Origin: Phycisphaerae bacterium
GTDB taxonomy: Bacteria; Planctomycetota; Phycisphaerae; Phycisphaerales; UBA1924
Direction of reading: 5' to 3'
NCBI GenBank assembly: GCA_030432255.1
Contig: JAUIHS010000012.1
Location: forward strand, 1-64,000
DNA length: 64,000 nucleotides
A program made the position numbers and the translations under genes. Of the stretch, positions 1 to 64,000 are shown piece after piece; positions within the stretch are counted from its first letter, which is position 1, and each line of letters starts with the position of its first letter. A model generated the notes under the pieces. The model worked only from the letters and a program-made list of their open reading frames with translations, was not told where the DNA came from and searched no databases.

Positions 1-598
1 CGGCGAGCCCGATGCCGGCGATGGCGATGAGAGTGCCACTGACGCAGCGATGGTAGCGGGTCATCATCATGAGGAGTCCCGTCACGAGTGCCAGCACACC
101 GAGACTGATGGCGTGCGTGTGTGTCGACGCCATCAGGATCTTGGGATCGAGTGGATTCACGTCCCGAGAGACGGCGATCTGATTGATGTCCGTCCAGTAA
201 TCGAGCGGGAACTCGTCCGCGATGGCATTCCCCGAGTTCCGACCGTGACAGCTGAGGCAGTCCGTGGCGATGATTTCGGCGGGGGCTAAGTCGCCGAGTT
301 CCAGGCTGTCGTAATCCTGGCTGACGCGATCACCCTTCAGCCAGTCCAGAAGAAGTTGTCGATTTGCGTCGTCCTGCGCTTCGGGGTGGCCTCTTTCCAA
401 AGCGCGGAGCAGCGGGGCGGGTGATCGAACGCCGTGATACACACCCTGCAGGTCGGTCGTGGTGAGTCCCGCCTGACCATCGCGGTTCTCGTGCTGGTTG
501 TACATGTGACCCGCGGAGGCTGCCAGGCCTCCGAGCAGCACGAGAGTCATGAACGTGATACCGAGGCGAGCGAACGGGCACTGGTCTCGAAGCAGCAT
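1..598 (-). CDS. Membrane protein with one c-type haem site (3' end outside window)
   Basis: This reading frame is open from an ATG at 598 to the window edge, giving the first 199 residues of a longer protein. It has an N-terminal hydrophobic segment (about residues 11-29), a soluble stretch with a single CLSCH motif (C114-H118) that fits covalent haem c attachment, and two further hydrophobic segments (about 161-180 and 187-199). The haem site between membrane segments suggests an envelope electron-transfer or redox-sensing role. Its start lies 3 nt after the stop of the upstream oxidoreductase gene, so the two are probably co-transcribed and perhaps translationally coupled. I do not recognise the family with certainty, and the C-terminus is not visible. 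Confidence 0.75.
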   Translation of the reverse strand, partial: MLLRDQCPFARLGITFMTLVLLGGLAASAGHMYNQHENRDGQAGLTTTDLQGVYHGVRSPAPLLRALERGHPEAQDDANRQLLLDWLKGDRVSQDYDSLELGDLAPAEIIATDCLSCHGRNSGNAIADEFPLDYWTDINQIAVSRDVNPLDPKILMASTHTHAISLGVLALVTGLLMMMTRYHRCVSGTLIAIAGIGLA

Positions 599-601
599 TG
601 A

Positions 602-1834
602 TCAGTGTCCCTTCAGAAGTGACTCGTCGACTTCAAGCGTCCGGCCTTCGAGGATGGCCTGGTTGGTCAGGATGCCGATCACGCTGGCGCGCATACCTTC
701 GTCGGCAGGGCAGGTCGGAGGTGAACCTTCGATGATGCTGCGGACAAAGTCCTCCAGGCCGTAGTAGAGCGAAGGCTGTGGCAGGCCCACACCCTCCTTC
801 AACTTGCCCTGCGAGGCGAGTTGCGTGGCATCGGCGATGAGAGTGATACCCTCATCATTGTGGAACTGCTGGCGATTGGCGTAGACCTCCCAGCCCTGGG
901 TCGGAGCGTCGGCCTCCTTGAACATCCAGCCATGTGACCAGCCGAGTTTGATCGCAGCGTTCGAACCGTACAGCACCTCGTAGCGCCCGTCGTAGGAATT
1001 GGCCAACGTCGCCTGGTACTGCAGGATCGCGCCATCGGCGAACTCGAGGTCGCACGCGATCGTGTCATGAATCGTGCGGCCGTCGCGATGGAGGCGAACA
1101 CCGCCGCCGCCCCGGACCCGGACCGGGTAGCGATCGAGGTACCAGTGGAAGACATCGAACTGGTGGGTCCCCCATTCGCCGGCCAGTCCGATCGAGACTT
1201 CAGGGTCCAGCCGCCAATTGAGACGCTTCTCCCGTTCGGGCGAGCCTCCCGGCGTCCGCCAGGTCGTCTTGCGGTGACGCTGGGCGCGCAGGCAGACAAG
1301 ATCACGGACGGAGTCCGACAGGAAGAAAGTGCGGGCGAGTTGATACACCGGGTTGGATCGTGCCTGCAGCCCGACCTGGAATACCGACTGTGCACCGCGC
1401 GCCGCTTCCGTGATTGCCTTGCAGTCCTCGATCGTGCCGGCAAGTGGGGCTTCGCAATACGCGTGCTTGCCTGCTGCGATGGCGTCGATGGCGATAGCGC
1501 GGTGGAGGTGCGTCGGCGTTGCGATGACGACTGCATCGATCGCGCCATTGTCGAGCAGGGCGCGATAGTCGGCAATGGGCTTGGCCTCCGGAGCACGCCG
1601 GACACCGGCGTTGAGGCGGCGCTCATCCGAATCACAGATGTGGGTGACCGTCGCCGCGTCCAGTTTCTGAAGTTCCGCAAGGATCGCCCGACCCTGGCGG
1701 CCAACACCGATCATGCCGATGCGGATGGGCGTATCGGTCTGGGGTGGAGCCGCGAGGGCAAGTTCAGCCAGTGATAACGCGGCGATACCGCCACCAGTTC
1801 GTTTCATGAAGGAGCGACGGTCGATGTGAGACAT
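602..1834 (-). CDS. Tat-exported Gfo/Idh/MocA family oxidoreductase lacking the usual EKP lysine
   Basis: A 410-residue NAD(P)-dependent dehydrogenase-like protein. The N-terminus DRRSFMKRTGGG followed by a hydrophobic stretch is a twin-arginine signal, so the protein should be exported folded, possibly with its cofactor. The Rossmann motif IGMIGVGRQGRA starts near residue 37. At the position where this family normally has EKP, with a lysine that acts in catalysis, the sequence reads YCEAPLAG (Lys to Ala). Family members act on sugars, inositols and related alcohols; the substrate here is unknown. The first 31 nt overlap the end of the apbE-like gene, so it belongs to the same operon. The missing lysine makes ordinary dehydrogenase activity doubtful; a binding role or altered chemistry is possible. 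Confidence 0.88.
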   Translation of the reverse strand: MSHIDRRSFMKRTGGGIAALSLAELALAAPPQTDTPIRIGMIGVGRQGRAILAELQKLDAATVTHICDSDERRLNAGVRRAPEAKPIADYRALLDNGAIDAVVIATPTHLHRAIAIDAIAAGKHAYCEAPLAGTIEDCKAITEAARGAQSVFQVGLQARSNPVYQLARTFFLSDSVRDLVCLRAQRHRKTTWRTPGGSPEREKRLNWRLDPEVSIGLAGEWGTHQFDVFHWYLDRYPVRVRGGGGVRLHRDGRTIHDTIACDLEFADGAILQYQATLANSYDGRYEVLYGSNAAIKLGWSHGWMFKEADAPTQGWEVYANRQQFHNDEGITLIADATQLASQGKLKEGVGLPQPSLYYGLEDFVRSIIEGSPPTCPADEGMRASVIGILTNQAILEGRTLEVDESLLKGH

Positions 1835-2745
1835 GGTTCCGGTTCCATAGGAGGGGTGTCGGACATTCGTAAGAGAGTGCTGACGAGAGGGCCATCAATC
1901 AGCCGGCGATCACCGCTGAACACCATGGCCGTCAACTCGGCTGGAAGCGCTGTCGGGAGGGTGCCAAGAACGAGAAGGGCGGTTGACCATGCATCCGCAT
2001 CCCGCGCCGATGGGCCGATGGTGGCCGCGAGGCTGGCTGAACGAGACGGTGCGCCGTGACGCGGGTCGATGATGTGGCCGTGAGACTCGCCTTCGGTATC
2101 CAACATCCGTCCGGTCGGTGAGGAAATCGACATGGCGGCGTCCCGCAGCTCGACGGTGAAGGGCTCATCGATGTGCGCGATGCGGATCGGCCAGCCATCG
2201 CATCCGGGCGGCGATCCGATCGTGATGATGGAACTTGTCCCACCGTGGACGAGCGCCGTGCTGACATTGGATTCGCGAAGGCATGCCGCGGCGAGGTCGA
2301 GTGCGTGTCCCTTGGCAATGCCGCCAAGGTCGAGGGCGACCTCAGTCGAAGTGAATTGAATGCTCCTTGCGGAGTCATCAAGGATCACGTGCTGCATCCC
2401 GATGAGAGGCTCTGCGATGGAGTCACTGCGATCCGGGTGCAGCCCAAATCGGGTCATCAGGGGAGCGACAGTGGGGTCGAATGCACCTTGAGATGCGAGC
2501 GAGACCTGTCTGCATGCTGCGAAGAGGGCGAATGTATCCGGATCGAGTCGGACGGGTTGATTGGCGGCTGACCGGTTGATGTGTGAGAGCAATGAGTCTC
2601 GCCTGAAGAGAGACAGACGCTCGTCCCAGAGTGCGATCTCGTCCAGTGCAGCCTCTGCCGCAGTGCGCAGGTGAACCTCGTCATCGCCGCCGACGACGAC
2701 CTCGAACCGGGTTCCCATCGCATGGCGTGCGAGTCGAAGGATCAC
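1804..2745 (-). CDS. apbE: ApbE-like FAD:protein FMN transferase
   Basis: A 313-residue protein with the ApbE order of motifs: HAMGTRFEV at the N-terminus, SQGAFDPTVAPLM near residue 90, DLGGIAKGHALD near 140, VHGGTSSIITIG near 165, and a C-terminal ARDADAWSTALLVLG that matches the Mg-binding region. The enzyme uses FAD to attach FMN covalently to a Ser or Thr of a partner protein, usually on the outer face of the membrane (Rnf/Nqr-type or periplasmic flavoproteins). No signal peptide is visible: the conserved domain starts within ten residues of the start codon, unlike the typical lipoprotein ApbE. It sits 7 nt after one Tat-type oxidoreductase and overlaps the next, suggesting that a flavinylated partner belongs to this redox operon. 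No obvious flavinylation target is seen in the window. Confidence 0.87.
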   Translation of the reverse strand: MILRLARHAMGTRFEVVVGGDDEVHLRTAAEAALDEIALWDERLSLFRRDSLLSHINRSAANQPVRLDPDTFALFAACRQVSLASQGAFDPTVAPLMTRFGLHPDRSDSIAEPLIGMQHVILDDSARSIQFTSTEVALDLGGIAKGHALDLAAACLRESNVSTALVHGGTSSIITIGSPPGCDGWPIRIAHIDEPFTVELRDAAMSISSPTGRMLDTEGESHGHIIDPRHGAPSRSASLAATIGPSARDADAWSTALLVLGTLPTALPAELTAMVFSGDRRLIDGPLVSTLLRMSDTPPMEPEPCLTSTVAPS

Positions 2746-2752
2746 GGGCTGT

Positions 2753-4087
2753 TCAGACCTTGGAAGCGGTCAGGGTCTGGGGGTCGAACTGGTACGCCCG
2801 ACCGTCCCACATCGAGCGAGTTGCGAGGTCGACGATGACCATGCACTTGGTGGCGAGATCGACGGTACTCGCGTTGGGCTGCCGGGTACGGATGCTCTTC
2901 AACCAGTCGAGACGGAGTTGATCCTGATCGTTCCCGATGTCGGGGCAGGTGACGCGCCGCTCATCGATATCATCGACGAAGAGGCGCTCGGGTCGCAGGA
3001 TACAGTGTCGGCTGTTGAGGTAGAGGTTGGCCTGGTGGCCTCGGATCATGGTCTCAAGTCCGACCTCATTGCAGGTGGAACCCGCAACCATCATGGTGTG
3101 TTCATCTTCGAACTCAACGGTGATGTTGACCTGGTCGTGGTTCTCCATCGCCTTGTCCACGTAGTGTCCGCCGGAGGCGACGACGCGCGTTGGCCAGCCC
3201 ATGTCGAGCGCGTAGAGCAGGGGGGTCATGACATGCACGAGGAGGTCACCGATGATCCCGGTCGAAGTCTTGCGGTAACGGCGCCAGCGGGCGTAGACCT
3301 CCGGGTCCCAGGGCATGTCGCCCAGCCAGCCACACCAGCGCTTCCAGTCGAGATTGCGGCCGGGTTCCCACTGGGGATCGAGCGCGTAGTAGAGCCATTC
3401 GCCATCGAGTGAGTTGCGGCAGTAACTGGTCTGGCTGAAGGTGGGCTTCCCGATGGCACCCTCCTTGATGAGATCGCGGGCTGCCTGGTACTTCGGCAGC
3501 ATGATCATCTGGGTGCCGACCTGCAGGATCATGTCCGGATTGGCATTGGCCACGTCGTAAAGCTCAATCGCTTCATGCAGCCGCAGGGTCATCGGCTTCT
3601 CGCAGTAGACGTCCTTGCCCGCGAGGATGGCATCGATGGCAAGCGGTGCATGCCAGTGCTCGGGCGCGGCGATGAGCACACCGTGAATGTCATCGCGTTC
3701 CAGCAGATCCTCGTGGCGTCGATAGGTATCGACACTGATGCCCTGCTTATCCGCGCACGCGGACCGTGCGGCTTCGAGGCGTGGATCGCAGACGTCGCAC
3801 AGAGCCACCACCTGCGCGTTCTCGTGACCGGAGGCGACGAGATTCATGAGAGCGTGACAGTGCCCGGTACCCATGCCTCCGGTCCCGATGACGCCAATGC
3901 GAATAGGTTCATCGAGACGGAGTGGAGCGCGGTCGGCGGCCTTTGCGGTCAATCGACTGCGAGGCGTGCGCCCGCCGCTGCCGGAAGAGGCACACCCGGC
4001 GCTCAGGAGAGCACCGATGCCAAGGGCTGCCGCGCTCGTCGTCATGAACTCGCGCCGGGTCGGCCCGGATGATTGGTCCTGCTTCAT
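2753..4087 (-). CDS. Tat-exported Gfo/Idh/MocA family oxidoreductase
   Basis: A 444-residue dehydrogenase with a twin-arginine signal (TRREFMTTSAAALGIGALL) followed by SAGCASS, which resembles a lipobox, so it may be a Tat-exported lipoprotein. The Rossmann motif IGVIGTGGMGTGH begins near residue 63 and the family lysine is present in VYCEKPMTL. The C-terminal half carries the expected alpha/beta substrate domain, including NLDWKRWCGWLG, which is common in the exported planctomycete subgroup. The substrate is unknown; sugar or polyol oxidation is the family role. It is followed after 7 nt by the apbE-like gene and preceded by a 67-nt gap from the next oxidoreductase. Confidence 0.9.
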   Translation of the reverse strand: MKQDQSSGPTRREFMTTSAAALGIGALLSAGCASSGSGGRTPRSRLTAKAADRAPLRLDEPIRIGVIGTGGMGTGHCHALMNLVASGHENAQVVALCDVCDPRLEAARSACADKQGISVDTYRRHEDLLERDDIHGVLIAAPEHWHAPLAIDAILAGKDVYCEKPMTLRLHEAIELYDVANANPDMILQVGTQMIMLPKYQAARDLIKEGAIGKPTFSQTSYCRNSLDGEWLYYALDPQWEPGRNLDWKRWCGWLGDMPWDPEVYARWRRYRKTSTGIIGDLLVHVMTPLLYALDMGWPTRVVASGGHYVDKAMENHDQVNITVEFEDEHTMMVAGSTCNEVGLETMIRGHQANLYLNSRHCILRPERLFVDDIDERRVTCPDIGNDQDQLRLDWLKSIRTRQPNASTVDLATKCMVIVDLATRSMWDGRAYQFDPQTLTASKV

Positions 4088-4154
4088 GTGGCATCCTCTC
4101 GATTAATGGAAGTGTCATGCTAACGCGTCGGCATCAGATGTGACAAGGTTCCAT

Positions 4155-5159
4155 TCAATCAACGGAGGTCCGGAGACCTGCCTGCCGCTCCCGTTCGAGC
4201 AGCCGGATCACCTCGATCGCTTCGCCCACGGTCACCGGTGGCGGATCTCCTGCCGCGATCGCACTGATAAAGGCGGCGAAGACACCGTTCCAGCCCGTTG
4301 TGTTCTCCAACGGCACTGGATCGGCGCGTCCGTCCCGGAGCAGCAGAAGAGGCTCTTCGCGTCCCAACTCGAAGTCTGCCGTCACCTTGTCAAACTGCAC
4401 GGTGTAGCACATCTGGAAGGGGAAGCCGTGGTGGTAGTCCCAGCCGCCCTCCGCGGTGACCAGTGACGGCCCACGCCGATACCGATAGGCAGCGGTCAGG
4501 TGATGGACTGTACCTGTGGTGACAACATCGTCAGGCGGGCCGAAGCACCAGTGAATGAAATCGGCATCGTGGACATGCAGGTCGAAGAGCGCACCGCCAG
4601 TACGGCCGGTGTCCTGATAAAAGTCTGCCCACCCCGGCCGCGATGCGAGCCGCCGGAACGTGGCGCTTCGAACCGCTCCATATCGCCCGTCCATGATGCG
4701 GTCGTGGAGCCATTGCCAACCCGGCCAGAAGCGCATGCACATCGCCGGCATGCAGATGCCCGCGGCTGTATCAGCAACGGGAAGCAGGCGTTCAGCCTCG
4801 GAGGAGGCGAGCGCGAGGGGCTTTTCGACGAGAACGTGCTTGCCGGCCTTGAGGGCCGCGATCGCATTCTCGACGTGCGCCGGTGTGTGGGTACAGATAC
4901 AGACCGCATGCACAGCCGGGTCTGCGAGCATGGATTCGATCGATGTGTAGTGATGCGTCGCTGCGAGGAGCTGGTCAACTTCGAGATCGGTGCGGTCGAT
5001 GTTGCCCTCCTGACTCGCGCCGCCAATCAGTCGAGCGGGATCCGGGTCGGCGGCGGCGACGAATTGGCATCGAAGGCCCGATGCCGCAGCAGCAGCGCAC
5101 GCTGCAGCATGGGTACGTCCCATGAAACCCATCCCGACGATGCCGACTCCAATGGTCAC
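4155..5159 (-). CDS. Cytoplasmic Gfo/Idh/MocA family oxidoreductase
   Basis: A 334-residue NAD(P)-dependent dehydrogenase without a signal peptide. It begins MTIGVGIVGMGFMGRTHAAA (Rossmann GxGxxG) and has the catalytic-lysine motif VLVEKPLALA near residue 99 and a C-terminal substrate domain. Its ATG overlaps the stop codon of the upstream isomerase-like gene by 4 nt (ATGA), a strong sign of a translationally coupled pair. Members of this family often work with TIM-barrel isomerases or epimerases in catabolism of inositols or uncommon sugars, which is the likely setting here. The exact substrate cannot be read from sequence. Confidence 0.9.
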   Translation of the reverse strand: MTIGVGIVGMGFMGRTHAAACAAAAASGLRCQFVAAADPDPARLIGGASQEGNIDRTDLEVDQLLAATHHYTSIESMLADPAVHAVCICTHTPAHVENAIAALKAGKHVLVEKPLALASSEAERLLPVADTAAGICMPAMCMRFWPGWQWLHDRIMDGRYGAVRSATFRRLASRPGWADFYQDTGRTGGALFDLHVHDADFIHWCFGPPDDVVTTGTVHHLTAAYRYRRGPSLVTAEGGWDYHHGFPFQMCYTVQFDKVTADFELGREEPLLLLRDGRADPVPLENTTGWNGVFAAFISAIAAGDPPPVTVGEAIEVIRLLERERQAGLRTSVD

Positions 5160-5989
5160 GGTCTCACTCCCAATCGCGTGAGCAGGGCCAATGCCGTGCG
5201 CACGTCTTCCACGCGCGCCTCACCCGCTTCCCGTTCGATGACGAGCGGACAGGAGGGCAGTTCTCGATCAACGACCTGCAGGAAATGATCCCACTCGACG
5301 GCTCCCGAACCCACCGGCACCTCAGCGCCCCAGTCCCCGGTGACTTCGGCGGGCACCGCGTCCTTGATGTGGCATTGAAGGACAGAGGGCGCGAGCAGCC
5401 GGATCGCGGCGATGGGATCGCCCATTCCGTAGAGAATCATGTTGGCCGGATCGAAGTTGATGCCCACATTCGAGTGATCCAGTTCACGGAGCACGTCCTG
5501 CAGTGTGGCTGCGCTCTCCTGGCCCGTCTCCAGTCCGACCCGTACATCCCTTGCCGCGAAGACGTCAGCGAACGCCCGGAGCCGTTGCAGGAGGACAGAG
5601 CGCTCGGGGTCGTGGTGGTCGTGTGAGATGAAACCAGCATGGAAGGTCACCAGATCGAGTCCGAGGTCCCGGGCGAGGTCTGCGTTCTCATTCGCCGCAT
5701 CGAGATTCGATTTCCAGGTCTGATCCGGGCGGAGGCCCCCCGTCGCGCGAATGGACTCGAGTGACGTGTAGTCTTCGCCCAGCATGGACATCATTCCCGA
5801 GAGGATCCGGATTCCACTCTCCTCGCAGCGGGCCCGAGTCTCCCTGCCATCCCAGTCCCCGGTTCGGAGTGGATCGAGGGCGAGTTGGACGGCCCCGATG
5901 CCGCACTCCCGGACGCGTTCGACCATCTTTGCCGGCGAATTGGGCCTCAAGGACCAGGAACAGACCCCGATGTGATGACCGCTGCGCAT
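5156..5989 (-). CDS. Sugar phosphate isomerase/epimerase-like TIM-barrel protein
   Basis: About 277 residues of the AP-endonuclease-2/xylose-isomerase-like TIM-barrel family. It starts near HIGVCSWSLRP and carries metal-site elements in VGLETGQES, GINFDPANM and QCHIKDAV plus a conserved late glycine-rich segment EVPVGSGAVEW. These proteins isomerise or epimerise sugars, keto-inositols or hydroxypyruvate-type substrates using a divalent metal. I chose the ATG at 5989 because AGGAGG lies 7 nt upstream; an in-frame ATG at 5995 is only 1 nt from that site. The frame stays open further upstream, but that part is not conserved in character and runs into the divergent kinase leader. It heads the minus-strand operon. 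Confidence 0.85.
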   Translation of the reverse strand: MRSGHHIGVCSWSLRPNSPAKMVERVRECGIGAVQLALDPLRTGDWDGRETRARCEESGIRILSGMMSMLGEDYTSLESIRATGGLRPDQTWKSNLDAANENADLARDLGLDLVTFHAGFISHDHHDPERSVLLQRLRAFADVFAARDVRVGLETGQESAATLQDVLRELDHSNVGINFDPANMILYGMGDPIAAIRLLAPSVLQCHIKDAVPAEVTGDWGAEVPVGSGAVEWDHFLQVVDRELPSCPLVIEREAGEARVEDVRTALALLTRLGVRP

Positions 5990-6128
5990 ATCCATGCCTC
6001 CTGAGTCTCCCCCAGACCAGAGCGCCGGTGGTTTTCGACCCCGCCGGCGGCAAATTGGTTTGCGGGACGCCCGATGGTATCGGACACTGGTTGGACGGTC
6101 ACTGGACGACCACACGGCGGAGGCGAAG

Positions 6129-8831
6129 ATGGCGGACGAAGAGCATCCGAATCCGGGTCCCGAGAAAGATGATCAGCTGGATCAGCCGACCATCGAACCG
6201 TCGGCGGGATCCGAGGAACAGACCATTGAGCCATCCTCCGCGCCGATGTGGAAGGCCCGGATTCCGCGCGAGGACGCGATCCCGGAGCAACTCGGCCCGT
6301 ACCGCCCCATTCGACTTCTGGGCGAAGGCGGATTTGGTTATGTCTACCTCGCCGAGCAGCTGGAACCGGTGCGCCGCCGCGTCGCCCTGAAGATGATCAA
6401 GCCAATGCTCGGGAACGATGCGGTTCTCGGGCGGTTCGAGGTGGAACGTCAGGCACTCGCTCTCCTCGATCATCAGAACATCGCGCACATCATCGACGCC
6501 GGGACCTCGGATGACGGCTTCCCGTACTTCGTCATGGAGTACGTGCCGGGTGAACCCGTCACGGTGTACTGCGACCGACATAACCTCTCGATCAGCGATC
6601 GGCTGCAACTCTTTCGCCAGGTCTGCGATGCCGTGCACTATGCACATCAGAAGGGCATCATTCATCGCGACCTGAAACCGGGCAATATCCTGGTGACAGT
6701 CGCAGGCGGCAGCCCGGTGGTCAAGGTGATTGACTTCGGCATCGCCAAGGCGATCAATCAGCCACTGACCGAACGACAGGTGTTCACAGAGCACGGCCAG
6801 TTGATCGGCACCCCTGAGTACATGTCGCCGGAGCAGGCAGAGATGACCGCGCTCGATGTTGATGTGCGCTCCGACATCTACTCGCTGGGCGTCATCCTGT
6901 ACGAATTGCTGACAGGGGCTCTCCCCTTCGACCCACGGGCGCTGCGCGAAGCCGGCTATGCCGGAATCCAGCGCATGATCCGGGAAGTCGAACCTCCCAA
7001 GCCAAGCACGAGATTCTCAACGCTCGCTACCGCCGGGACCGGTGCGGAGGAGGCCGCAAGACATCGCCACCTTGAGAACACCGGCTCGCTGACGCGTTCC
7101 ATCCGCGGCGAGCTCGACTGGATCACGATGAAGTGCCTGGAGAAGGACCGGACCCGTCGCTACCCGGCGGCATCCGAACTCTCGGCTGACATCCTTCGGT
7201 TCATCAAACACGAACCTGTTACTGCGGGGCCGCCCAGCGCGGCTTATCGCGCACGAAAGTTTGTTCGCCGACACCGGGCCTTCGTCTTCGCTTCCGTGGC
7301 GGTGCTGGTGACGCTGGTCGTGGGTGCCGTGGTGGCAAGTTACTGGGCGGTTCGCGCTACGGATGCAGAGGGTGTGGCTCGCGACCGCCTCGCTGATGTT
7401 GAAGCCGCGAACGAGGAGATCTCAGAGCAACGCGACAAGTTGCGGGAGCAGCGGAACCGGGCGGTTGACCTGACCAATGACATCGTTCTGAAACTTGAAG
7501 ATGAGATCGAGAAACTCCCGGGGTCTACGCCGGCCCGGCACCTGCTGATGACGAGCGCTGTCACATACCTCGATGAGTTCGCGGCGAGCGCGGAGGATGA
7601 TTCCGAACTGCTCCTGACTCTGGCTCGTGCCTATCAGCGTGTGGCGACCGCCTCCGCCGGTCTGCGGGCCGGGTCACAGGGGACGATTGCGGATGCCCAG
7701 GATGCCATGCGCAAGGGTCTCGAGATCTTTGAACGCGTGCGCAAGCTGGCACCGCAGGATCCTGCGCCGCTGACCGGCCTCTGGAACATCAGACTGGAGC
7801 AGGGTGACCTCGCAAGGAAGGCCGGTCGGACTCACGAGGCCCTCGATTACTATGAGCGGGCACTGGGCGTGCTGGCCCGCTTTGATGAGGTTGGCGTCGA
7901 CCCGCCCATCCGCCAGCGGGCCATCGCGCTCCTGAAGATTGCTGATTGCCAGCGAGCGACCGGCGAGGTTCAGGCCGCCGAGGCAACAGTTCGCGAGTCC
8001 CTTTCCCTCCGGAGACGGCTGGCGAGTCTGGACCCGGCAGACGTCAACGCGAAGCGCGAGGTTGCGGTGGCGCTGATGCGCCTCGCGGATATGCGATCAG
8101 ACGACAGCGAGGTTGATGAGGCGACAGCGATCTATCGCGAGGTCGTCGAGATCCGGAGGAACATCCTTGCCGGTGACATCAACTCCGCGCGATTCCAGCG
8201 CGACCTCATGAACGGCCTGCTCATGACGGGTCACATGAACCTGTCAAACGATCGGCCTGAGATCGCCGCGCCTTATCTCGATGAGGCACGCGATATCGCC
8301 GAGCGTCTGCTCAGTGCCGACCCGACGAATAACCGCCTTCAGGAAGACTTCGCACGTGTCTTCATGGCGATCGGGTCGCTCCAGAACAAGCGCGGAGAGG
8401 TGGAGGAAGCCCTCTCGACCTACCGCCAGTTCCGACGCATCGCTGCTGAGCTCGTGGCAGCGGATGAGTCCAACGCCGCGGCGGGTCGTTTCGTAGCCCT
8501 GGCGGACTTCAAACTGGCTTCGATCATGCTTGACGAGGGTGATCTGGAGGACGCGGAAGCACTCCTGGATACCGCAAGGCGAGCCTACGACAGCCTGATC
8601 GAGCAGGACCCGCTCAATCTCGACCTGAGGGTTGATGGTGTCCGGCCGGTCGGTGCGATGGGTCGACTACACGCTGTTCGGGGAGACTGGGACGAGGCTG
8701 TGGCCACGATTGAACGGGCTCTGTCACTGCTGCCGGCTCCTGGAGTCACGACCAGTTCATCCGCGGCGAAACTGCGTGCTGAACTCGAAGAGAAACTCGC
8801 CGCGTATCGTGATGAGTCACTGCCGTCATAG
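6129..8831 (+). CDS. Membrane Ser/Thr protein kinase with TPR-rich C-terminal region
   Basis: A 900-residue Hanks-type kinase. The glycine loop LGEGGFGYVYLAEQ is near residue 65, followed by VALKMIK (ATP-binding lysine), HRDLKPGN near 179 and DFGIAK near 202, so the catalytic residues are intact. One transmembrane segment lies at about 384-407, followed by a short coiled-coil (residues with the pattern EEISEQRDKLREQRNRA) and about 400 residues of TPR-like helical repeats that would lie outside the cytoplasmic membrane. The start at 6129 has GGAGG 5 nt upstream; the frame extends upstream but without such a site. It is transcribed divergently from the isomerase-led operon. It probably senses an envelope signal and phosphorylates cytoplasmic targets; the nearby sigma-like gene (9305-9979) is a candidate partner. 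Confidence 0.92.
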   Translation: MADEEHPNPGPEKDDQLDQPTIEPSAGSEEQTIEPSSAPMWKARIPREDAIPEQLGPYRPIRLLGEGGFGYVYLAEQLEPVRRRVALKMIKPMLGNDAVLGRFEVERQALALLDHQNIAHIIDAGTSDDGFPYFVMEYVPGEPVTVYCDRHNLSISDRLQLFRQVCDAVHYAHQKGIIHRDLKPGNILVTVAGGSPVVKVIDFGIAKAINQPLTERQVFTEHGQLIGTPEYMSPEQAEMTALDVDVRSDIYSLGVILYELLTGALPFDPRALREAGYAGIQRMIREVEPPKPSTRFSTLATAGTGAEEAARHRHLENTGSLTRSIRGELDWITMKCLEKDRTRRYPAASELSADILRFIKHEPVTAGPPSAAYRARKFVRRHRAFVFASVAVLVTLVVGAVVASYWAVRATDAEGVARDRLADVEAANEEISEQRDKLREQRNRAVDLTNDIVLKLEDEIEKLPGSTPARHLLMTSAVTYLDEFAASAEDDSELLLTLARAYQRVATASAGLRAGSQGTIADAQDAMRKGLEIFERVRKLAPQDPAPLTGLWNIRLEQGDLARKAGRTHEALDYYERALGVLARFDEVGVDPPIRQRAIALLKIADCQRATGEVQAAEATVRESLSLRRRLASLDPADVNAKREVAVALMRLADMRSDDSEVDEATAIYREVVEIRRNILAGDINSARFQRDLMNGLLMTGHMNLSNDRPEIAAPYLDEARDIAERLLSADPTNNRLQEDFARVFMAIGSLQNKRGEVEEALSTYRQFRRIAAELVAADESNAAAGRFVALADFKLASIMLDEGDLEDAEALLDTARRAYDSLIEQDPLNLDLRVDGVRPVGAMGRLHAVRGDWDEAVATIERALSLLPAPGVTTSSSAAKLRAELEEKLAAYRDESLPS

Positions 8832-9308
8832 CGTCGAGTAGCTTGGCGGATTCGCAGCCTTCTCGATGATTTCGCTGAGGGGTGGGGGGGTGACTGTTGC
8901 AAGGTCGAGCATGATGGGCTGGAGTTCAGTCCGCGGGCGCGAGCAGATGAGCTTGTTGTGCAGGATCAGCGCTGTCCCGACGGCAAAGAAGTAGCCTGCC
9001 ATGGCAACCAGGCGTTGCGGCTCACCTTCGGCACCGACCTTCAGCGCCTTGGCCTTCTCCTTGATCTCGACGAGTTCGTCAAGCGTTGCGGAACGATCGA
9101 CCATCCGCTCGACGAGCCCTCCATAGGCCGAGATGAGCCCCGGCATCAGCGTATCTTCGAAGAAGGTTGGTCCATCATCCTCACTCAGGCGATCGATCAA
9201 CTCATCCACCGGGCGTCGGCGTCCGAGGCCGAAGAGGAGATTGGCCTGTGCCTCCGAGAGGTCACCGAACTCGCTGTTGTCGGGACTGAAGTCGGTGTGA
9301 TCCGTCAT
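8826..9308 (-). CDS. Unknown 160-residue protein coupled to a sigma-like factor
   Basis: I do not recognise this protein. It is acidic at the N-terminus (MTDHTDFSPDNSEFGDLSEA), then mostly helical in character, with one moderately hydrophobic stretch (LVAMAGYFFAVGTALILHN, around residues 103-121) and a short proline-containing tail. Its ATG overlaps the stop of the sigma-like gene by 4 nt, so the two are translationally coupled. Its 3' end overlaps the end of the convergent kinase gene by 6 nt. A regulator of the sigma-like factor, such as an anti-sigma, is a reasonable guess from position only; no zinc-finger or anti-sigma motif is visible. Confidence 0.75.
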   Translation of the reverse strand: MTDHTDFSPDNSEFGDLSEAQANLLFGLGRRRPVDELIDRLSEDDGPTFFEDTLMPGLISAYGGLVERMVDRSATLDELVEIKEKAKALKVGAEGEPQRLVAMAGYFFAVGTALILHNKLICSRPRTELQPIMLDLATVTPPPLSEIIEKAANPPSYSTL

Positions 9309-9979
9309 GCGCCAACTGCCTCCAGAAGGACGGCGATTTCCTGATCGATCTCGGCGCGAGATGTGCCATCCTGCTCAAGGATCTCGCGAAGAGCGGCCCG
9401 GAATTTGCGTCCTGCGGTGCGCGCCATGACAGCGGCACGCGCGTGATCGACTCCGAATTCTTCACCGATATGCTTGTACGAGCGCCCCTGGTAGTGGTGA
9501 CGAACGAAGACGGTGAAGTGGTCTTCGAGACCCTGCTCTTCGCAGAGGATGCGGGCCCGCTGCAGGGCGCGGCGGACAACGGAGACGATGAATGCACGGT
9601 CGACAGCAGCATCCGGATCACCGGAGAACGTGGGCGGATCATCCCCCATGGGACCGGCCCTGCCATCGCGCCGGCGGGCCCGCCGCAATTCGAGGAGATA
9701 GAACGAGAAGGCATTCATCAGCCAGCGGCGGAGCGGAAGTCCGGAATTCTGCCAGTCCTCGAAGAAGCCCGGGCGGGCGAGTCGGTCCGCGAAGAATCCC
9801 TGGACGACCTCATCCGGCTCTCCGATCCAGCGATCGGAGGTACCCAGGAAGTAGACGCGCATCGGCAGCGCGTAGACCTCCATCACGTGGCGGTTCACTT
9901 GCGAGCGCCCCTTGGCGCCATCCATCAGGCGGCGCCCGATCCACGTCTGCATTGTGGGGGGGAAGACATTCTTCGCCAT
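9305..9979 (-). CDS. Sigma-70-like (ECF-type) factor, divergent
   Basis: A 224-residue protein. The N-terminal half (FFADRLARPGFFEDW, then LRRWLMNAFSFYLLELRRAR) parallels the sigma region 2 of the factor at 20258-20983, which has QAFLTHVLLGRDLVEAADP and RFRAFLKTALQRFLIDEHRR. The C-terminal part (YQGRSYKHIGEEFGVDHARA, then MARTAGRKFRAALREIL) fits the region 4 helix-turn-helix. It would direct RNA polymerase to a specific promoter set. No anti-sigma with a membrane segment is obvious, but the coupled 160-residue gene directly downstream is a candidate. It is convergent with the upstream kinase, a pattern that recurs with the other two kinase/sigma pairs in this window. Confidence 0.75.
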   Translation of the reverse strand: MAKNVFPPTMQTWIGRRLMDGAKGRSQVNRHVMEVYALPMRVYFLGTSDRWIGEPDEVVQGFFADRLARPGFFEDWQNSGLPLRRWLMNAFSFYLLELRRARRRDGRAGPMGDDPPTFSGDPDAAVDRAFIVSVVRRALQRARILCEEQGLEDHFTVFVRHHYQGRSYKHIGEEFGVDHARAAVMARTAGRKFRAALREILEQDGTSRAEIDQEIAVLLEAVGA

Positions 9980-10061
9980 GCCGAGGATTCCTGTGGCCGG
10001 AGGCCGTTGCTGGCTCGAGGCCCGATTATATGGAGTGAACCGGGCGATTCAGGAATCCGGC

Positions 10062-10090
10062 TTGGGCTTTATGGCTGTTTGTGATATGTT
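10062..10090 (+). promoter_or_regulatory. Candidate promoter giving a leaderless transcript
   Basis: TTGGGC (10062-10067) and TATGTT (10085-10090) are 17 nt apart and resemble a sigma-70 promoter. A transcript would start about 7 nt later, at or next to the GTG start codon at 10097. No Shine-Dalgarno sequence lies upstream of that GTG, which fits a leaderless message. The match is partial and unsupported by data. Confidence 0.3.
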
Positions 10091-10096
10091 CACCAC

Positions 10097-10885
10097 GTGG
10101 AAACGCAGCGCCATCGCGAGTTGAAACGCATCGGTGCCGGCTGGCTGCTCAGCCGGGGCTTTCTGGCCGTCGCACCGGAGGTCACCGCGCCCATCCCGCG
10201 CTTCCGGCTTGACGTCGCCGGCTACGGCGAGGGCGAGTTGAACGCGAACCGCGAGCGGAATCGGCAGCCAAAGACTGTCGTGATCGAATGCAAACAGGCC
10301 CGGTCCGACTTCATTCGAGATTCCCGCCGGACGGATCGCCTCCTCCGGGAGCGCCGATTGCTGGAGCAGCGATGCGCGTTCCTTGAGGAGACACATGTTC
10401 GTCACCATGAACCGCACCTCCGACAGTCCGGCAGTTCTCTCTTCAGCGAGATGGAGGAGTGGGACTTTGCGAGTTCGCGGCTGACGTCGTACCGGGAGTC
10501 CATGGATCGGCTCACGCGGATCGACCAGGCGCTGTATGGCGAAACGAAGTTCTGCACCATGGCTCGCTACCGCCTGGCCGATCACCTCTACGTCCTGGCG
10601 CCGCCCGGCGTCCTGACCCGGCGTGAACTTCCCGCGGGCTGGGGCCTGATCCTCTGCCCGCCAGAACTGCTCAAGGGCAGACCAGTTCCGATGGCCGAAC
10701 TGGTGGACCTTCTCGCAGCGAATGCCCTGAGGGTCCATGAAGCGTCGTGGCCCCCGTCATCCACGCGCTATCGAAAGCGGTTCATCAGGAACATCGCGAT
10801 CGCAGCCTCACGGGAGTTGTACCGGCATGATGAGGCTGACATTGGGGAGGTTCAGATGAGCCTTCCGGGGTTCGGGGGCCGTTGA
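10097..10885 (+). CDS. Putative PD-(D/E)XK nuclease-like protein (MmcB-like core)
   Basis: A 262-residue protein. Residues about 28-75 carry a restriction-fold signature: RFRLDVAGYG (candidate Asp) and VVIECKQARSDFIRD (the E-x-K of the PD-(D/E)XK core followed by the SDF segment typical of MmcB-related proteins). MmcB-like proteins have been linked to DNA repair. The rest (about 76-262) has no motif I can name; YRLADHLYVLAPPGVL resembles a later beta strand/helix of the same fold, and a basic region lies near the C-terminus. The start is a GTG without an upstream ribosome site. It lies alone between a divergent sigma-like gene and an ECF sigma gene. Nuclease activity is inferred from the motif only. 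Confidence 0.7.
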   Translation: METQRHRELKRIGAGWLLSRGFLAVAPEVTAPIPRFRLDVAGYGEGELNANRERNRQPKTVVIECKQARSDFIRDSRRTDRLLRERRLLEQRCAFLEETHVRHHEPHLRQSGSSLFSEMEEWDFASSRLTSYRESMDRLTRIDQALYGETKFCTMARYRLADHLYVLAPPGVLTRRELPAGWGLILCPPELLKGRPVPMAELVDLLAANALRVHEASWPPSSTRYRKRFIRNIAIAASRELYRHDEADIGEVQMSLPGFGGR

Positions 10886-10926
10886 AGGGATGCAAGCTGT
10901 AACAGCACCAGGAGGCTCTGAACTCA

Positions 10927-11523
10927 GTGCAGATGGATGCGAGCGAGAACAATGAGAACGTGACCGTTCTTCTCAACGAGATGCGAGACGGGAGTGCGAA
11001 CGCCGCAGAACAGTTGTTCCCGATCGTGTACGGAGAGCTTCATGAACTGGCGCGGGCGTGCATGCGTCGGCAGTCGCCGGGACATACGCTGCAGACCACG
11101 GCATTGGTGAATGAAGCCTTCCTCAAACTGGCCGGGTCCGGTGACAGCGCCGAATGGGAGGGCCGCTACCACTTCATGCGCGTCGCAGCGCGGGCCATGA
11201 GGTCCGTCCTCGTGGATCATGCCCGGGGACGTGGTGCCGCGAAGCGCGGAGGTGGCTGGAAGCGTTCCCCGTTGGCGTCTGCTGAGACCTTCACCGGCGA
11301 GCCCTCCTCGGATCTGCTGGCGCTGGACGAGGCATTGTCAGCCATGGTCAACTTCGATGAACGCAAGGCCCGCATCGTCGAGATGAGGTTCTTCGGAGGC
11401 ATGACTGTTGAGGAGACCGCGATGGTCATGGATGTGTCGGAGGCCACGATCAAGAGGGAGTGGCGCCTCGCGAGGGCCTGGCTGCGCCGGGAGTTGAACA
11501 GGGATGATGAGCATGCGGCCTGA
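10927..11523 (+). CDS. ECF-type RNA polymerase sigma factor
   Basis: A 198-residue sigma factor with the ordering of the planctomycete/acidobacterial ECF subgroup: NAAEQLFPIVYGELHELAR and TLQTTALVNEAFLKL in region 2, RYHFMRVAARAMRSVLVDHA, then region 4 with ARIVEMRFFGGMTVEETAMV and a helix-turn-helix MDVSEATIKREWRLARAWL. The start is GTG at 10927, with AGGAGG 11 nt upstream; an in-frame ATG follows at 10933. The gene overlaps the next kinase gene by 20 nt. This sigma-kinase pairing suggests the kinase controls the sigma factor, or the sigma factor transcribes the pair. Confidence 0.92.
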   Translation: MQMDASENNENVTVLLNEMRDGSANAAEQLFPIVYGELHELARACMRRQSPGHTLQTTALVNEAFLKLAGSGDSAEWEGRYHFMRVAARAMRSVLVDHARGRGAAKRGGGWKRSPLASAETFTGEPSSDLLALDEALSAMVNFDERKARIVEMRFFGGMTVEETAMVMDVSEATIKREWRLARAWLRRELNRDDEHAA

Positions 11524-14500
11524 GGACTGGGAGCGCATTGAGCGGGCCTTCGACCGATGTGTCGATCTTCCGGCGGATGAGCGGCAGCGGGTTCTGGACG
11601 ACGAGTTCGCACGCGAACAGGCCCTTCGAGATGAGGTGGAGTCCCTGTTGCGCAATGACGAGAGTTCACAAGGGTTCCTGGATACGCCTGCCTTCGAAGC
11701 CGCCGAAGCAGACCTCTTCGACGCGGAGGACACGGTCATCGGCGAGCGCGTCGGCGCCTACCGGATCCTGGAAGAGATCGGTCGAGGGGGGATGGGTGCG
11801 GTTTACCTCGCAGAACGCGAGGGCGCGGACTTCGACCAGCGCGCGGCAATCAAGATTGTCAAACGTGGCATGGATACAGACGAGATCGTGCGACGATTCC
11901 GCGAGGAGCGGCGCCTTCTTGCCCGGCTTGAACATCCAGGCATCGCACGACTCTACGATGGTGGGGTCACACAGGACGGAAGACCCTTCATTGTCATGGA
12001 GTACATCGACGGCCGCCCGATCGATGTGTACTGCCGGGATGAAGAACTCGACGTCCCGAACCGGATCCGGCTTTTCCAGGCGGTCTGCGATGCGGTTCAG
12101 TTCGCACATCGAAACCTGATCGTTCATCGGGATCTCAAGCCCGGCAACATCCTTGTGGATGGTGACGGCACCGTGAAACTGCTGGACTTCGGCATTGCGC
12201 GCATCGTGGAGGACTCCGGACTCGCGGCCCGGACACGCACGCGGGCAGGAGGCAGGCTGCTGACCCCCGAATACGCCAGCCCGGAGCAGATACGCGATCA
12301 GCCACTGACGACCGCGACGGATGTCTTCTCGCTCGGGGTGATCCTGTATGTCCTGCTTACCGGAGAGCATCCGTTCTCGGCGCCTTCGGGTGGCCGTACG
12401 GTCGTCGAGGCCATCCTCGAAGCTGATCCGGAACGCCCGAGTACTGTGCTGCGACGGGATCACCCGGCCGGCGCGGTACAGGGCCCGGCTGCGCGGCTCA
12501 AGGGTGGGTTGCGCGACCTCGACAACATCGTGATGATGGCTCTGCGCAAGGAACCTGAGCGACGTTACGCCTCTGTCGAGCAACTCTCCGATGACCTGCG
12601 TCGGTGCCTGATCGGACTGCCGGTCTCGGCACGACCGGACACACCGTGGTACCGGGTCACCCGATTCACGCAGCGTCATGCAGCACCCGTCGTGATCGCC
12701 GCGATACTCCTGCTCTCACTCGTCGGCGGGATCGTGGGCACGAGTTGGCAGGCCTGGCTCACATCCAGAGCGGAGCAGGCAGCACTGCTTGAAGCGCGGA
12801 AGGCGGAAGCGGTGCAGATGTTCCTTGTCGACATGCTGGAGTCCGTGGATCCATACCACGCCCGGGGTGACGAGGTCACCGTGCGGATGGTGCTGGATGA
12901 GGCATCCGATCGACTCGATCACGAGTTCGCCGACCAGCCGGATGTGCGTGAAGAACTGCATCACACCATTGGCCGGACGTATCTTGCGCTGGGGCTGCTC
13001 AGAGATGCGGAGCATCACTTCGATGTTGCGTGGGATCTGCTGGCGTCACAGGAAACGCCCGACCCGGAGGATGTTGCCGGTTCGCTCTACTGGCGAGGAA
13101 GCCTGGCCGAAGCTCTGGGGCGGTACGAGGAGGCCATCAGTGCGTTCGAGCAGGGAAGGACGGCCTGGAGTCAGTTGCAGGGCCAGCGTCATCAGGAGCG
13201 CAGGGCGTTGCTGGGGATCGCTCGCTGCCGGCGCGCGCTCGGTCAGTTTGAAGAATCGATGGACGTGCTCCAAGAGTCCCTGGCACTCGGGGTCGTGAAT
13301 GGCGATGACCCGACGCTTCCGGAGGAAGTCACAAGCATGCTCAACCTGTGCGTCCGCACCGGCGATCTCTCGACGGTCACGGCGTACTTCCGGGACTCGA
13401 TGGACCGTGAAGAACTGGCGGCGCTGGATCCGCGGGTTGCTGACCTCCTCGAAGAGTTCATGAGCCTCGACCAATCCGAGGAAATCGAACTGGGCATTCG
13501 CCTCTATGAACTCAACTTCGAGATTCAGCGTGCTGTTGTTGGTCCGGACGTCACCGAAACGCTGTCTGCGCAGAGCAACTTCGCCTACGCCCTGAATGAA
13601 CTGGAGGGCAACTACGAGCGTGCTGAAGAAGTGATGCTCGATTCCATTCCGAGACACGCCCGTGTCTGGGGACCCAACCACCCCTACACGCTCACGATCC
13701 GCAACAACTACGGTCTGATGCTGGATCGCGTGGGGCGCTTCGAGGAAGCGGATCGTGAATTCAGTGACATCCTCAGACGCCGAAGGGCGACCCTCCCGGC
13801 CAATCACGCATCGCTGGCAGAGACTCTCAACAATCACGCATCCGCGCTGCACAATCTGGGACGCATCGACGAGGCTGAGGCAGCCTATCGCGAGGCGCTC
13901 AAGATTCTCCGAGCGAACTTCAGACCCGCGCATCAGCTCATCCTTGCAACCCAGAACAACCTGGGGCAGATCGAGTCCACTCGAGGCAATTACGATGCGG
14001 CGGTTGAGGTGTATCGGGAAGTCCTCGCGCAACTGCGCGATGAGTTCTCACCCGATCATCCCAATGCCCTGATGGCGATGAACAACCTGGCGTCAACACT
14101 CCACAAGGCGGGCCGACTGGATGAATCATCGGAAGTCTACGGTGAACTCATTCCGCTCTTTGAGTCGTCCGGAGCCTTCCCGGAGGGGCACCCCATGGGC
14201 ATGGTCCTGAAGAACAACTATGCGGGTATCCTCGGAGACCTCGGCAGGCTGGAAGAGTCGCGGGACATGTATCTGTCGCTCGTCGAGCAGGCGCAGGGCA
14301 TTCTGCCCGATGGGCATCCGTATCTCGCGATCTTCCGCGGCCGGGCGGCTCAGGTGCTGATCACCAATGGCGAGTTTGAACGGGCCGAACCCTACGCGCT
14401 GAAAGCCCTTGAGGACCTGCGGGCGAGGCATGGAGAGGACGCACCGGAGACCCAGGCGCTGGTGCAGTACTGCATCAACATTTACGACGGAACAGGCGAT

Positions 14501-14572
14501 GTTGAGCAGGCGGATCGCTACCGTGCGATGCTCATTGAAGAGACCGGCATGGAGGCCGATTCGGATGGATGA
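11504..14572 (+). CDS. Membrane Ser/Thr protein kinase with kinesin-light-chain-like TPRs
   Basis: A 1,022-residue receptor-type kinase. Residues 1-75 form a short N-terminal helical region (RPEDWERIERAFDRCVDLP) common to kinases encoded next to these ECF sigma factors. The kinase has GRGGMGAVYLAE near 93, AAIKIVKRG, HRDLKPGNILVD near 208, DFGIARIV near 228 and EYASPEQI. A single membrane segment at about 396-418 is followed by about 600 residues of TPRs; several copies (for example HPYTLTIRNNYGLMLDRVGR and HASLAETLNNHASALHNLGR) have the 42-residue spacing of kinesin-light-chain TPRs. The ectodomain probably binds proteins or peptides. It is translated in overlap with the sigma gene and itself overlaps rsgA by 8 nt. 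Confidence 0.93.
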   Translation: MMSMRPEDWERIERAFDRCVDLPADERQRVLDDEFAREQALRDEVESLLRNDESSQGFLDTPAFEAAEADLFDAEDTVIGERVGAYRILEEIGRGGMGAVYLAEREGADFDQRAAIKIVKRGMDTDEIVRRFREERRLLARLEHPGIARLYDGGVTQDGRPFIVMEYIDGRPIDVYCRDEELDVPNRIRLFQAVCDAVQFAHRNLIVHRDLKPGNILVDGDGTVKLLDFGIARIVEDSGLAARTRTRAGGRLLTPEYASPEQIRDQPLTTATDVFSLGVILYVLLTGEHPFSAPSGGRTVVEAILEADPERPSTVLRRDHPAGAVQGPAARLKGGLRDLDNIVMMALRKEPERRYASVEQLSDDLRRCLIGLPVSARPDTPWYRVTRFTQRHAAPVVIAAILLLSLVGGIVGTSWQAWLTSRAEQAALLEARKAEAVQMFLVDMLESVDPYHARGDEVTVRMVLDEASDRLDHEFADQPDVREELHHTIGRTYLALGLLRDAEHHFDVAWDLLASQETPDPEDVAGSLYWRGSLAEALGRYEEAISAFEQGRTAWSQLQGQRHQERRALLGIARCRRALGQFEESMDVLQESLALGVVNGDDPTLPEEVTSMLNLCVRTGDLSTVTAYFRDSMDREELAALDPRVADLLEEFMSLDQSEEIELGIRLYELNFEIQRAVVGPDVTETLSAQSNFAYALNELEGNYERAEEVMLDSIPRHARVWGPNHPYTLTIRNNYGLMLDRVGRFEEADREFSDILRRRRATLPANHASLAETLNNHASALHNLGRIDEAEAAYREALKILRANFRPAHQLILATQNNLGQIESTRGNYDAAVEVYREVLAQLRDEFSPDHPNALMAMNNLASTLHKAGRLDESSEVYGELIPLFESSGAFPEGHPMGMVLKNNYAGILGDLGRLEESRDMYLSLVEQAQGILPDGHPYLAIFRGRAAQVLITNGEFERAEPYALKALEDLRARHGEDAPETQALVQYCINIYDGTGDVEQADRYRAMLIEETGMEADSDG

Positions 14573-15773
14573 TCGAGAGCGTGCGCGGCTGGAGTCCATT
14601 CTTGCCGACATGCCGAAGGCCGAGCGGAACAAACTCCTCAGGGAGGCAACCCGATTGCGCCGGGAGGAGCAGGCGAAGGACAACCGAAGACGGCCGCGCC
14701 GCTCGAACCGGGAAGATCGAGACGTCGGGTACGAGAAATTCTCGCGCGGCGGCCAGTCCCGGAATCGAGGTACAGTCCACGACTACGCGCTCAGGCTGCT
14801 CGCACAGCGCGGCGTTGAAGGGTCAACGGACGCCGTACCGGCTGACGAAATCGTCACTCAGGGCAACAGGGGGGGCACGGTGACTGCGATCACCTCGGGG
14901 AGTTGTGTCGTTGCGATGAGCGATGGTGAACTGGAATGCGAATTGGATGCAGCGATCGTCAGTCAGCAGAAAAGCCTGCTGGCAGTCGGGGATGAAGTCC
15001 TGATTCACGAAAGCGACGAAAGAGCCGTTGTCACGACCGTGTTGCCTCGACGGACCGAACTGGCGCGCCCGGACCCGCGCGACCCGACGATCAAACGGAC
15101 TATCGCCGCGAACGTTGACGTGATCGTCATCGTCGTCTCCCTGCGGAGTCCGCCGTTGCGTCCGGGCCTCATCGATCGATTCTACATTGCAGTGCAGCGC
15201 GGCGGTGCGGAACCGGTGCTGTGCATCAACAAGGTCGATCTGGTCGACGGTAGTCTTGAGACAGATGACGAGTTCGCCCAGTTGCAACCGTTCCGTGATC
15301 TCGGCATGTCGATCATCGCGTGTTCGGCGGAGTCTGATATTGGTGTGGCGGAACTCCGCGATGTGATCCGGGGACGCCTGTGCGCATTCGTGGGCCACAG
15401 CGGTGTCGGGAAGAGTTCACTGATCAATGCACTGGTGCCGGACGCCGAACTCCAGACAGGGCGGGTGCGGTTCAGTGACAACCGAGGGCGGCATACGACC
15501 ACATCGTCCACACTGATTCACCTCGATGATGGCACCAGGATCATCGACACGCCCGGCATCCGGAGCCTGGGACTCTGGGATATCGGCACCGAGGAGATTC
15601 TGTGGTACTTCCCTGTGTTTGATGCCTTCGCCGCTGATTGCCGCTTCCGGAACTGTACGCACGTACACGAGCCCTCATGTGCCGTCAGAAGTGCTGTTGA
15701 ACTGGGCGAAGTCAACCGCGCGCACTACGAGACATACCTCCGCATTCGGGAGAGTCTCGTGGCGGAGGGGTGA
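14565..15773 (+). CDS. rsgA: Small-ribosomal-subunit biogenesis GTPase RsgA
   Basis: A 402-residue circularly permuted GTPase that assists late 30S subunit maturation. An OB-fold region is followed by NKVDLVD (G4), CSAESDIGV (G5), then GHSGVGKSSLINAL (G1, near residue 277), a G2 segment with GRHTTTSS and DTPGIRSLG (G3): the order G4-G5-G1-G2-G3 is diagnostic. The C-terminal zinc knuckle is visible as CRFRNCTHVHEPSC. The start at 14565 has GGAGG 9 nt upstream and overlaps the kinase stop; the longer frame upstream lies inside the kinase gene. The N-terminal extension (residues about 1-60) is highly charged (RERARLESILADMPKAERNK) and longer than usual. Confidence 0.95.
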   Translation: MDDRERARLESILADMPKAERNKLLREATRLRREEQAKDNRRRPRRSNREDRDVGYEKFSRGGQSRNRGTVHDYALRLLAQRGVEGSTDAVPADEIVTQGNRGGTVTAITSGSCVVAMSDGELECELDAAIVSQQKSLLAVGDEVLIHESDERAVVTTVLPRRTELARPDPRDPTIKRTIAANVDVIVIVVSLRSPPLRPGLIDRFYIAVQRGGAEPVLCINKVDLVDGSLETDDEFAQLQPFRDLGMSIIACSAESDIGVAELRDVIRGRLCAFVGHSGVGKSSLINALVPDAELQTGRVRFSDNRGRHTTTSSTLIHLDDGTRIIDTPGIRSLGLWDIGTEEILWYFPVFDAFAADCRFRNCTHVHEPSCAVRSAVELGEVNRAHYETYLRIRESLVAEG

Positions 15774-15818
15774 TCCGCTCACTTGTCCTCATCCGCGCAA
15801 TCCCCTACGCTCTGATGC

Positions 15819-17417
15819 ATGCCGCCTGAATTGCTCCCAAAGCTATTGGCGCTGCTTCTTTACGGTGTCATCCTCATCACCCTGGGCATCATCGCCTCGC
15901 GGCGGATGCGCGATGTCCGTGATTACTTCGCCGGTGGAAAGCAGCTTGGCTTCCTCTCAGTCGCATTTTCTTCGCGGGCAACCGGCGAATCTGCGTGGCT
16001 CCTGCTCGGCCTGACGGGCATGGGAGCGGCCGTCGGAGTCAAGGCGTACTGGGTCGTGCTGGGCGAACTGATCGGGGTCGGACTCGCCTGGACCGTGATG
16101 AGCCGCCGGTTCAAGGGCCTGACCGACCTCTACGACTCGGTGACCATTCCCGACTATCTCGAATCGAGATTCAGAGATTCCGGCCACCTGCTGCGCCTCA
16201 TCGCGGCAGGCACTCTCGTCATATTCGTCACGATCTATGTCAGCGCCCAGATTGACGCAACGGGCAAGGCATTTGAGTCCATGCTCGGGTTCGATGAACT
16301 CTTCAAGGGTATCCACGCGAACGCCGGCTATTTCATCGGTGCCATTCTCGGCTTCATTCTGGTCCTCATCTACATCACCTCCGGTGGATTTGTCGCGGTC
16401 GTCTGGTCCGACGTATTCCAGGGCCTGATGATGGTCGCAGGCCTCGTGGCTTTGCCGATCATCGCGTTCATGGCAATCGGCGGGATGGAACCGCTCGTTG
16501 GTACGCTCAAGAATATCGACCCCAACCTCCTGCACTGGAACAACGGTGGCCAACTGGACATCGTCGGAATCGCGTCGTTGATAGGCCTTGTGGGCATCGG
16601 GATCGGGTTCCTCGGTTCGCCCCAGGTGTTCGTGCGGTTCATCGCGCTGCGCTCACCTCGCGAGATCCCCAAGGGAACCGCAGTCGCAATCACATGGACG
16701 ATCCTTGCGGACAGCGGTGCGGTGAGCATCGGAATCATCGGTCGTGCGCTCTACGAGGGTGTCGAGATCGGAGACTTCGAGAACATACTGCCACTCCTCG
16801 TGGGTAATGCGGACCAGGCGGGATCAGCGGGCCCGTTGCTGCACCCGTTCCTCGGAGGACTCTTCATCGCCGTCGTACTGTCGGCCATCATGTCGACGAT
16901 CGACTCGCTGCTTGTCGTCGCCGGTTCCGCAGCCGTGCGCGACTACTACCAGAAGACGATCCACCCCGAACTGCCGGATGACTCGCTGGTCCGGATCAGC
17001 CGTATTGCCACGTTCGTTATCGCCTGCATCGGACTGGTCATTGCCATCATCGTCGCACTCCTGAGCCCGGACCGATCCATCTTCTGGTTCGTCATTTTCG
17101 GTTGGTCGGGTATCGCGGCGACGTTCTGTCCGACCATCATCCTCTCTTTGTTCTGGAAGGGCATGACGAGCCTGGGTGCAAAGTTCGCGATGATCACCGG
17201 CTTTCTCTGCGTTCCGCTCTTCAAGTTTGCCGCCCCCGCCCTCCCCGGCGACGTGGGCAAAGTCTTCGCGGAACTCGAGGAGTTGGCACCCGCCTTTGTT
17301 GTGTCGGGGGCCGTTGGCATCATTGTCAGCCTGATGGATCGGAAGGGGCGCGAACGCATTGCGGACTTCCCGGAGGATCTCGCGGCCGCGCGAGGTGATC
17401 AGCCCTCGGAGACCTGA
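15819..17417 (+). CDS. Sodium:solute symporter (SSS family)
   Basis: A 532-residue polytopic membrane protein with about 13 hydrophobic segments. YFAGGKQLGFLSVAFSSRAT followed by GESAWLLLGLTGMG in the first helices is the hallmark of PutP-like sodium/solute symporters, and FLGSPQVFVRFIALRSP and SAIMSTIDSLLVVAGSAAV match later conserved segments, including residues of the sodium site. Family members import proline, sugars, nucleosides or carboxylates with sodium. It resembles the PutP/Na-proline branch most, but the substrate is not certain. It is a single gene after rsgA, and its 3' end overlaps the end of the convergent kinase gene by 19 nt. Confidence 0.93.
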   Translation: MPPELLPKLLALLLYGVILITLGIIASRRMRDVRDYFAGGKQLGFLSVAFSSRATGESAWLLLGLTGMGAAVGVKAYWVVLGELIGVGLAWTVMSRRFKGLTDLYDSVTIPDYLESRFRDSGHLLRLIAAGTLVIFVTIYVSAQIDATGKAFESMLGFDELFKGIHANAGYFIGAILGFILVLIYITSGGFVAVVWSDVFQGLMMVAGLVALPIIAFMAIGGMEPLVGTLKNIDPNLLHWNNGGQLDIVGIASLIGLVGIGIGFLGSPQVFVRFIALRSPREIPKGTAVAITWTILADSGAVSIGIIGRALYEGVEIGDFENILPLLVGNADQAGSAGPLLHPFLGGLFIAVVLSAIMSTIDSLLVVAGSAAVRDYYQKTIHPELPDDSLVRISRIATFVIACIGLVIAIIVALLSPDRSIFWFVIFGWSGIAATFCPTIILSLFWKGMTSLGAKFAMITGFLCVPLFKFAAPALPGDVGKVFAELEELAPAFVVSGAVGIIVSLMDRKGRERIADFPEDLAAARGDQPSET

Positions 17418-20167
17418 CGCTCGAATGCACGAGCGCGATCGGCTTGACCAGACTCCTCGTAGAGCCGGCGCAGAGCATCGATGGACGCCTGTGCTGCTGG
17501 TTCGTCGAGGCTGATGGTGCCGCGGAATGTGGCGAAGGCATCAAGCAGATACCGTTCAGCCTGAGCGTAATCCTGCTGGCTCAGCAGAAACTCGCCGTAC
17601 TCCGTCTTGAGAACCCCGATGCGCGTGGAACCGACCGGAAAGACCTGGGCGGCGGCGCCGAGAAGCCGCTGATAGATCTCAGCCGCGGCATCGGGCCGAT
17701 CGTCTGCGTCCAGCAGCCGAGCGTACTCAGACATCGCTGCAACAGCACGAGCCTGGCCCACTTCGCCGGAGTCCGTCCACTGACGAATTGCCGCCAGATA
17801 GTGCTCCTCCGCTTCCTGGGGCTTATCCTGTCGAACGAGGACTCGCGCCAGATCACAGTGGGCGGCCAGCGTATCGGTGTGGTCGGGCCCCAGGGCCTCG
17901 ATGCTCCGGTCGAGGACGCGGCGGAATATCGTGGCGGCAGAGTCAAGCTCTCCGGACTGGAAGCGGATGTCGGCGAGCTGCCGCTGCGCATCCAGCGAGG
18001 TGCGCTCGTCCTCTGCACCCGTGGTCGGAGAAGCGAGGTAGAGTTCGAGGAACGGCTCGGCTTCTGAGACCAGTCCCTGCTCGAGGAGCACCTGAGCGAG
18101 GAGCCGCAGAGCATGTCTTGTTTCGGGATGCTCCGCACCGAGGGCTGAGCGACGTGCGCCGAATGCCTCACGAAGAAAGTCCTCGGATGCATTGAGATCA
18201 CTGTTCTCGAAGCTGGCCCGCGCAAGCAGGTACAGGGCGTCGGCAGTCACCGGATGTGACCGGCCAAGGACACGATTTGCCCGACCATAAGCAAGCCAGA
18301 GGCGCTCCTGTGCCAGGACGGGATTGACATCCCCCTCAAGAGCGATGTGGCCAAGTTCAATCAGCGCCTCGATGGTCAGGGGATCAAGGTCTCCGTAGGC
18401 CCGGATCTGCCGATCGTAGACATCGTTGGCAAGCGCGGAAGCAGGACCCGGGTGCCCCTCCACGAGCAGGGCACGGGCCATGTCCAGCCGGATGCCATTG
18501 CAGACCCGGCTGTCATCGCCGTGCGCGAACACGGCGTACTGAAGTGCTTCTTCCAGCAGGCGGTATCCCACGGTCGGGGCGCCCGCTGAGACCTTGATTC
18601 GACCCAGCAGGGCGAGCGTTTCGACCGTGTCCGCATGATCCGAGCCAAGTGAATCGCGCTGCAACTCAAGGACATCACTCGCCAGGCTCTCCGCCTCGCC
18701 GAGTTCGAACGTCTCAAAGAGGAAGGTCGCGAATGCACTCCGAGCCAGCAGATACGTCGGGTCGCGCTCCGGCAGCAGCGCTGCACCGATTCGCAGGGCC
18801 TCGCGCAGATGCAGTTCGGCATCCTCGAAGTCACCGAGCGCGAGGTACACGCGACCAAGCGTCGTGCGCATGGCCAGTTCGATGCGTGGATGATCGACCA
18901 GCGGTGAAGAGAGAATGGCGTCTGACTTGTTCAAGGCATCAACGACTCTTGCGTCCCGCCCTCCGTTGATCGGATCAGCGCTCTCGATCAGTTCGGTCAG
19001 AATGAGTGACACTGCCCGCATGGCATCGGCCTGGACCTCCGCGGCCTCTTCCTGGCTGCGGGCATCCGCACGAGCTTCGAGTGTCTTGGCGAAGAGCCAG
19101 GTGGCGATCACGAGGCCGGCTCCGATCCCCAGCATGGCGACGACCAGTCCAGCCGCCATCGCCTTGTTCCGCTTGGCATACTTGCGGAGCGCATAAAGAG
19201 CAGAGTTGGGCCTAGCCAGGATCGGCTGATCCCCGAGATACCGATCGATGTCCGCTGCGAGGGTGCCGGCGGACTGGTATCGCCGGTCCGGGTCCTTTTC
19301 AAGGACCTTCAGCAGGATCGTTTCGATATCACCGGCAAGTTCCCGTCGAATGGTCGAGGGCGGAACCGGGTCCTGCTCCTGCAGGCGCCGCGCCGCCGCC
19401 GGAATTCCGAGGCCTTCCAGGTCGTAGGGCAGCCGTGTCGTCAGAAGTTCGTAGAGAACGACGCCGAGGCTGTAGACATCCGAGCGCGTGTCGAGGGCAT
19501 CCGTTCCGCTCAGGCATCGTTCCGGACTCATGTAGGCGAGTGTGCCGAGCAGTTGGCCGGTCCGGGTGGCCACGGCGGAGGCATCTGAAGTCTCAGTATC
19601 CGTAGTCCGCGCCACACCGAAGTCCAGGATGCGGGGTGCACCGTCTCGATCGACGAGGATATTGCTCGGTTTCAGGTCACGGTGGATGATGCCCCGGCGG
19701 TGTGCATACTCGACCGCGCGGCAGATCGAGACGAAGAGCGACAGTCTCTCGCGGACGCCGAGCTGGTTCGCCTCAGCATACTCCGTCAGGGGTGGGCCCT
19801 CGACGAGCTCCATCGCAAAGTAAGGCTGCGGACCAACGGGACCATCCTGCGCACCGGCCTCGTAAATCTGCGCAATGCCCTGATGGTGCAATCGCGCCAG
19901 CATGCGGACTTCGTGCTCGAACCGACGCAGGGCACCGGTTGACACGATGTTGGTTCGCATCAGTTTCAGGGCGACCTGCCGCCCGGTGGTGCGTTGAGTG
20001 GCCTCGAAGACCATCCCCATCCCGCCGGTGCCCAGCAGACGAACGATGTCGTAGCCGCCAATCGAGTCCGGAATCGACCCGGAGGAGGCGACGCCTTCGA
20101 AACCGTGGCCGTCCTCGTCCAGGAACGAGGAAAGAAGTGAGCGGGCCTGGTCGGGATTCAAGGTCAT
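17399..20167 (-). CDS. Membrane Ser/Thr protein kinase with long TPR ectodomain
   Basis: A 922-residue kinase when started at the ATG at 20167; a GTG at 20206 would add 13 residues. The kinase domain has LLGTGGMGMVFEATQ near residue 43, VALKLMR, HRDLKPSNILVD near 160 and DFGVARTTD near 181, so it should be active. One membrane segment lies at about 335-360 (MAAGLVVAMLGIGAGLVIAT). The rest, about 550 residues, is a series of TPR-like repeats of roughly 42 residues (for example HPVTADALYLLARASFENSD and HPETRHALRLLAQVLLEQGL). It is divergent from the sigma gene at 20258 with only about 90 nt between the starts. Confidence 0.92.
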   Translation of the reverse strand: MTLNPDQARSLLSSFLDEDGHGFEGVASSGSIPDSIGGYDIVRLLGTGGMGMVFEATQRTTGRQVALKLMRTNIVSTGALRRFEHEVRMLARLHHQGIAQIYEAGAQDGPVGPQPYFAMELVEGPPLTEYAEANQLGVRERLSLFVSICRAVEYAHRRGIIHRDLKPSNILVDRDGAPRILDFGVARTTDTETSDASAVATRTGQLLGTLAYMSPERCLSGTDALDTRSDVYSLGVVLYELLTTRLPYDLEGLGIPAAARRLQEQDPVPPSTIRRELAGDIETILLKVLEKDPDRRYQSAGTLAADIDRYLGDQPILARPNSALYALRKYAKRNKAMAAGLVVAMLGIGAGLVIATWLFAKTLEARADARSQEEAAEVQADAMRAVSLILTELIESADPINGGRDARVVDALNKSDAILSSPLVDHPRIELAMRTTLGRVYLALGDFEDAELHLREALRIGAALLPERDPTYLLARSAFATFLFETFELGEAESLASDVLELQRDSLGSDHADTVETLALLGRIKVSAGAPTVGYRLLEEALQYAVFAHGDDSRVCNGIRLDMARALLVEGHPGPASALANDVYDRQIRAYGDLDPLTIEALIELGHIALEGDVNPVLAQERLWLAYGRANRVLGRSHPVTADALYLLARASFENSDLNASEDFLREAFGARRSALGAEHPETRHALRLLAQVLLEQGLVSEAEPFLELYLASPTTGAEDERTSLDAQRQLADIRFQSGELDSAATIFRRVLDRSIEALGPDHTDTLAAHCDLARVLVRQDKPQEAEEHYLAAIRQWTDSGEVGQARAVAAMSEYARLLDADDRPDAAAEIYQRLLGAAAQVFPVGSTRIGVLKTEYGEFLLSQQDYAQAERYLLDAFATFRGTISLDEPAAQASIDALRRLYEESGQADRARAFERQVSEG

Positions 20168-20257
20168 GGTCTTCGTTAGGATACGCCGACGCGAGCCGTG
20201 CGACACGCATGATATGCTGAGTTCTTCCGTACCCCATTCGCCTCGCAGAGGAACGAG

Positions 20258-20983
20258 ATGACGCAGTCCTCCGGTCAGGATGCATTCCGCGAGACCCGCT
20301 GGTCACTGGTTGTGCAGGCCAGGGACAGCCGCGAACATCTCGAAGAACTCCTTCGTCTCTACTGGCCACCCGTCTTTTCCTACGTGCGGGCGCGGGGGCG
20401 AAGCGTGCACGATGCGGCGGACATCACCCAGGCCTTCCTCACCCACGTCCTTCTCGGACGCGATCTCGTTGAGGCTGCCGACCCGGAACGGGGACGCTTC
20501 CGCGCGTTCCTCAAGACGGCGCTCCAGCGGTTCCTGATCGACGAGCATCGACGCGAGCACGGACGAAGCGGTGAGCGGGCGGTTACCTTCCTGCCGAACC
20601 TGGAGGCTCTTGCCGAGGCCGTTTCCGGCAACGAGTCCAAGGACCCGACTGAGGCCTTTGATCGGCAGTGGGCGACGACCGTCCTGAACACCGCCCTCGA
20701 GCGCGTTGAAGAGGACATGCGGCGACGCGGCCGAGAGACCGACTGGAATGCCTTTGACCTCCGAGTGCTCTCACCCGTCAAGCGAGGTGATTCACCCCCG
20801 TCGCTCGAGCAGATCAGCGCTGCCGTCGGGGAGGCGGACAAGGCACGTCTCTCTCGGATGATCCACGGAGTTCGCCAGGCCCTGCGACTCGCGATGCGCG
20901 ATGTTGTCGCTGAAACGGTCACGTCGGCCGACGAAATCGAACCGGAGTTGCACGACGTCATGGCAGCGCTCGGGCTGGCGTGA
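20258..20983 (+). CDS. ECF-type sigma factor, divergent from a receptor kinase
   Basis: A 241-residue sigma-70 family protein. Region 2 is seen as HLEELLRLYWPPVFSYVRAR, DAADITQAFLTHVLL, then RFRAFLKTALQRFLIDEHRR; region 4 lies in the C-terminal part (SLEQISAAVGEADKARLSRM, then IHGVRQALRLAMRD). The opening FRETRWSLVVQARDS is typical of a planctomycete subgroup of these factors. The start has AGAGGAACGAG just upstream. It is transcribed divergently from a TPR kinase gene and ends 2 nt before the stop of the convergent gspE. A common signalling unit with the kinase is likely but not shown. Confidence 0.88.
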   Translation: MTQSSGQDAFRETRWSLVVQARDSREHLEELLRLYWPPVFSYVRARGRSVHDAADITQAFLTHVLLGRDLVEAADPERGRFRAFLKTALQRFLIDEHRREHGRSGERAVTFLPNLEALAEAVSGNESKDPTEAFDRQWATTVLNTALERVEEDMRRRGRETDWNAFDLRVLSPVKRGDSPPSLEQISAAVGEADKARLSRMIHGVRQALRLAMRDVVAETVTSADEIEPELHDVMAALGLA

Positions 20984-20985
20984 TG

Positions 20986-22671
20986 TCAGGTGCGGGTCAC
21001 ACGCATCACTTCGCTGATCGTGGTCATACCCAACCCGGCCTTCGCATAACCGTCTTCCTTCATCTGCCACATGTGGCCATCCGCGCGGGCCTTGCCCGCA
21101 ATGGCGGAACTGTTGGCGTGCTGCATGACAAGCTGCCGCGTGTCTTCAGTGACCCGCAACAATTCGTAGATGCCGATTCGGCCCCGGAAGCCGGTGTTGA
21201 GGCACGCGCGGCAGCCGCGGCCGATGCGAAGATGCTCACCTCGCTCCTCGGGAAAGTCCGCGGGGAGGTCGCCGGCGACCGGGCGGAAGGGCTGCGAGCA
21301 CTCGCGGCAGATGCGTCGGACCAGTCGCTGAGCAAGGACGCCTTCGATGGATGATGCCACGAGGAAGGGTTCCACGCCCATGTCCAGGAGTCGGGGCAAT
21401 GCTCCGGCGGCATCGTTGGTGTGCAGCGTCGAGAAGACGAGATGGCCAGTCAGCGAAGCCTGGATCGCGGCTTCGGCGGTCTCCTTGTCTCGAATCTCAC
21501 CGATCATGACCACGTCGGGATCATGACGCAGGATCGACCGGAGACCAGCAGCGAAGTCGAGTCCGACCTTGTGGTTCACCTGGATCTGGTTGATGCCGCC
21601 GATGTGGTATTCAACCGGGTCTTCGACCGTAATGACCTTGATCTCATCCGAGACGATCCGGTTGAGAGATGCGTACAGCGTGGTCGACTTACCCGAGCCC
21701 GTCGGACCGGTCACAAGCAGGATGCCGTGGGGCTGCTCGATGAGCGAATCCCACACGGTCTGGATTGCGTCCGGCATGCCAAGGTCTTCGAGACCCATGA
21801 GGACGGCCGACTTGTTCAGAATACGAAGTACGATGCCTTCACCGAAGAGCATCGGGATAACGCTTACACGCAGATCGAATGACGCACCGCGATGACGAAG
21901 GGTGATTCTGCCGTCCTGTGGTCGACGCTTCTCCGCGATGTTCAGGTTGGCCATGATCTTGATTCGGCTGACGATGGCGTTGCCGAAGCGGTGAATCGTG
22001 GGCGGCAACGTGGCCTTCTGGAGCACGCCGTCGATTCGGTAGCGAACAATCAACTGGTGCTCGTACGGCTCCATGTGCACATCGGTCGCGCGATTGGTGA
22101 TGGCCTCCACCAGCAGGTCGTTCACCAGGCGGATGACACTGGCTTCCTGCGCAGCGTCCATCTCCTCGTCTGCCGACGGTGTTGCAGCATCCAGGTCCTG
22201 CTCGCCGGCACGCTGACTCATGGCATCAAGCGTGTCGCCCGCCACGCCGAAGTGCCTGCGAATGAACGAATGCAGTTCTTCTTCCTCAGCGAGGACCAGT
22301 TCGATCTCGCAGCCGGTCAGGAGGCGCAGTTCGTCGAATACGGTGATCTCGAAGGGATCCGAGGTGGCGACCCGCAGAGACGGATGCCCGTTGTTTGTCG
22401 TCCTCGCGATTGGAACGCAGTTCTGCTTGAAGACAACCTGGGCGGGAATCAGTTCGAGGACATCCGGTTGAACGGTGAGCGCGGACAGGTCCACGATCGG
22501 CATGCTGAACTGCTCGGAAATGGCGCGGGTGACGTCCCGGGGGCTGATCATGCCGAGGCGAACCAGCGCGCGATCCAGGCGCTCGCCTGTCGACTTCTGC
22601 TCCGACAGCGCCAACTCCAGTTGCTCATCTGTGATGAGCTTGTGCTCAAGTAGGATCGTGGCAATTCCCAT
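20986..22671 (-). CDS. gspE: GspE/PilB-type secretion or pilus assembly ATPase
   Basis: A 561-residue hexameric ATPase that powers pseudopilus or pilus assembly from the cytoplasmic side. Residues 1-150 form the MshEN/GspE N-terminal region (GIATILLEHKLITDEQLELA). The motor has Asp-box residues in ATDVHMEPYEHQ, Walker A GPTGSGKSTTLYASL near 320, GEIRDKETAEAAIQ near 388 and the His-box FSTLHTNDA. A four-cysteine zinc site (CRECSQPF then CRACLNTGFRGR) lies near 454-497, as in GspE and PilB. It is encoded on the strand opposite to gspF-M but within 1.5 kb of them, so the locus is split by one unrelated gene. The C-terminus KAGLGMTTISEVMRVT is standard for the family. Confidence 0.95.
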   Translation of the reverse strand: MGIATILLEHKLITDEQLELALSEQKSTGERLDRALVRLGMISPRDVTRAISEQFSMPIVDLSALTVQPDVLELIPAQVVFKQNCVPIARTTNNGHPSLRVATSDPFEITVFDELRLLTGCEIELVLAEEEELHSFIRRHFGVAGDTLDAMSQRAGEQDLDAATPSADEEMDAAQEASVIRLVNDLLVEAITNRATDVHMEPYEHQLIVRYRIDGVLQKATLPPTIHRFGNAIVSRIKIMANLNIAEKRRPQDGRITLRHRGASFDLRVSVIPMLFGEGIVLRILNKSAVLMGLEDLGMPDAIQTVWDSLIEQPHGILLVTGPTGSGKSTTLYASLNRIVSDEIKVITVEDPVEYHIGGINQIQVNHKVGLDFAAGLRSILRHDPDVVMIGEIRDKETAEAAIQASLTGHLVFSTLHTNDAAGALPRLLDMGVEPFLVASSIEGVLAQRLVRRICRECSQPFRPVAGDLPADFPEERGEHLRIGRGCRACLNTGFRGRIGIYELLRVTEDTRQLVMQHANSSAIAGKARADGHMWQMKEDGYAKAGLGMTTISEVMRVTRT

Positions 22672-22742
22672 ACGGCTGGTCTCAGTGTATCAGTCGGCCG
22701 GGACGACACCTACACAACAGTCCGTATCAACCGACAGTACCG

Positions 22743-23543
22743 TTATCGGGCAGGATATTCGCACGACGTCCGATCGGTCTCCCAGACCCGGACCGACAGC
22801 AGTTCCACCCCGGGAGTCCCATCCAACGAACCACGGAGACGCTCGAAGCACAGACGAGCAATGTGCTCCACCGACGGAATGACGCCACCCCGGTCAGGGT
22901 CGAATTCGGGGACGTCCGTGTTCAGGTGGCGGTGGTCCAGCCACTGGATGACACGTGCGTCGACGATCTCCTCGAGCGCAGCGGCCGTCAGCACCGGGCC
23001 CTTGCCGCTCCGATCAACCGGAACCCGTACCGATGGTTCAAAGCGGTAGTTATGCCCGTGTCCGGCCGGGTTATTGCACTTTCCAAAGAACGCCCTGTTC
23101 TCGTCGTCCGTGAGCTGCGGAGCATGGAGGCGATGGGACGCCGCGAACTCAAACTGTTGCCGCAGGATGACCGTGTCTTGAGTATCTGTCTGCATCGCAA
23201 TTGACCAGGTGGGGGAAAGGTGAAGCCTCAACTGGCGAAGTCCGGGCAGGTGAGGCGAAAGCGCGGTGATGAGTGGGAAGAGCGTGGCCGAGGGGTCGCT
23301 GTGGGGGCGGTCGCGGCACACCTCCTCGATCATCGGAATTGCATACGTACGGACGGCCTCATCGATGACCTTGATGTTCAGCAGGTAGCCAGTGGTCTCG
23401 TCAGGCTCGCCGCGGCAGTCGACATCCAGTTCGTAGTAGCGCCCGAACCCCACCATCGCAGGGATCCCCCCGGCACCATTCCGACCGGCACGTTCTGCAC
23501 CCGGATTGATGTTGAACCGTACGGTTCGCCGAAGGGACAGCAT
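22743..23543 (-). CDS. Two-domain 6-pyruvoyl-tetrahydropterin synthase/QueD-like protein
   Basis: A 266-residue protein. The C-terminal half is a complete PTPS/QueD domain: FAASHRLH, FGKCNNPAGHGHNY (catalytic Cys and zinc His residues), WLDHRHLN, PSVEHIA and VRVWETDRTSCEY. In queuosine synthesis this enzyme converts dihydroneopterin triphosphate to 6-carboxytetrahydropterin. The N-terminal half (about 1-120) looks like a degenerate second copy: FGRYYELDVDCRGEPDETTG corresponds to HGHNYRFE and what follows, but it lacks the HGH zinc ligands and the cysteine. Single-domain family members are about 120-150 residues, so this is a fused duplication. It lies between gspE and gspF with no evident functional link; no other queuosine gene is visible. 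Confidence 0.88.
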   Translation of the reverse strand: MLSLRRTVRFNINPGAERAGRNGAGGIPAMVGFGRYYELDVDCRGEPDETTGYLLNIKVIDEAVRTYAIPMIEEVCRDRPHSDPSATLFPLITALSPHLPGLRQLRLHLSPTWSIAMQTDTQDTVILRQQFEFAASHRLHAPQLTDDENRAFFGKCNNPAGHGHNYRFEPSVRVPVDRSGKGPVLTAAALEEIVDARVIQWLDHRHLNTDVPEFDPDRGGVIPSVEHIARLCFERLRGSLDGTPGVELLSVRVWETDRTSCEYPAR

Positions 23544-23596
23544 GGCAAGAGTGTAGGGCGTTGTCTGCGGCGGGGCTCTCAGCGTATGGTGAAGTC

Positions 23597-24805
23597 GTGA
23601 ATGTCTATCGGTACACAGCGGTTTCCGGCACGGGCGAGCGCTCTGTCGGTGTCGTCAACGGTGCCGATGAACAGACGGCGCTCGCGGAACTCGAACGGCG
23701 CCGGCTGACCCCCATCAGCCTGGAACTCGATCGCAAGGCGACTCAGGCGGCATCCTCCGGGTCCGGCTCGGGCCGCCTGCGTGTCCGTGCCGGGCGGCTC
23801 GGCGAAGCGTACGTTCAGATCAGCGAACTGCTCCAGGCCGGCGTCCCGCTGCTGCGAACCCTCCGCTTGATCGGGGGACGGAAATCGAATCCGAAGATGG
23901 CGCAGGCCTTTGAAGAACTCGCGGATGCGGTCGAGGATGGTGAGGCACTGCACGACGCGATGGCGCGCAGACCAGGTGTCTTCAAGCCTGTCCACGTGGC
24001 CGTCATCCGGGCCGGTGAGCGGGGCGGGTTTCTTGAGTCGTCCTTCAGACAGGTCGGCGAGTTCGTCACCGGGCAGGCTGAATTGCGGCAGTCATTGATC
24101 GACCACATGATCTATCCGCTGGTGATTCTGAACGTCCTGGTGGTCGGACTGATCCTGATGTTCACCGTGTACATCCCGCAGTTCCGTGATCTCTTCATCG
24201 ACATCGAACTCCCGGCGCCGACCCTGATCGCCTTCGCAATCAGTACGGCGATGACCGAGTATGGGATGGCGACATTCATAGGTCTGGCGATCACCGCCGT
24301 CATCCTCTGGCGGGTGCTGAGGGATGAACGGGTTCGAACCTGGCGCGACGCCATGCTGCTGCGGACACCCCTGCTCGGTGCCGTGTCCCGGAGCCTCGCC
24401 GTCGCTCGCTTCTGTCGGGTCCTCGGTACCCTGCTGGGGAACGGCGTCGGGCTCATCGCCGCATTGGAGATCGCCCGTGACGCGGTCGGCTTCAGGACCC
24501 TCGCGGCCACGGTTGACGAAGCCACAGAAGCGGTTCGGGCTGGCGAGGCACTGGCCGACCCGCTGCAGGCGAGTGGCGTCTTCGATGATGAGATCATTGA
24601 GATGATCAGGATGGGGGAATCGGCAAACAACCTCGATGCGGTGCTCGTGAGGGTCGCCGAGGCCCAGGAGCGTCAGGTGGCCCGGAAGCTGGGGCGTCTG
24701 ATGAAGCTGGTGGAGCCGATGATGATCCTCCTGCTTGCTGTCGCCGTCCTGTTTGTGGCTCTGGCGCTGATTCTGCCGATGCTTCAGTTGACCAGTCGGC
24801 TGTAA
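23597..24805 (+). CDS. gspF: GspF/PilC-type inner membrane platform protein
   Basis: About 402 residues. It opens with MNVYRYTAVSGTGERSVGVV, typical of the family, and has two copies of the T2SSF domain: LQAGVPLLRTLRLIGGRKSN near 80-100 and LGNGVGLIAALEIARDAVGF near 280-300. Three membrane segments are seen (about 172-192, 222-240 and 375-400). GspF forms the inner-membrane platform that couples the ATPase to pseudopilus growth. The start is GTG at 23597; a TTG 12 codons upstream would add residues outside the family pattern. It is the first gene of the plus-strand secretion run, divergent from the PTPS gene. Confidence 0.93.
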   Translation: MNVYRYTAVSGTGERSVGVVNGADEQTALAELERRRLTPISLELDRKATQAASSGSGSGRLRVRAGRLGEAYVQISELLQAGVPLLRTLRLIGGRKSNPKMAQAFEELADAVEDGEALHDAMARRPGVFKPVHVAVIRAGERGGFLESSFRQVGEFVTGQAELRQSLIDHMIYPLVILNVLVVGLILMFTVYIPQFRDLFIDIELPAPTLIAFAISTAMTEYGMATFIGLAITAVILWRVLRDERVRTWRDAMLLRTPLLGAVSRSLAVARFCRVLGTLLGNGVGLIAALEIARDAVGFRTLAATVDEATEAVRAGEALADPLQASGVFDDEIIEMIRMGESANNLDAVLVRVAEAQERQVARKLGRLMKLVEPMMILLLAVAVLFVALALILPMLQLTSRL

Positions 24806-24846
24806 TCGGTCGGTCTGTGGGCCTTGGTGGTCGGTCAAGAGGTGAG

Positions 24847-24885
24847 ACCGCGCGTAATCTGCGCGGTACACTCTGACATTGTCAG
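24847..24885 (+). other. Two hairpins between gspF and gspG
   Basis: ACCGCGC (24847-24853) pairs with GCGCGGT (24861-24867) around a 7-nt loop, and CTGACA (24873-24878) pairs with TGTCAG (24880-24885) around one base. Neither is followed by a T-run, so these are not classical terminators. They lie in the only sizeable gap of the operon (155 nt) just upstream of the major pseudopilin gene. They may separate gspG expression from gspF by RNA processing, attenuation or an operator. I see no convincing promoter in the gap. Confidence 0.35.
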
Positions 24886-24960
24886 GAGCCTGTGTTCTGT
24901 TTGTCATCTGGAAGCAAGAGACCAATCCGGCCTGATCGGGGCCCGTAAGGAAGGATCAAG

Positions 24961-25428
24961 ATGAAGCGTGCCCATATGCGGAAGGGATTCACCATCATCG
25001 AAGTCATGGTCGTTCTGGCCATCATCGCCATCCTGCTGGGACTGGTGGCCTGGAACGTGGTCGGCAAGACCGATGACGCCAAGGTCACCGCGGCGAAGAT
25101 GGAACTTGATCGTCTTCAGACGGCTCTCGATGACTTCAAGCTGACCATCGGTCGCTACCCGTCGGACGAGGAAGGTCTGGAGGTCCTCTGGTCGAATGAT
25201 GCGCTCTCGTCGGAGGACGAGGCGGAAGAGGACAAGTGGCAGAAGTTCCTGAAGAAGCCCTCTCCCAACGATGTCTGGGGCAACCCCTGGGAGTACACGG
25301 TCGAGTCGGAACACGATGATCCGTACGACCTCTGGTCAGTCGGACCGGATGGAGAGCCCGACACCGAGGATGACATCGTTTCGTGGTACGACGAAGAAGA
25401 CGATTCCTACCTCCCCGCCGAGGACTGA
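24961..25428 (+). CDS. gspG: Major pseudopilin GspG
   Basis: A 155-residue type IV pilin-like protein. The leader and start of the helix, MRKGFTIIEVMVVLAIIAIL, contains the prepilin peptidase site (G/F with Glu at position 5). The C-terminal half has the GspG hallmarks DVWGNPWEY and DLWSVGPDGEPDTEDD, the latter matching the calcium-binding GxDGxxGxxDD-type loop of the major pseudopilin. This protein forms the bulk of the pseudopilus that pushes substrates through the secretin. The tail after the calcium loop is strikingly acidic (SWYDEEDDSYLPAED). AAGGAAGG lies upstream of the ATG. Confidence 0.96.
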   Translation: MKRAHMRKGFTIIEVMVVLAIIAILLGLVAWNVVGKTDDAKVTAAKMELDRLQTALDDFKLTIGRYPSDEEGLEVLWSNDALSSEDEAEEDKWQKFLKKPSPNDVWGNPWEYTVESEHDDPYDLWSVGPDGEPDTEDDIVSWYDEEDDSYLPAED

Positions 25429-25478
25429 TCGGCACTGCCGCGTTCGTCCCTCATAGCGAGTCGTACTGGAGGATCGGC

Positions 25479-26201
25479 GTGATTGAACGTCGAGGCTTCA
25501 CATTGGTTGAGACCCTCGTGGTCGTGGCGCTGCTTGCGGTCATCGCCGCCCTGGCAACCCCTGCCCTGCTTGGGCGCGGCCCGCAGGTTCGCTTTGCAAC
25601 CGCCGATGACCAGCTCCGCAGCGCGCTCACCATGGCACGGGCTCGCGCGATGGAGGATGGCCGGCCGGTGACCGTGTATGCGGAAGAGCGTGACGGCACC
25701 GTGCGCATCACGATGACGATGTCGTCAGACGATGATGCGGACCAACGCGAAACGGATTTCGACTGGTCGGATAGCGAGGAGGGTTTCGGTTCGATCATGG
25801 CTGAACCGGTGAGCGACGAGACTGCGACGCGACTCCTGACTTTCCTGCCCCGCGGCGTGCGGCTTGTGACCAGTGAGCAGTTCGAACTGGAACTCGAAGA
25901 TCTGACATTCGCGTTCGACGGGGACACCGTGCCCCTGACCGCTGACGACGATTATGGTCCTGATGAACGGGGCGATCCGCTCCTTGTCACCGTCTTTCTT
26001 CCCGACGGCTCGGCACCCCGCTCGCCCGCCCTCATGCTGATCAGCGAGCGCGGTGCGGCTGCTCGTCTTCAGATCAGTGCGTCCACCGGTATCACGCGGA
26101 TCGTGGCGGTTGACTCTGCCGACGAGCGCGAACTGGATGATCTCCCGACTTCCGAAGATCCGTTCGAGTCCGAACCTGAAGGAACGGAGATCGAGTCATG
26201 A
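25479..26201 (+). CDS. gspH: GspH-like minor pseudopilin
   Basis: A 240-residue protein starting at GTG 25479 with GGAGG 6 nt upstream. The leader RRGFTLVETLVVVALLAVIA is a class III prepilin signal, and the helix runs into the typical GspH/FimT pattern where AGATPALLGRG-like residues are followed by QLRSALTMARARAMEDGRPV. The rest is a beta-rich globular domain with acidic stretches (SSDDDADQRETDFDWSDSEE). Minor pseudopilins prime pseudopilus assembly at the tip. It is translationally coupled to the next gene (ATGA overlap). At 240 residues it is longer than the usual GspH (about 170-200). Confidence 0.82.
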   Translation: MIERRGFTLVETLVVVALLAVIAALATPALLGRGPQVRFATADDQLRSALTMARARAMEDGRPVTVYAEERDGTVRITMTMSSDDDADQRETDFDWSDSEEGFGSIMAEPVSDETATRLLTFLPRGVRLVTSEQFELELEDLTFAFDGDTVPLTADDDYGPDERGDPLLVTVFLPDGSAPRSPALMLISERGAAARLQISASTGITRIVAVDSADERELDDLPTSEDPFESEPEGTEIES

Positions 26202-26701
26202 GGGATCGAGGCTCCATCCTCCTCGAGACGGTCGTCGCTCTCGCGATCTTTGCGACGGTGGGTCTCCTCGTCCTGTCATCTGTTCGCGAGGGCCTGGGCC
26301 GGCTCGAGCAGTCATGGCGCATGCAGCAGGCGGTGGACCTGGCGCGGTCTTCGCTGGCAAGACTCGAAGGCGGTCTGACCACGATCGAGGAACTCGACGG
26401 ACCGGTGCAGCTCTGGGATGGTGACATTTCGAGTGACACCATCGCCGGTGAGCCGGAGGTTGATCCGCGCTGGATGCTTGACGTCGAAGTCGAACCTGCC
26501 GAGTTCTCGACATTGACTCGCGTCACCATTCATGTGCATGACGGGTCAGTCCAGGACGCCACCCTCGAGGATGAGTCGCCGGCGGCCATCTACTCACTGA
26601 CACAACTGGTTCGCCTCGGCGAGAACGCAGCACCGGATACGCTCCCGGAGAACGATCTCATGGAAGAGATCAGGCGCAGCGCGCAGGGGGGTGGGTTCTG
26701 A
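26198..26701 (+). CDS. gspI: GspI-like minor pseudopilin
   Basis: A 167-residue pseudopilin. DRGSILLETVVALAIFATVG is the prepilin leader and start of the hydrophobic helix, with Glu at the position required for assembly; the cleaved residue would be Ser rather than the more common Phe or Met. The helix is followed by AVDLARSSLARLEGG, which resembles the GspI pattern of small residues after the helix. The assignment to I rather than V is by gene order and length. It overlaps gspH (ATGA) and ends just before or within the start of the next gene. Confidence 0.75.
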   Translation: MRDRGSILLETVVALAIFATVGLLVLSSVREGLGRLEQSWRMQQAVDLARSSLARLEGGLTTIEELDGPVQLWDGDISSDTIAGEPEVDPRWMLDVEVEPAEFSTLTRVTIHVHDGSVQDATLEDESPAAIYSLTQLVRLGENAAPDTLPENDLMEEIRRSAQGGGF

Positions 26702-27390
26702 CGCATCGACAGGGGATGACATTGATCGAGGTCCTCGTTGCGCTGGGCATCATGGTTGTCCTGGGGGCGGGGATGTTCTCGTTCCTGCACGACCTTCGTG
26801 TCCGTCACCAGCGCCTCTCGGAGACCAGCGCCGCACAGCGGGCCGCGGCGGCCCTCATTGACGGGCTGGAGCGTGACCTTGCGACCGCAACGGTTGTTTC
26901 GGGGAATCAGCCCGGTATTGTCGGGGCGCCGGAGTCCGTTCAGATTCGCAGCCGCGGCGTCGCACTCTCTCTCGAATCATCGAGTGGCGATGACCGGATC
27001 GCATCGGCGTACACCTTCGATGCCGGGGCGAAGGCGTTGAGCGTCTCGCGGTCCGGCCACGATCAGGCCGCCGTCTCTGAAGTCATCGCGGAGGGCACTG
27101 TGCATCGAGTGTCCTTCCGGTATCACAACGGCTCGCAGTGGCTGTCGCGCTTCAACAGTGAGGAGTCCAACGAAATGCCCGTCGCCGTGGAAGTGGCGGT
27201 CTGGCTTCATGAGCCGATCGTGATCGGCGGCAGCCCCGAAGGACTTGATGAACCGTTGATGGAAGAGGGATTCGCGGCGTTCCCGGAGGCTCGGCTCACT
27301 GAAGATCCGGCGGATGTCGACTGGGGACAACCGGATCGTGTTCGCGTCATTGCGATTCCGCGGCTGGGCAGCGGGGGAGGGCGTCTGTGA
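26698..27390 (+). CDS. gspJ: GspJ-like minor pseudopilin, probable CTG start
   Basis: A pseudopilin whose mature start MTLIEVLVALGIMVVLG is clear. An ATG at 26716 lies exactly at the predicted mature N-terminus and would leave no leader. Reading upstream in frame gives THRQG before that Met, a perfect prepilin peptidase site, but no in-frame ATG, GTG or TTG. A CTG at 26698, overlapping the gspI stop by 2 nt and preceded by a G-run, would supply the leader. I therefore place the start there. After the helix come SAAQRAAAALIDGLERDLAT and a beta-rich domain with RVSFRYHNGSQWLSRFN, typical of GspJ, which sits near the pseudopilus tip. Confidence 0.78.
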   Translation: MTHRQGMTLIEVLVALGIMVVLGAGMFSFLHDLRVRHQRLSETSAAQRAAAALIDGLERDLATATVVSGNQPGIVGAPESVQIRSRGVALSLESSSGDDRIASAYTFDAGAKALSVSRSGHDQAAVSEVIAEGTVHRVSFRYHNGSQWLSRFNSEESNEMPVAVEVAVWLHEPIVIGGSPEGLDEPLMEEGFAAFPEARLTEDPADVDWGQPDRVRVIAIPRLGSGGGRL

Positions 27391-28958
27391 ACAGGCGCGG
27401 CACCATCCTGCTCGCAGTCCTGATCATCACCGTACTGGGTGCGCTGACTGGTTCCACCATGCTGTATCTCGCCCGCGCGGAGCGTGCCGGACTCTCGGTC
27501 TCGATAGATGGTGTGCAATCACGGGCGCTCGCGTGGTCGGCAATCCAGGTGGTCGCATCGGAACTGGTCGAGCAGCGTGACCGCCTGCTGTCCGGCGAAG
27601 AGCCGGAACTCGAGACCTCGTGGACGCTCTGGGATGATGGCAACAACCGCGGAATTGCCAGGATCATCCCACGCGGCGAACTCAGCTATCTCCCCGAGAG
27701 CGGCAAACTCGACATCAATCACGCCGACGAGGAGATGCTCGCGGCACTCGAACTGCTGGGTCCCGACGCCGCGCGAGAGATCGTCACGCGAAGGGAGTCG
27801 GAACCCTTCATGAGCATCGAAGAACTGATGAGCCTCGACTCGATATCCGAATCCATGCTGTTCGGAGAACCAGAGGACAATGAGGGCGGCGGCTTGCCGG
27901 CTCCACTGACGCTGCTGGATCTCCTGACCGTCTTCAGCTTCGAACCCAACGTACAGGCAGGCATTGGTGATGACGGCACACAGCATCGCGGCGAGCGAAG
28001 AATCAACCTCAATCAGCCTTGGTCGGACGAACTGCACCGTCCGCTGGAACGTCGTTACGGGCGGGAGGTGGCTGACCTGGTACAGGGCTTGATGAAGGAC
28101 GGCACACGCTTCGATGACGATCGCTCGATCATCCGGATTCTCAATCGATTCCGCGTCGAACCGTCCGAGTGGTCTGAGACTCTGGACGTACTGACAACCG
28201 AAGCGAGGCCCTACAGAAATGGCCGCATCGACGTGAACACAGCGCCCCTCGAAGTTCTGGCGCTCCTGCCGCATATCACGGAGAGCATCGCCGACTCAAT
28301 CGTAGAGACACGTCCGCTTCTCTCCGATGAAGAGCGCATGTCGCCCTCCTGGATTGCAGCGTACGAGTTGGTCAGCCCACGGGAATTCGAAGACATCATT
28401 GATCACATCACCTTCCGGACCCTGCAATGGAGATTCCGAGTCGAAGCGGGTATTGAGCGCCAGGATGCCGATGAAATCGGCCTTTCCCGCACTGGTGACC
28501 TTGATGAAGTCGAACTGGAGGATGCGGTCACCTTCGATGTTGTGATCGACCTGGCCTCACCTCGGCCACGAATCGCCTACCTGCGTGATGTCACGCACCT
28601 CGGACTGTCCGAGACGCTTCGGAGTCTGGCGACTGATGATCGCGACACCGAACGGGGCGCGGGGGATGCCATCGATGACATCCTGATCACCGACCGAGCC
28701 GTCGACGCCGATGCTGACCGAGCTGAGTTCATGTCACAGGCATGGAGCCGGGATGACTGGTCGCGAGACGAGTTCTCGCGCGAGTCATGGGGTCGCGAAG
28801 AGTGGGGGAGAGAAGAATGGTCATTGGAAGAGGAACGCAGTCCGACGACTGCTCAGCGACGCCGCGAGGTCATTGAAGACTCGGATGCCGATACGCGCAT
28901 CGGGCGCTGGACCAATGGGCGGCAGGCCCAGGACCTGACCAGTGGGGGTGACTCTTGA
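27387..28958 (+). CDS. gspK: GspK-like pseudopilin with acidic, tryptophan-bearing tail
   Basis: A 523-residue protein starting at GTG 27387 in 4-nt overlap with gspJ. The leader MNRRGTILLAVLIITVLGAL followed by RALAWSAIQVVASELVEQRD, and the later SYLPESGKLDINHADEEMLA and DVNTAPLEVLALLPHIT, are the GspK pattern: a pilin helix plus SAM-like helix-hairpin-helix segments. GspK caps the pseudopilus tip and as usual lacks Glu5. After about residue 450 the sequence changes to repeats of the type SRDDWSRDEFSRESWGREEW, an acidic tail absent from typical GspK (about 330 residues). The family core is confident; the tail's role is unknown. Confidence 0.87.
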   Translation: MNRRGTILLAVLIITVLGALTGSTMLYLARAERAGLSVSIDGVQSRALAWSAIQVVASELVEQRDRLLSGEEPELETSWTLWDDGNNRGIARIIPRGELSYLPESGKLDINHADEEMLAALELLGPDAAREIVTRRESEPFMSIEELMSLDSISESMLFGEPEDNEGGGLPAPLTLLDLLTVFSFEPNVQAGIGDDGTQHRGERRINLNQPWSDELHRPLERRYGREVADLVQGLMKDGTRFDDDRSIIRILNRFRVEPSEWSETLDVLTTEARPYRNGRIDVNTAPLEVLALLPHITESIADSIVETRPLLSDEERMSPSWIAAYELVSPREFEDIIDHITFRTLQWRFRVEAGIERQDADEIGLSRTGDLDEVELEDAVTFDVVIDLASPRPRIAYLRDVTHLGLSETLRSLATDDRDTERGAGDAIDDILITDRAVDADADRAEFMSQAWSRDDWSRDEFSRESWGREEWGREEWSLEEERSPTTAQRRREVIEDSDADTRIGRWTNGRQAQDLTSGGDS

Positions 28959-30520
28959 GTGACGTCCTGATCGTCAGCCTGACGGATGCGCACGCGTCAC
29001 TCCTGCTCGCGACAGGAACGCGCAAGGGGATGCGGGTCCTCAAGGCTCGTGTCGTTGATCTCCCGGAATCGGAGCGCAGCGCCGAACCGGAGGATGTCGG
29101 CCGCTGGCTTCGTAAGGTCGCCGACGAAGCAGGGATCAAGGCTACCGCCGTGGTCTTCGGGGAGAGTCGCCAAGGGTCAGTGTCGAAAGTCCTCACGTTC
29201 GATGGTGTCGAAGACCTGAAGTCCGATCTCCCGGGCATGGTCCGCCTGCAGATGATCAGGCAGGTGAGTTTCCCTGCGGAAGAAGCAGTCATCGACTACG
29301 TCGTACACGACCAGGAGCAGGACCGGGTCGAGGTTCGCGCGGCGGCGATCACGCAGGCGCGGGTGGACTGGTATCGATCGATTGCACGAGGTGCAGGCTG
29401 GAAACTCAGGCGCATCAGTCTGCGCACCAGCGGTATCGGAGCCCTTGTCCGACTCGAGAATCGGCCCGGCGATCATGCATCCCTGTACCTGGCGCCTGGC
29501 TGCGCTGAGTGCGAGATGCTCGTGATCAACAGCGGCCGCACAGTCTTCTCTCGCAGTGTCATTCTGCCCCGCGGTGAGAATGGTGCCGAGACATCCAGCG
29601 ATGACGCCATCCGACGACTGACCACAGAAGCCCGTCGCACATGGATGAGCTACCGCGTCGCCGCCGATACCACGACAGTTGAAAGTCTCGTGGTCATCGG
29701 CGACGGAGGCGATCTCGCTGCGTCATGCGGCCAGGACCTTGCCCTTCCCGTTCGCACGCTCGACCCGGCTCAGTTGGAATCGGTCGCTTGGGACTGCGAG
29801 TTGGACGATCCCGCGGAGCAACTCATCCTCGCCGGACTTGCCGCCGAGGACCTTGAGGGCGCTCCGGTCATCGACTTTGCCCACCCGAGGAGGGCCCCGG
29901 ATCGACGCGCCGCGATGCGACAGCGCATTCTCGTCGGGATCCTGATCTTCATCGCGATTGTCGGCACGGGATTTACCTGGCAGGCCAAGCAACTGGGGTC
30001 GCATCGGGCCGAGCGAGACCTGCTTCGAGATCGGCGGAACGAATTGCGGAACGAGAAGCAGGAAGTCCTCCGAGGCGAAGTTCTTGCGGAGCACGTTCGA
30101 CGCTGGACCGAGGGAGAGACGGACTGGCTCGCGCACATGCAGGTCATCACCGACATGATGCCCGCGTCCGACTACGTGGTCCTCGATGGACTGACCGGGA
30201 CGTCTGACGCGGCCGTCGATTACCGGGGCAGAAGCCGTGCCGAGTACGACGCGAAGCATTGGGAATCCCTGTTGCTGGTCCGCTTCCGGATCGAGGGCCG
30301 CGGCGTCGATCGCGATATCACGAACGCCATCCGTGAGGCGTTGGTCAATGACCGGAGATACCGTGCCGACACACTTGGTGACGACACGGCGGCCCGCCGA
30401 AGCGATCGCTACGGAGAGGCATTCGGCCTGTCTCTCACGACACAACTCGCATCTCCGGTGACAAGCGAGACCAGCGCGACTCCCGTGGCCATATCCGATG
30501 GTCAGGGAGGACAGCCATGA
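28955..30520 (+). CDS. gspL: GspL-like protein (PilM-like actin fold plus PilN-like membrane region)
   Basis: A 521-residue protein starting at TTG 28955 in 4-nt overlap with gspK. The N-terminal 310 residues resemble the actin-like cytoplasmic domain of GspL/PilM (GDHASLYLAPGCAECEMLVI, then NSGRTVFSRSVILPRG). One membrane segment (about 329-347, ILVGILIFIAIVGTGFTWQA) is followed by a coiled-coil and a ferredoxin-like periplasmic domain as in PilN or GspL. GspL links the ATPase to the inner-membrane platform. The length is above the usual 400. It overlaps the next gene by 4 nt (ATGA). Confidence 0.82.
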   Translation: MSDVLIVSLTDAHASLLLATGTRKGMRVLKARVVDLPESERSAEPEDVGRWLRKVADEAGIKATAVVFGESRQGSVSKVLTFDGVEDLKSDLPGMVRLQMIRQVSFPAEEAVIDYVVHDQEQDRVEVRAAAITQARVDWYRSIARGAGWKLRRISLRTSGIGALVRLENRPGDHASLYLAPGCAECEMLVINSGRTVFSRSVILPRGENGAETSSDDAIRRLTTEARRTWMSYRVAADTTTVESLVVIGDGGDLAASCGQDLALPVRTLDPAQLESVAWDCELDDPAEQLILAGLAAEDLEGAPVIDFAHPRRAPDRRAAMRQRILVGILIFIAIVGTGFTWQAKQLGSHRAERDLLRDRRNELRNEKQEVLRGEVLAEHVRRWTEGETDWLAHMQVITDMMPASDYVVLDGLTGTSDAAVDYRGRSRAEYDAKHWESLLLVRFRIEGRGVDRDITNAIREALVNDRRYRADTLGDDTAARRSDRYGEAFGLSLTTQLASPVTSETSATPVAISDGQGGQP

Positions 30521-31488
30521 GTTCCCGCCTCCTGTATCCCGTGCTCGGCCTGATCCTCCTCGGTGTCACCGGCTGGACCTACAAGACCGGCATCCTCGAT
30601 GAAGAACGCGCCGTGCAGTCCGAGATGGTCGCATTGCAACGGGAGATTTCCTCGCTTGAGGAGTACAACCGGAAGCGGGTGCCTCTCACCGAGGAACTCA
30701 GGCAGTTCGAAGTGCGCACACTCGGCTCGACTTCCGAAGAAGTCGAACACGCGCTTCGCGTGCTGCTCCACGAGATCGGTACCGCGAACAGACTGAGCGA
30801 CCTCTCCGTTGATTCACACTCACGCAACCCCGTCCAGAATCCCGCGACCAGGAGAAGCCGCGCGATCATTCGCGACAAGTCAGAACGAGAGCGGCCGGAC
30901 TTCGTGCCCGTCGAGGGTTCCTTGAACGGGAGTGGCAGCCTCGCTCAGGTCACGGCCGCAGTCGCACAGTTGCAGTCGCAGGAATGGATGCATCGCATCA
31001 GTGACCTCCGACTGACGCCCCGGGACGGTGGACGTCGGATTGACCTGCGCGTGACGCTCAGCACGATTTACTTTCCGGGCGCAGCGAGAGCCGCGGCAGA
31101 CCACTCGGCGACTTCCACGGATTCCGAGGCACGTGCCCGGGCCGAGTTGATCGCCGCTCGCGCGCTCTTTTCGCCGGTGCAGCCGACCCCTGAGAAACCG
31201 GTGGAGGTTGTGAAGCCGACACCAACCCCTCCCCCAGTGAAGCCAGCCCCATTACCCTATGGGAAGTGGAGAATCACCGGTTTTGGGCGGGGTGGCCAGG
31301 GCCCGATCCTGTATCTCGTCGGGCCGAAGCAGGCGACTCAGACCCTTGGAGTCGGCGAAGAGGTACTGAATATGGTGTTTCGGGGTCTGGAAGGCCCATT
31401 TGTAGTGTTGGAGTTGGGCGGGAAGCAGTACTATTTCGGAGAGGGCGACACGCTGGACCGGCGTGACGAGGCTCGGCGATCGGATTGA
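30517..31488 (+). CDS. GspM/PilO-like protein with C-terminal GspC/PilP-like domain
   Basis: A 323-residue inner-membrane protein. A single membrane helix (residues about 5-21) and a coiled-coil (EMVALQREISSLEEYNRKRV) lead into a PilO/GspM-like ferredoxin fold. Next comes a proline-rich linker (PTPEKPVEVVKPTPTPPPVK), then a 70-residue beta-rich domain (KWRITGFGRGGQGPILYLVG to the end). This last domain resembles the homology region of GspC or the PilP domain, which binds the secretin N0 domain. No separate gspC is present, so this fusion may connect the inner-membrane platform to the giant secretin encoded next. The GspM part is fairly sure; the GspC/PilP part is an inference from pattern and position. 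Confidence 0.72.
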   Translation: MSSRLLYPVLGLILLGVTGWTYKTGILDEERAVQSEMVALQREISSLEEYNRKRVPLTEELRQFEVRTLGSTSEEVEHALRVLLHEIGTANRLSDLSVDSHSRNPVQNPATRRSRAIIRDKSERERPDFVPVEGSLNGSGSLAQVTAAVAQLQSQEWMHRISDLRLTPRDGGRRIDLRVTLSTIYFPGAARAAADHSATSTDSEARARAELIAARALFSPVQPTPEKPVEVVKPTPTPPPVKPAPLPYGKWRITGFGRGGQGPILYLVGPKQATQTLGVGEEVLNMVFRGLEGPFVVLELGGKQYYFGEGDTLDRRDEARRSD

Positions 31489-31537
31489 TGGAGTACGTCC
31501 CGCGCGATGTAGGGCGGGTCAGACAGGGAGGTTCAGG

Positions 31538-34500
31538 ATGCCGTTGACCCGAATGGGTGCACTCACAGTCCTCGCCGGGACGTTGCTCGGGATGGTTGAC
31601 GTCCCCGCCGCGCTCGGACAGGCCGGACCGGAGGATGGCGCGGCGACCCCCGCGGCCTCTCCTGGCACCAATGAAATCCGATTCACCTTCAAGGACGCTC
31701 CGCTCGACCAGGTCCTCGACTTCTTCAACCGCGAGACGGGCTTGCCGGTCATACGAAAGACGGAAGCGAAGGGCGCACCCATCACCTTCATCTCGCCGTC
31801 GTCCTATGACCTTGATGAAGCGCTGCGCATTCTGAACATCATCCTGCAGACGCAGGGGATCCATCTCTATCGCGACACTGAGTTCCTCTACCTCGAGAAG
31901 CTTGATCGCATGATCGCGGCGCCGGTGCCGACGTTCCCGGAGGGGCAGGTCCCTGACGGTCTTACTGGTGACCAGGTCATCAGCGTCGTGATCCCATTGA
32001 ACAATGCCACATCCAAGGCGATCGAGGAGCAACTCAAACCACTGATCTCGTCCTTCGGGGCGCTGGTGGCATTGCCCCAGCAGAACGCAGTGATCCTGAC
32101 GGAGACCGCGGCACAGTGCAGGCGCGTGCGCTCGATCATCGACATGCTCGACTCGAAACCGGTCTACGAGGATGCGGTGCGCGTGTTCCCACTCGCGAAC
32201 ATCAACGCCGCCGATGCCATGGCGAGCCTCAAGGTTCTGGTTGCCGAGAAGCAGAAGACGGTTGTCATTGACGGCCAGGGGAATCGGCGGGTCATCGAGG
32301 AAGACAACATCACCGGTGTCAGGCTCGAGGCCAATGCGCAGACCAACTCGATCATCGCGGTCGGCCCGGCAGGGCGCCTCCAGACAATTGAGCAACTCCT
32401 GGATTTGCTCGACGTCTCCGGGGCAGGCAGCGGCACCGGCCGGGAAATGGCCACGTTCGCGCTGAACACCATCAGCGCCGAAGAGGCCCGATCTCACGTT
32501 GAGCGACTCTTCGGCAGCATGCCCGAAGATCGTCGGCCCACGCTCGTTCCCTTGTCGGCCGTCGGCAAACTCACCATCGTCGGCAGCATCGGCTCGATCA
32601 CGCAGGCCGGAGCGCTGCTCAGCGAACTCGATGGTGCCACGACCGATGACGGCCCGCTGGGCCGCGTGGAGCGTCGCGGCACGGTCATGGCCCTTGAGCA
32701 CGTCACGGCTCGGGAAGCCATGCAGGTTCTGGAACGCCTGCTCTCACAACGCCAGCAGCGGACGCTCTCAATTGCTCCAGCCCCGGACCAGCGCGGGCTC
32801 ATCGTGGTCGGGCCATCCGGTGATGTGGATGCGGTGAGTGAATTGCTCACAGCCGTGGATCGCCAACCGGACGTCGTACGGGATGTGCGGATCATTCGCC
32901 TGAGTGAGTCCATTGGCGAAGACCTGCTGGCGCGCGCCCAGGAGTTGTACGCAGCGACGGGACTGGCCGAGCGTGAACCGGTGACCGTCACCGTTGAAGA
33001 GGGGGGGCAGACGGCTGTCCTCGTCGGCGGCAAGTCGGCCATCGAGCGCTTCGTCGGGATCATGCAGTCCGCGGAGCAGACGTTCACGATCGCACAGGAA
33101 ACGCGGACTCACGAACTGTCTCATGTAGCTCCGTCGGCAATGGTGCAGCGACTCGATGCGCTGTCGCGCCCATTGTTGACCCCCGCTGACGGCACAACGT
33201 TTGTCGCACCGCGCTTCGAGGCCATTGATGATCTGGGCATGCTGATCGTTCGCGCGCTCCCGGAACAGCAGGGGGTACTGGATCGGCTGATCGAGACCCT
33301 CGATACGGCATCCGGGTCGGCGCTGCAATTGCGGGTGCTCGACCTCGGTGTCGAAGACCCGGTCACGGTTGCCGACCGCACCATGGAACTCTACGCCAGC
33401 ATGGTGGAGGGGCTCCCTCCGACAGAGCAGGGCGTTGTCAGTTACGAACTGGATCGGGCCTCCGGCAAGCTCATTGTCACCGCTGATCGGATCGGCATGG
33501 ATCGGTTCACCGGTCTGTTGAGCCAGGTTCAGCAACTCACCCCGCCGGCGCGGACCACGAATCTGATCGAGATCAAGTATGCCTCGGCTGCCGATGTCGC
33601 CGGTGGCCTGCAGGAACTCCTCTCGACGACACCGCCGGTGGATCCCGCTCGCGCGGTCGACCCTCCCGACTTCAGGGTCATCGACCGGACGAACTCCATC
33701 ATCATCACTGCTGAGGACGCTCAGCACCGGCTGATCAACGACTACATCCGGCGGCTGGACGTTCTTGAACCCGCTGAAGTGCCCCCGCTCAAGCTCCTGC
33801 AGGTGCGCACCGCCGACGCCGTTCAGGTGGCCGGGATGCTGACAGCACAGTACGACCGGCGCAGCGCCGAAGAGCGGCGTGAGCAGCCCGTTGACATCCG
33901 TGCGGACGGCGCCACGAACACACTTGTTGTCTCCGCACACGAAGCCCTCTTCGATGAGATCCGGGCCTTCGTTGACGATCTCAACCAGGATCCCTCCCAG
34001 GCCGCCCGCGTCACGGAGATCTTCCCGCTCAAGGTTGCCAAGGCTGAGAATGTCGCGCGGGCAATGGATCAGCTCTACCCGATGCCGCCGATCCCGCTGG
34101 ATCGTCGCGGCAACCCGATGCCCTGGCTTCGTGAGCCGCGAGAGGTCAACGTCAGTGCCGACCCGGCCAGCAACGCGCTGATCGTCGACGCCCCGGCAGA
34201 ACGCATGGCCGCTTTCAAGGCCCTCGTTGAGAAACTCGATCGTGTTGAACTGCCTCCCACCGCCGAACTGCGGACCTACTCGATCGAGAGAGCCGATCTG
34301 GATGCCGTGAGCAGGACACTCCAGGCACTCGCGCGGCATGGCTCCCTCGGAGGCAAAGCCGAGCCTGGCAAGCCGGCGGTCCCCGTGACAGTCGAAGCCG
34401 AGCCCCGCTCCGGCACACTCATCATCGGCGGCGATGCGCGAACGCATGAACTGGTGGAGCGCATCCTCGTCGACCTTGGACGTGTGTCCATCGAACGCGA

Positions 34501-37500
34501 ACTCCGGATCGTGCGCATCGAGAACGCCGATCCCGAGGGTGTCCGCGAACAGGCGATGGAGATCTACTCTCAGCAGACAGCACAGGTGCGCAGTGCGCAG
34601 CCGGTCGATGTGACGGTCGATGAGGCGAGTCGCAGTCTCATGGTCGTAGCGGAAACCGAAGCCATGGCCCGGTTCCTGCGCATTCTCGATCAGCTTGAGA
34701 TGCAGGCTGGTCCGCCGCGTGAACTGCGCCTGACCGAGTTGCAGCACGCGGACGCCACACAGGTCGTCGCGTTCCTGAACGACCTCCTCGAGACGTCGCG
34801 GTCCTTCGATGTCGGACTCGGCATCGACCCGGTTTTCGAGCCCGTCGGTACGACCAACAGTCTGCTCGTCGCCGCCCAGCCTGACCAGCACGCCATCATC
34901 GATGCCCTCGTCCAGTCCATCGATGTTCCGGATGAGGCTCGTGCCGGGCCGCTGCGCATACTCCGACTGCGGACCGCCGACGCCGACAACATCGCGCGCG
35001 TGCTTCAGCAGTCCTACGCCCAGCGATCAGCCGAGGAGCGTGCAGAGCGGCCCGTCAACATCCGCGCGGATCAGAACACCAACATGCTCATCGTCAGTGC
35101 GCATCCGGAGATGCTCGCGGAGATCGAGCAACTCGTCTCGCAGTTCAACGAGGCTCAGGCGTACGACTCGGAGGGGCGGGAGATTCGTATCTATCCGCTC
35201 AAGATTGCCCGTGCCGAGGAACTCGCCCGCACACTTGACCAGATGTTCCCCGAGCCGCCGGTCCCGGTTGACCGGTTCGGTCGTCCCCAGAACCACCTCC
35301 GACAGCCAAGAGAGGTCGTGGTCCGCGCAGACCGGCAGACCAACTCCATCATCGTCGATGCGCCGGCTAAGCGCCTTGCCGGATTCGAGCAACTCGTCGC
35401 TCAACTCGATCGCACCGAGATCACCGGTGACCTCGAACTCCGGACCTATCGGATCGAACACGCCGATCTCGATGCTATCGCCGCGACACTGCGCACCCTT
35501 GCCACCTCCGGCGGATTCGATCCGACGGACAGCGGCAGCCGCCAGCGCGAGATCGTCATTCAGTCAGAACCCGTCTCGCGAACTCTGGTGGTCAGCGGAC
35601 CCAGTTCTGTCTTTCCGCACGTTGAACGGGTCATCGATGAACTCGATGCGCTCCCCGAGGCGCCCGAGACGCAGATGCTTTTCTTCGCGCTCCAGCATGC
35701 CCGCGCCGAGAGAGTCCAGCCGCTCCTCAATCGACTGTTGACAGCGCGGCTCGTGCAGCAGCGCGATGAACTTGAGTCCGGAGCGTACGAGGTTGAGCGC
35801 CTGATTGACGTCGCTGCCGATCCCGCAACCAACACGGTGATCCTCACCGTGCCCACCGCCCTCGTCGATGTCAGCCGCGAACTCATCGCCAGGCTCGACA
35901 GCGAAACAGCATCGGTCGGTCAGGAAGTCATCCGCATCGTGCCCCTGACCTTCGCCGACCCGCGCGAGACAGCGCAGACGCTCTCGCAGTCTCTCCGCAA
36001 TGCCAACTTGCCCAGCGGCGGTACCGGTTCAGCCGTCACCATAACGGCCGCCTCCGCATCCAACGCCCTGGTGATCTCAGGTGTCGCGGAGGATCTCGAC
36101 TTCGTCACCGAACTGCTTGACGATCTGGACACCCGTCCGACGCAGGACACCCTCTCGGTGCGTACCTTCCGCCTCGACCACGCCCGCGCAGAAGAGGTCG
36201 CCCCGACCGTCCAGAGACTGCTTGTCGACCAGCGCGCTGCGGACCCCCGTGTCATCGCGGCACGGATCCGGAGCAGCCGAGGCCGCTTCGACGGCGACGT
36301 TCCCATCAATGTGGAAGCCGAGCCACGCACGAACGCGCTCATCGTGTCCGGGCCTGCGGTTATCGTTGACCTTGCCGAGGAGATCGTGGCCACACTCGAT
36401 CAGGAGTCGGGCCAGGACCGGAGCGTGGAAGTCTTCACGCCTGCCCGGGCCAATCCCAATGCACTGATCGACACCACTCGACGCCTGGTTGACGCGACCG
36501 TTCCGAGCCGTGACCCCGTGCAACTCAGTATCGACAAGGCGACGGGCGGCATTCTCGTGATCGGAACGGATGAGCAGGTCGCCGTCGCCATGACTCGCCT
36601 GCGGGAACTCGATGAACAAGCGGTCGAAGCGCCTGAACTGGAGTTGCAGACATTCTCGCTGCAGTATGCCGCCGCGCAGGCCGTGTCACGCTCCGTGGAA
36701 CCCATGCTGCGCGATCGCACGTATTGGCCGGACACCCTGCGGCGCCTTCAGGAAGCTGGTGGTTCGGTCGTCATGCCGACCATCAGTGCAGACGATGCCA
36801 ATAACCGGTTGCTCGTCAGTGCACCCGCACAGTTGATGCCGATCGCCCGACAGTTCATCTCGGCCCTTGATCGCGAACCCACCGGTGGTGCCGTCGAGGT
36901 CCGCGTCTTCCCGTTGCAGAAGAGCACGGCTGAGTCCGTTGCCGCCGCGCTCTCTAAGGGCCTTGCTGCCGGATCGCGCCCTGGTCAACCGGTGCCAGTC
37001 GTCACCGCAGAACCTGCGAGCAACACGGTCATCGTCGCTGCGAGCAGCGCACAGGTCCAGCAGGCTGCCGAACTCATCAAGCCGATGGATGTGTCCATCG
37101 AGCCGGATCTGCCCGGTGTCCGTACCGTCTTCCTCGAACATGCACGGGCCGAGCAGGTCGCTCCGGTCGTCAGTCAGTTGCTGTCCGGCCGCGAGATGTC
37201 CGAGTGGATGCGGCTCAACCTCATCCAGCGACGCATGCAGGTCGACGAGGGCCCGGATGTTCGAGTCGTGGCCGAAGAGCGCCTCAACGCGGTCGTCATC
37301 AGTGCGCCCGTCTCGTTGCTGGAAGCCGCCGAGGAGATGGTGCATCAACTCGATCAGCCACTCTCAACCACTGCCAGACCCGTCCGCCTGATTCCGCTCC
37401 GCAACGTGGAAGCTGCGGCCATCGCCAACAACCTCGAAGACCTGTTCATCGCCGACACGACAGGTGGACCCGAACCGGTCATCCGCGTCGACAACGCCAG

Positions 37501-40500
37501 TAATACGCTCATCGTCCGTGCCACCAACGACCAGTTCACTGAGATCCGGGATCTGGTGGAGGGCATTGACAGCAACGCCATTGTCGGGTCGCGTCAGATC
37601 CGAATGATCCCCGTGGATAGATCACGCTCCGATGCGGGCGCCATGGCGGAGACGATCCGACAACTTCTGCAACAGCGATCCGGTGTGTCAGTTGAGGTGA
37701 TCTCTGTCGATGAACTGATGGGCGGTGACCCGCCGGATTCCGATGACGACCCCGAGGACATCGGGTTCCGTTCCATCGGCGAAGAGTCCTCTGAGGCCGT
37801 CACGCGACGCATCCTCGTCCCGCCGCGGCTCAAGCTGATCATCGGGTACGTGCAAACCGTGACGGCCGCCGCTGAGGATGGCGAGGCGGATGTCACCATT
37901 GCCGTTGACCCGGCCACCAATGCACTGATCGTGGTCGGCTCTGACCGGGCAACGCAGCGGATTGCCGAACTGGTTGCCGCGATCGAACAGGACCTGCCGC
38001 CCGAACCGGGTCGGATCCGGGTGATCCGTCTTCCGGAGGGTGTGAACGGCAACACGCTTGCCAACCTGCTCCGCGCGACCGTGCGGGAACTCGGGCGCTC
38101 CGAGGGCGGCCTGACGGGCCGGGTCGCGGTGATTCCGGATCCCCAGGGCGACTCCATCATCGTGGCCGCGAATGACACGGATTTCGCCACCATTCGTGAG
38201 GTCACGCGTTCCCTCATTCAACCCGGTGATCCACAGTCGCTGACGATCAAGGTGTACGAACTGACATCCGTCTCCGCCGATCGCGCCGTCCGCGCCGTGC
38301 AGGACATGCTCTCGTCGAATCCACGCGGCTGGCAGGGCCGGCAGTTTCGCGATGCCAATCCCCTGGAGATCACGCTCGCCGGAACCGACGGTGCAGTGGA
38401 GACCGCCTCCATCGACGCCAGCCAGGTGCGTGTAAGTGCGGGCCCTTCCGGGACCAGCCTGGTGGTGGCCGCTCCCCGAGATGCCATCGCGTTCCTTGAC
38501 GGCTTCGTCGGACTGATCGACCAGACCACGTTCGAAACCCAGAGCCTGATCCGCGAGTACACGCTCAAGAACGCACGGGCCAACGAGATTGCACAGGTCC
38601 TGCAGACCACTTTCGACGCCGCCCGCGGCCGCATTCGCGGCAATCAGGAAACGCGTGCCCGTTTCGTTGCCGATCGACGCTCCAACACCGTGCTCGTCAC
38701 GGCTTCTGATGATCAACACCGGGAAGCGGAGCGCCTGATTCAAAGACTGGATACGCCAGTCGACGACGAGACTTACAAGCTGACGGTCATCCCTCTCGAC
38801 ACGGCGCGGGCCCGTGAACTCGCCAGCATGCTGAATCGAACGGTTGTCGGAGACGATGAGTCTCTGCGCCGGACCGTGGTGATCGAAGGCAACGACGCCA
38901 TCGGCGCCCTGCTTGTTCGCGCACCGGATGAGCAACTCCTTGAGATTCAGACCATCGTGGCAGAGGTCGATCAACCGGCAGCGGACGAGTATCCAGTGCA
39001 GGCCATCAAGCTTGAGCGCGCCGATGCGGGCCAGGTGGCTGCCTCATTGCGCCAACTCTTTGACGAACGAGCCCGCGCCGCCACCCGTCCGGGTCAGCGA
39101 ACGCCGCCCCGACGCGTTGCGATCACGGGTGATCGACGCTCAGCCACCGTATTCGTTTCGGCCTCCGATGAGGATCTTGAAGAGATTCGCGGTCTCATCG
39201 AGACCTTCGATGCCCCGGCAACTGCGCGGGATCTTCAGTTCCGCGTCGTCACGCTCGAACATGCGATGGCCTCCGATCTCGAGGACACCGTGGTCGACCT
39301 GGCCAACGAGTTCCGCTGGTCACGATGGGGGCAGGACGACTCGGACATCTTCGTGCAGGTCAATGCCCGAACCAACTCGATCGTGCTCATGGGCAAGGGC
39401 GAAAGCTTCGAGGCCATCGAGTCGATCATCCGGACGCTCGACACCGCTGAGGCGGGAAGCGGTGGGATGACGGTGCGCTTCTTTGCAATCGAGAATGCCG
39501 ACCTCGACATTCTGATCGACGTGCTGGAAGAGGCATTCCCCGACCCGAATCGGAACCGCTGGTGGAGGAACCCGACCGGTGCAGGCCTCCAGTTCCGCGT
39601 CGACAACCGCAGTCGACGCCTGATCGTCATCGGACCGGAATCGCAGATGGACGGCGTCGCGGAACTCGTCGCGGACCTCGATGCCCAGGCCATTCCGAGT
39701 GAGCACGAGGTCACCACCGTCGCACTCTCATTCGGCGAGGCGACTCGCGTGGCACAGAGTGTGAACCGCTTCTTCCAGGATCGCGCGCGTCGCGAGGGGG
39801 GCGGCCGGTCCGAGGTCTCGGTCATCGGTTCCGCAGACGGCAACGTGATCATCCTCTCCGCGCCCGAGGCCGACATGGCCCTTGCACGCGACATCATCGC
39901 GCGGCTCGATGCACCCGAGGTTGCCGAAGACCGCCGCATCGAGGTGTACGCGCTGCAACACGGTGAAGCACGGGACATCGCGGACGCCATTCGCGGCCTG
40001 TTCCCGCGCCGGCGCGGCAGCGTCCCGCCGGTCTACGTCACACCCGACAATCGGACGAATGCGATCATCGTCTCGGCTGCGGACGAGGTCTTCCCGCAGG
40101 TCGAAGAACTGATCGCACGAATGGATGCGCCCTCCGATGCCGACATCGTCATGCTGCAGACCTTCCAACTCGCAACCGCGCGGGCTGATGAGGCTGCTCA
40201 GACCCTGCGCGAAGCGCTCGCTCTCGATCAGCAGGCAACGGGACGTGCGGGTGACCTGCAGGGACGGGTTCGCCGGTTCGTCGACGCTTCAGGGCAGGAA
40301 GTCGAGATCCGCGCCACGATCACGCCGGACCGCCGCGCCAATGCGCTCATAGTCTCTGCCGATGAGCCATCCATGGACCTGATCGCACGGCTGATCACGG
40401 AACTCGATGAGAAGCCGACCGTCAGTGAAATCGAGTACCGAGTCATCGAACTCGAGCATGCAGTCGCCCCGGAGATCGAACTCACCGTCGAGCGGCTCCT

Positions 40501-43500
40501 GCGCAAGTGGGCTGATGCCGCCAATGAACCCTCACCGACCGTCTCATCGTCCGTGCGGGACAACACCCTGATCATCGCCGCGACGGCCAACCAGCTCCGG
40601 GAGGTCGATCGCATTCTGTCGCAACTGGACGTTGCGAGCGAGAGCAATCGGACGACGGACTTCGTCCCGCTGCGCTTCGCCGATGCGGAACAGACCCGGG
40701 AAGCCCTGAGCGTCTTTTATGGTCGCTATGCACCCGAGGCGGATACTCCCGGCGCTCGGAACGTCTCGATCGTTGCCGATCCCGCAACCAACTCCCTTGT
40801 CGTCTCAGCTGATGAGGCGGAGTGGCCGGGCATCCGCAAGATCCTGGAAATCTTCGACTCGGAAGAGTACGACTCATCACGCCAACTCGAAGTCATTCCG
40901 CTCGCACATGCTGACGCGCAATCGGTTGCCTCAGCGATCAACGCGGCCTTCGAATCAACGGTTCGCACCGAGATTGAGCGACAGCGCCAGCAGCAGCAAC
41001 AGCAGAATCAACGGCAGCAGCGGGACGATCGGTTTGGGCCGATTGTCTACGATGCGCCGGCCGTTCTGGTGCCGCCGGACGAGATCGTGAGCGTGTCTGC
41101 CGAGGCCATGACCAACAGCCTCATCGTCTCTGCCGGGCGCAAGGACCTGGAACGTGTCCGCCGGATCGTGGAGCAACTCGACGTCCCCGAGTTCGAGAAC
41201 ACACCGACCCCTCGCCTCATCGTGGTGCGACACGGAAAGGCATCGGACCTTGCCCACTCCTTGCGCGAGATGTACGTCCAGATGAATGGCAATCGCGTTC
41301 GTTCATCACGCTCCGTGCTGATAGTCGGTGATGACGCCGCCAGTGCGCTGATCGTGCGTGCAGAGGAGAGTGAGTTCCGACAGATCGCTGCCCTGGCCGA
41401 ATCACTTCAGGCCGAGAGTGCCGACAGCCGCATCACTGTGCGCGTCATCCCACTGCGGACGCAGTCTGCAGTACGACTCGCTACCACAGTGCGAAATGCA
41501 TTCTCGGCTGCCGCGAACCAGTTGGGTGAGCAGCTGTCGATCGAAGTTGATCGGCGCAACAACGCCTTGCTCATCGGCTCGAGCCAGCGCCTCTTCGAAG
41601 AGATTGAGCAGGTTGTGACGGAACTGGACGGCGTGGAGGGCCCCGGTGCTGACCTGATCAACGGACTCGTGGGACAGGAACTCCTGATCGTTGAACTTCG
41701 CAACACCGGACCATCCCAGGTCGCAGACATGCTCAACCAGATGGGCGTGACACGTCAGGTGCGCGATGATCAACCCGCGCTGGTATCCGAACCGGTCGTT
41801 GTCGTTCCGATGACCACGCGCCGTGCTGTTGCCGTCCTCGTCTCACCGGCGGACCGTGCCACCCTGGCATCACTCATTGAGACCATCGATGCCGAGCCTG
41901 CGACCCCGCAGCAGGAAATGGTCATTCTGCCGCTTGCCGTGGCCGACGCTCAGAATGTTGCCTCGACTCTGGAGGCCATGCTCAAGCCGGAGAATGACTC
42001 CGGCGTCGCCATGGCCGAGGCCGTCCGCGAGCAGATGCGGCGCCTGCACCTCAACAGGGAGGGCGTTGGCGCGGAAGATGTCGACCTCGACCTGAGTGTT
42101 CCCATCCGGATCACGCCCGAGCGACAGACCAACGCCGTCGTGGTGACTTCCACACCCGAGAACGTGCTGGCGCTGCGCGAGATCGTCGAACTCCTCGACC
42201 GACTCCCCGTCGGCGACGCCGTCATCGTTCGAATCTTCCATCTGGAGAATGCCGCCGCCGCGAGGATCTCCTCGGTGGTGAAGCAACTCTTCCAACAGGG
42301 CGAGGCACTCCGGCGGAGCCCCGGCTCCACGGTCAGTGGCCTCCCGACCACGGAGACCGGGCGCGCGCTTGCGGGTGAGATTGCCGTGGCCGTGGACGAT
42401 CGGACGAATGCGCTCGTGGTGGCCGGCCGCGAGGAAGCCGTCGCGCTCGCGGAGGTACTCATCGGTGAGCTCGACTCGGACAACACCGCCAACTGGATCG
42501 AACCTCGACTCATCGAACTGCGCCACGCTGATGCCGTCGAACTCGCCGAGACACTGAATCGGATCCTGGTACAGGGCCTCGGTGAGACTCCGGAAGCCGC
42601 CAGCATCCAGCGACAGATCGGTCGCCTGCGCGTCCTGCGTGACGGGGCGGCTGATGGCGAAGCGGTCGAGTCCTTCCTGTTCGCCCCCATGTCGAATCTG
42701 GTCATCCTGCCGGAGGATCAGTTGAATGCCCTCGTGGTCGTCGGCGCAAATGCCAATGTCGATGTGGTTGCCGAACTCGTCGACATGCTCGACGTCAGCG
42801 GCGCCGCTCGGACGGACATGGTCCGTCTGTATCCACTCGAGTTCGCGGCCGCGGATCGCGTCGGGGATATTCTCGAGGGCCTCTTCGAGGATCAGCGTCG
42901 ATCCGGAACGATCAGGGAAGAGGACGATGTTGTCATCGAATCTGACCTGCGAACCAACACGCTCATCATCGCGACCTCGCCGCGGAGCTTCGCAGTCATC
43001 GACAACCTGCTGATGACGCTCGACAGCGACGAGTTGAATGCCACGGTCGGACTGCATGTCATCCCCGTCCGCAACAATGATGCGGAGCAACTTGCGAGGA
43101 AGCTCGAACCACTCATGAAGGCGCGCCTTGATGCCGCGCAGGGTGATGGGCGTTCCCGGCGCGACATCATCAGCATCGAGGCGGATCGGGCGACGAACTC
43201 ACTGATTGTCGCGGCGAGTGACGAGAATTTCTCCGAGATCGAGCGCCTTATCGATTTATTGAGTGCCGAGGAGCCGGTCGGGGATGGTCTTATCGAACTC
43301 TTCCCCCTTCAGACCGCCAAGGCAGATGACATCTCTGAACTCCTCGACGAACTCTACGTTCAGGAAGCCAGGCGCACCCGTGGTGACGGCGCCCTTCGCG
43401 TCTTTGCCGACGAGCGGCTGAACGCGGTGGTCGTGAACGGTCTGCCTTCCGATATCGAACAGATCCGCGACCTGATCAGTCGCCTCGACACGGCAAGCGT

Positions 43501-45256
43501 GTCGACGGTTCGAGAGATCAAGGTCCTGCAACTTCGGTCGGCCAACGCCCTCGAGATCGTGAACCTGCTCGAACAGGTACTCGGCGAAAACAGCCTCGCC
43601 GGTCGCCGCAGTACAAGCCGGCAGGCCACGCTGCTTCGCCTCGTGAGGGAGCAGAGCGAGCAGAGCATCGAAGAGGCCACCGGTCGGAAGCCCACAGAGA
43701 CTGAGATCAACTTCGCTATCAGGGAGCAGGTGACGCTGACGCCCGACCTGCGGACGAATGCGCTGATCGTGTCCGCACCGCCGCCCATGATGGTGCTGAT
43801 TGAAGCGCTGGTCGAGACCATTGACTCCTCGGAAGAAGGTGACCGGGACATCGTCGTCTTCACACTGGATAACGCCGATGCGGAAAACCTTGCTGAGATG
43901 CTCCGTGATCTGTTCCGGCTGAGTCAGCAGGGCAATATCTACCTGCTCGTGCCGAGTCGAATTGGTGGGGGGCCTGTGAGTGCTTCCACGGACCCGAACG
44001 AAGGCATCATCGGCACCGGTGTCAACGTGGTGCCGGATGAGCGCCAGCAACTCTCAATCACCGTCGACGCTCGTACCAACTCACTCCTCGTGTCCGGCAC
44101 TCCGCAGTATCTCGAACTCGTTGGTCGGGTGATCCGTGAACTGGATGCCAAGCCCGGTGCGGAGCGGAAGCAGACGACCGTGCAACTCAAGAACGCACGT
44201 GTCGAGGAAGTTGCCGACGCACTCAATACGTTCATCAACCAGGAGCAGGAACGCATCGCCCGGACATTGGGCCCGGATCGACAGGGCTCGCTGGTTCGCC
44301 GCCTCGAACAGGAGATCAGTGTCGTCGGCGTACCGGGAAGCAGCCGCATCATCCTCAGTGCCTCACCGAGGTACATGAATCGCGTGCTCGAACTCATCGA
44401 TGAACTCGATAAGCCGCCATCCCAGGTCCTGATCCAGGTCATGCTCGCGGAAGTCACCCTCGACTCCGAACAGTCCTGGGGGGTCGACCTGACCATCCAG
44501 CCCCAGGGCCGCGACATGTTCACCGGCTTCACCCGGGCGGCGGGCACCGGCGTGCTGACCGCCATCGGCGTTCCAAACCTCTCTGTCTCGAGCATCGACT
44601 TTGACCTGCTCATTCGAGCCCTTGAAGTCCAGGGACGCCTCGAAGTCCTGAGCCGGCCCCAGATTCTGGTCAACGACAACGAAGACGCCCGGATCCAGGT
44701 CGGTGAGGAGATTCAACTCGTCACCAACGTCGAGCGACTCGACAACGGCAACGTCCGTTCCGATGTGGAACCCCGTGAACTCGGCGTCATCCTCGAAGTG
44801 ACACCTTCAATCAGCCCCGACGGGTTCGTTCGCCTCGACATCGCGCCCCAGATCTCTGCATTGACCACCCGGACCACCCAGGTGTCGGAAGACTTCGAGG
44901 CACCGGTCATCAGCCAGCGTCGTGCCAATACCACCGTCACCGTGCAGGATGGCCAGACCATCGTCATCGGTGGTCTGATTCAGAACTCGACCGATTCTCG
45001 CGACACCAAGGTGCCGTTGCTCGGTGATATTCCCTTGATCGGAGCCGTCTTCCAGTCCAAGCGCGCCACGCAGACCAAGACAGAACTGCTCATCGTCATC
45101 ACGCCGCGCGTCATTCCCAGTGACGAGACCCTGCTCGACCTCACCCTCGAAGAAGTCGAGATGTTGAACCTCGCCGAGGACATGAAGGAGCGCCTCCGCC
45201 GCAGGATCCTCGGACAGCACGAACTCGGCCCCATCATTCAGCCGGAGCAGAAGTGA
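31538..45256 (+). CDS. gspD: Giant secretin (GspD-like) with about 50 N1-type repeats
   Basis: An uninterrupted frame of about 4,572 residues; normal GspD has about 650-700. A signal peptide (residues 1-28, ending ALGQA) precedes an N0-like domain (IRFTFKDAPLDQVLDFFNRE, about 46-130). From about 147 to 4296 there is a tandem array that I count by hand as about 50 secretin N1/NolW-like repeats of roughly 75-110 residues. Each has the form: beta strand, (H/N)A-x-A helix, strand ending in TNxLIVSA, helix ending in LD. The C-terminal 276 residues are an ordinary secretin channel (VLIQVMLAEVTLDSEQSWGV, then GQTIVIGGLIQ and PLLGDIPLIGAVFQS). The start has AGGGAGG 6 nt upstream. The protein is nearly cysteine-free. 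It should form an outer-membrane pore with an extremely long periplasmic part. Confidence 0.95.
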   Translation: MPLTRMGALTVLAGTLLGMVDVPAALGQAGPEDGAATPAASPGTNEIRFTFKDAPLDQVLDFFNRETGLPVIRKTEAKGAPITFISPSSYDLDEALRILNIILQTQGIHLYRDTEFLYLEKLDRMIAAPVPTFPEGQVPDGLTGDQVISVVIPLNNATSKAIEEQLKPLISSFGALVALPQQNAVILTETAAQCRRVRSIIDMLDSKPVYEDAVRVFPLANINAADAMASLKVLVAEKQKTVVIDGQGNRRVIEEDNITGVRLEANAQTNSIIAVGPAGRLQTIEQLLDLLDVSGAGSGTGREMATFALNTISAEEARSHVERLFGSMPEDRRPTLVPLSAVGKLTIVGSIGSITQAGALLSELDGATTDDGPLGRVERRGTVMALEHVTAREAMQVLERLLSQRQQRTLSIAPAPDQRGLIVVGPSGDVDAVSELLTAVDRQPDVVRDVRIIRLSESIGEDLLARAQELYAATGLAEREPVTVTVEEGGQTAVLVGGKSAIERFVGIMQSAEQTFTIAQETRTHELSHVAPSAMVQRLDALSRPLLTPADGTTFVAPRFEAIDDLGMLIVRALPEQQGVLDRLIETLDTASGSALQLRVLDLGVEDPVTVADRTMELYASMVEGLPPTEQGVVSYELDRASGKLIVTADRIGMDRFTGLLSQVQQLTPPARTTNLIEIKYASAADVAGGLQELLSTTPPVDPARAVDPPDFRVIDRTNSIIITAEDAQHRLINDYIRRLDVLEPAEVPPLKLLQVRTADAVQVAGMLTAQYDRRSAEERREQPVDIRADGATNTLVVSAHEALFDEIRAFVDDLNQDPSQAARVTEIFPLKVAKAENVARAMDQLYPMPPIPLDRRGNPMPWLREPREVNVSADPASNALIVDAPAERMAAFKALVEKLDRVELPPTAELRTYSIERADLDAVSRTLQALARHGSLGGKAEPGKPAVPVTVEAEPRSGTLIIGGDARTHELVERILVDLGRVSIERELRIVRIENADPEGVREQAMEIYSQQTAQVRSAQPVDVTVDEASRSLMVVAETEAMARFLRILDQLEMQAGPPRELRLTELQHADATQVVAFLNDLLETSRSFDVGLGIDPVFEPVGTTNSLLVAAQPDQHAIIDALVQSIDVPDEARAGPLRILRLRTADADNIARVLQQSYAQRSAEERAERPVNIRADQNTNMLIVSAHPEMLAEIEQLVSQFNEAQAYDSEGREIRIYPLKIARAEELARTLDQMFPEPPVPVDRFGRPQNHLRQPREVVVRADRQTNSIIVDAPAKRLAGFEQLVAQLDRTEITGDLELRTYRIEHADLDAIAATLRTLATSGGFDPTDSGSRQREIVIQSEPVSRTLVVSGPSSVFPHVERVIDELDALPEAPETQMLFFALQHARAERVQPLLNRLLTARLVQQRDELESGAYEVERLIDVAADPATNTVILTVPTALVDVSRELIARLDSETASVGQEVIRIVPLTFADPRETAQTLSQSLRNANLPSGGTGSAVTITAASASNALVISGVAEDLDFVTELLDDLDTRPTQDTLSVRTFRLDHARAEEVAPTVQRLLVDQRAADPRVIAARIRSSRGRFDGDVPINVEAEPRTNALIVSGPAVIVDLAEEIVATLDQESGQDRSVEVFTPARANPNALIDTTRRLVDATVPSRDPVQLSIDKATGGILVIGTDEQVAVAMTRLRELDEQAVEAPELELQTFSLQYAAAQAVSRSVEPMLRDRTYWPDTLRRLQEAGGSVVMPTISADDANNRLLVSAPAQLMPIARQFISALDREPTGGAVEVRVFPLQKSTAESVAAALSKGLAAGSRPGQPVPVVTAEPASNTVIVAASSAQVQQAAELIKPMDVSIEPDLPGVRTVFLEHARAEQVAPVVSQLLSGREMSEWMRLNLIQRRMQVDEGPDVRVVAEERLNAVVISAPVSLLEAAEEMVHQLDQPLSTTARPVRLIPLRNVEAAAIANNLEDLFIADTTGGPEPVIRVDNASNTLIVRATNDQFTEIRDLVEGIDSNAIVGSRQIRMIPVDRSRSDAGAMAETIRQLLQQRSGVSVEVISVDELMGGDPPDSDDDPEDIGFRSIGEESSEAVTRRILVPPRLKLIIGYVQTVTAAAEDGEADVTIAVDPATNALIVVGSDRATQRIAELVAAIEQDLPPEPGRIRVIRLPEGVNGNTLANLLRATVRELGRSEGGLTGRVAVIPDPQGDSIIVAANDTDFATIREVTRSLIQPGDPQSLTIKVYELTSVSADRAVRAVQDMLSSNPRGWQGRQFRDANPLEITLAGTDGAVETASIDASQVRVSAGPSGTSLVVAAPRDAIAFLDGFVGLIDQTTFETQSLIREYTLKNARANEIAQVLQTTFDAARGRIRGNQETRARFVADRRSNTVLVTASDDQHREAERLIQRLDTPVDDETYKLTVIPLDTARARELASMLNRTVVGDDESLRRTVVIEGNDAIGALLVRAPDEQLLEIQTIVAEVDQPAADEYPVQAIKLERADAGQVAASLRQLFDERARAATRPGQRTPPRRVAITGDRRSATVFVSASDEDLEEIRGLIETFDAPATARDLQFRVVTLEHAMASDLEDTVVDLANEFRWSRWGQDDSDIFVQVNARTNSIVLMGKGESFEAIESIIRTLDTAEAGSGGMTVRFFAIENADLDILIDVLEEAFPDPNRNRWWRNPTGAGLQFRVDNRSRRLIVIGPESQMDGVAELVADLDAQAIPSEHEVTTVALSFGEATRVAQSVNRFFQDRARREGGGRSEVSVIGSADGNVIILSAPEADMALARDIIARLDAPEVAEDRRIEVYALQHGEARDIADAIRGLFPRRRGSVPPVYVTPDNRTNAIIVSAADEVFPQVEELIARMDAPSDADIVMLQTFQLATARADEAAQTLREALALDQQATGRAGDLQGRVRRFVDASGQEVEIRATITPDRRANALIVSADEPSMDLIARLITELDEKPTVSEIEYRVIELEHAVAPEIELTVERLLRKWADAANEPSPTVSSSVRDNTLIIAATANQLREVDRILSQLDVASESNRTTDFVPLRFADAEQTREALSVFYGRYAPEADTPGARNVSIVADPATNSLVVSADEAEWPGIRKILEIFDSEEYDSSRQLEVIPLAHADAQSVASAINAAFESTVRTEIERQRQQQQQQNQRQQRDDRFGPIVYDAPAVLVPPDEIVSVSAEAMTNSLIVSAGRKDLERVRRIVEQLDVPEFENTPTPRLIVVRHGKASDLAHSLREMYVQMNGNRVRSSRSVLIVGDDAASALIVRAEESEFRQIAALAESLQAESADSRITVRVIPLRTQSAVRLATTVRNAFSAAANQLGEQLSIEVDRRNNALLIGSSQRLFEEIEQVVTELDGVEGPGADLINGLVGQELLIVELRNTGPSQVADMLNQMGVTRQVRDDQPALVSEPVVVVPMTTRRAVAVLVSPADRATLASLIETIDAEPATPQQEMVILPLAVADAQNVASTLEAMLKPENDSGVAMAEAVREQMRRLHLNREGVGAEDVDLDLSVPIRITPERQTNAVVVTSTPENVLALREIVELLDRLPVGDAVIVRIFHLENAAAARISSVVKQLFQQGEALRRSPGSTVSGLPTTETGRALAGEIAVAVDDRTNALVVAGREEAVALAEVLIGELDSDNTANWIEPRLIELRHADAVELAETLNRILVQGLGETPEAASIQRQIGRLRVLRDGAADGEAVESFLFAPMSNLVILPEDQLNALVVVGANANVDVVAELVDMLDVSGAARTDMVRLYPLEFAAADRVGDILEGLFEDQRRSGTIREEDDVVIESDLRTNTLIIATSPRSFAVIDNLLMTLDSDELNATVGLHVIPVRNNDAEQLARKLEPLMKARLDAAQGDGRSRRDIISIEADRATNSLIVAASDENFSEIERLIDLLSAEEPVGDGLIELFPLQTAKADDISELLDELYVQEARRTRGDGALRVFADERLNAVVVNGLPSDIEQIRDLISRLDTASVSTVREIKVLQLRSANALEIVNLLEQVLGENSLAGRRSTSRQATLLRLVREQSEQSIEEATGRKPTETEINFAIREQVTLTPDLRTNALIVSAPPPMMVLIEALVETIDSSEEGDRDIVVFTLDNADAENLAEMLRDLFRLSQQGNIYLLVPSRIGGGPVSASTDPNEGIIGTGVNVVPDERQQLSITVDARTNSLLVSGTPQYLELVGRVIRELDAKPGAERKQTTVQLKNARVEEVADALNTFINQEQERIARTLGPDRQGSLVRRLEQEISVVGVPGSSRIILSASPRYMNRVLELIDELDKPPSQVLIQVMLAEVTLDSEQSWGVDLTIQPQGRDMFTGFTRAAGTGVLTAIGVPNLSVSSIDFDLLIRALEVQGRLEVLSRPQILVNDNEDARIQVGEEIQLVTNVERLDNGNVRSDVEPRELGVILEVTPSISPDGFVRLDIAPQISALTTRTTQVSEDFEAPVISQRRANTTVTVQDGQTIVIGGLIQNSTDSRDTKVPLLGDIPLIGAVFQSKRATQTKTELLIVITPRVIPSDETLLDLTLEEVEMLNLAEDMKERLRRRILGQHELGPIIQPEQK
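31976..44425 (+). repeat. Protein-level tandem array of about 50 secretin N1/NolW-like repeats
   Basis: Hand segmentation of the translated secretin gives about 50 units, mean about 83 residues. Conserved positions are an A-[DR]-A cluster at the first helix, the strand signature (T/S)N-x-[LI]-[IV]-V-x-[AG], and a terminal -LD or -ID. The units are diverged at DNA level, so this is an old expansion kept open under selection, not a recent slippage repeat. The first few units and numbers 25-27 and 41 are the most divergent, so the count could shift by two or three. Confidence 0.9.
33320..35665 (+). repeat. Two adjacent 391-residue super-repeats inside the secretin
   Basis: Units 7-11 (33320-34492) and units 12-16 (34493-35665) match in order. 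Examples are DRRSAEERREQPVDIRADGA against AQRSAEERAERPVNIRADQN, and the proline-rich insert PPIPLDRRGNPMPWLREPRE against PPVPVDRFGRPQNHLRQPRE. With my boundaries both blocks are 1,173 bp. This points to segmental duplication of a five-domain block. Confidence 0.82.
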
Positions 45257-45792
45257 TCCCAAGGACCATGGTGAGACCGGTGTGGGTCATGGCGTCAGCC
45301 GCCGCGATGTTGCTGTCGGGCTGCGCGACCGACCAGCCCCGCCAACTGCCGCCCGCCGCCCAGGCAGCCCCCGCCGACACACCCGTGGAGCGGATGCTCG
45401 TCAGCACGGACAAGTTCTCCAAGGACCAGAATGGGAACGGCTTTTACGACACCTTCATGTGCGTCGTCTATCTCTTCGCGCCCGACCAGTCCGCAATCCC
45501 CATGCACAGCCCGGGACGTATGACCTTTGAACTGAACGACGAGGAGAACTACACCATCGCACGCTGGAGTGTCAGCGAGGACGCGCTGGCCCGGATCGCG
45601 GGAGTCTACAGCGGCCTGCCGGGATATTTTCTTTCCCTGAACATCGCCGATGTGGGCGACGATCGGATCATCTCCAAGCGCGCGGAACTCACCTGCACCT
45701 TCTACCCGGCCGATGGCGGACCCTCCGTCAGGGCGTCCCCGGTCCCGGTTCAGCAGGTCGGTCCGATCAGTGCCGGTTCCCTCCGACGCTGA
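45253..45792 (+). CDS. Outer-membrane-type lipoprotein coupled to the giant secretin; candidate pilotin
   Basis: A 179-residue lipoprotein starting at GTG 45253, which overlaps the secretin stop by 4 nt. The signal peptide ends in the lipobox MLLSGC, followed by Ala and Thr, which favours an outer-membrane location by the rules known from gamma-proteobacteria. The mature part has a 30-residue Ala/Pro linker and then a compact beta-rich domain (KFSKDQNGNGFYDTFMCVVY, MTFELNDEENYTIARWSVSE) that I cannot assign to a family. Secretins often need a lipoprotein pilotin for targeting to the outer membrane. Position and coupling make that role plausible here, but it shows no recognisable GspS or PilF (TPR) features. 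A downstream in-frame ATG at codon 6 is an alternative start. Confidence 0.8.
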   Translation: MIPRTMVRPVWVMASAAAMLLSGCATDQPRQLPPAAQAAPADTPVERMLVSTDKFSKDQNGNGFYDTFMCVVYLFAPDQSAIPMHSPGRMTFELNDEENYTIARWSVSEDALARIAGVYSGLPGYFLSLNIADVGDDRIISKRAELTCTFYPADGGPSVRASPVPVQQVGPISAGSLRR

Positions 45793-45820
45793 TTCGCGCC
45801 TTTCTCCCAAACTCGCTCTT

Positions 45821-45850
45821 TTGTCAGGTTGCCCTCCCGATACAATCGGG
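45821..45850 (+). promoter_or_regulatory. Possible promoter and small palindrome upstream of an exported protein
   Basis: TACAAT (45841-45846) resembles a -10 box, but the best -35 (TTGTCA, 45821-45826) is only 14 nt away, so the promoter call is weak. CCCGAT (45836-45841) and ATCGGG (45845-45850) form a short inverted repeat overlapping it. The whole gap 45793-45966 holds no gene. Confidence 0.25.
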
Positions 45851-45966
45851 TGTCGCGGCCGAGACGCCGCGGCGGAGAGATCGAGATCGCACAGCACACG
45901 GTCAGCAACCGTCCCCGAACCTCAGTTTGAGCGCCCCGGGACGCAGCGCGCAATGCGGAGAGTCCA

Positions 45967-48081
45967 ATGAACGCCAGGCGTGTCATCGCAGCAATGTCAT
46001 CCATCTGTGCCGTTTCGGCCATGGCATCAGCCGACCCGTGCTTTCTCACCTCGTGGGACCCGGATGCCCTCAAGCCCAGCGTGCAGAAGGCATGCGAGGG
46101 GCCGCGGGAGGCGATCATCTGGCCGACCCGCGGCACGCTCCCCGTCTGGCAAGACAGTCTGGCGGCGAAGAATGATGTCCTTGAGCCGGACGTCACCTTC
46201 ACGCCACTGACCGATGGCTTCGACATTGACTATGACTACGACAATCAGACCGGTGAGATCCGAAGTCTGGGTGAGTTCGTCATCGACGGCATCCGATTCG
46301 GTGAGGATGTGACATTCGAGGACATGCGAATCACCGACCGGAACGATCCGCCGCTCGTGATTGACCCGGCATTCGGACCAGAGGATGACTTTGCCTTCGG
46401 GGAAGCGATCGCCGGCTCTGAATTCAAGACCGCGTATCCCGTGAACTGGTTCGTGCCCTGCTTCGTCATCCGCGACAGCAACTACACGATCGGCATCAGT
46501 GTCCTGTACCCGATCCTCGACTACCAGCATCGCGTCCGGTTCAGTGTGATTTCGGATCATGCCCGTGATCAGATCGGGCGGACGTGGACCGTTCGCATCC
46601 GACTGAACCCCTCCAACGGGACCAACAACGGGGGAGCCCAGTTCGTCGAGCAGGGTGAGTTGGATCCCGGGGAGCAGGCCAGCTACCGGGTCAGCGTCCG
46701 GGTCATGCGCAACGACGACCCCGCCTGGACGACCACGCTCATGCCGTACCGGGATCACTTCCAGAACCTCTACGGCGCGGTTGACTACTGGCACGGACGC
46801 GACCCCCGACCCGTTCGGGGCGAGTTCCCGACGCGCAAGTACGCGATCGACACGTGCTCCGGGGACCTCGGCTACTGGGATGACCCGGAGGACACATCAC
46901 CGTACTTCGATGCGGTCATGAACCCACGGACGCCCGGAATCGGCTGGCGCGCCTGGACGGACAACTTCAAGGACACCACCGCGGCACTGGGCTACGAACG
47001 CCTGATGGTCTGGCGCATGTGCGGCGAGTTCACCAAGTACTTCCCATGTCCGGACCACCAGCGTTACAACCTGCCTTTCATCTTCGCATCCAACATGCCG
47101 CTCATTGGCAACGATGAGCCCATGCCCGGGGACAGCTACCTGATGCTGAACGAGGTGCCGGCCGCCGGGGTCAACTTCGGTCTCTACTGGGGGCGTGCCG
47201 GCCAGCCAATGGCTCCGGTGAGCAGCCTCGACGACTGGAATCTTGAGTTCTCAGTCGGACCGCCGGCCGAGGGCATGGTCTTCACGAATGATCCAATCGA
47301 CATCGATGATCCTGTCGATCAGGGCCTCGCCTACAACGAGTTCAGAACCGCACTCGAAGCCGGCGCCCAGTGGGTCGGACTCGATGCCACCAGCCAGTTC
47401 GCACCGTGGGACCTCGTGACATGGATGAACGCCCTGGCGGCGGACGCCATGACCGAGGGCTTCGGCCAGATCCGGCTGACGCACGAACCCTTCCGCAACG
47501 ACTTCCTCATCACGACATTCCCCGCGATGCAGGTCGGTGACCGCCTCGGAGACCTGCCAGGTGGCGCACGCCCACCATTCATCACGATGTGCGACTTCCT
47601 CGCACCGGGTCACGAGGTGTACTCAATCGTCAATGGCTCACCCAATCGCGATGAAGTCAAGCCCGAGTGGGTCAATGGCACACCGGCGTTCCGCATCGCG
47701 CGGGCGCACGAGCATGCTTCATGGGGCTTCGTGCCTGTCATGTCTCCCGCCAACGCCGTCGAAGATGCCACACCCAACAACAACTTCCAGATCACGCCGA
47801 AGCCACCCGTCCCGGTCACGATTCCCGATCCGAAACGCGGCGGAGAGATCTTCGACACCCGGTTCCTCGCGAGACGAAGCTGGCAGAACAACCCATTCCT
47901 TCCGAATGACCCCGAGATACGTCGTCTGGGTGATGTGAACCTCGACGGCCATTGCAACATGACTGATCTCGACCTTGTCACGAAGAACATGGGCTGGTTC
48001 CCCGAGTACGACCTGGATGCCGATGGCATTGTCGATTCGGTGGAAGTCGGCATCGTGACGACTTACCTCAACTCCTATTGA
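45967..48081 (+). CDS. Exported protein with C-terminal dockerin-like tail, function unknown
   Basis: A 704-residue protein with a signal peptide (MNARRVIAAMSSICAVSAMA, cleaved near ASA-DP). The central 600 residues show no motif I can name. They are rich in aromatic and acidic residues and include WRAWTDNFKDTTAALGYERL and TALEAGAQWVGLDATSQFAP, which are reminiscent of a TIM-barrel glycosidase-like region, but this is only an impression. The last 50 residues (GDVNLDGHCNMTDLDLVTKN, then DLDADGIVDSVEVGIVTTYL) are two EF-hand-like loops of dockerin type I. In planctomycetes such tails are found on many secreted proteins. It is followed by another exported gene 12 nt downstream, presumably in one operon. 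Confidence 0.82.
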   Translation: MNARRVIAAMSSICAVSAMASADPCFLTSWDPDALKPSVQKACEGPREAIIWPTRGTLPVWQDSLAAKNDVLEPDVTFTPLTDGFDIDYDYDNQTGEIRSLGEFVIDGIRFGEDVTFEDMRITDRNDPPLVIDPAFGPEDDFAFGEAIAGSEFKTAYPVNWFVPCFVIRDSNYTIGISVLYPILDYQHRVRFSVISDHARDQIGRTWTVRIRLNPSNGTNNGGAQFVEQGELDPGEQASYRVSVRVMRNDDPAWTTTLMPYRDHFQNLYGAVDYWHGRDPRPVRGEFPTRKYAIDTCSGDLGYWDDPEDTSPYFDAVMNPRTPGIGWRAWTDNFKDTTAALGYERLMVWRMCGEFTKYFPCPDHQRYNLPFIFASNMPLIGNDEPMPGDSYLMLNEVPAAGVNFGLYWGRAGQPMAPVSSLDDWNLEFSVGPPAEGMVFTNDPIDIDDPVDQGLAYNEFRTALEAGAQWVGLDATSQFAPWDLVTWMNALAADAMTEGFGQIRLTHEPFRNDFLITTFPAMQVGDRLGDLPGGARPPFITMCDFLAPGHEVYSIVNGSPNRDEVKPEWVNGTPAFRIARAHEHASWGFVPVMSPANAVEDATPNNNFQITPKPPVPVTIPDPKRGGEIFDTRFLARRSWQNNPFLPNDPEIRRLGDVNLDGHCNMTDLDLVTKNMGWFPEYDLDADGIVDSVEVGIVTTYLNSY

Positions 48082-48092
48082 GAGGCCTGACC

Positions 48093-50159
48093 ATGAGATG
48101 GCATCAACTGATCGCGCCTCTGGTTCTCGTTGGCGTCGCCACGCCCGGCTATGGTGTCAGCATCCTGTATGTCGACCAGGACCGGGCAATCGGGAATGGA
48201 CCCGGCACCACATGGAGTACGGCGTGGACTAATCTCCAGGATGCGCTCACCGCCGCCCGTGTACCCGGAAGCGGCGTCCGTGAGATCCGCATCGCTGCAG
48301 GCACCTACACGCCCGATGTTGGCGCCGGATTCACAGTCGGTGACCGCGATGCTTCGTTTGTACTCACGGAACAACTTGCGCTGCGAGGCAGCTATGCCGG
48401 TATCGGTGCCCCCGATCCGAACTTCCGTGACCCCGCCCTGCACGAGACCACCCTCTCCGGCGACCTCGACGCTGATGACGGCCCGGGGTTCGACAATACA
48501 CTCGACAACGCCCACCAGGTCGTCAAGGCGGTGGGCCTGACGCGCGCCCCCACGCTTGACGGCCTCACCGTCGCCGCGGGCAACAAGTTCGGCAGCACGA
48601 CCCCTGACGGGCTCAAGGGATCTGGAGTCCAGGTCATCGGCACGGATCTCACGGTCAATAACTGCCGGTTGGAACTCAATCGCGGCGGCGCGATTTACGT
48701 CGAGGGCCAGACGTTGACAGTGACCAACTCGGTCTTCGATGAGAACGATGGCGGTATCGAGGCTGTGCTCTCGACAGTCGACGTCGCCGGAACCGACTTC
48801 ATCGATCATGAGTCTCCCGCAATCGCGGGTGATGAGTCCACCGTGCTGCTGGATGACTGCCTCTTCAGTGGCAATCGGAACCAGGCGGTGAGCCTGCTCT
48901 TCTGCAGTGCAACGGTCAGTGACTGCACCTTTGACGGGAATGTGACCAACGGCCTTGACGGTGCCGGCCTCTGGGCCACCTGTGTCGGCGGCAACGTCAT
49001 TGACATCCTTGACAGCACGTTCATGAACAATGTCGCAGTCAACGGGCGTGGAGGCGGCGTTTACATCAATGCGGGCAGCCCGCATTCGATGCACCGCGTT
49101 GACTTCGACGGCAATGCCGCCGATGCCGGGGGTGGTGCACATTTCCCCCGCGGCGACGTGTACGACTGCACGTTCACGAACAACATGGCCCTCGCCACTT
49201 CACTCGGCAATGGTGGGGGACTGGTCTCGGACAAGAACGTTGTCGTTCGTTGCGAATTCAGGAGCAACACGGCCGAAGGGAACGGCGGCGGTGCGTGGTC
49301 GTCTGACGGCACCGGGAATTTCGGCGTGTATTACAACTGTACGTTTTCTGACAACGAAGCCCTCTCAGGCACCGGCGGTGGACTCTGGTGCAATGCGACG
49401 CGCATCATGAACTGCCTCATCAGCGGGAACACCTCGCGGTTCGGTGGGGGCGGTCTCTACGTGAACAATGCCTCAGAGGTCGCGAACACGACAGTTGTCG
49501 GCAACAACTCGATCCTTGAAGACTTCAATGGCGCGCTCATCGATGCCAACAGCACGGCGACCAACTGCATCTTCTGGGACAACAACGGTTCCAGTTGGGA
49601 GAACAACAATTCACTCAACAACAGCCTGACGAGTTTCTCGATCGTCCAGGGCATCGACATGGACTTTCTCGGGGCAAACAACTCCGGGGCGGATCCGCTC
49701 TTTGTCGATGCCGATGGCCTCGATAACGTCTACGGGACTCCTGATGACGATTGCCGACTGATGTCAGGGTCCCCCGCGATCGACGCGGGAGACAACGGTG
49801 CCGTCCCCCTCGACGAAGCCGACCTCGATGACGATGGATCGACGCTTGAAGTCACTCCCCTCGATCTCGACGACATGGCTCGTTTCCTCGATGATCCCGC
49901 CTCAGCAGATACCGGGGCAGGCACAGCGCCATTGGTCGATCTCGGCCCCTACGAGTTCGTGCCCGGGGCTGCGTCACCACCCTGTGCCGGAGATGCCAAC
50001 GGTGACAACACCGTCAACTTCGATGATCTCAACATGGTCCTCGACCTGTGGACGACCACCGATGCCGCGGCCGACCTGGACGAAAGCGGCCTTGTGGACT
50101 TCGGTGACCTCAACGAAGTCCTCGCCCGCTGGGGGAACACCTGCATGATCGAAGGCTGA
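48093..50159 (+). CDS. Exported right-handed beta-helix protein with choice-of-anchor-Q-like and dockerin-like C-terminus
   Basis: A 688-residue protein with a signal peptide (MRWHQLIAPLVLVGVATPGY-G). The start at 48093 has GAGAGG 6 nt upstream; a TTG at 48078 is in frame but inferior. After a DQDRAIGNGPGTTWSTAWTN segment, typical of this architecture, come about 20 short repeats such as DCTFDGNVTNGLDGAGLW and NCTFSDNEALSGTGGGLWCN, which form a parallel beta-helix as in polymorphic outer-membrane and pectate-lyase-like proteins. A DLGPYEF element near 620 marks the choice-of-anchor-Q region. The final 55 residues hold two dockerin-like loops (GDANGDNTVNFDDLNMVLDL and LDESGLVDFGDLNEVLARWG). 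It may bind or cut polysaccharide, or be structural. Confidence 0.88.
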   Translation: MRWHQLIAPLVLVGVATPGYGVSILYVDQDRAIGNGPGTTWSTAWTNLQDALTAARVPGSGVREIRIAAGTYTPDVGAGFTVGDRDASFVLTEQLALRGSYAGIGAPDPNFRDPALHETTLSGDLDADDGPGFDNTLDNAHQVVKAVGLTRAPTLDGLTVAAGNKFGSTTPDGLKGSGVQVIGTDLTVNNCRLELNRGGAIYVEGQTLTVTNSVFDENDGGIEAVLSTVDVAGTDFIDHESPAIAGDESTVLLDDCLFSGNRNQAVSLLFCSATVSDCTFDGNVTNGLDGAGLWATCVGGNVIDILDSTFMNNVAVNGRGGGVYINAGSPHSMHRVDFDGNAADAGGGAHFPRGDVYDCTFTNNMALATSLGNGGGLVSDKNVVVRCEFRSNTAEGNGGGAWSSDGTGNFGVYYNCTFSDNEALSGTGGGLWCNATRIMNCLISGNTSRFGGGGLYVNNASEVANTTVVGNNSILEDFNGALIDANSTATNCIFWDNNGSSWENNNSLNNSLTSFSIVQGIDMDFLGANNSGADPLFVDADGLDNVYGTPDDDCRLMSGSPAIDAGDNGAVPLDEADLDDDGSTLEVTPLDLDDMARFLDDPASADTGAGTAPLVDLGPYEFVPGAASPPCAGDANGDNTVNFDDLNMVLDLWTTTDAAADLDESGLVDFGDLNEVLARWGNTCMIEG

Positions 50160-50165
50160 TCCCGA

Positions 50166-53100
50166 TCAGGGCAGGTGCCAGTACGCGGCACTGACGCCAC
50201 GCACCCGGCCACCGCGAGTCCCTGTCGGGAGCAGGCCACTGGCGTCGTATGTCTTCTGACCTCGGTTGATGACGACCACAACGCGCTCGCTGTTGAGTTC
50301 ACGTTCAAATGCAAACACGTCGGGATCACCCGAGTCCAGGTGACGAACGGTTCCGTACCGCAGGATCGGCCCTGCCGCCGGGTCCTGCCGCAGTCGCAAC
50401 CACTCCCGCACATCATTCCTGAACCTCGCATCAGCGCGATCCGCGGGATTCTCCGGCCGCCCGAGATCTCGCCACGGCACCGGCTTCCGGTCCGTCGGGT
50501 CATCCGCGCCCCACATGCCGTACTCATCACCGTAGTACACCATCGGCGCTCCCAGGTAGGTTGCCTGGATCGCAAACCCCAGCACGGCACGACGAAACTC
50601 CTGCAATGTCGGCCGCGTGTCATCGTAGTTCGGACCGTTGTCCTGAATGCGATTCCCCTGATCATACGCGCGGCCCGGATTGTGCAATTGTGAGACAAAC
50701 CGATCCGTGTCGTGAGACCCAAAGAGGTTCTGGTGAATGAGGCAGGTCTGCGGCGCCTCGTTGAACGCCTCACTCAAGCGCTGCGAGAGTTCGGATGATG
50801 GCATCCCGGGCTGAACTCCGAGCCAGTCCACGACCGGCCGGGCAAAGGGATAGTGCATCTGTGTATCGAAGTAGTTGCCCTGAACGTACGCCGATGCATC
50901 ATCCCAGATCTCGGCGATGATCACTGCATCCGCATTCAGCGATTTCACGTGAGCACGCCAGTCGCTCCAGAATGGCAGGCCGACGTCAAGCGGAACGTCC
51001 AACCGCCAGCCGTCGATGCCATCCGACGGATCACCGTCACCGTCCGGATCCATCCACCGCGCCGTGATGTCGAAGATGTGCTGCTTCATACCCGGCATCA
51101 GGTCGCCGTTCGACTGTTGCCGAAACTTGGGCAGCCAGCCACTCGGCCCATCCCATGCCTGCCATGAGTCCACGCTGCCGTCGTCGTTGAACTCGACGAA
51201 ATACCAGTCGGCATAGAGCGATGCAGACCCGTTCTCCAGCACATCCTGGAACGCCCAGAACTCGCGCCCCGTGTGATTGAAAACCCCGTCGATCACTACT
51301 CGGATGTCTCGCTTCCGGCACTCAGGCAGCAGCACATCCAAGAAGTACCGGTCTGCGGGCGTCCACTTCCATGTCGCAGGATCCAGCGTTTCAGTCGGGT
51401 CGGCAGCCCAGCGCGCCGGGACCGGATGGCCGGGGGGGTTGCCGAAGTTGTCATCGATGTGGCGATAGTCCGACGCATCGTACTTGTGCATCGACTCCGC
51501 TTCGAAGACCGGATTGAAATAGATCGCCGTGATACCGAGGTCCTGAAGTTCATCTAGTTTCTCGACAACGCCCTGCAGATCACCGCCGTACCGGCGATCG
51601 AAGATCCAGTTGAAGATCTCGCCACCCTGTCGCTCGGGCAACGGGTCAGTGGGGGAGAGATTCGCACGGCGACGCCACTGCGATTCCTCTCCCGGCTGTG
51701 TTTCATACCAGTTCGCCATCCACGGCATCTGGTACACACCGGGCCCGTGCGGGTCATTCTCCGGGTTACCGTTTCTGAATCGTTCAGGGAAGATCTGGTA
51801 CCACACCGCACCCATCGCCCACGCCGGAAGATCCAGCCGCGGCTCTACGCGCCCCTGAAAGCGCTCCGTATCGAATCGGGCTCGCCCGTCCATCACCACG
51901 AACTTGTAGTCGGCCTTGCCCCGCTCAAGCATGACGCGCGCCGAGAAGCGATCGAATCCTGCGAGGTCACGTGTCCGATTCATCGGCACGATGAGCGTGA
52001 CGAGCCCCATCTCCTCGTCAGCGGCATCAACATGCAGTTCAACCCGCTCGGCGTCACCCGGCAGGGCCGCGATGCTGATATCCACGAGTCCCAGGTCTCC
52101 CTCGATGGGAGCGAAGTCACGTTCGAGGTCCGGGTTGTGCTGCAGGGCAGCCTCATTGATGTGATTTCGACGCGCCGGCGGATAGTCGTCAGGGGAAGGA
52201 CCAACCACGAAAACGCTGTTGAGGTTGCCATCCGAATCCGTGATGGTCCGCTCCGCCACCGGGTCCAGGATCCAGACACTTCCATCGATCACGTACTTGT
52301 AGCGGTGGGCGCCCGCGGGAAGATTGACCAATGCCGCCCAGGACCCATCAGTCCGCGACGAGAGCGCAATTGCTCCGGCACCACCGGGCCCGACCCAGTC
52401 ATTGAAGTCGCCCACCACATGAACAGTTGAGACATCAGAAGTCGGCTCGAACTCAAAGCGATGCCAGAACCCGGGAAGCAGACACATGGGAGACACCGAG
52501 GATTGGTGAGTCGTCGCATTGCCGTCTCTTACTTCGACGACATAGTCACCCGCATCAACCCGTCCACCCCGAAGCGACAGGATGGACTCTTCCCCTTCGA
52601 GTACATCCAGAGTGGCCATTGACGTCGCAGCCGGAATATTCAGCGCCGCCCGTGCGAGACCCTCGTCGAATGCTTCGAGTTGAACGGTGCGTGACCGATC
52701 ATGGTCCCGGGTCTGGTACCGCACCGAGTAAGCGGGCGATACGTCGACAGAAAGCGAAGACGTTGCAACCTCATCACCCAGACGGACGGTCACGGGAATC
52801 GTGAGGCGCCCCGGCCGCGCGGGAATGACCTCTGCACGCAGCGGTGTGTTCGGCGAGACGCGGATGGCATAGTCAGCGGTCGCAGTCGCTTCCAGGCTGG
52901 CCTCGGCCCCGGGGGGGAACAGCGACCCCGAGGCATCAATCACGAAGCTGCGTCCGGCTACGGGCGAGCCGAACCGTGACAACAGGACGACAGGTTCCGG
53001 AACAGATGCCACTTCAAATGACCATGACTGACGCGCCGCATCAAGGCGGACGCGGTACTCGGCCGCTGCACGAATGACGAGTTCGATGTCATTGCCCGGC

Positions 53101-53363
53101 TGCTCAAGACTCTCGTCGCCCGCTCCAAGGTGTCCCTCGGCCCAGTCTCCGTTGCGAACGAACTTGAAGTGGTGACGCCCGGCCTCGATGCGCCGAACAA
53201 GTTCATAGGTCCCACGCTCATCAGAGACTGGTGCCAGGCGCCAGGTGTCATCGGTTGTATTCCAACCATTGAAGGTGCCGGCGAGCCGCCAGACATCCGC
53301 GCCAAGGCTATCGGAACAGAGCAGGACAGGCAGGACGAACAGCGCGAAAAACCTCAATCGCAT
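50166..53363 (-). CDS. Secreted multidomain GH13 alpha-amylase/neopullulanase-like enzyme
   Basis: A 1,065-residue exported glycosidase (signal peptide MRLRFFALFVLPVLLCSDSLG-A). Two starch-binding/CBM48-like folds are visible (LAGTFNGWNTTDD near 27; VHVVGDFNDWVGPGG near 305), with Ig-like segments between and after. The catalytic TIM barrel starts at about 525 (AVWYQIFPERFRNGNPENDP). All four GH13 regions are present: VVIDGVFNHTGREF (I), DGWRLDVPLD with the nucleophile Asp (II), VIIAEIWDD with the acid/base Glu (III) and LFGSHDTDRF (IV). The pattern suits alpha-glucan hydrolysis of the neopullulanase/cyclomaltodextrinase type. It is 36 nt downstream of a LacI-type regulator on the same strand and is probably induced by an alpha-glucan-derived sugar. 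Confidence 0.93.
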   Translation of the reverse strand: MRLRFFALFVLPVLLCSDSLGADVWRLAGTFNGWNTTDDTWRLAPVSDERGTYELVRRIEAGRHHFKFVRNGDWAEGHLGAGDESLEQPGNDIELVIRAAAEYRVRLDAARQSWSFEVASVPEPVVLLSRFGSPVAGRSFVIDASGSLFPPGAEASLEATATADYAIRVSPNTPLRAEVIPARPGRLTIPVTVRLGDEVATSSLSVDVSPAYSVRYQTRDHDRSRTVQLEAFDEGLARAALNIPAATSMATLDVLEGEESILSLRGGRVDAGDYVVEVRDGNATTHQSSVSPMCLLPGFWHRFEFEPTSDVSTVHVVGDFNDWVGPGGAGAIALSSRTDGSWAALVNLPAGAHRYKYVIDGSVWILDPVAERTITDSDGNLNSVFVVGPSPDDYPPARRNHINEAALQHNPDLERDFAPIEGDLGLVDISIAALPGDAERVELHVDAADEEMGLVTLIVPMNRTRDLAGFDRFSARVMLERGKADYKFVVMDGRARFDTERFQGRVEPRLDLPAWAMGAVWYQIFPERFRNGNPENDPHGPGVYQMPWMANWYETQPGEESQWRRRANLSPTDPLPERQGGEIFNWIFDRRYGGDLQGVVEKLDELQDLGITAIYFNPVFEAESMHKYDASDYRHIDDNFGNPPGHPVPARWAADPTETLDPATWKWTPADRYFLDVLLPECRKRDIRVVIDGVFNHTGREFWAFQDVLENGSASLYADWYFVEFNDDGSVDSWQAWDGPSGWLPKFRQQSNGDLMPGMKQHIFDITARWMDPDGDGDPSDGIDGWRLDVPLDVGLPFWSDWRAHVKSLNADAVIIAEIWDDASAYVQGNYFDTQMHYPFARPVVDWLGVQPGMPSSELSQRLSEAFNEAPQTCLIHQNLFGSHDTDRFVSQLHNPGRAYDQGNRIQDNGPNYDDTRPTLQEFRRAVLGFAIQATYLGAPMVYYGDEYGMWGADDPTDRKPVPWRDLGRPENPADRADARFRNDVREWLRLRQDPAAGPILRYGTVRHLDSGDPDVFAFERELNSERVVVVINRGQKTYDASGLLPTGTRGGRVRGVSAAYWHLP

Positions 53364-53398
53364 GGCGGGTATCCAGTATCAGGGAGTGAGAGACAGGA

Positions 53399-54451
53399 TC
53401 AGGCCGGGACCTGCGGAGGACAGCAGGACTCGCGCTCGATCAACGCGATCGGGAGACGCTCACTGATGGTCTTCCGGCCGTTGTCATCCGCTTTTTTCTC
53501 GATCATGGAGATGAGTTGCTGGCACGACTCGGCACCGATTTCGAAGAAGTTCATCCGAATGGTCGTCAGCGGGGGATCCGCAAGAGCAGCGGTCGGAATG
53601 TCATCGCAGCCCACGATCGAGATCTCCTTGCCCGGTTGACGATCGTGCTGACGAATCGACTGGTACGCACCCAGTGCCATCTTGTCGTTCGCCGCGAAGA
53701 TCGCGGTCAACTGCGGGTTGCGCTGGAGCAGTTCGTCGCAGGCCAGCTTGCCGGTCTCGACGAGGTACTGGCCCTCGACGACCATGCGGTCGCTCAGTGG
53801 GAATCCGCGCTCCGCGAGCCGGGAAAGAAACCCTTCGGTCAGTTCCTCGGCCGTGACCACCATGGACGAGGGGCCGCAGATGTGACCGATGTTCCGGTGG
53901 CCGAGATCGATGAGGTAGTCTGCCGCCAAGGCACCAGCCGCGGTGTAATCGCACACCACGTGATGCAGGTCCCACTGCTTGAAGTGGTTGTTGACGATGA
54001 TGAGCGGCTTGTCCGTCTCGTGGAATTCGGTGAGCCAGCGGTGCTCCTCGGTGGCACCGATGAACAGGATGCCGTCGACCGAGCAGTCCTCGAGGAGCGT
54101 GAGATACTCCTTCCGACGGACGTACTCGCGGCGGGCGACCTCCAGGAGAATCCGGTAGCCGCGATTGGCGGCCGCTTCATAGATGCCGCTGATGATTTCG
54201 CCGAAGTAGACGTCTGCGAAGGCATGCTGGAGTGCGGGAACAAGGACGGCGAGCGTATTCGCCCTTCGGGTGGGCAATCCCCGTGCGAGCCTGCTTGGGG
54301 TATAGGAAAGCTTCTCCATGGCGGAGAGAACGCGTTGGCGCGTCGATTCGCTGATGCGCTCGTCGTTGTTGTTGAGAATCAGCGAGACGGTGGTCAGGCT
54401 GACGCCGGACTCTCGCGCAACATCCCGAATGTTCGATCGTGCATTGGCCAT
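53399..54451 (-). CDS. LacI/GalR family transcriptional regulator
   Basis: A 350-residue repressor. The N-terminal helix-turn-helix (IRDVARESGVSLTTVSLILN) and hinge (LARGLPTRRANT) are canonical. The rest is a periplasmic-binding-protein-like effector domain (LAVLVPALQHAFADVYFGEI; GAYQSIRQHDRQPGKEISIV; GCDDIPTAALADPPLTTIRM). I use ATG 54451, right before the helix-turn-helix; the frame runs 22 codons further upstream into a non-conserved stretch. It is followed by the amylase gene after 36 nt. Two near-identical LacI-type palindromes in the upstream gap (54523-54536 and 54703-54720) suggest control of itself with the amylase and of the divergent pseudopilin-like gene. Confidence 0.94.
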   Translation of the reverse strand: MANARSNIRDVARESGVSLTTVSLILNNNDERISESTRQRVLSAMEKLSYTPSRLARGLPTRRANTLAVLVPALQHAFADVYFGEIISGIYEAAANRGYRILLEVARREYVRRKEYLTLLEDCSVDGILFIGATEEHRWLTEFHETDKPLIIVNNHFKQWDLHHVVCDYTAAGALAADYLIDLGHRNIGHICGPSSMVVTAEELTEGFLSRLAERGFPLSDRMVVEGQYLVETGKLACDELLQRNPQLTAIFAANDKMALGAYQSIRQHDRQPGKEISIVGCDDIPTAALADPPLTTIRMNFFEIGAESCQQLISMIEKKADDNGRKTISERLPIALIERESCCPPQVPA

Positions 54452-54522
54452 GCTGGTCGTATGGTGTCCGGGTCTTGAGTGTGGGCGTGGAACCGGTCGG
54501 CTCCGTGGAGGAGGCAACGGAG

Positions 54523-54536
54523 GTAAAACATTTTAC
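54523..54536. promoter_or_regulatory. LacI-type operator 1
   Basis: GTAAAACATTTTAC is GTAAAA and TTTTAC around a 2-nt centre. It is the reverse complement of the core of operator 2. It lies 72 nt upstream of the lacI-type start, inside its leader or promoter, and would serve autoregulation. Confidence 0.75.
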
Positions 54537-54664
54537 TAGATGGCACGGGCTTTACCAGTCTTCCGCACCGGTTTGCCGCCAATTCGGGTCTTCATCCTGT
54601 CATGAGTCCCTCGAGACCCCGCCGATAAAGGACTTACATCATCATCGCAGCCGTCCCGTCAGGC

Positions 54665-54692
54665 TTGCGGACGGTCCGCAAATGAGTACAGT
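54665..54692 (+). promoter_or_regulatory. Candidate promoter of the pseudopilin-like gene
   Basis: TTGCGG (54665-54670) and TACAGT (54687-54692) are separated by 16 nt. Transcription would start near 54699, immediately before operator 2, the classical layout for repression. A perfect 7+1+7 palindrome (54666-54680) overlaps the -35 element. Matches to consensus are partial. Confidence 0.35.
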
Positions 54693-54702
54693 GTGAAAGA
54701 GC

Positions 54703-54720
54703 GGGTAAAATGTTTTACCC
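54703..54720. promoter_or_regulatory. LacI-type operator 2
   Basis: GGGTAAAATGTTTTACCC is a symmetric 8+2+8 element: GGGTAAAA and TTTTACCC around TG. It shares a 14-nt core with operator 1 in inverted orientation and lies 59 nt upstream of the pseudopilin-like start. The form is typical of operators for sugar-responsive LacI-family repressors. Confidence 0.78.
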
Positions 54721-54778
54721 GTGGCAGGTCCGAGACTGTGAACCCGGCCCCGCTTCGTGTCAACTCCAGAGGTGAACA

Positions 54779-55726
54779 ATGCTCAGATCACCCGAACAGT
54801 ACGGTCGTCCAAACCGGGGCTTTACGCTCATTGAACTGCTGGTTGTCATTGCGATCATCGCAATCCTGATCGGTATCCTGCTGCCCGCTCTCGGCAAGGC
54901 GCGGGAATCTGCCCGGCGAACCGGCTGTATGAGCAATCAAAAACAGCTCATGTATCTCTTCACGATGTATGCATCCGACTACGACGGTTCATATCCCGTC
55001 CTGCCTGTCGCTGCCGGTACCAACCGCAAGCCGACGAATACGCAACTCTTCTCCAACCCCGGACAGCACTTCCCGTACCTGAGCTTCGCCTCGATCTTCA
55101 GCCTTGATCAGGTTGGCTACGACCTCGACCAGGATGGCATGCCCGATGTCACCACCAAGGTCTTCGGTGCCGCCGGTGTCGCCTACTACTTTGCATGGAA
55201 TCCTGTCACCAAGTCATGGGTGCCGAACACCGAAGCCAGGCCACTCATGGCCAACTACTTTGAAAGCGGCGCCGAATTTCAGGCGCTGCAGTGCCCCTCG
55301 GATCAGCTTGATGGCGGCGATGAAGGCGACAGCCTCGGCAACGTCGCGCAGGTCCCCTACACCATCTCAGACTCGAGAGATGTCGTCTGGTACAACATCA
55401 GCTACCTCTACGTCGCAGGTCTGACCGATCACGAGCGAGGCCCCGTGGCCCTCTTCGGTGACGAGACGAACTCGGACGACACCGGAGGTGGTGGCTTCTC
55501 AACCTATGGCACCCTCCGTCGCAGTTACCCCGACAGCGATCAACGAGGCTACTGGGACGTGGACAACCACGGCAAGACCGGCGCACACTGGGCCTTCTCA
55601 GATGCACACGTCGAGTGGCTCAGCCAGACCAAGACGAACGACGCCCAGGAAATTCACAGCTTCATCTTCGAACAGATCGAGAAGAATCACGTCGGCGGCG
55701 ATGAAGCGGTCGAAACGATCGACTGA
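54779..55726 (+). CDS. Exported pseudopilin-like protein (prepilin leader, H-X9-DG-type C-terminus)
   Basis: A 315-residue protein with a strong class III prepilin leader ([20 protein letters not shown], Glu5 present). The helix continues as [20 protein letters not shown], then a variable region and a C-terminal [14 protein letters not shown], typical of the large DUF1559-like/planctomycete pseudopilin families. Such proteins are processed by prepilin peptidase, but their role (surface fibres, attachment or substrate capture) is not settled. Operator 2 lies just upstream, so it appears to be under the same LacI-type control as the amylase. That suggests a function in alpha-glucan binding or uptake. 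AGAGGTGA precedes the ATG. Confidence 0.88.
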
Positions 55727-55753
55727 TCCAGGCCCCGGCATCCTGAAATGAAC

Positions 55754-55783
55754 AAGGCCCCGGTCATCGCGACCGGGGCCTTT
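55754..55783. terminator. Bidirectional rho-independent terminator
   Basis: AAGGCCCCGGTC (55754-55765) and GACCGGGGCCTT (55771-55782) form a 12-bp GC-rich stem with a 5-nt loop. It is followed by T on the plus strand and, read on the minus strand, preceded and followed by A/T-rich ends, so it can serve both convergent genes. Confidence 0.85.
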
Positions 55784-55811
55784 CCATTTGCCAATTCACT
55801 TGATCACTTGA

Positions 55812-58800
55812 TCAGGGACAGGACTGCAGCCAGTTGGCCAGCACCAGGTTGAGGTCATCGAAGTTGACCATGCCGTCGCCGCCGCCCAACGGGGCGACAT
55901 CACCCGCGGGACCCGCCGTTCCCCAGGCACCGAGTACGATGTTGAGGTCATCGAAGTTGACCATGTTGTCGCCCGTGGCATCGCCGGGGCACTCCATTGG
56001 TGTGATGTCCTCGCACTCGAACGTCGTCACCGCGAAGTCATCAACTCCGGCCTCGACGATGGAACCGGATCCCTCGTCCGATGCGATGAATCGCAGCACG
56101 ACCTGGTCCGTCAACGAAACGAAGTCCTCGACGAGGAACGTGTGCTGAACCCAGCCACCACCCGTACCTTCTCCGGAAGGGCCGACCGTCTCGACGTTCG
56201 TCCACGAGGAACCGCCATTGTCCGAGATATCGACCACAAAGACGTCCGCGTTCGGAGACCCGCCCTGGTCGTTGGAGTACCAACGCCAGTAACTGATCTC
56301 TGCGGAACCTGAGCCCGACAGCATCAGCGTCGGTGTCGTCAGGGTTGTCTGCCCGCCGTCGACATCGTTGTCGCCAAGGCCGCCGCCCACGGAACCTTGA
56401 CCCGTGACCCAGCACACCGTACCGGATGCCGTATGGTCATCTTCAGGCTGCGCCGAAGTACCAACCGGGTTGACCCGCGTCCACACACCGGTCGTGGCAT
56501 CGTCAGCAGCCGCGCCGACGCTCCAACCCTGGTCAGACTCGATGTCATCCTCGAAGGCAACGGCTTCCTGCCCGACAATCGCGCCGAAGCTGTTGCCGGG
56601 AGCACCCACCGGCAGCGTGAGTACCCCAGTGCTCACACCCTCGGCGCTCACGTAGAACGCCGGCATGTCCGCGCACTCAGGTGCGGGCAGAGTCGCGCGG
56701 AACGTGTCACCACCCAGCGGCGTCAGCGCGACGCTCGTGAATGCCCCGCCGTCATAGCTGTAGAAGAGCTGCTCCGAACCGCCGACAATCGTGTCGTCGC
56801 CGGGGTTGATCGTGACGTCAAACGTCGCTCCCATGCCCGGTTCCATCACCGTCGGAACGGCGCTCGCAAGTGTGATGTTCGCGGCTCCAGGCTGGGGTGT
56901 CAGGTCGCCAGTGACGACGAGAGCGAAGCCCTGAACGCCCGAGTTCACAGCGCTGGCATGTACGTTCACAGTCCAGGTGCCCGCCTGCGGCGAGGCGACG
57001 TGAACCTGCTCAACGTTGTTCCGGATGTCAAAGGAACCGCCCGTTGCGGAGAATCCACCCGAGAAGACGTTGCCGCGATACACGGTGCCCGTGGGTGAGA
57101 TGACCTCGAGATCCATGTCGTTCACCGGTGCGAAGCTCGTTCCGGCGGTACCGGGAACATCGGTGAACGCCATGGTCACGCGCAGCGCTTCACCGGCTGA
57201 GTCGATCGAGATCGGGAAGGTCTGCATCTCACCAGTACTCATCCCGAAGCGATTCGTCTGGTCGTGAATGAAGAGCTTGCGGCCGTCACCATCGAAGAAG
57301 AGGGCATCTGAGGCACGAACGCGGCCCCATCCTTCGAGATTGCTGGGATAGCCTGAAACGCCGGTCATGTCGACCGCGCTGTTCAGCAGCGTGGCCTTGA
57401 CAAGCGCACCCGTGGGACTCTTCGCATCACTCGGATTGGCAATGCCGCTCGGGTAGAAGCCGTCGCGGTAGTATTGACGCACGAGCATGGCCGTGCCTGC
57501 AATCGCAGGACACGCCATCGACGTGCCCGTCAGCGAACGCGTGCTGCAGGACGTGTTGCCGTCAGACGAGACTGTGCTGCAGCCCGGGGCATAAATCTCC
57601 GGTTTCCGCCGGGAATCAGAGGTCGGCCCCACGCCACCCGAGCAGTGACTGTTCAGGTTGGGCGTGTCCTGAGAAGCACCAACGGCCATCAGGTTCTTGG
57701 CATTCTCCGGATTCCGCAGCGTGCTCGTGTTGGTAACTGCAAGGCAGACAAACTGAGTCTCATTGTCGCGGCAGAAGACATCGAACCCGCGGGCAAGCGT
57801 GTTGTACTGCGTCGTGCCGTCGTCACCCCAACTGTTCGTGTGCACCGCGGCACCCTGATTCGCATGCTGTTCAAGCGCATTGACGATCCCGGACTCGGTG
57901 AAAGATGGAATCGTGTCACAGACCAGACGCCCCTCGTAGGCGACACCACGGGTGTCACCGCTGGTGCCGGCATCTCCCACACAGGTGCCCGCGACATGCG
58001 TGCCATGATCGTCGGAACCATCCGTGGCGTTGTACGCCTGAATCTTCCGGTGAGCCGGACCGATCGGGTTGGAGTCGTCAAATGAGCAGTGGTCAGCATC
58101 AACCCGCCCGTCGAGAATGCCGACGATCTCACCCTCGCCGTGGATGCCATTGTCGTAGAGGGGTGTGTTGTTGCTCACACCCGTCTGCACGACCCAGCGA
58201 TTCGTGCTGTTGCGCAGCGTGATCTCGAATGCTTCTTCGACGAACTGCACGGCGTCGATCTCGGCCAGCCCGGCCACATCGCCCTGGTTCATGGTCAGCG
58301 AGATGGTCGTCCCACTGCTGTGGACTTCGCTGAAATGCACCTGCACACCCGGCATGGCCGCGAGTTGATCAAGGACGTCCTGCTCATCGAATCCGTCGAA
58401 GAGCGTCACGATCAGGCCGACCTTGCCATTCGCCGCCATCTTCTGACGTGCGGGCGTCACGAACGTGCGACTTCCGATCTCGGGGGACAGTTTCCACGAT
58501 GCATCAAAGGGGGCCTGCCAGCGCACGAATGGAACGGCCGCGTTGTCGATCGCCCGGCCGGGCGTCATCGAAACAATGTATGCATTGACGGGCAGGTAGT
58601 CGTGAATCGTCAGCCCCACGCGGGTCAGCGTCTGTCGCCGCGCTGGAGTCATCGGGCCGTCAAGCTGGATCACGAATCGATCCCTGGCGGTGGCCTTCGC
58701 TGACAACTGTGCCAGGGACTCAGGAGCGGCTGCCCGCGCATCCAGGATCCCCGCCTGCAGGTAGACCTTCTGCGCACTGACCTGCTCCAGCGCCTGGGGC

Positions 58801-58931
58801 GTGACCGCCTGCATCGCGACCTGGGCAGATCCGGAAGAAACAACGACAAACGACAGCGAGATGACCGTGCCGGAAATCAGTCGACGGACAATGGCCGCGG
58901 ACCGACGTCGCGGCTCAAGACGGAAGGCCAT
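55812..58931 (-). CDS. Secreted subtilisin-like serine protease with dockerin-like tail
   Basis: A 1,039-residue exported S8 peptidase. The start at 58931 follows AAGGAGAG; the signal peptide spans about residues 1-36. A propeptide-like region (about 40-210) precedes the catalytic domain, whose triad is visible: Asp in IVGILDGRVDADH, His in DDHGTHVAGTCVG and Ser in LTGTSMACPAIAGT. The Asp motif is DGR rather than the common DTG or DSG. Downstream are a P-domain/C-terminal jelly-roll-like segment (VEQVHVASPQAGTWTVNVHA), a domain with DDTIVGGSEQLFYSYDG, a MAM/LamG-like region (SGSAEISYWRWYSNDQGG), and two dockerin-like loops ending the protein (GDATGDNMVNFDDLNIVLGA, then GDGMVNFDDLNLVLANWLQS). 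It should degrade extracellular or surface protein. Confidence 0.93.
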   Translation of the reverse strand: MAFRLEPRRRSAAIVRRLISGTVISLSFVVVSSGSAQVAMQAVTPQALEQVSAQKVYLQAGILDARAAAPESLAQLSAKATARDRFVIQLDGPMTPARRQTLTRVGLTIHDYLPVNAYIVSMTPGRAIDNAAVPFVRWQAPFDASWKLSPEIGSRTFVTPARQKMAANGKVGLIVTLFDGFDEQDVLDQLAAMPGVQVHFSEVHSSGTTISLTMNQGDVAGLAEIDAVQFVEEAFEITLRNSTNRWVVQTGVSNNTPLYDNGIHGEGEIVGILDGRVDADHCSFDDSNPIGPAHRKIQAYNATDGSDDHGTHVAGTCVGDAGTSGDTRGVAYEGRLVCDTIPSFTESGIVNALEQHANQGAAVHTNSWGDDGTTQYNTLARGFDVFCRDNETQFVCLAVTNTSTLRNPENAKNLMAVGASQDTPNLNSHCSGGVGPTSDSRRKPEIYAPGCSTVSSDGNTSCSTRSLTGTSMACPAIAGTAMLVRQYYRDGFYPSGIANPSDAKSPTGALVKATLLNSAVDMTGVSGYPSNLEGWGRVRASDALFFDGDGRKLFIHDQTNRFGMSTGEMQTFPISIDSAGEALRVTMAFTDVPGTAGTSFAPVNDMDLEVISPTGTVYRGNVFSGGFSATGGSFDIRNNVEQVHVASPQAGTWTVNVHASAVNSGVQGFALVVTGDLTPQPGAANITLASAVPTVMEPGMGATFDVTINPGDDTIVGGSEQLFYSYDGGAFTSVALTPLGGDTFRATLPAPECADMPAFYVSAEGVSTGVLTLPVGAPGNSFGAIVGQEAVAFEDDIESDQGWSVGAAADDATTGVWTRVNPVGTSAQPEDDHTASGTVCWVTGQGSVGGGLGDNDVDGGQTTLTTPTLMLSGSGSAEISYWRWYSNDQGGSPNADVFVVDISDNGGSSWTNVETVGPSGEGTGGGWVQHTFLVEDFVSLTDQVVLRFIASDEGSGSIVEAGVDDFAVTTFECEDITPMECPGDATGDNMVNFDDLNIVLGAWGTAGPAGDVAPLGGGDGMVNFDDLNLVLANWLQSCP

Positions 58932-59104
58932 ATTTCTCTCCTTCAATCGGGACAGGATTGGGCTCAGAACTCTCTCCGGATCGGTTAGGGGACACGCCGA
59001 TCCGATCGTCCCAAGATACGGGCAGCCCAATGGAACCGGTCGGCAATTCCCGACCGAAACGTTGGAAGATGGCCCCAGTTTTGGCCGCTGTCCTGTATCT
59101 GAAC

Positions 59105-59599
59105 TCAGCCCGGATTATCAGACGCACAGCCCAACTCAGACAGAAACGGGACCAGTTCATCCGGAAGTCGCTTCAGACCACGACGTAGCCCCTTGGCGAC
59201 CGCGTACTCAAGGGACTCATGGACCCGGGCACGAACCCGATCCGAGATCGTGACATCCCACGCCGCCAGCGTACCGAGACTCCATGCCCAGGCGTGATAC
59301 TCTTCCAGGCAACGGGGCTTGTAACGGTCGAAACCAATCGCGTGGTGCCCGACCTCGTGGCAGAAGATCGCGGCAGACATGGGCCCTCGGGGCCGAGGCG
59401 TGTCGATGACCCGGGTGATCGTGCCATCCGCATCATGCTCTTCCCAGGCCGCCCCGGACATGGATGAACGCCATCGCCGAACATGGATGTCATAGAGCGA
59501 CAGGAGGTCCGCCTGGAGCAGTTCGTAGCGAGCGAGCATGCCGCGTGGAAGGACGATCGGGGCCCGCGCCCCTTCTCGCTCCCAGACTGACTGGATCAC
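59105..59599 (-). CDS. Small HExxH metallopeptidase-like protein in the def-fmt operon
   Basis: A 164-residue protein without signal peptide. ICHEVGHH-type residues (FCHEVGHHAIGF near residue 80) give the HExxH zinc signature, and a Glu follows about 15 residues later in CLEEYHAWAW. The arrangement resembles the ImmA/IrrE or similar gluzincin-like proteases, though no helix-turn-helix is attached. The start is GTG in 4-nt overlap with the stop of fmt, so it is translated with it. A link to protein N-terminal processing is possible only by location. Enzymatic activity is inferred from the motif. Confidence 0.72.
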   Translation of the reverse strand: MIQSVWEREGARAPIVLPRGMLARYELLQADLLSLYDIHVRRWRSSMSGAAWEEHDADGTITRVIDTPRPRGPMSAAIFCHEVGHHAIGFDRYKPRCLEEYHAWAWSLGTLAAWDVTISDRVRARVHESLEYAVAKGLRRGLKRLPDELVPFLSELGCASDNPG

Positions 59600-60522
59600 G
59601 CCGTTGACTCCAGAAGTTCACCCACCTCGAGTTGACGTCCGCTCGCAAAGGACTCCCACGCCATCGCTCGCTTTCCGGCCGGCTGAACCTCCAGAAGTTG
59701 CACTGTGCCTCCGCCGCAGGCAACCAGACCCTCCTCGGGGTCGACCAGCGTTCCCGGCGTTCCCATCTCGCCGCTCCCGGGGCCAGCCCGGAGCAGTTTG
59801 AGAGGCTCACCGCGCCAGGAAACCGTAACGCCCGGCCATGGCGAGAAGCCGTTGATTCGTGTACGGCACGCATCCGCGTCGTCATCCCAACGGACGACGG
59901 CCTCCTCGCGCGTCAGTTTGCAAGCGTGCGTCACCGCCGACTCGTCCTGAACCGTCCTCTCCACATGGCCCTGCGCGTGCTGCTCGAGAACCTCTTCGAT
60001 CAGGGCGGGACCATCCGCCGCGAGGAGGTCATGCAGGTCGCCGGACGTGGCGGTGGGCTCGATGGGTCGAGAAGACTGCCCGAGCACCAGTCCGGCGTCC
60101 ATTCGATCTGCCAGCGTAATCACGCTGTTGCCCGTCACACGGTCGCCGGCGAGCAGGGCACGATGAATGGGGGCCGCGCCCCGCCAGCGCGGCAGGAGCG
60201 ATGCATGGAGATTGATGGCAAAGCGGCCTTCAAGCAGTGGGGGACTGAGTTTCTGGCCGAACGCGATGATGACCCAGGCATCAGCGGGCATGGCGCGGAC
60301 AGCCGCGCACGGCTCCTGAAGGTTGACGTTCTCGGGCTTGAGGAGAGGCACGTCGGTGAGTCGCTCGGCGGCCCAGTCTCCAATGGGTGTGGCCGTCGGG
60401 CGCCGTCGGCGTCCGGCCGGTCGGTCCGGCTGAGTCACGACCCCGAGGACCTCGTGACACGAAGCGAGGTGCTCAAGAGTCGGAAGTCCGAAGGCACCGG
60501 AGCCGAAGAAGACCAGTCTCAC
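59596..60522 (-). CDS. fmt: Methionyl-tRNA formyltransferase
   Basis: A 308-residue enzyme that formylates initiator Met-tRNA with 10-formyltetrahydrofolate. MRLVFFGSGAFGLPTLEHLA and TQPDRPAGRRRRPTATP begin the Rossmann domain, and NLHASLLPRWRGAAPIHRAL carries the SLLP-WRGAAPI signature; the preceding Asn and the His of the motif are the catalytic pair. A C-terminal OB-like domain follows (FSPWPGVTVSWRGEPLKLLR). The start is GTG in 4-nt overlap with the def stop. The order def-fmt is widespread, and both act on N-terminal formyl-methionine. Confidence 0.97.
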   Translation of the reverse strand: MRLVFFGSGAFGLPTLEHLASCHEVLGVVTQPDRPAGRRRRPTATPIGDWAAERLTDVPLLKPENVNLQEPCAAVRAMPADAWVIIAFGQKLSPPLLEGRFAINLHASLLPRWRGAAPIHRALLAGDRVTGNSVITLADRMDAGLVLGQSSRPIEPTATSGDLHDLLAADGPALIEEVLEQHAQGHVERTVQDESAVTHACKLTREEAVVRWDDDADACRTRINGFSPWPGVTVSWRGEPLKLLRAGPGSGEMGTPGTLVDPEEGLVACGGGTVQLLEVQPAGKRAMAWESFASGRQLEVGELLESTA

Positions 60523-61088
60523 AGGAGGCGACTCCCTGCTTCGAGCTGCTTGATCGCCTGGCGATGACGCAACCGGGCCTTGTGGGTGAATCGATCGATG
60601 ATGAGCATCCCGTCAAGGTGGTCGTACTCATGCTGGAAGCACCGGGCAAGGAGGTCCCGTGCACGGACCGTGAACTCCTCGCCGTCGAGATTCGTTGCCG
60701 TCAGCGTGATCTCGGAGGGCCGCCTCACTTCGCCCGCGATCCCCGGGATGCTCAGGCAGCCTTCATCCAATGGAACCAGATCCCGCGACGGCTCGGACAG
60801 GACAGGGTTGATGCAGACCAGCGGGCCATCGGTCGCACACGGCAATTCTCCCCCTTCAGGACGGAAGTCTGTCTGATTCTCGGACCAGATCTCGGCGACG
60901 AACATGCGCCAGGGAAGGTTGACCTGGGGTGCCGCGAGTCCGATGCCCTCCGCCTCGTGCATGAGTTCGATCATGCGTTGAGCGACCGCCCGGACGGTGT
61001 CATCCACCTCCGGGACCGGTTCGGCGCGGGCCTTGAGGATGGGGGCGGGGTACGAGACGATGCGAAGCTGATCAGGGTCAATCGACAT
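60519..61088 (-). CDS. def: Peptide deformylase
   Basis: A 189-residue metalloenzyme that removes the formyl group from nascent proteins. The three family motifs are present: GIGLAAPQV (motif 1), EGCLSIPG (motif 2 with the metal-binding Cys) and CFQHEYDHLDGML (motif 3, HExxH). The length is normal. It overlaps fmt by 4 nt and leads a three-gene minus-strand operon. The 176-nt gap to the divergent TPR gene contains both promoters, but I cannot pick convincing boxes. Confidence 0.97.
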   Translation of the reverse strand: MSIDPDQLRIVSYPAPILKARAEPVPEVDDTVRAVAQRMIELMHEAEGIGLAAPQVNLPWRMFVAEIWSENQTDFRPEGGELPCATDGPLVCINPVLSEPSRDLVPLDEGCLSIPGIAGEVRRPSEITLTATNLDGEEFTVRARDLLARCFQHEYDHLDGMLIIDRFTHKARLRHRQAIKQLEAGSRLL

Positions 61089-61264
61089 GTCGTGAGTGTA
61101 GATGGAACGTCACCGTCTCACCAACCCCGCCGACGTCGTGGAATCGTCCGGGGAAGGCCTCCCTGGCCCCGACACGGCGGGTTTGGCGAAGGTACGATGT
61201 AGACCGTAGCATGTCCCGCTGCGGACGCAGGTGTGTCACCGTGATTTGAGCCAGTGGAGCGGAA

Positions 61265-62767
61265 TTGCGACTCTTCGGAAAGAACAACAAGGATGGTGAG
61301 AGTCCGGACGACTTCGAGGGTGACGGCGCCCCGGAGGGTGATTTCACACCGAACCCGTCCAAGGCCAAGGCGTTCTTCGATCACGCCCAGGCAGTTCATG
61401 ATTCCACCAACTACGAATACGCGATGACGCTCTGGCTTCAGGGCCTTCGTCAGGACCCCACGGATGTGAAGGCCCTTGAGAAGTTCCACCGCTCCGCCAT
61501 GGAGTTCCTGCCCCGAAACTCGAAGAAGGGCCCGACCAAGGAGCAGTTGAAGAACTTCTCGGGCAAGGGCCCCCTCGAGCGCTACCTCTTGGCGCTGCTC
61601 AACTGGGGCGGGCGCCCGCTCGACTGGCAGGCTGGCACCAAGGCGATGGAAACCGCAGTCAAGCTCCAACTCATGGAGCCCGCCCGTTGGATCGGTGCGC
61701 ACTTCCTCCCCTTCCTGCTTGAAGACCGGAAGGCGAAGAAGGACGCATTCGTCAAGATGATGGACCTCTTCGCGGAAGTCGAAGACTGGGACCGAGCCGT
61801 CAAGGTCGGTGATCTCGCCTGTTCCATGGACCCCACCGATGGGAAGCTGTCCGCGCGCGTCAAGAACTTCGCGGCTCAAGCCACGATCGACCAGTCCGGG
61901 TACTCGAAGACTGGCGAAGCCGGCGGTTTCCGCGAGAACATCCGCAACCTTGACAGCCAGCGCGACCTGGAGGAAGACGAACGCCTCGTCAAGAGCGAGG
62001 ACACTCTCGAACGCCTCATCGAGAAGGCCAAGGCGGACTTCACGGAGCGTCCCGCCGACATGGGTGCCATCACCAAGTACGCCCGCCTCCTGCGTGAACG
62101 GGGCACGCCCGAGGATGAGAAGCTGGCATTCAAGGTGTTGATGCATGGCTTCAAGACCACTAAGACATATCGGTTCAAGGTGGATGCTGGCGACATCAGG
62201 ATGCGCGTAGCACGTCGCAACCTTCGCCGTATCCAGAAGACGGCTCGCGAGGAGCCGGACAACGCTGAGAAGCTCGCGAAGTACCAGGCGGCGCTGCAGG
62301 AAGTACTCAAGTTCGAGATCGAAGAGTTCGCCGATCGCACGCGAAACTACCCGACCGATCTGAAATTGAAGTACGAACTCGGCCGACGCTACTTTGAAGC
62401 CGGAGAGTTCGACAAGGCCATCGAGCAGTTGCAGGTGGCGCAGGACGCACCGGGCGTCGCGACGCGGGCTCAACACATGCTGGGGCAGTCATTCAAGGCG
62501 ATGGGCTGGAATGATGAGGCCGAGAGCACGCTCCGCCGGACCCTTGAGGGTCATGAGAATCAAGGTGACGAGACCGGCCTCTCCATCCGCTACGACCTGA
62601 TGACTGTGCTCGCAGATCGGGCTCAGAACGACCGGGATCCAGATGCCGCTGAGGAAGCACTCAAACTCGCGTCCGGTATCGCCATCAAGCAGATCAACTT
62701 CCGGGATATCCGTGAGCGACGCGAACAGATTCAGGAACTGCTCCGCTCCATCCGCAGCGGGTCCTGA
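61265..62767 (+). CDS. Cytoplasmic TPR protein, function unknown
   Basis: A 500-residue protein starting at TTG 61265 with GGAG just upstream. It has no signal peptide or membrane segment. It is rich in Lys and Glu and composed of TPR-like helix pairs (AFFDHAQAVHDSTNYEYAMT; KYELGRRYFEAGEFDKAIEQ; RAQHMLGQSFKAMGWNDEAE). A charged, coiled region lies between (about 210-260). It precedes kdsB by 2 nt, so the two are co-transcribed; this may only be a shared promoter. I cannot assign a specific role. Confidence 0.85.
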   Translation: MRLFGKNNKDGESPDDFEGDGAPEGDFTPNPSKAKAFFDHAQAVHDSTNYEYAMTLWLQGLRQDPTDVKALEKFHRSAMEFLPRNSKKGPTKEQLKNFSGKGPLERYLLALLNWGGRPLDWQAGTKAMETAVKLQLMEPARWIGAHFLPFLLEDRKAKKDAFVKMMDLFAEVEDWDRAVKVGDLACSMDPTDGKLSARVKNFAAQATIDQSGYSKTGEAGGFRENIRNLDSQRDLEEDERLVKSEDTLERLIEKAKADFTERPADMGAITKYARLLRERGTPEDEKLAFKVLMHGFKTTKTYRFKVDAGDIRMRVARRNLRRIQKTAREEPDNAEKLAKYQAALQEVLKFEIEEFADRTRNYPTDLKLKYELGRRYFEAGEFDKAIEQLQVAQDAPGVATRAQHMLGQSFKAMGWNDEAESTLRRTLEGHENQGDETGLSIRYDLMTVLADRAQNDRDPDAAEEALKLASGIAIKQINFRDIRERREQIQELLRSIRSGS

Positions 62768-62769
62768 AG

Positions 62770-63510
62770 ATGTCTGACTCAGAGGTTGTCATCCTGATAC
62801 CGGCCCGCATGGCGTCGGAGCGATTCCCCGGAAAGATGCTCGCCGCCGATACCGGCAAGCCCCTGATCCAGCACACATGGGAGCAGGTTCGTCAGGCCAG
62901 GGTCGCTTCGCGTGTGGTCGTTGCCACGGATGACCATCGCATCGCCGGGGCCATCGAACAGTGCGGCGGGGAGGCCGTCCTCACGCTCCCGGATCATCCC
63001 AATGGTACCAGCCGCCTCGGCGAAGCTGCGGAGCGTCTGAAACTCCCTGACGATGCCATCGTCGTCAATGTCCAGGGTGATGAACCGGAGATTGATCCGG
63101 CGGCGATCGACGAGGCCGTGAACGTGCTCGGCGACTGCCCGATGGCCACCGTCGCTTCACCTTTCCATCCCGACGACGATGTGAATGATCCCAACATCGT
63201 CAAGGTGGTCCTGCGGATGGACGGCAGAGCGCTCTACTTCTCGCGCTCCCTGATCCCGTACGTGCGGAACTCGATCGTCGCGCGGCCGCCGTATCGTCAC
63301 ATCGGCCTTTATGTCTATCGTCGCTCGTTCCTGGCTGAGTACCTCACACTTCAGCCCACCCCGCTGGAGCGCATCGAGGTCCTCGAACAGCTTCGTGTGC
63401 TGGAGCACGGCTATGACATCGCCGTTGCGCTGCGCGATGTCCACCATCCCGGCATCGATACCCGACCGCAGTATGAAGCGTTCGTTCAGCGGTGGCGGAA
63501 GGCCGACTGA
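62770..63510 (+). CDS. kdsB: 3-deoxy-manno-octulosonate cytidylyltransferase (CMP-Kdo synthetase)
   Basis: A 246-residue nucleotidyltransferase that activates Kdo with CTP for lipid A/inner-core LPS assembly. VILIPARMASERFPGKML is the N-terminal nucleotide-binding signature, DDHRIAGA and NGTSRLGEAAERL follow, and NVQGDEPEIDP is the metal-binding loop. RHIGLYVYRRSFLAEYL and EQLRVLEHGYDI complete the family pattern; the length is typical. It shows that this organism makes a Kdo-containing outer membrane, which fits the need for an outer-membrane secretin. Confidence 0.96.
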   Translation: MSDSEVVILIPARMASERFPGKMLAADTGKPLIQHTWEQVRQARVASRVVVATDDHRIAGAIEQCGGEAVLTLPDHPNGTSRLGEAAERLKLPDDAIVVNVQGDEPEIDPAAIDEAVNVLGDCPMATVASPFHPDDDVNDPNIVKVVLRMDGRALYFSRSLIPYVRNSIVARPPYRHIGLYVYRRSFLAEYLTLQPTPLERIEVLEQLRVLEHGYDIAVALRDVHHPGIDTRPQYEAFVQRWRKAD

Positions 63511-63519
63511 CCCCTGCCC

Positions 63520-63738
63520 TCACTGATCGTCCGGGCGCGACTGGCTGCCGTACGGGACTGCCTTGCGATCCAGGGTCAACTCGACGCGTTTGCTGTCTGC
63601 ACGCCGATGCGAAGTCAGCGACCGATAGAGGCGGCGAACCAGCCACCCGGCGGCTGCGAGCGCGCAGATCGTTGCCACCCAGAACTGCCAGTCATGGGTC
63701 GGCAGGGGGCCCGAAACGGCTGCCGCAAGGAGGCCCAT
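63520..63738 (-). CDS. Small membrane protein coupled to feoB
   Basis: A 72-residue protein with one membrane segment (QFWVATICALAAAGWLVRRL) followed by a basic stretch and a polar tail. Its ATG overlaps the feoB stop (TGATG), so it is translated with feoB. It resembles in position and layout the small FeoB-associated membrane proteins, but it lacks their cysteine-rich tail. A role as a FeoB partner is a guess from context. Its 3' end lies 9 nt from the end of the convergent kdsB. Confidence 0.75.
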   Translation of the reverse strand: MGLLAAAVSGPLPTHDWQFWVATICALAAAGWLVRRLYRSLTSHRRADSKRVELTLDRKAVPYGSQSRPDDQ

Positions 63739-64000
63739 CAGCCCACTCCGATCGCTCTCAGGATCTGGTAGAAGGTCAACGCAGAGACGTAGGCCAGGCC
63801 GCACATCCACGCGAACTGGAGCAGGGCCCACTTCCAGTGGCCGGACTCCCGCGCGGTGACGGCAAGTGTCGGGAGACACTGCATGGCCAGTACGTAATAC
63901 AGCAGAAGTGACCAACTCGTCGCTGCCGTGAAGATCGGAGTCTGCCGATCGCTGCGTGATGCCGTGGCCAGTTCGTCGAGGAAGCCCTCTGCTTCAGGGT
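63738..64000 (-). CDS. feoB: C-terminal end of ferrous iron transporter FeoB (5' part outside window)
   Basis: The last 87 residues of a membrane protein, open to the window edge. TAATSWSLLLYYVLAMQCLP followed by TLAVTARESGHWKWALLQFA and ending in ALTFYQILRAIG is the typical end of FeoB: the conserved cysteine-proline pair (here QCLP), the RESGHWKWAL segment and the final membrane helix. FeoB imports Fe(II) across the cytoplasmic membrane, driven by or regulated through its N-terminal GTPase domain, which lies outside the window. Confidence 0.88.
   Translation of the reverse strand, partial: PEAEGFLDELATASRSDRQTPIFTAATSWSLLLYYVLAMQCLPTLAVTARESGHWKWALLQFAWMCGLAYVSALTFYQILRAIGVG

Follow-up and report, generated by a model that had tools for sequence, protein, structure and literature searches.

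A conserved giant GspD secretin with 50 tandem N-domain repeats in the class Phycisphaerae

The locus

The DNA analysed is a stretch of 64,000 nucleotides from a Phycisphaerae bacterium (contig JAUIHS010000012.1, positions 1-64,000), referred to here as the window, and all coordinates are those of the window. Where families, loci and genomes of the class survey have to be told apart they are given as f1, f5, f6, f8, f16-f19 and f22, as L numbers and as G numbers respectively. The giant gene, its domains and its neighbours are as follows.

20986..22671, minus strand: GspE/PilB-type ATPase, on the strand opposite to the giant (profile matches)
23561..24805, plus strand: GspF platform protein (profile matches)
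24961..25428, plus strand: GspG major pseudopilin (profile match)
25383..26201, plus strand: GspH-like pseudopilin (profile match)
26198..26701, plus strand: GspI-like minor pseudopilin (weak match)
26716..27390, plus strand: GspJ-like minor pseudopilin (below cut-off)
27387..28958, plus strand: GspK minor pseudopilin (profile matches)
28955..30520, plus strand: GspL/PilM-like platform protein (TIGR01175, 1.5e-11)
30517..31488, plus strand: GspM-like protein, named by position, without a family match of its own
31210-31485, plus strand: C-terminal ~90 residues of GspM, a proline-rich linker and a possible GspC-HR-like domain (weak HR match)
31538..45256, plus strand: giant GspD secretin gene, 4,572 codons and stop; alternative start GTG at 31463
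31538..31624, plus strand: signal-peptide-like N-terminus of ~29 residues (by eye only)
31688..31861, plus strand: N0-like domain PF21305, below cut-off in the window and precomputed in several homologues
32063..44419, plus strand: 50 tandem N-domain (Secretin_N/NolW) repeats, by an HMM trained on the repeats of the protein itself; median period 78 residues
44618..45115, plus strand: C-terminal secretin channel domain PF00263 (Pfam, profile and Foldseek matches)
45253..45792, plus strand: 179-aa lipoprotein that overlaps the stop of the giant, a candidate pilotin (lipobox LSGC by eye)

The giant gspD is the last gene of a type II secretion system (T2SS) run that reads F, G, H, I (weak), J (sub-threshold), K, L and an M-like gene, and its product is the GspD of this operon. 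The ATPase has its best match in GspE, with the PilB model scoring nearly as high, and no match to GspC was obtained among the window neighbours scanned. The window shares the C-terminal domain of its GspM-like protein with 21 of 31 selected frames, the alignment being confined to these 22. Compared with the HR domain of GspC it reached 2lnv at a non-significant E of 0.74, and PF16537 was matched in one of the 22 members, at 0.0026; the resemblance to an HR domain is suggestive only. An HR-like domain has been reported in PilW of Thermus, a protein suggested in the excerpted text to connect PilQ with its platform (PMC13039148).

This arrangement recurs around related giants: among 35 relative loci GspK lies upstream in 31, and GspL and GspM in 30 each. 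The four loci that show none of the three have less than 3 kb of upstream sequence each; despite longer flanks, L026 is without a GspL match and L040 without a GspM match. A match to the lipoprotein lies downstream of the giant in 28 of the 35 loci (in L038 beyond broken frames), and five of the seven misses (L026, L028, L030, L034 and L044) have a lipobox-bearing frame, recognised by eye, in the same place.

In the window the lipoprotein gene is followed on the plus strand by genes for two secreted-looking proteins (45967-48081 and 48078-50159). The second shows a weak match to the GC-type dockerin model NF041540 (24.6 bits, cut-off 29) and the C-terminal stretch of the first resembles, by eye, that of the second; both might be substrates of this T2SS. 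On the minus strand there follow an alpha-amylase/pullulanase-like protein of 1,065 aa with an AMPK1_CBM-type domain (50166-53363) and a protein of 1,072 aa with a subtilase domain (55812-59030).

Domain organisation of the giant protein

The open frame runs without a stop from 31463 to 45256 on the plus strand, giving 4,597 codons from the upstream GTG or 4,572 from the ATG at 31538 and a chain of ~498 kDa whose calculated pI is 4.6. The sequence-only reading had described a giant secretin in one intact frame with about 50 N-domains, and the profile count that it proposed agrees: Pfam recognises 45 stretches of Secretin_N (1,253.6 bits), and an iterated HMM derived from the repeats themselves raises the count to 50, at residues 176-4294 of the 4,572-aa form, repeat 1 being matched in part only. 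The single channel domain (PF00263) lies at residues 4386-4551 in the 4,597-aa numbering and is matched at 1.2e-49; the score of the N0 model PF21305 is 15.7 bits against a Pfam cut-off of 27. The GspD equivalog model TIGR02517 gives 1,249 bits against a cut-off of 351, a score that is summed over 24 stretches and so inflated, and the PilQ model likewise exceeds its own cut-off. In PilQ an AMIN domain precedes the N-domains; AMIN is absent among the six Pfam families that the giant protein matches at E values up to 1. Among solved structures, GspD is the top match in profile searches both with repeats 34-41 and with the tail.

The N-domain fold, the channel and the operon are shared with known GspD (PDB 5wq7, 5zdh, 6hcg). 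The four-ring plan of GspD, with N0 followed by N1-N3 only, does not describe the giant, which has 50 repeats in 4,572 aa, whereas four ordinary GspDs of the class have 3 repeats (own HMM) in 691-818 aa. The linkers are alike: 47 of the 49 between window repeats are 4-8 residues long, with a median of 6, and both linkers are of 5 residues in all four ordinary class GspDs. The identification as a secretin made in the sequence-only reading thus stands; the T2SS GspD role, the class-wide family and the split two-gene form described below were absent from it.

Operons of the same make carry these ordinary, 3-repeat GspDs in four genomes of the class (f18 twice, f6 and f5), and since it is the same kind of operon that holds them the giant is likely an enlarged form of the ordinary GspD of the class. 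The f5 and f6 genomes additionally hold one giant each (L039 and L040). In three loci belonging to other classes the counts are 7, 8 and 5 repeats. In the genome of the window itself there are six further secretin places, four of which have 4, 2, 3 and 1 repeats by our own HMM and two none; ordinary secretins, with no more than 4 repeats, alongside the giant fit poorly with a periplasm that is uniformly 100 nm wide.

Distribution

Secretin frames of 3,000-6,169 aa recur across the class Phycisphaerae, single-contig genomes included, and within the family of the window a frame of at least 3,000 aa is present in at least 28 of 61 genomes (the window included). The class search gave a channel match at 1e-40 in 366 of 397 genomes. 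Among the 150 class matches listed there were 88 frames of at least 3,000 aa, 11 of 2,000-2,999, 39 of 1,200-1,999 and 12 shorter, some of them ending at contig ends. In a sample of 392 genomes of the phylum, class members included, 93 matched at an E of 1e-60, and outside the class no frame among the matches listed at that threshold exceeded 1,415 aa, the 299 genomes without a match being uninformative on giants.

A protein search restricted to proteins of 0.55-1.75 times the length of the giant scored 1,488 candidates, 916 of which passed 1e-20; the longest among the best 120 of these is 6,165 aa. They carry source names such as 'hypothetical protein', 'secretin N-terminal domain-containing protein' and 'type II secretion system protein D'. 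The 80 named contigs belong mostly to Phycisphaerales, Phycisphaerae or Planctomycetota assemblies, and the few labelled Vicinamibacteraceae, Leptolyngbya or Cyanobacteria look like misnamed bins. The organisms named among the best 120 matches of each of three protein searches are metagenome assemblies, with no cultured carrier among them. For the cultured Phycisphaeraceae strain Pan265 a table lists one giant gene of more than 15 kb, an entry that does not imply its identity as a secretin (excerpt of PMC8882080).

The largest genome frame seen, L145 (G141, f16), is 6,169 aa long with at least 62 repeats, the frame being cut by the fetched stretch. Four f1 genomes (G052, G050, G048 and G040) are without a giant secretin, having no Secretin_N-matching frame above 1,084 aa. 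The giant gene is present in overlapping broken frames in L038 (G075) and L051 (PNC21), and as a short frame in L105 (PNC22), possibly as a result of sequencing indels.

The search for homologues in related planctomycetes that had been proposed found giants across the class, and a class-wide giant secretin family with 31-62 repeats, kept individually within the most heavily sampled of its families, would be new in scale, the secretin fold itself being known. No description of a giant secretin was found, by title and start of abstract, among the papers listed from the literature searched, which includes hardly any preprints and few subscription papers.

Repeat number, order and constraint

Exactly 50 repeats are present in 14 of 26 loci of the window's family (window included), the others having 36-51, and the giants fetched from other families of the class have 31-62. 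The repeats of the window were compared one by one with those of 15 of the 35 relatives. Most window repeats are best matched by the repeat in the corresponding place, 48 of 50 being reciprocal best in L013 and L045 and 47 of 50 in L022 and L029, and in shorter relatives definable blocks of repeats are missing. Only 17 of 50 repeats are reciprocal best between the window and the giants L039 (f5) and L040 (f6), which suggests that the middle of the array has either diverged beyond recognition or been expanded independently.

In eight same-genus pairs of relatives, none of which includes the window, omega ranges from 0.057 to 0.211, no repeat reaches 1, and repeats and channel are under about the same constraint; the most distant pair has a dS close to saturation, and no estimate was obtained for 7 of its 50 repeats. 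Repeat number is equal in seven of the eight pairs and 37 against 38 in the remaining one, as would be expected of a ruler for a wide envelope. One-to-one repeat partners in other genera, together with the low omega, indicate that the array is not a product of chance. The earlier suggestion that diverged repeats are under selection is hence borne out by both the omega values and the repeat order kept between genera, and the window gene is a real, conserved giant GspD, the scale of which is very surprising.

Recent tandem amplification was considered as an origin of the array and rejected: best-paralogue scores are 0.09-0.57, most of them below 0.3, whereas the best orthologues in four relatives with 50 repeats average 0.42-0.44. 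A block copy involving repeats 8-11 and 13-16 accounts for the higher paralogue values.

A split two-gene form

In three f19 loci (L158, L161 and L162) and one f17 locus (L165) a channel-less frame of 2,792-3,583 aa directly precedes a channel-bearing frame of 1,748-1,908 aa, lengths being measured from stop to stop, with the channel frame of L162 cut at 1,458 aa and the two frames of L165 overlapping. GspL and GspK lie upstream of the pair in all four loci, and both halves start with a sequence that by eye resembles a signal peptide. Counted with a family HMM the halves hold 25+15, 26+15, 30+15 (the last gene being cut by the fetched stretch) and 32+15 repeats, and five single-chain relatives from f8 and f22 have 40, 41, 42, 41 and 37; the split totals of at least 45 and of 47 exceed this single-chain range of 37-42. 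The channel half of L158 is in register with repeats 32-40 of L146, preceded by partners of repeats 29 and 30; register with L146 is patchy for the channel-less half, and with L147 and L148 for both halves. L163, broken by a run of N, was left out of the count. In G419 (f17, 72% complete) no second half was found within the 20 kb fetched; this genome has one channel match and, far from the channel gene, a 1,601-aa frame in which Secretin_N is matched 11 times. The distribution of the array over two genes means that a single covalent chain is unnecessary, as expected of stacked rings.

Structure models and known secretins

AlphaFold single-chain models were made of repeats 34-41 (53 of 95 alignment rows) and of the tail (38 of 109 rows). 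The former contains eight confident N-domains, all of beta-alpha-beta-beta-alpha topology (pLDDT 86.3, pTM 0.43); the tail model is weaker (pLDDT 76.0, pTM 0.40). Foldseek returned T2SS secretins as the best matches for both. Two of the eight modelled domains (residues 165-234 and 499-567) dominate the superposition and, taken one at a time, match GspD N-domains at 1.1-1.5 A, the remaining six being barely covered, and superpositions of several domains on known secretins are poor, at 5-20 A over 121-244 residues. The low pTM and the poor several-domain fits indicate that single-chain models leave domain orientation and axial stacking unfixed. The multi-repeat prediction proposed in the sequence-only reading hence upheld the N-domain fold one domain at a time and did not extend to a several-domain fit, and the tube of more than 100 nm that it envisaged, favoured by the close single fits and not by the poor longer ones, keeps its conditional standing.

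DR_0774 of Deinococcus (PDB 8co1) also has several N-domains and is matched by sequence (5.4e-19) and by Foldseek, but it has only 740 residues and superposes over 244 residues at 20 A rmsd. Known secretins have few periplasmic rings, and six have been termed unusual; PilQ of Thermus has six stacked rings and a length of 350 A (~35 nm) (excerpt of PMC5745081), in a periplasm of ~70 nm (excerpt of PMC4463427). Thermus PilQ shares extra beta-alpha-beta-beta-alpha N-domains with the giant and offers a precedent for stacked rings in a wide periplasm; it differs in being a type IV pilus secretin of 757 residues, with six rings against the 50 repeats of the giant. The surface craters of planctomycetes, which had been adduced in favour of a long tube, are a weak argument, as described Phycisphaeraceae are reported to be without crateriform structures in the excerpted text of PMC8882080, a paper on an isolate of that family. 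Planctomycete genes annotated for type II secretion, with phylum-specific neighbours, have been described at the Plim_0410-0401 locus of Planctopirus limnophila, a secretion-annotated locus from a transposon screen (excerpt of PMC10632474), which may be likened to the present operon by description.

Interpretation

The reading that we consider probable is that this T2SS GspD stacks its 50 N-domains as successive rings, giving a tube with a predicted length of more than 100 nm, which would connect the platform in the inner membrane with the pore in the outer membrane. As in known secretins, 12-15 chains would form a pore, each repeat would contribute one ring and the channel would sit in the outer membrane. 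The N0 end would lie at the inner membrane, perhaps held by the HR-like C-terminus of GspM, with the lipoprotein acting as a putative pilotin and the pseudopilus working inside the tube and pushing substrates out. In f17 and f19 the tube would consist of two segments placed end to end, the lower without a channel and the upper with it. One ring per repeat is favoured because the array can be split over two genes and because its linkers are as short as those of ordinary GspDs. An assumed 2.5-3.5 nm per ring over 50 rings would give 125-175 nm, and 13-15 chains some 6.5-7.5 MDa.

That the gene is an assembly artefact or in decay can be dismissed with near certainty. The broken frames of the PNC21 assembly (L038 and L051), and perhaps the short frame of PNC22 (L105), are of the kind that this explanation would predict, but intact giant frames are present in the single-contig genomes G035, G086, G130 and G325, and an omega of 0.06-0.21 speaks against decay. 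Recurrence of giant frames in many genomes, single-contig ones among them, excludes an assembly error and confirms the earlier view of an intact frame. The main rival to the stacked tube is a partly folded scaffold, in which only the channel-proximal repeats form rings and all others make up a string or scaffold around the pore, flexible or folded, in the periplasm that tethers the pore to the inner membrane or cell wall or gathers substrates. Such a scaffold would be compatible with a periplasm of ordinary width and with the ordinary secretins of the same genome, and the AlphaFold models fix no domain-to-domain geometry that would contradict it; we nevertheless regard it as unlikely, perhaps a one-in-four matter, given the tight 4-8-residue linkers along nearly the whole array, a constraint on the repeats about equal to that on the channel and the two polypeptides of the four f17/f19 loci, which would break a tether.

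A short tube of few chains and few rings, with each chain supplying many domains to a ring, seems improbable. Its sole support is arithmetic, 50 domains making about four rings of 13, and against it the channel domain occurs once per chain while PilQ channels are reported with 12-15 copies (excerpt of PMC13039148), the linkers are like those of ordinary consecutive N-domains and repeat numbers of 31-62 show no steps of ring size. It is also rather doubtful, if less so, that the tube belongs to a pilus-like machine or one for uptake, of polysaccharides for example, and not to protein secretion. Polymer uptake by means of pili and an enlarged periplasm has been reported for planctomycetes (excerpt of PMC8882080, citing others), the GspL protein is matched by PilM and the ATPase scores almost as high with the PilB model as with that of GspE; the operon, however, contains GspG, GspH, GspJ-like and GspK genes and its ATPase is matched best by GspE.

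Returning to the stacked tube, its fullest form would be the longest secretion conduit known, a structure of 100-170 nm and ~7 MDa made of about 50 individually specialised rings. Their number would act as a conserved molecular ruler for the envelope, and some lineages would put the conduit together from two stackable segments with a gene each; we put this at slightly less than an even chance. The class-wide giants would amount either to a tube across the envelope on a new scale or to a quite different use of a familiar domain, and either answer would be new. The finding makes the width of the planctomycete periplasm, secretion across a wide periplasm and ring number as a ruler open to test, and with the two-gene form nature offers a test of whether rings stack without a covalent link.
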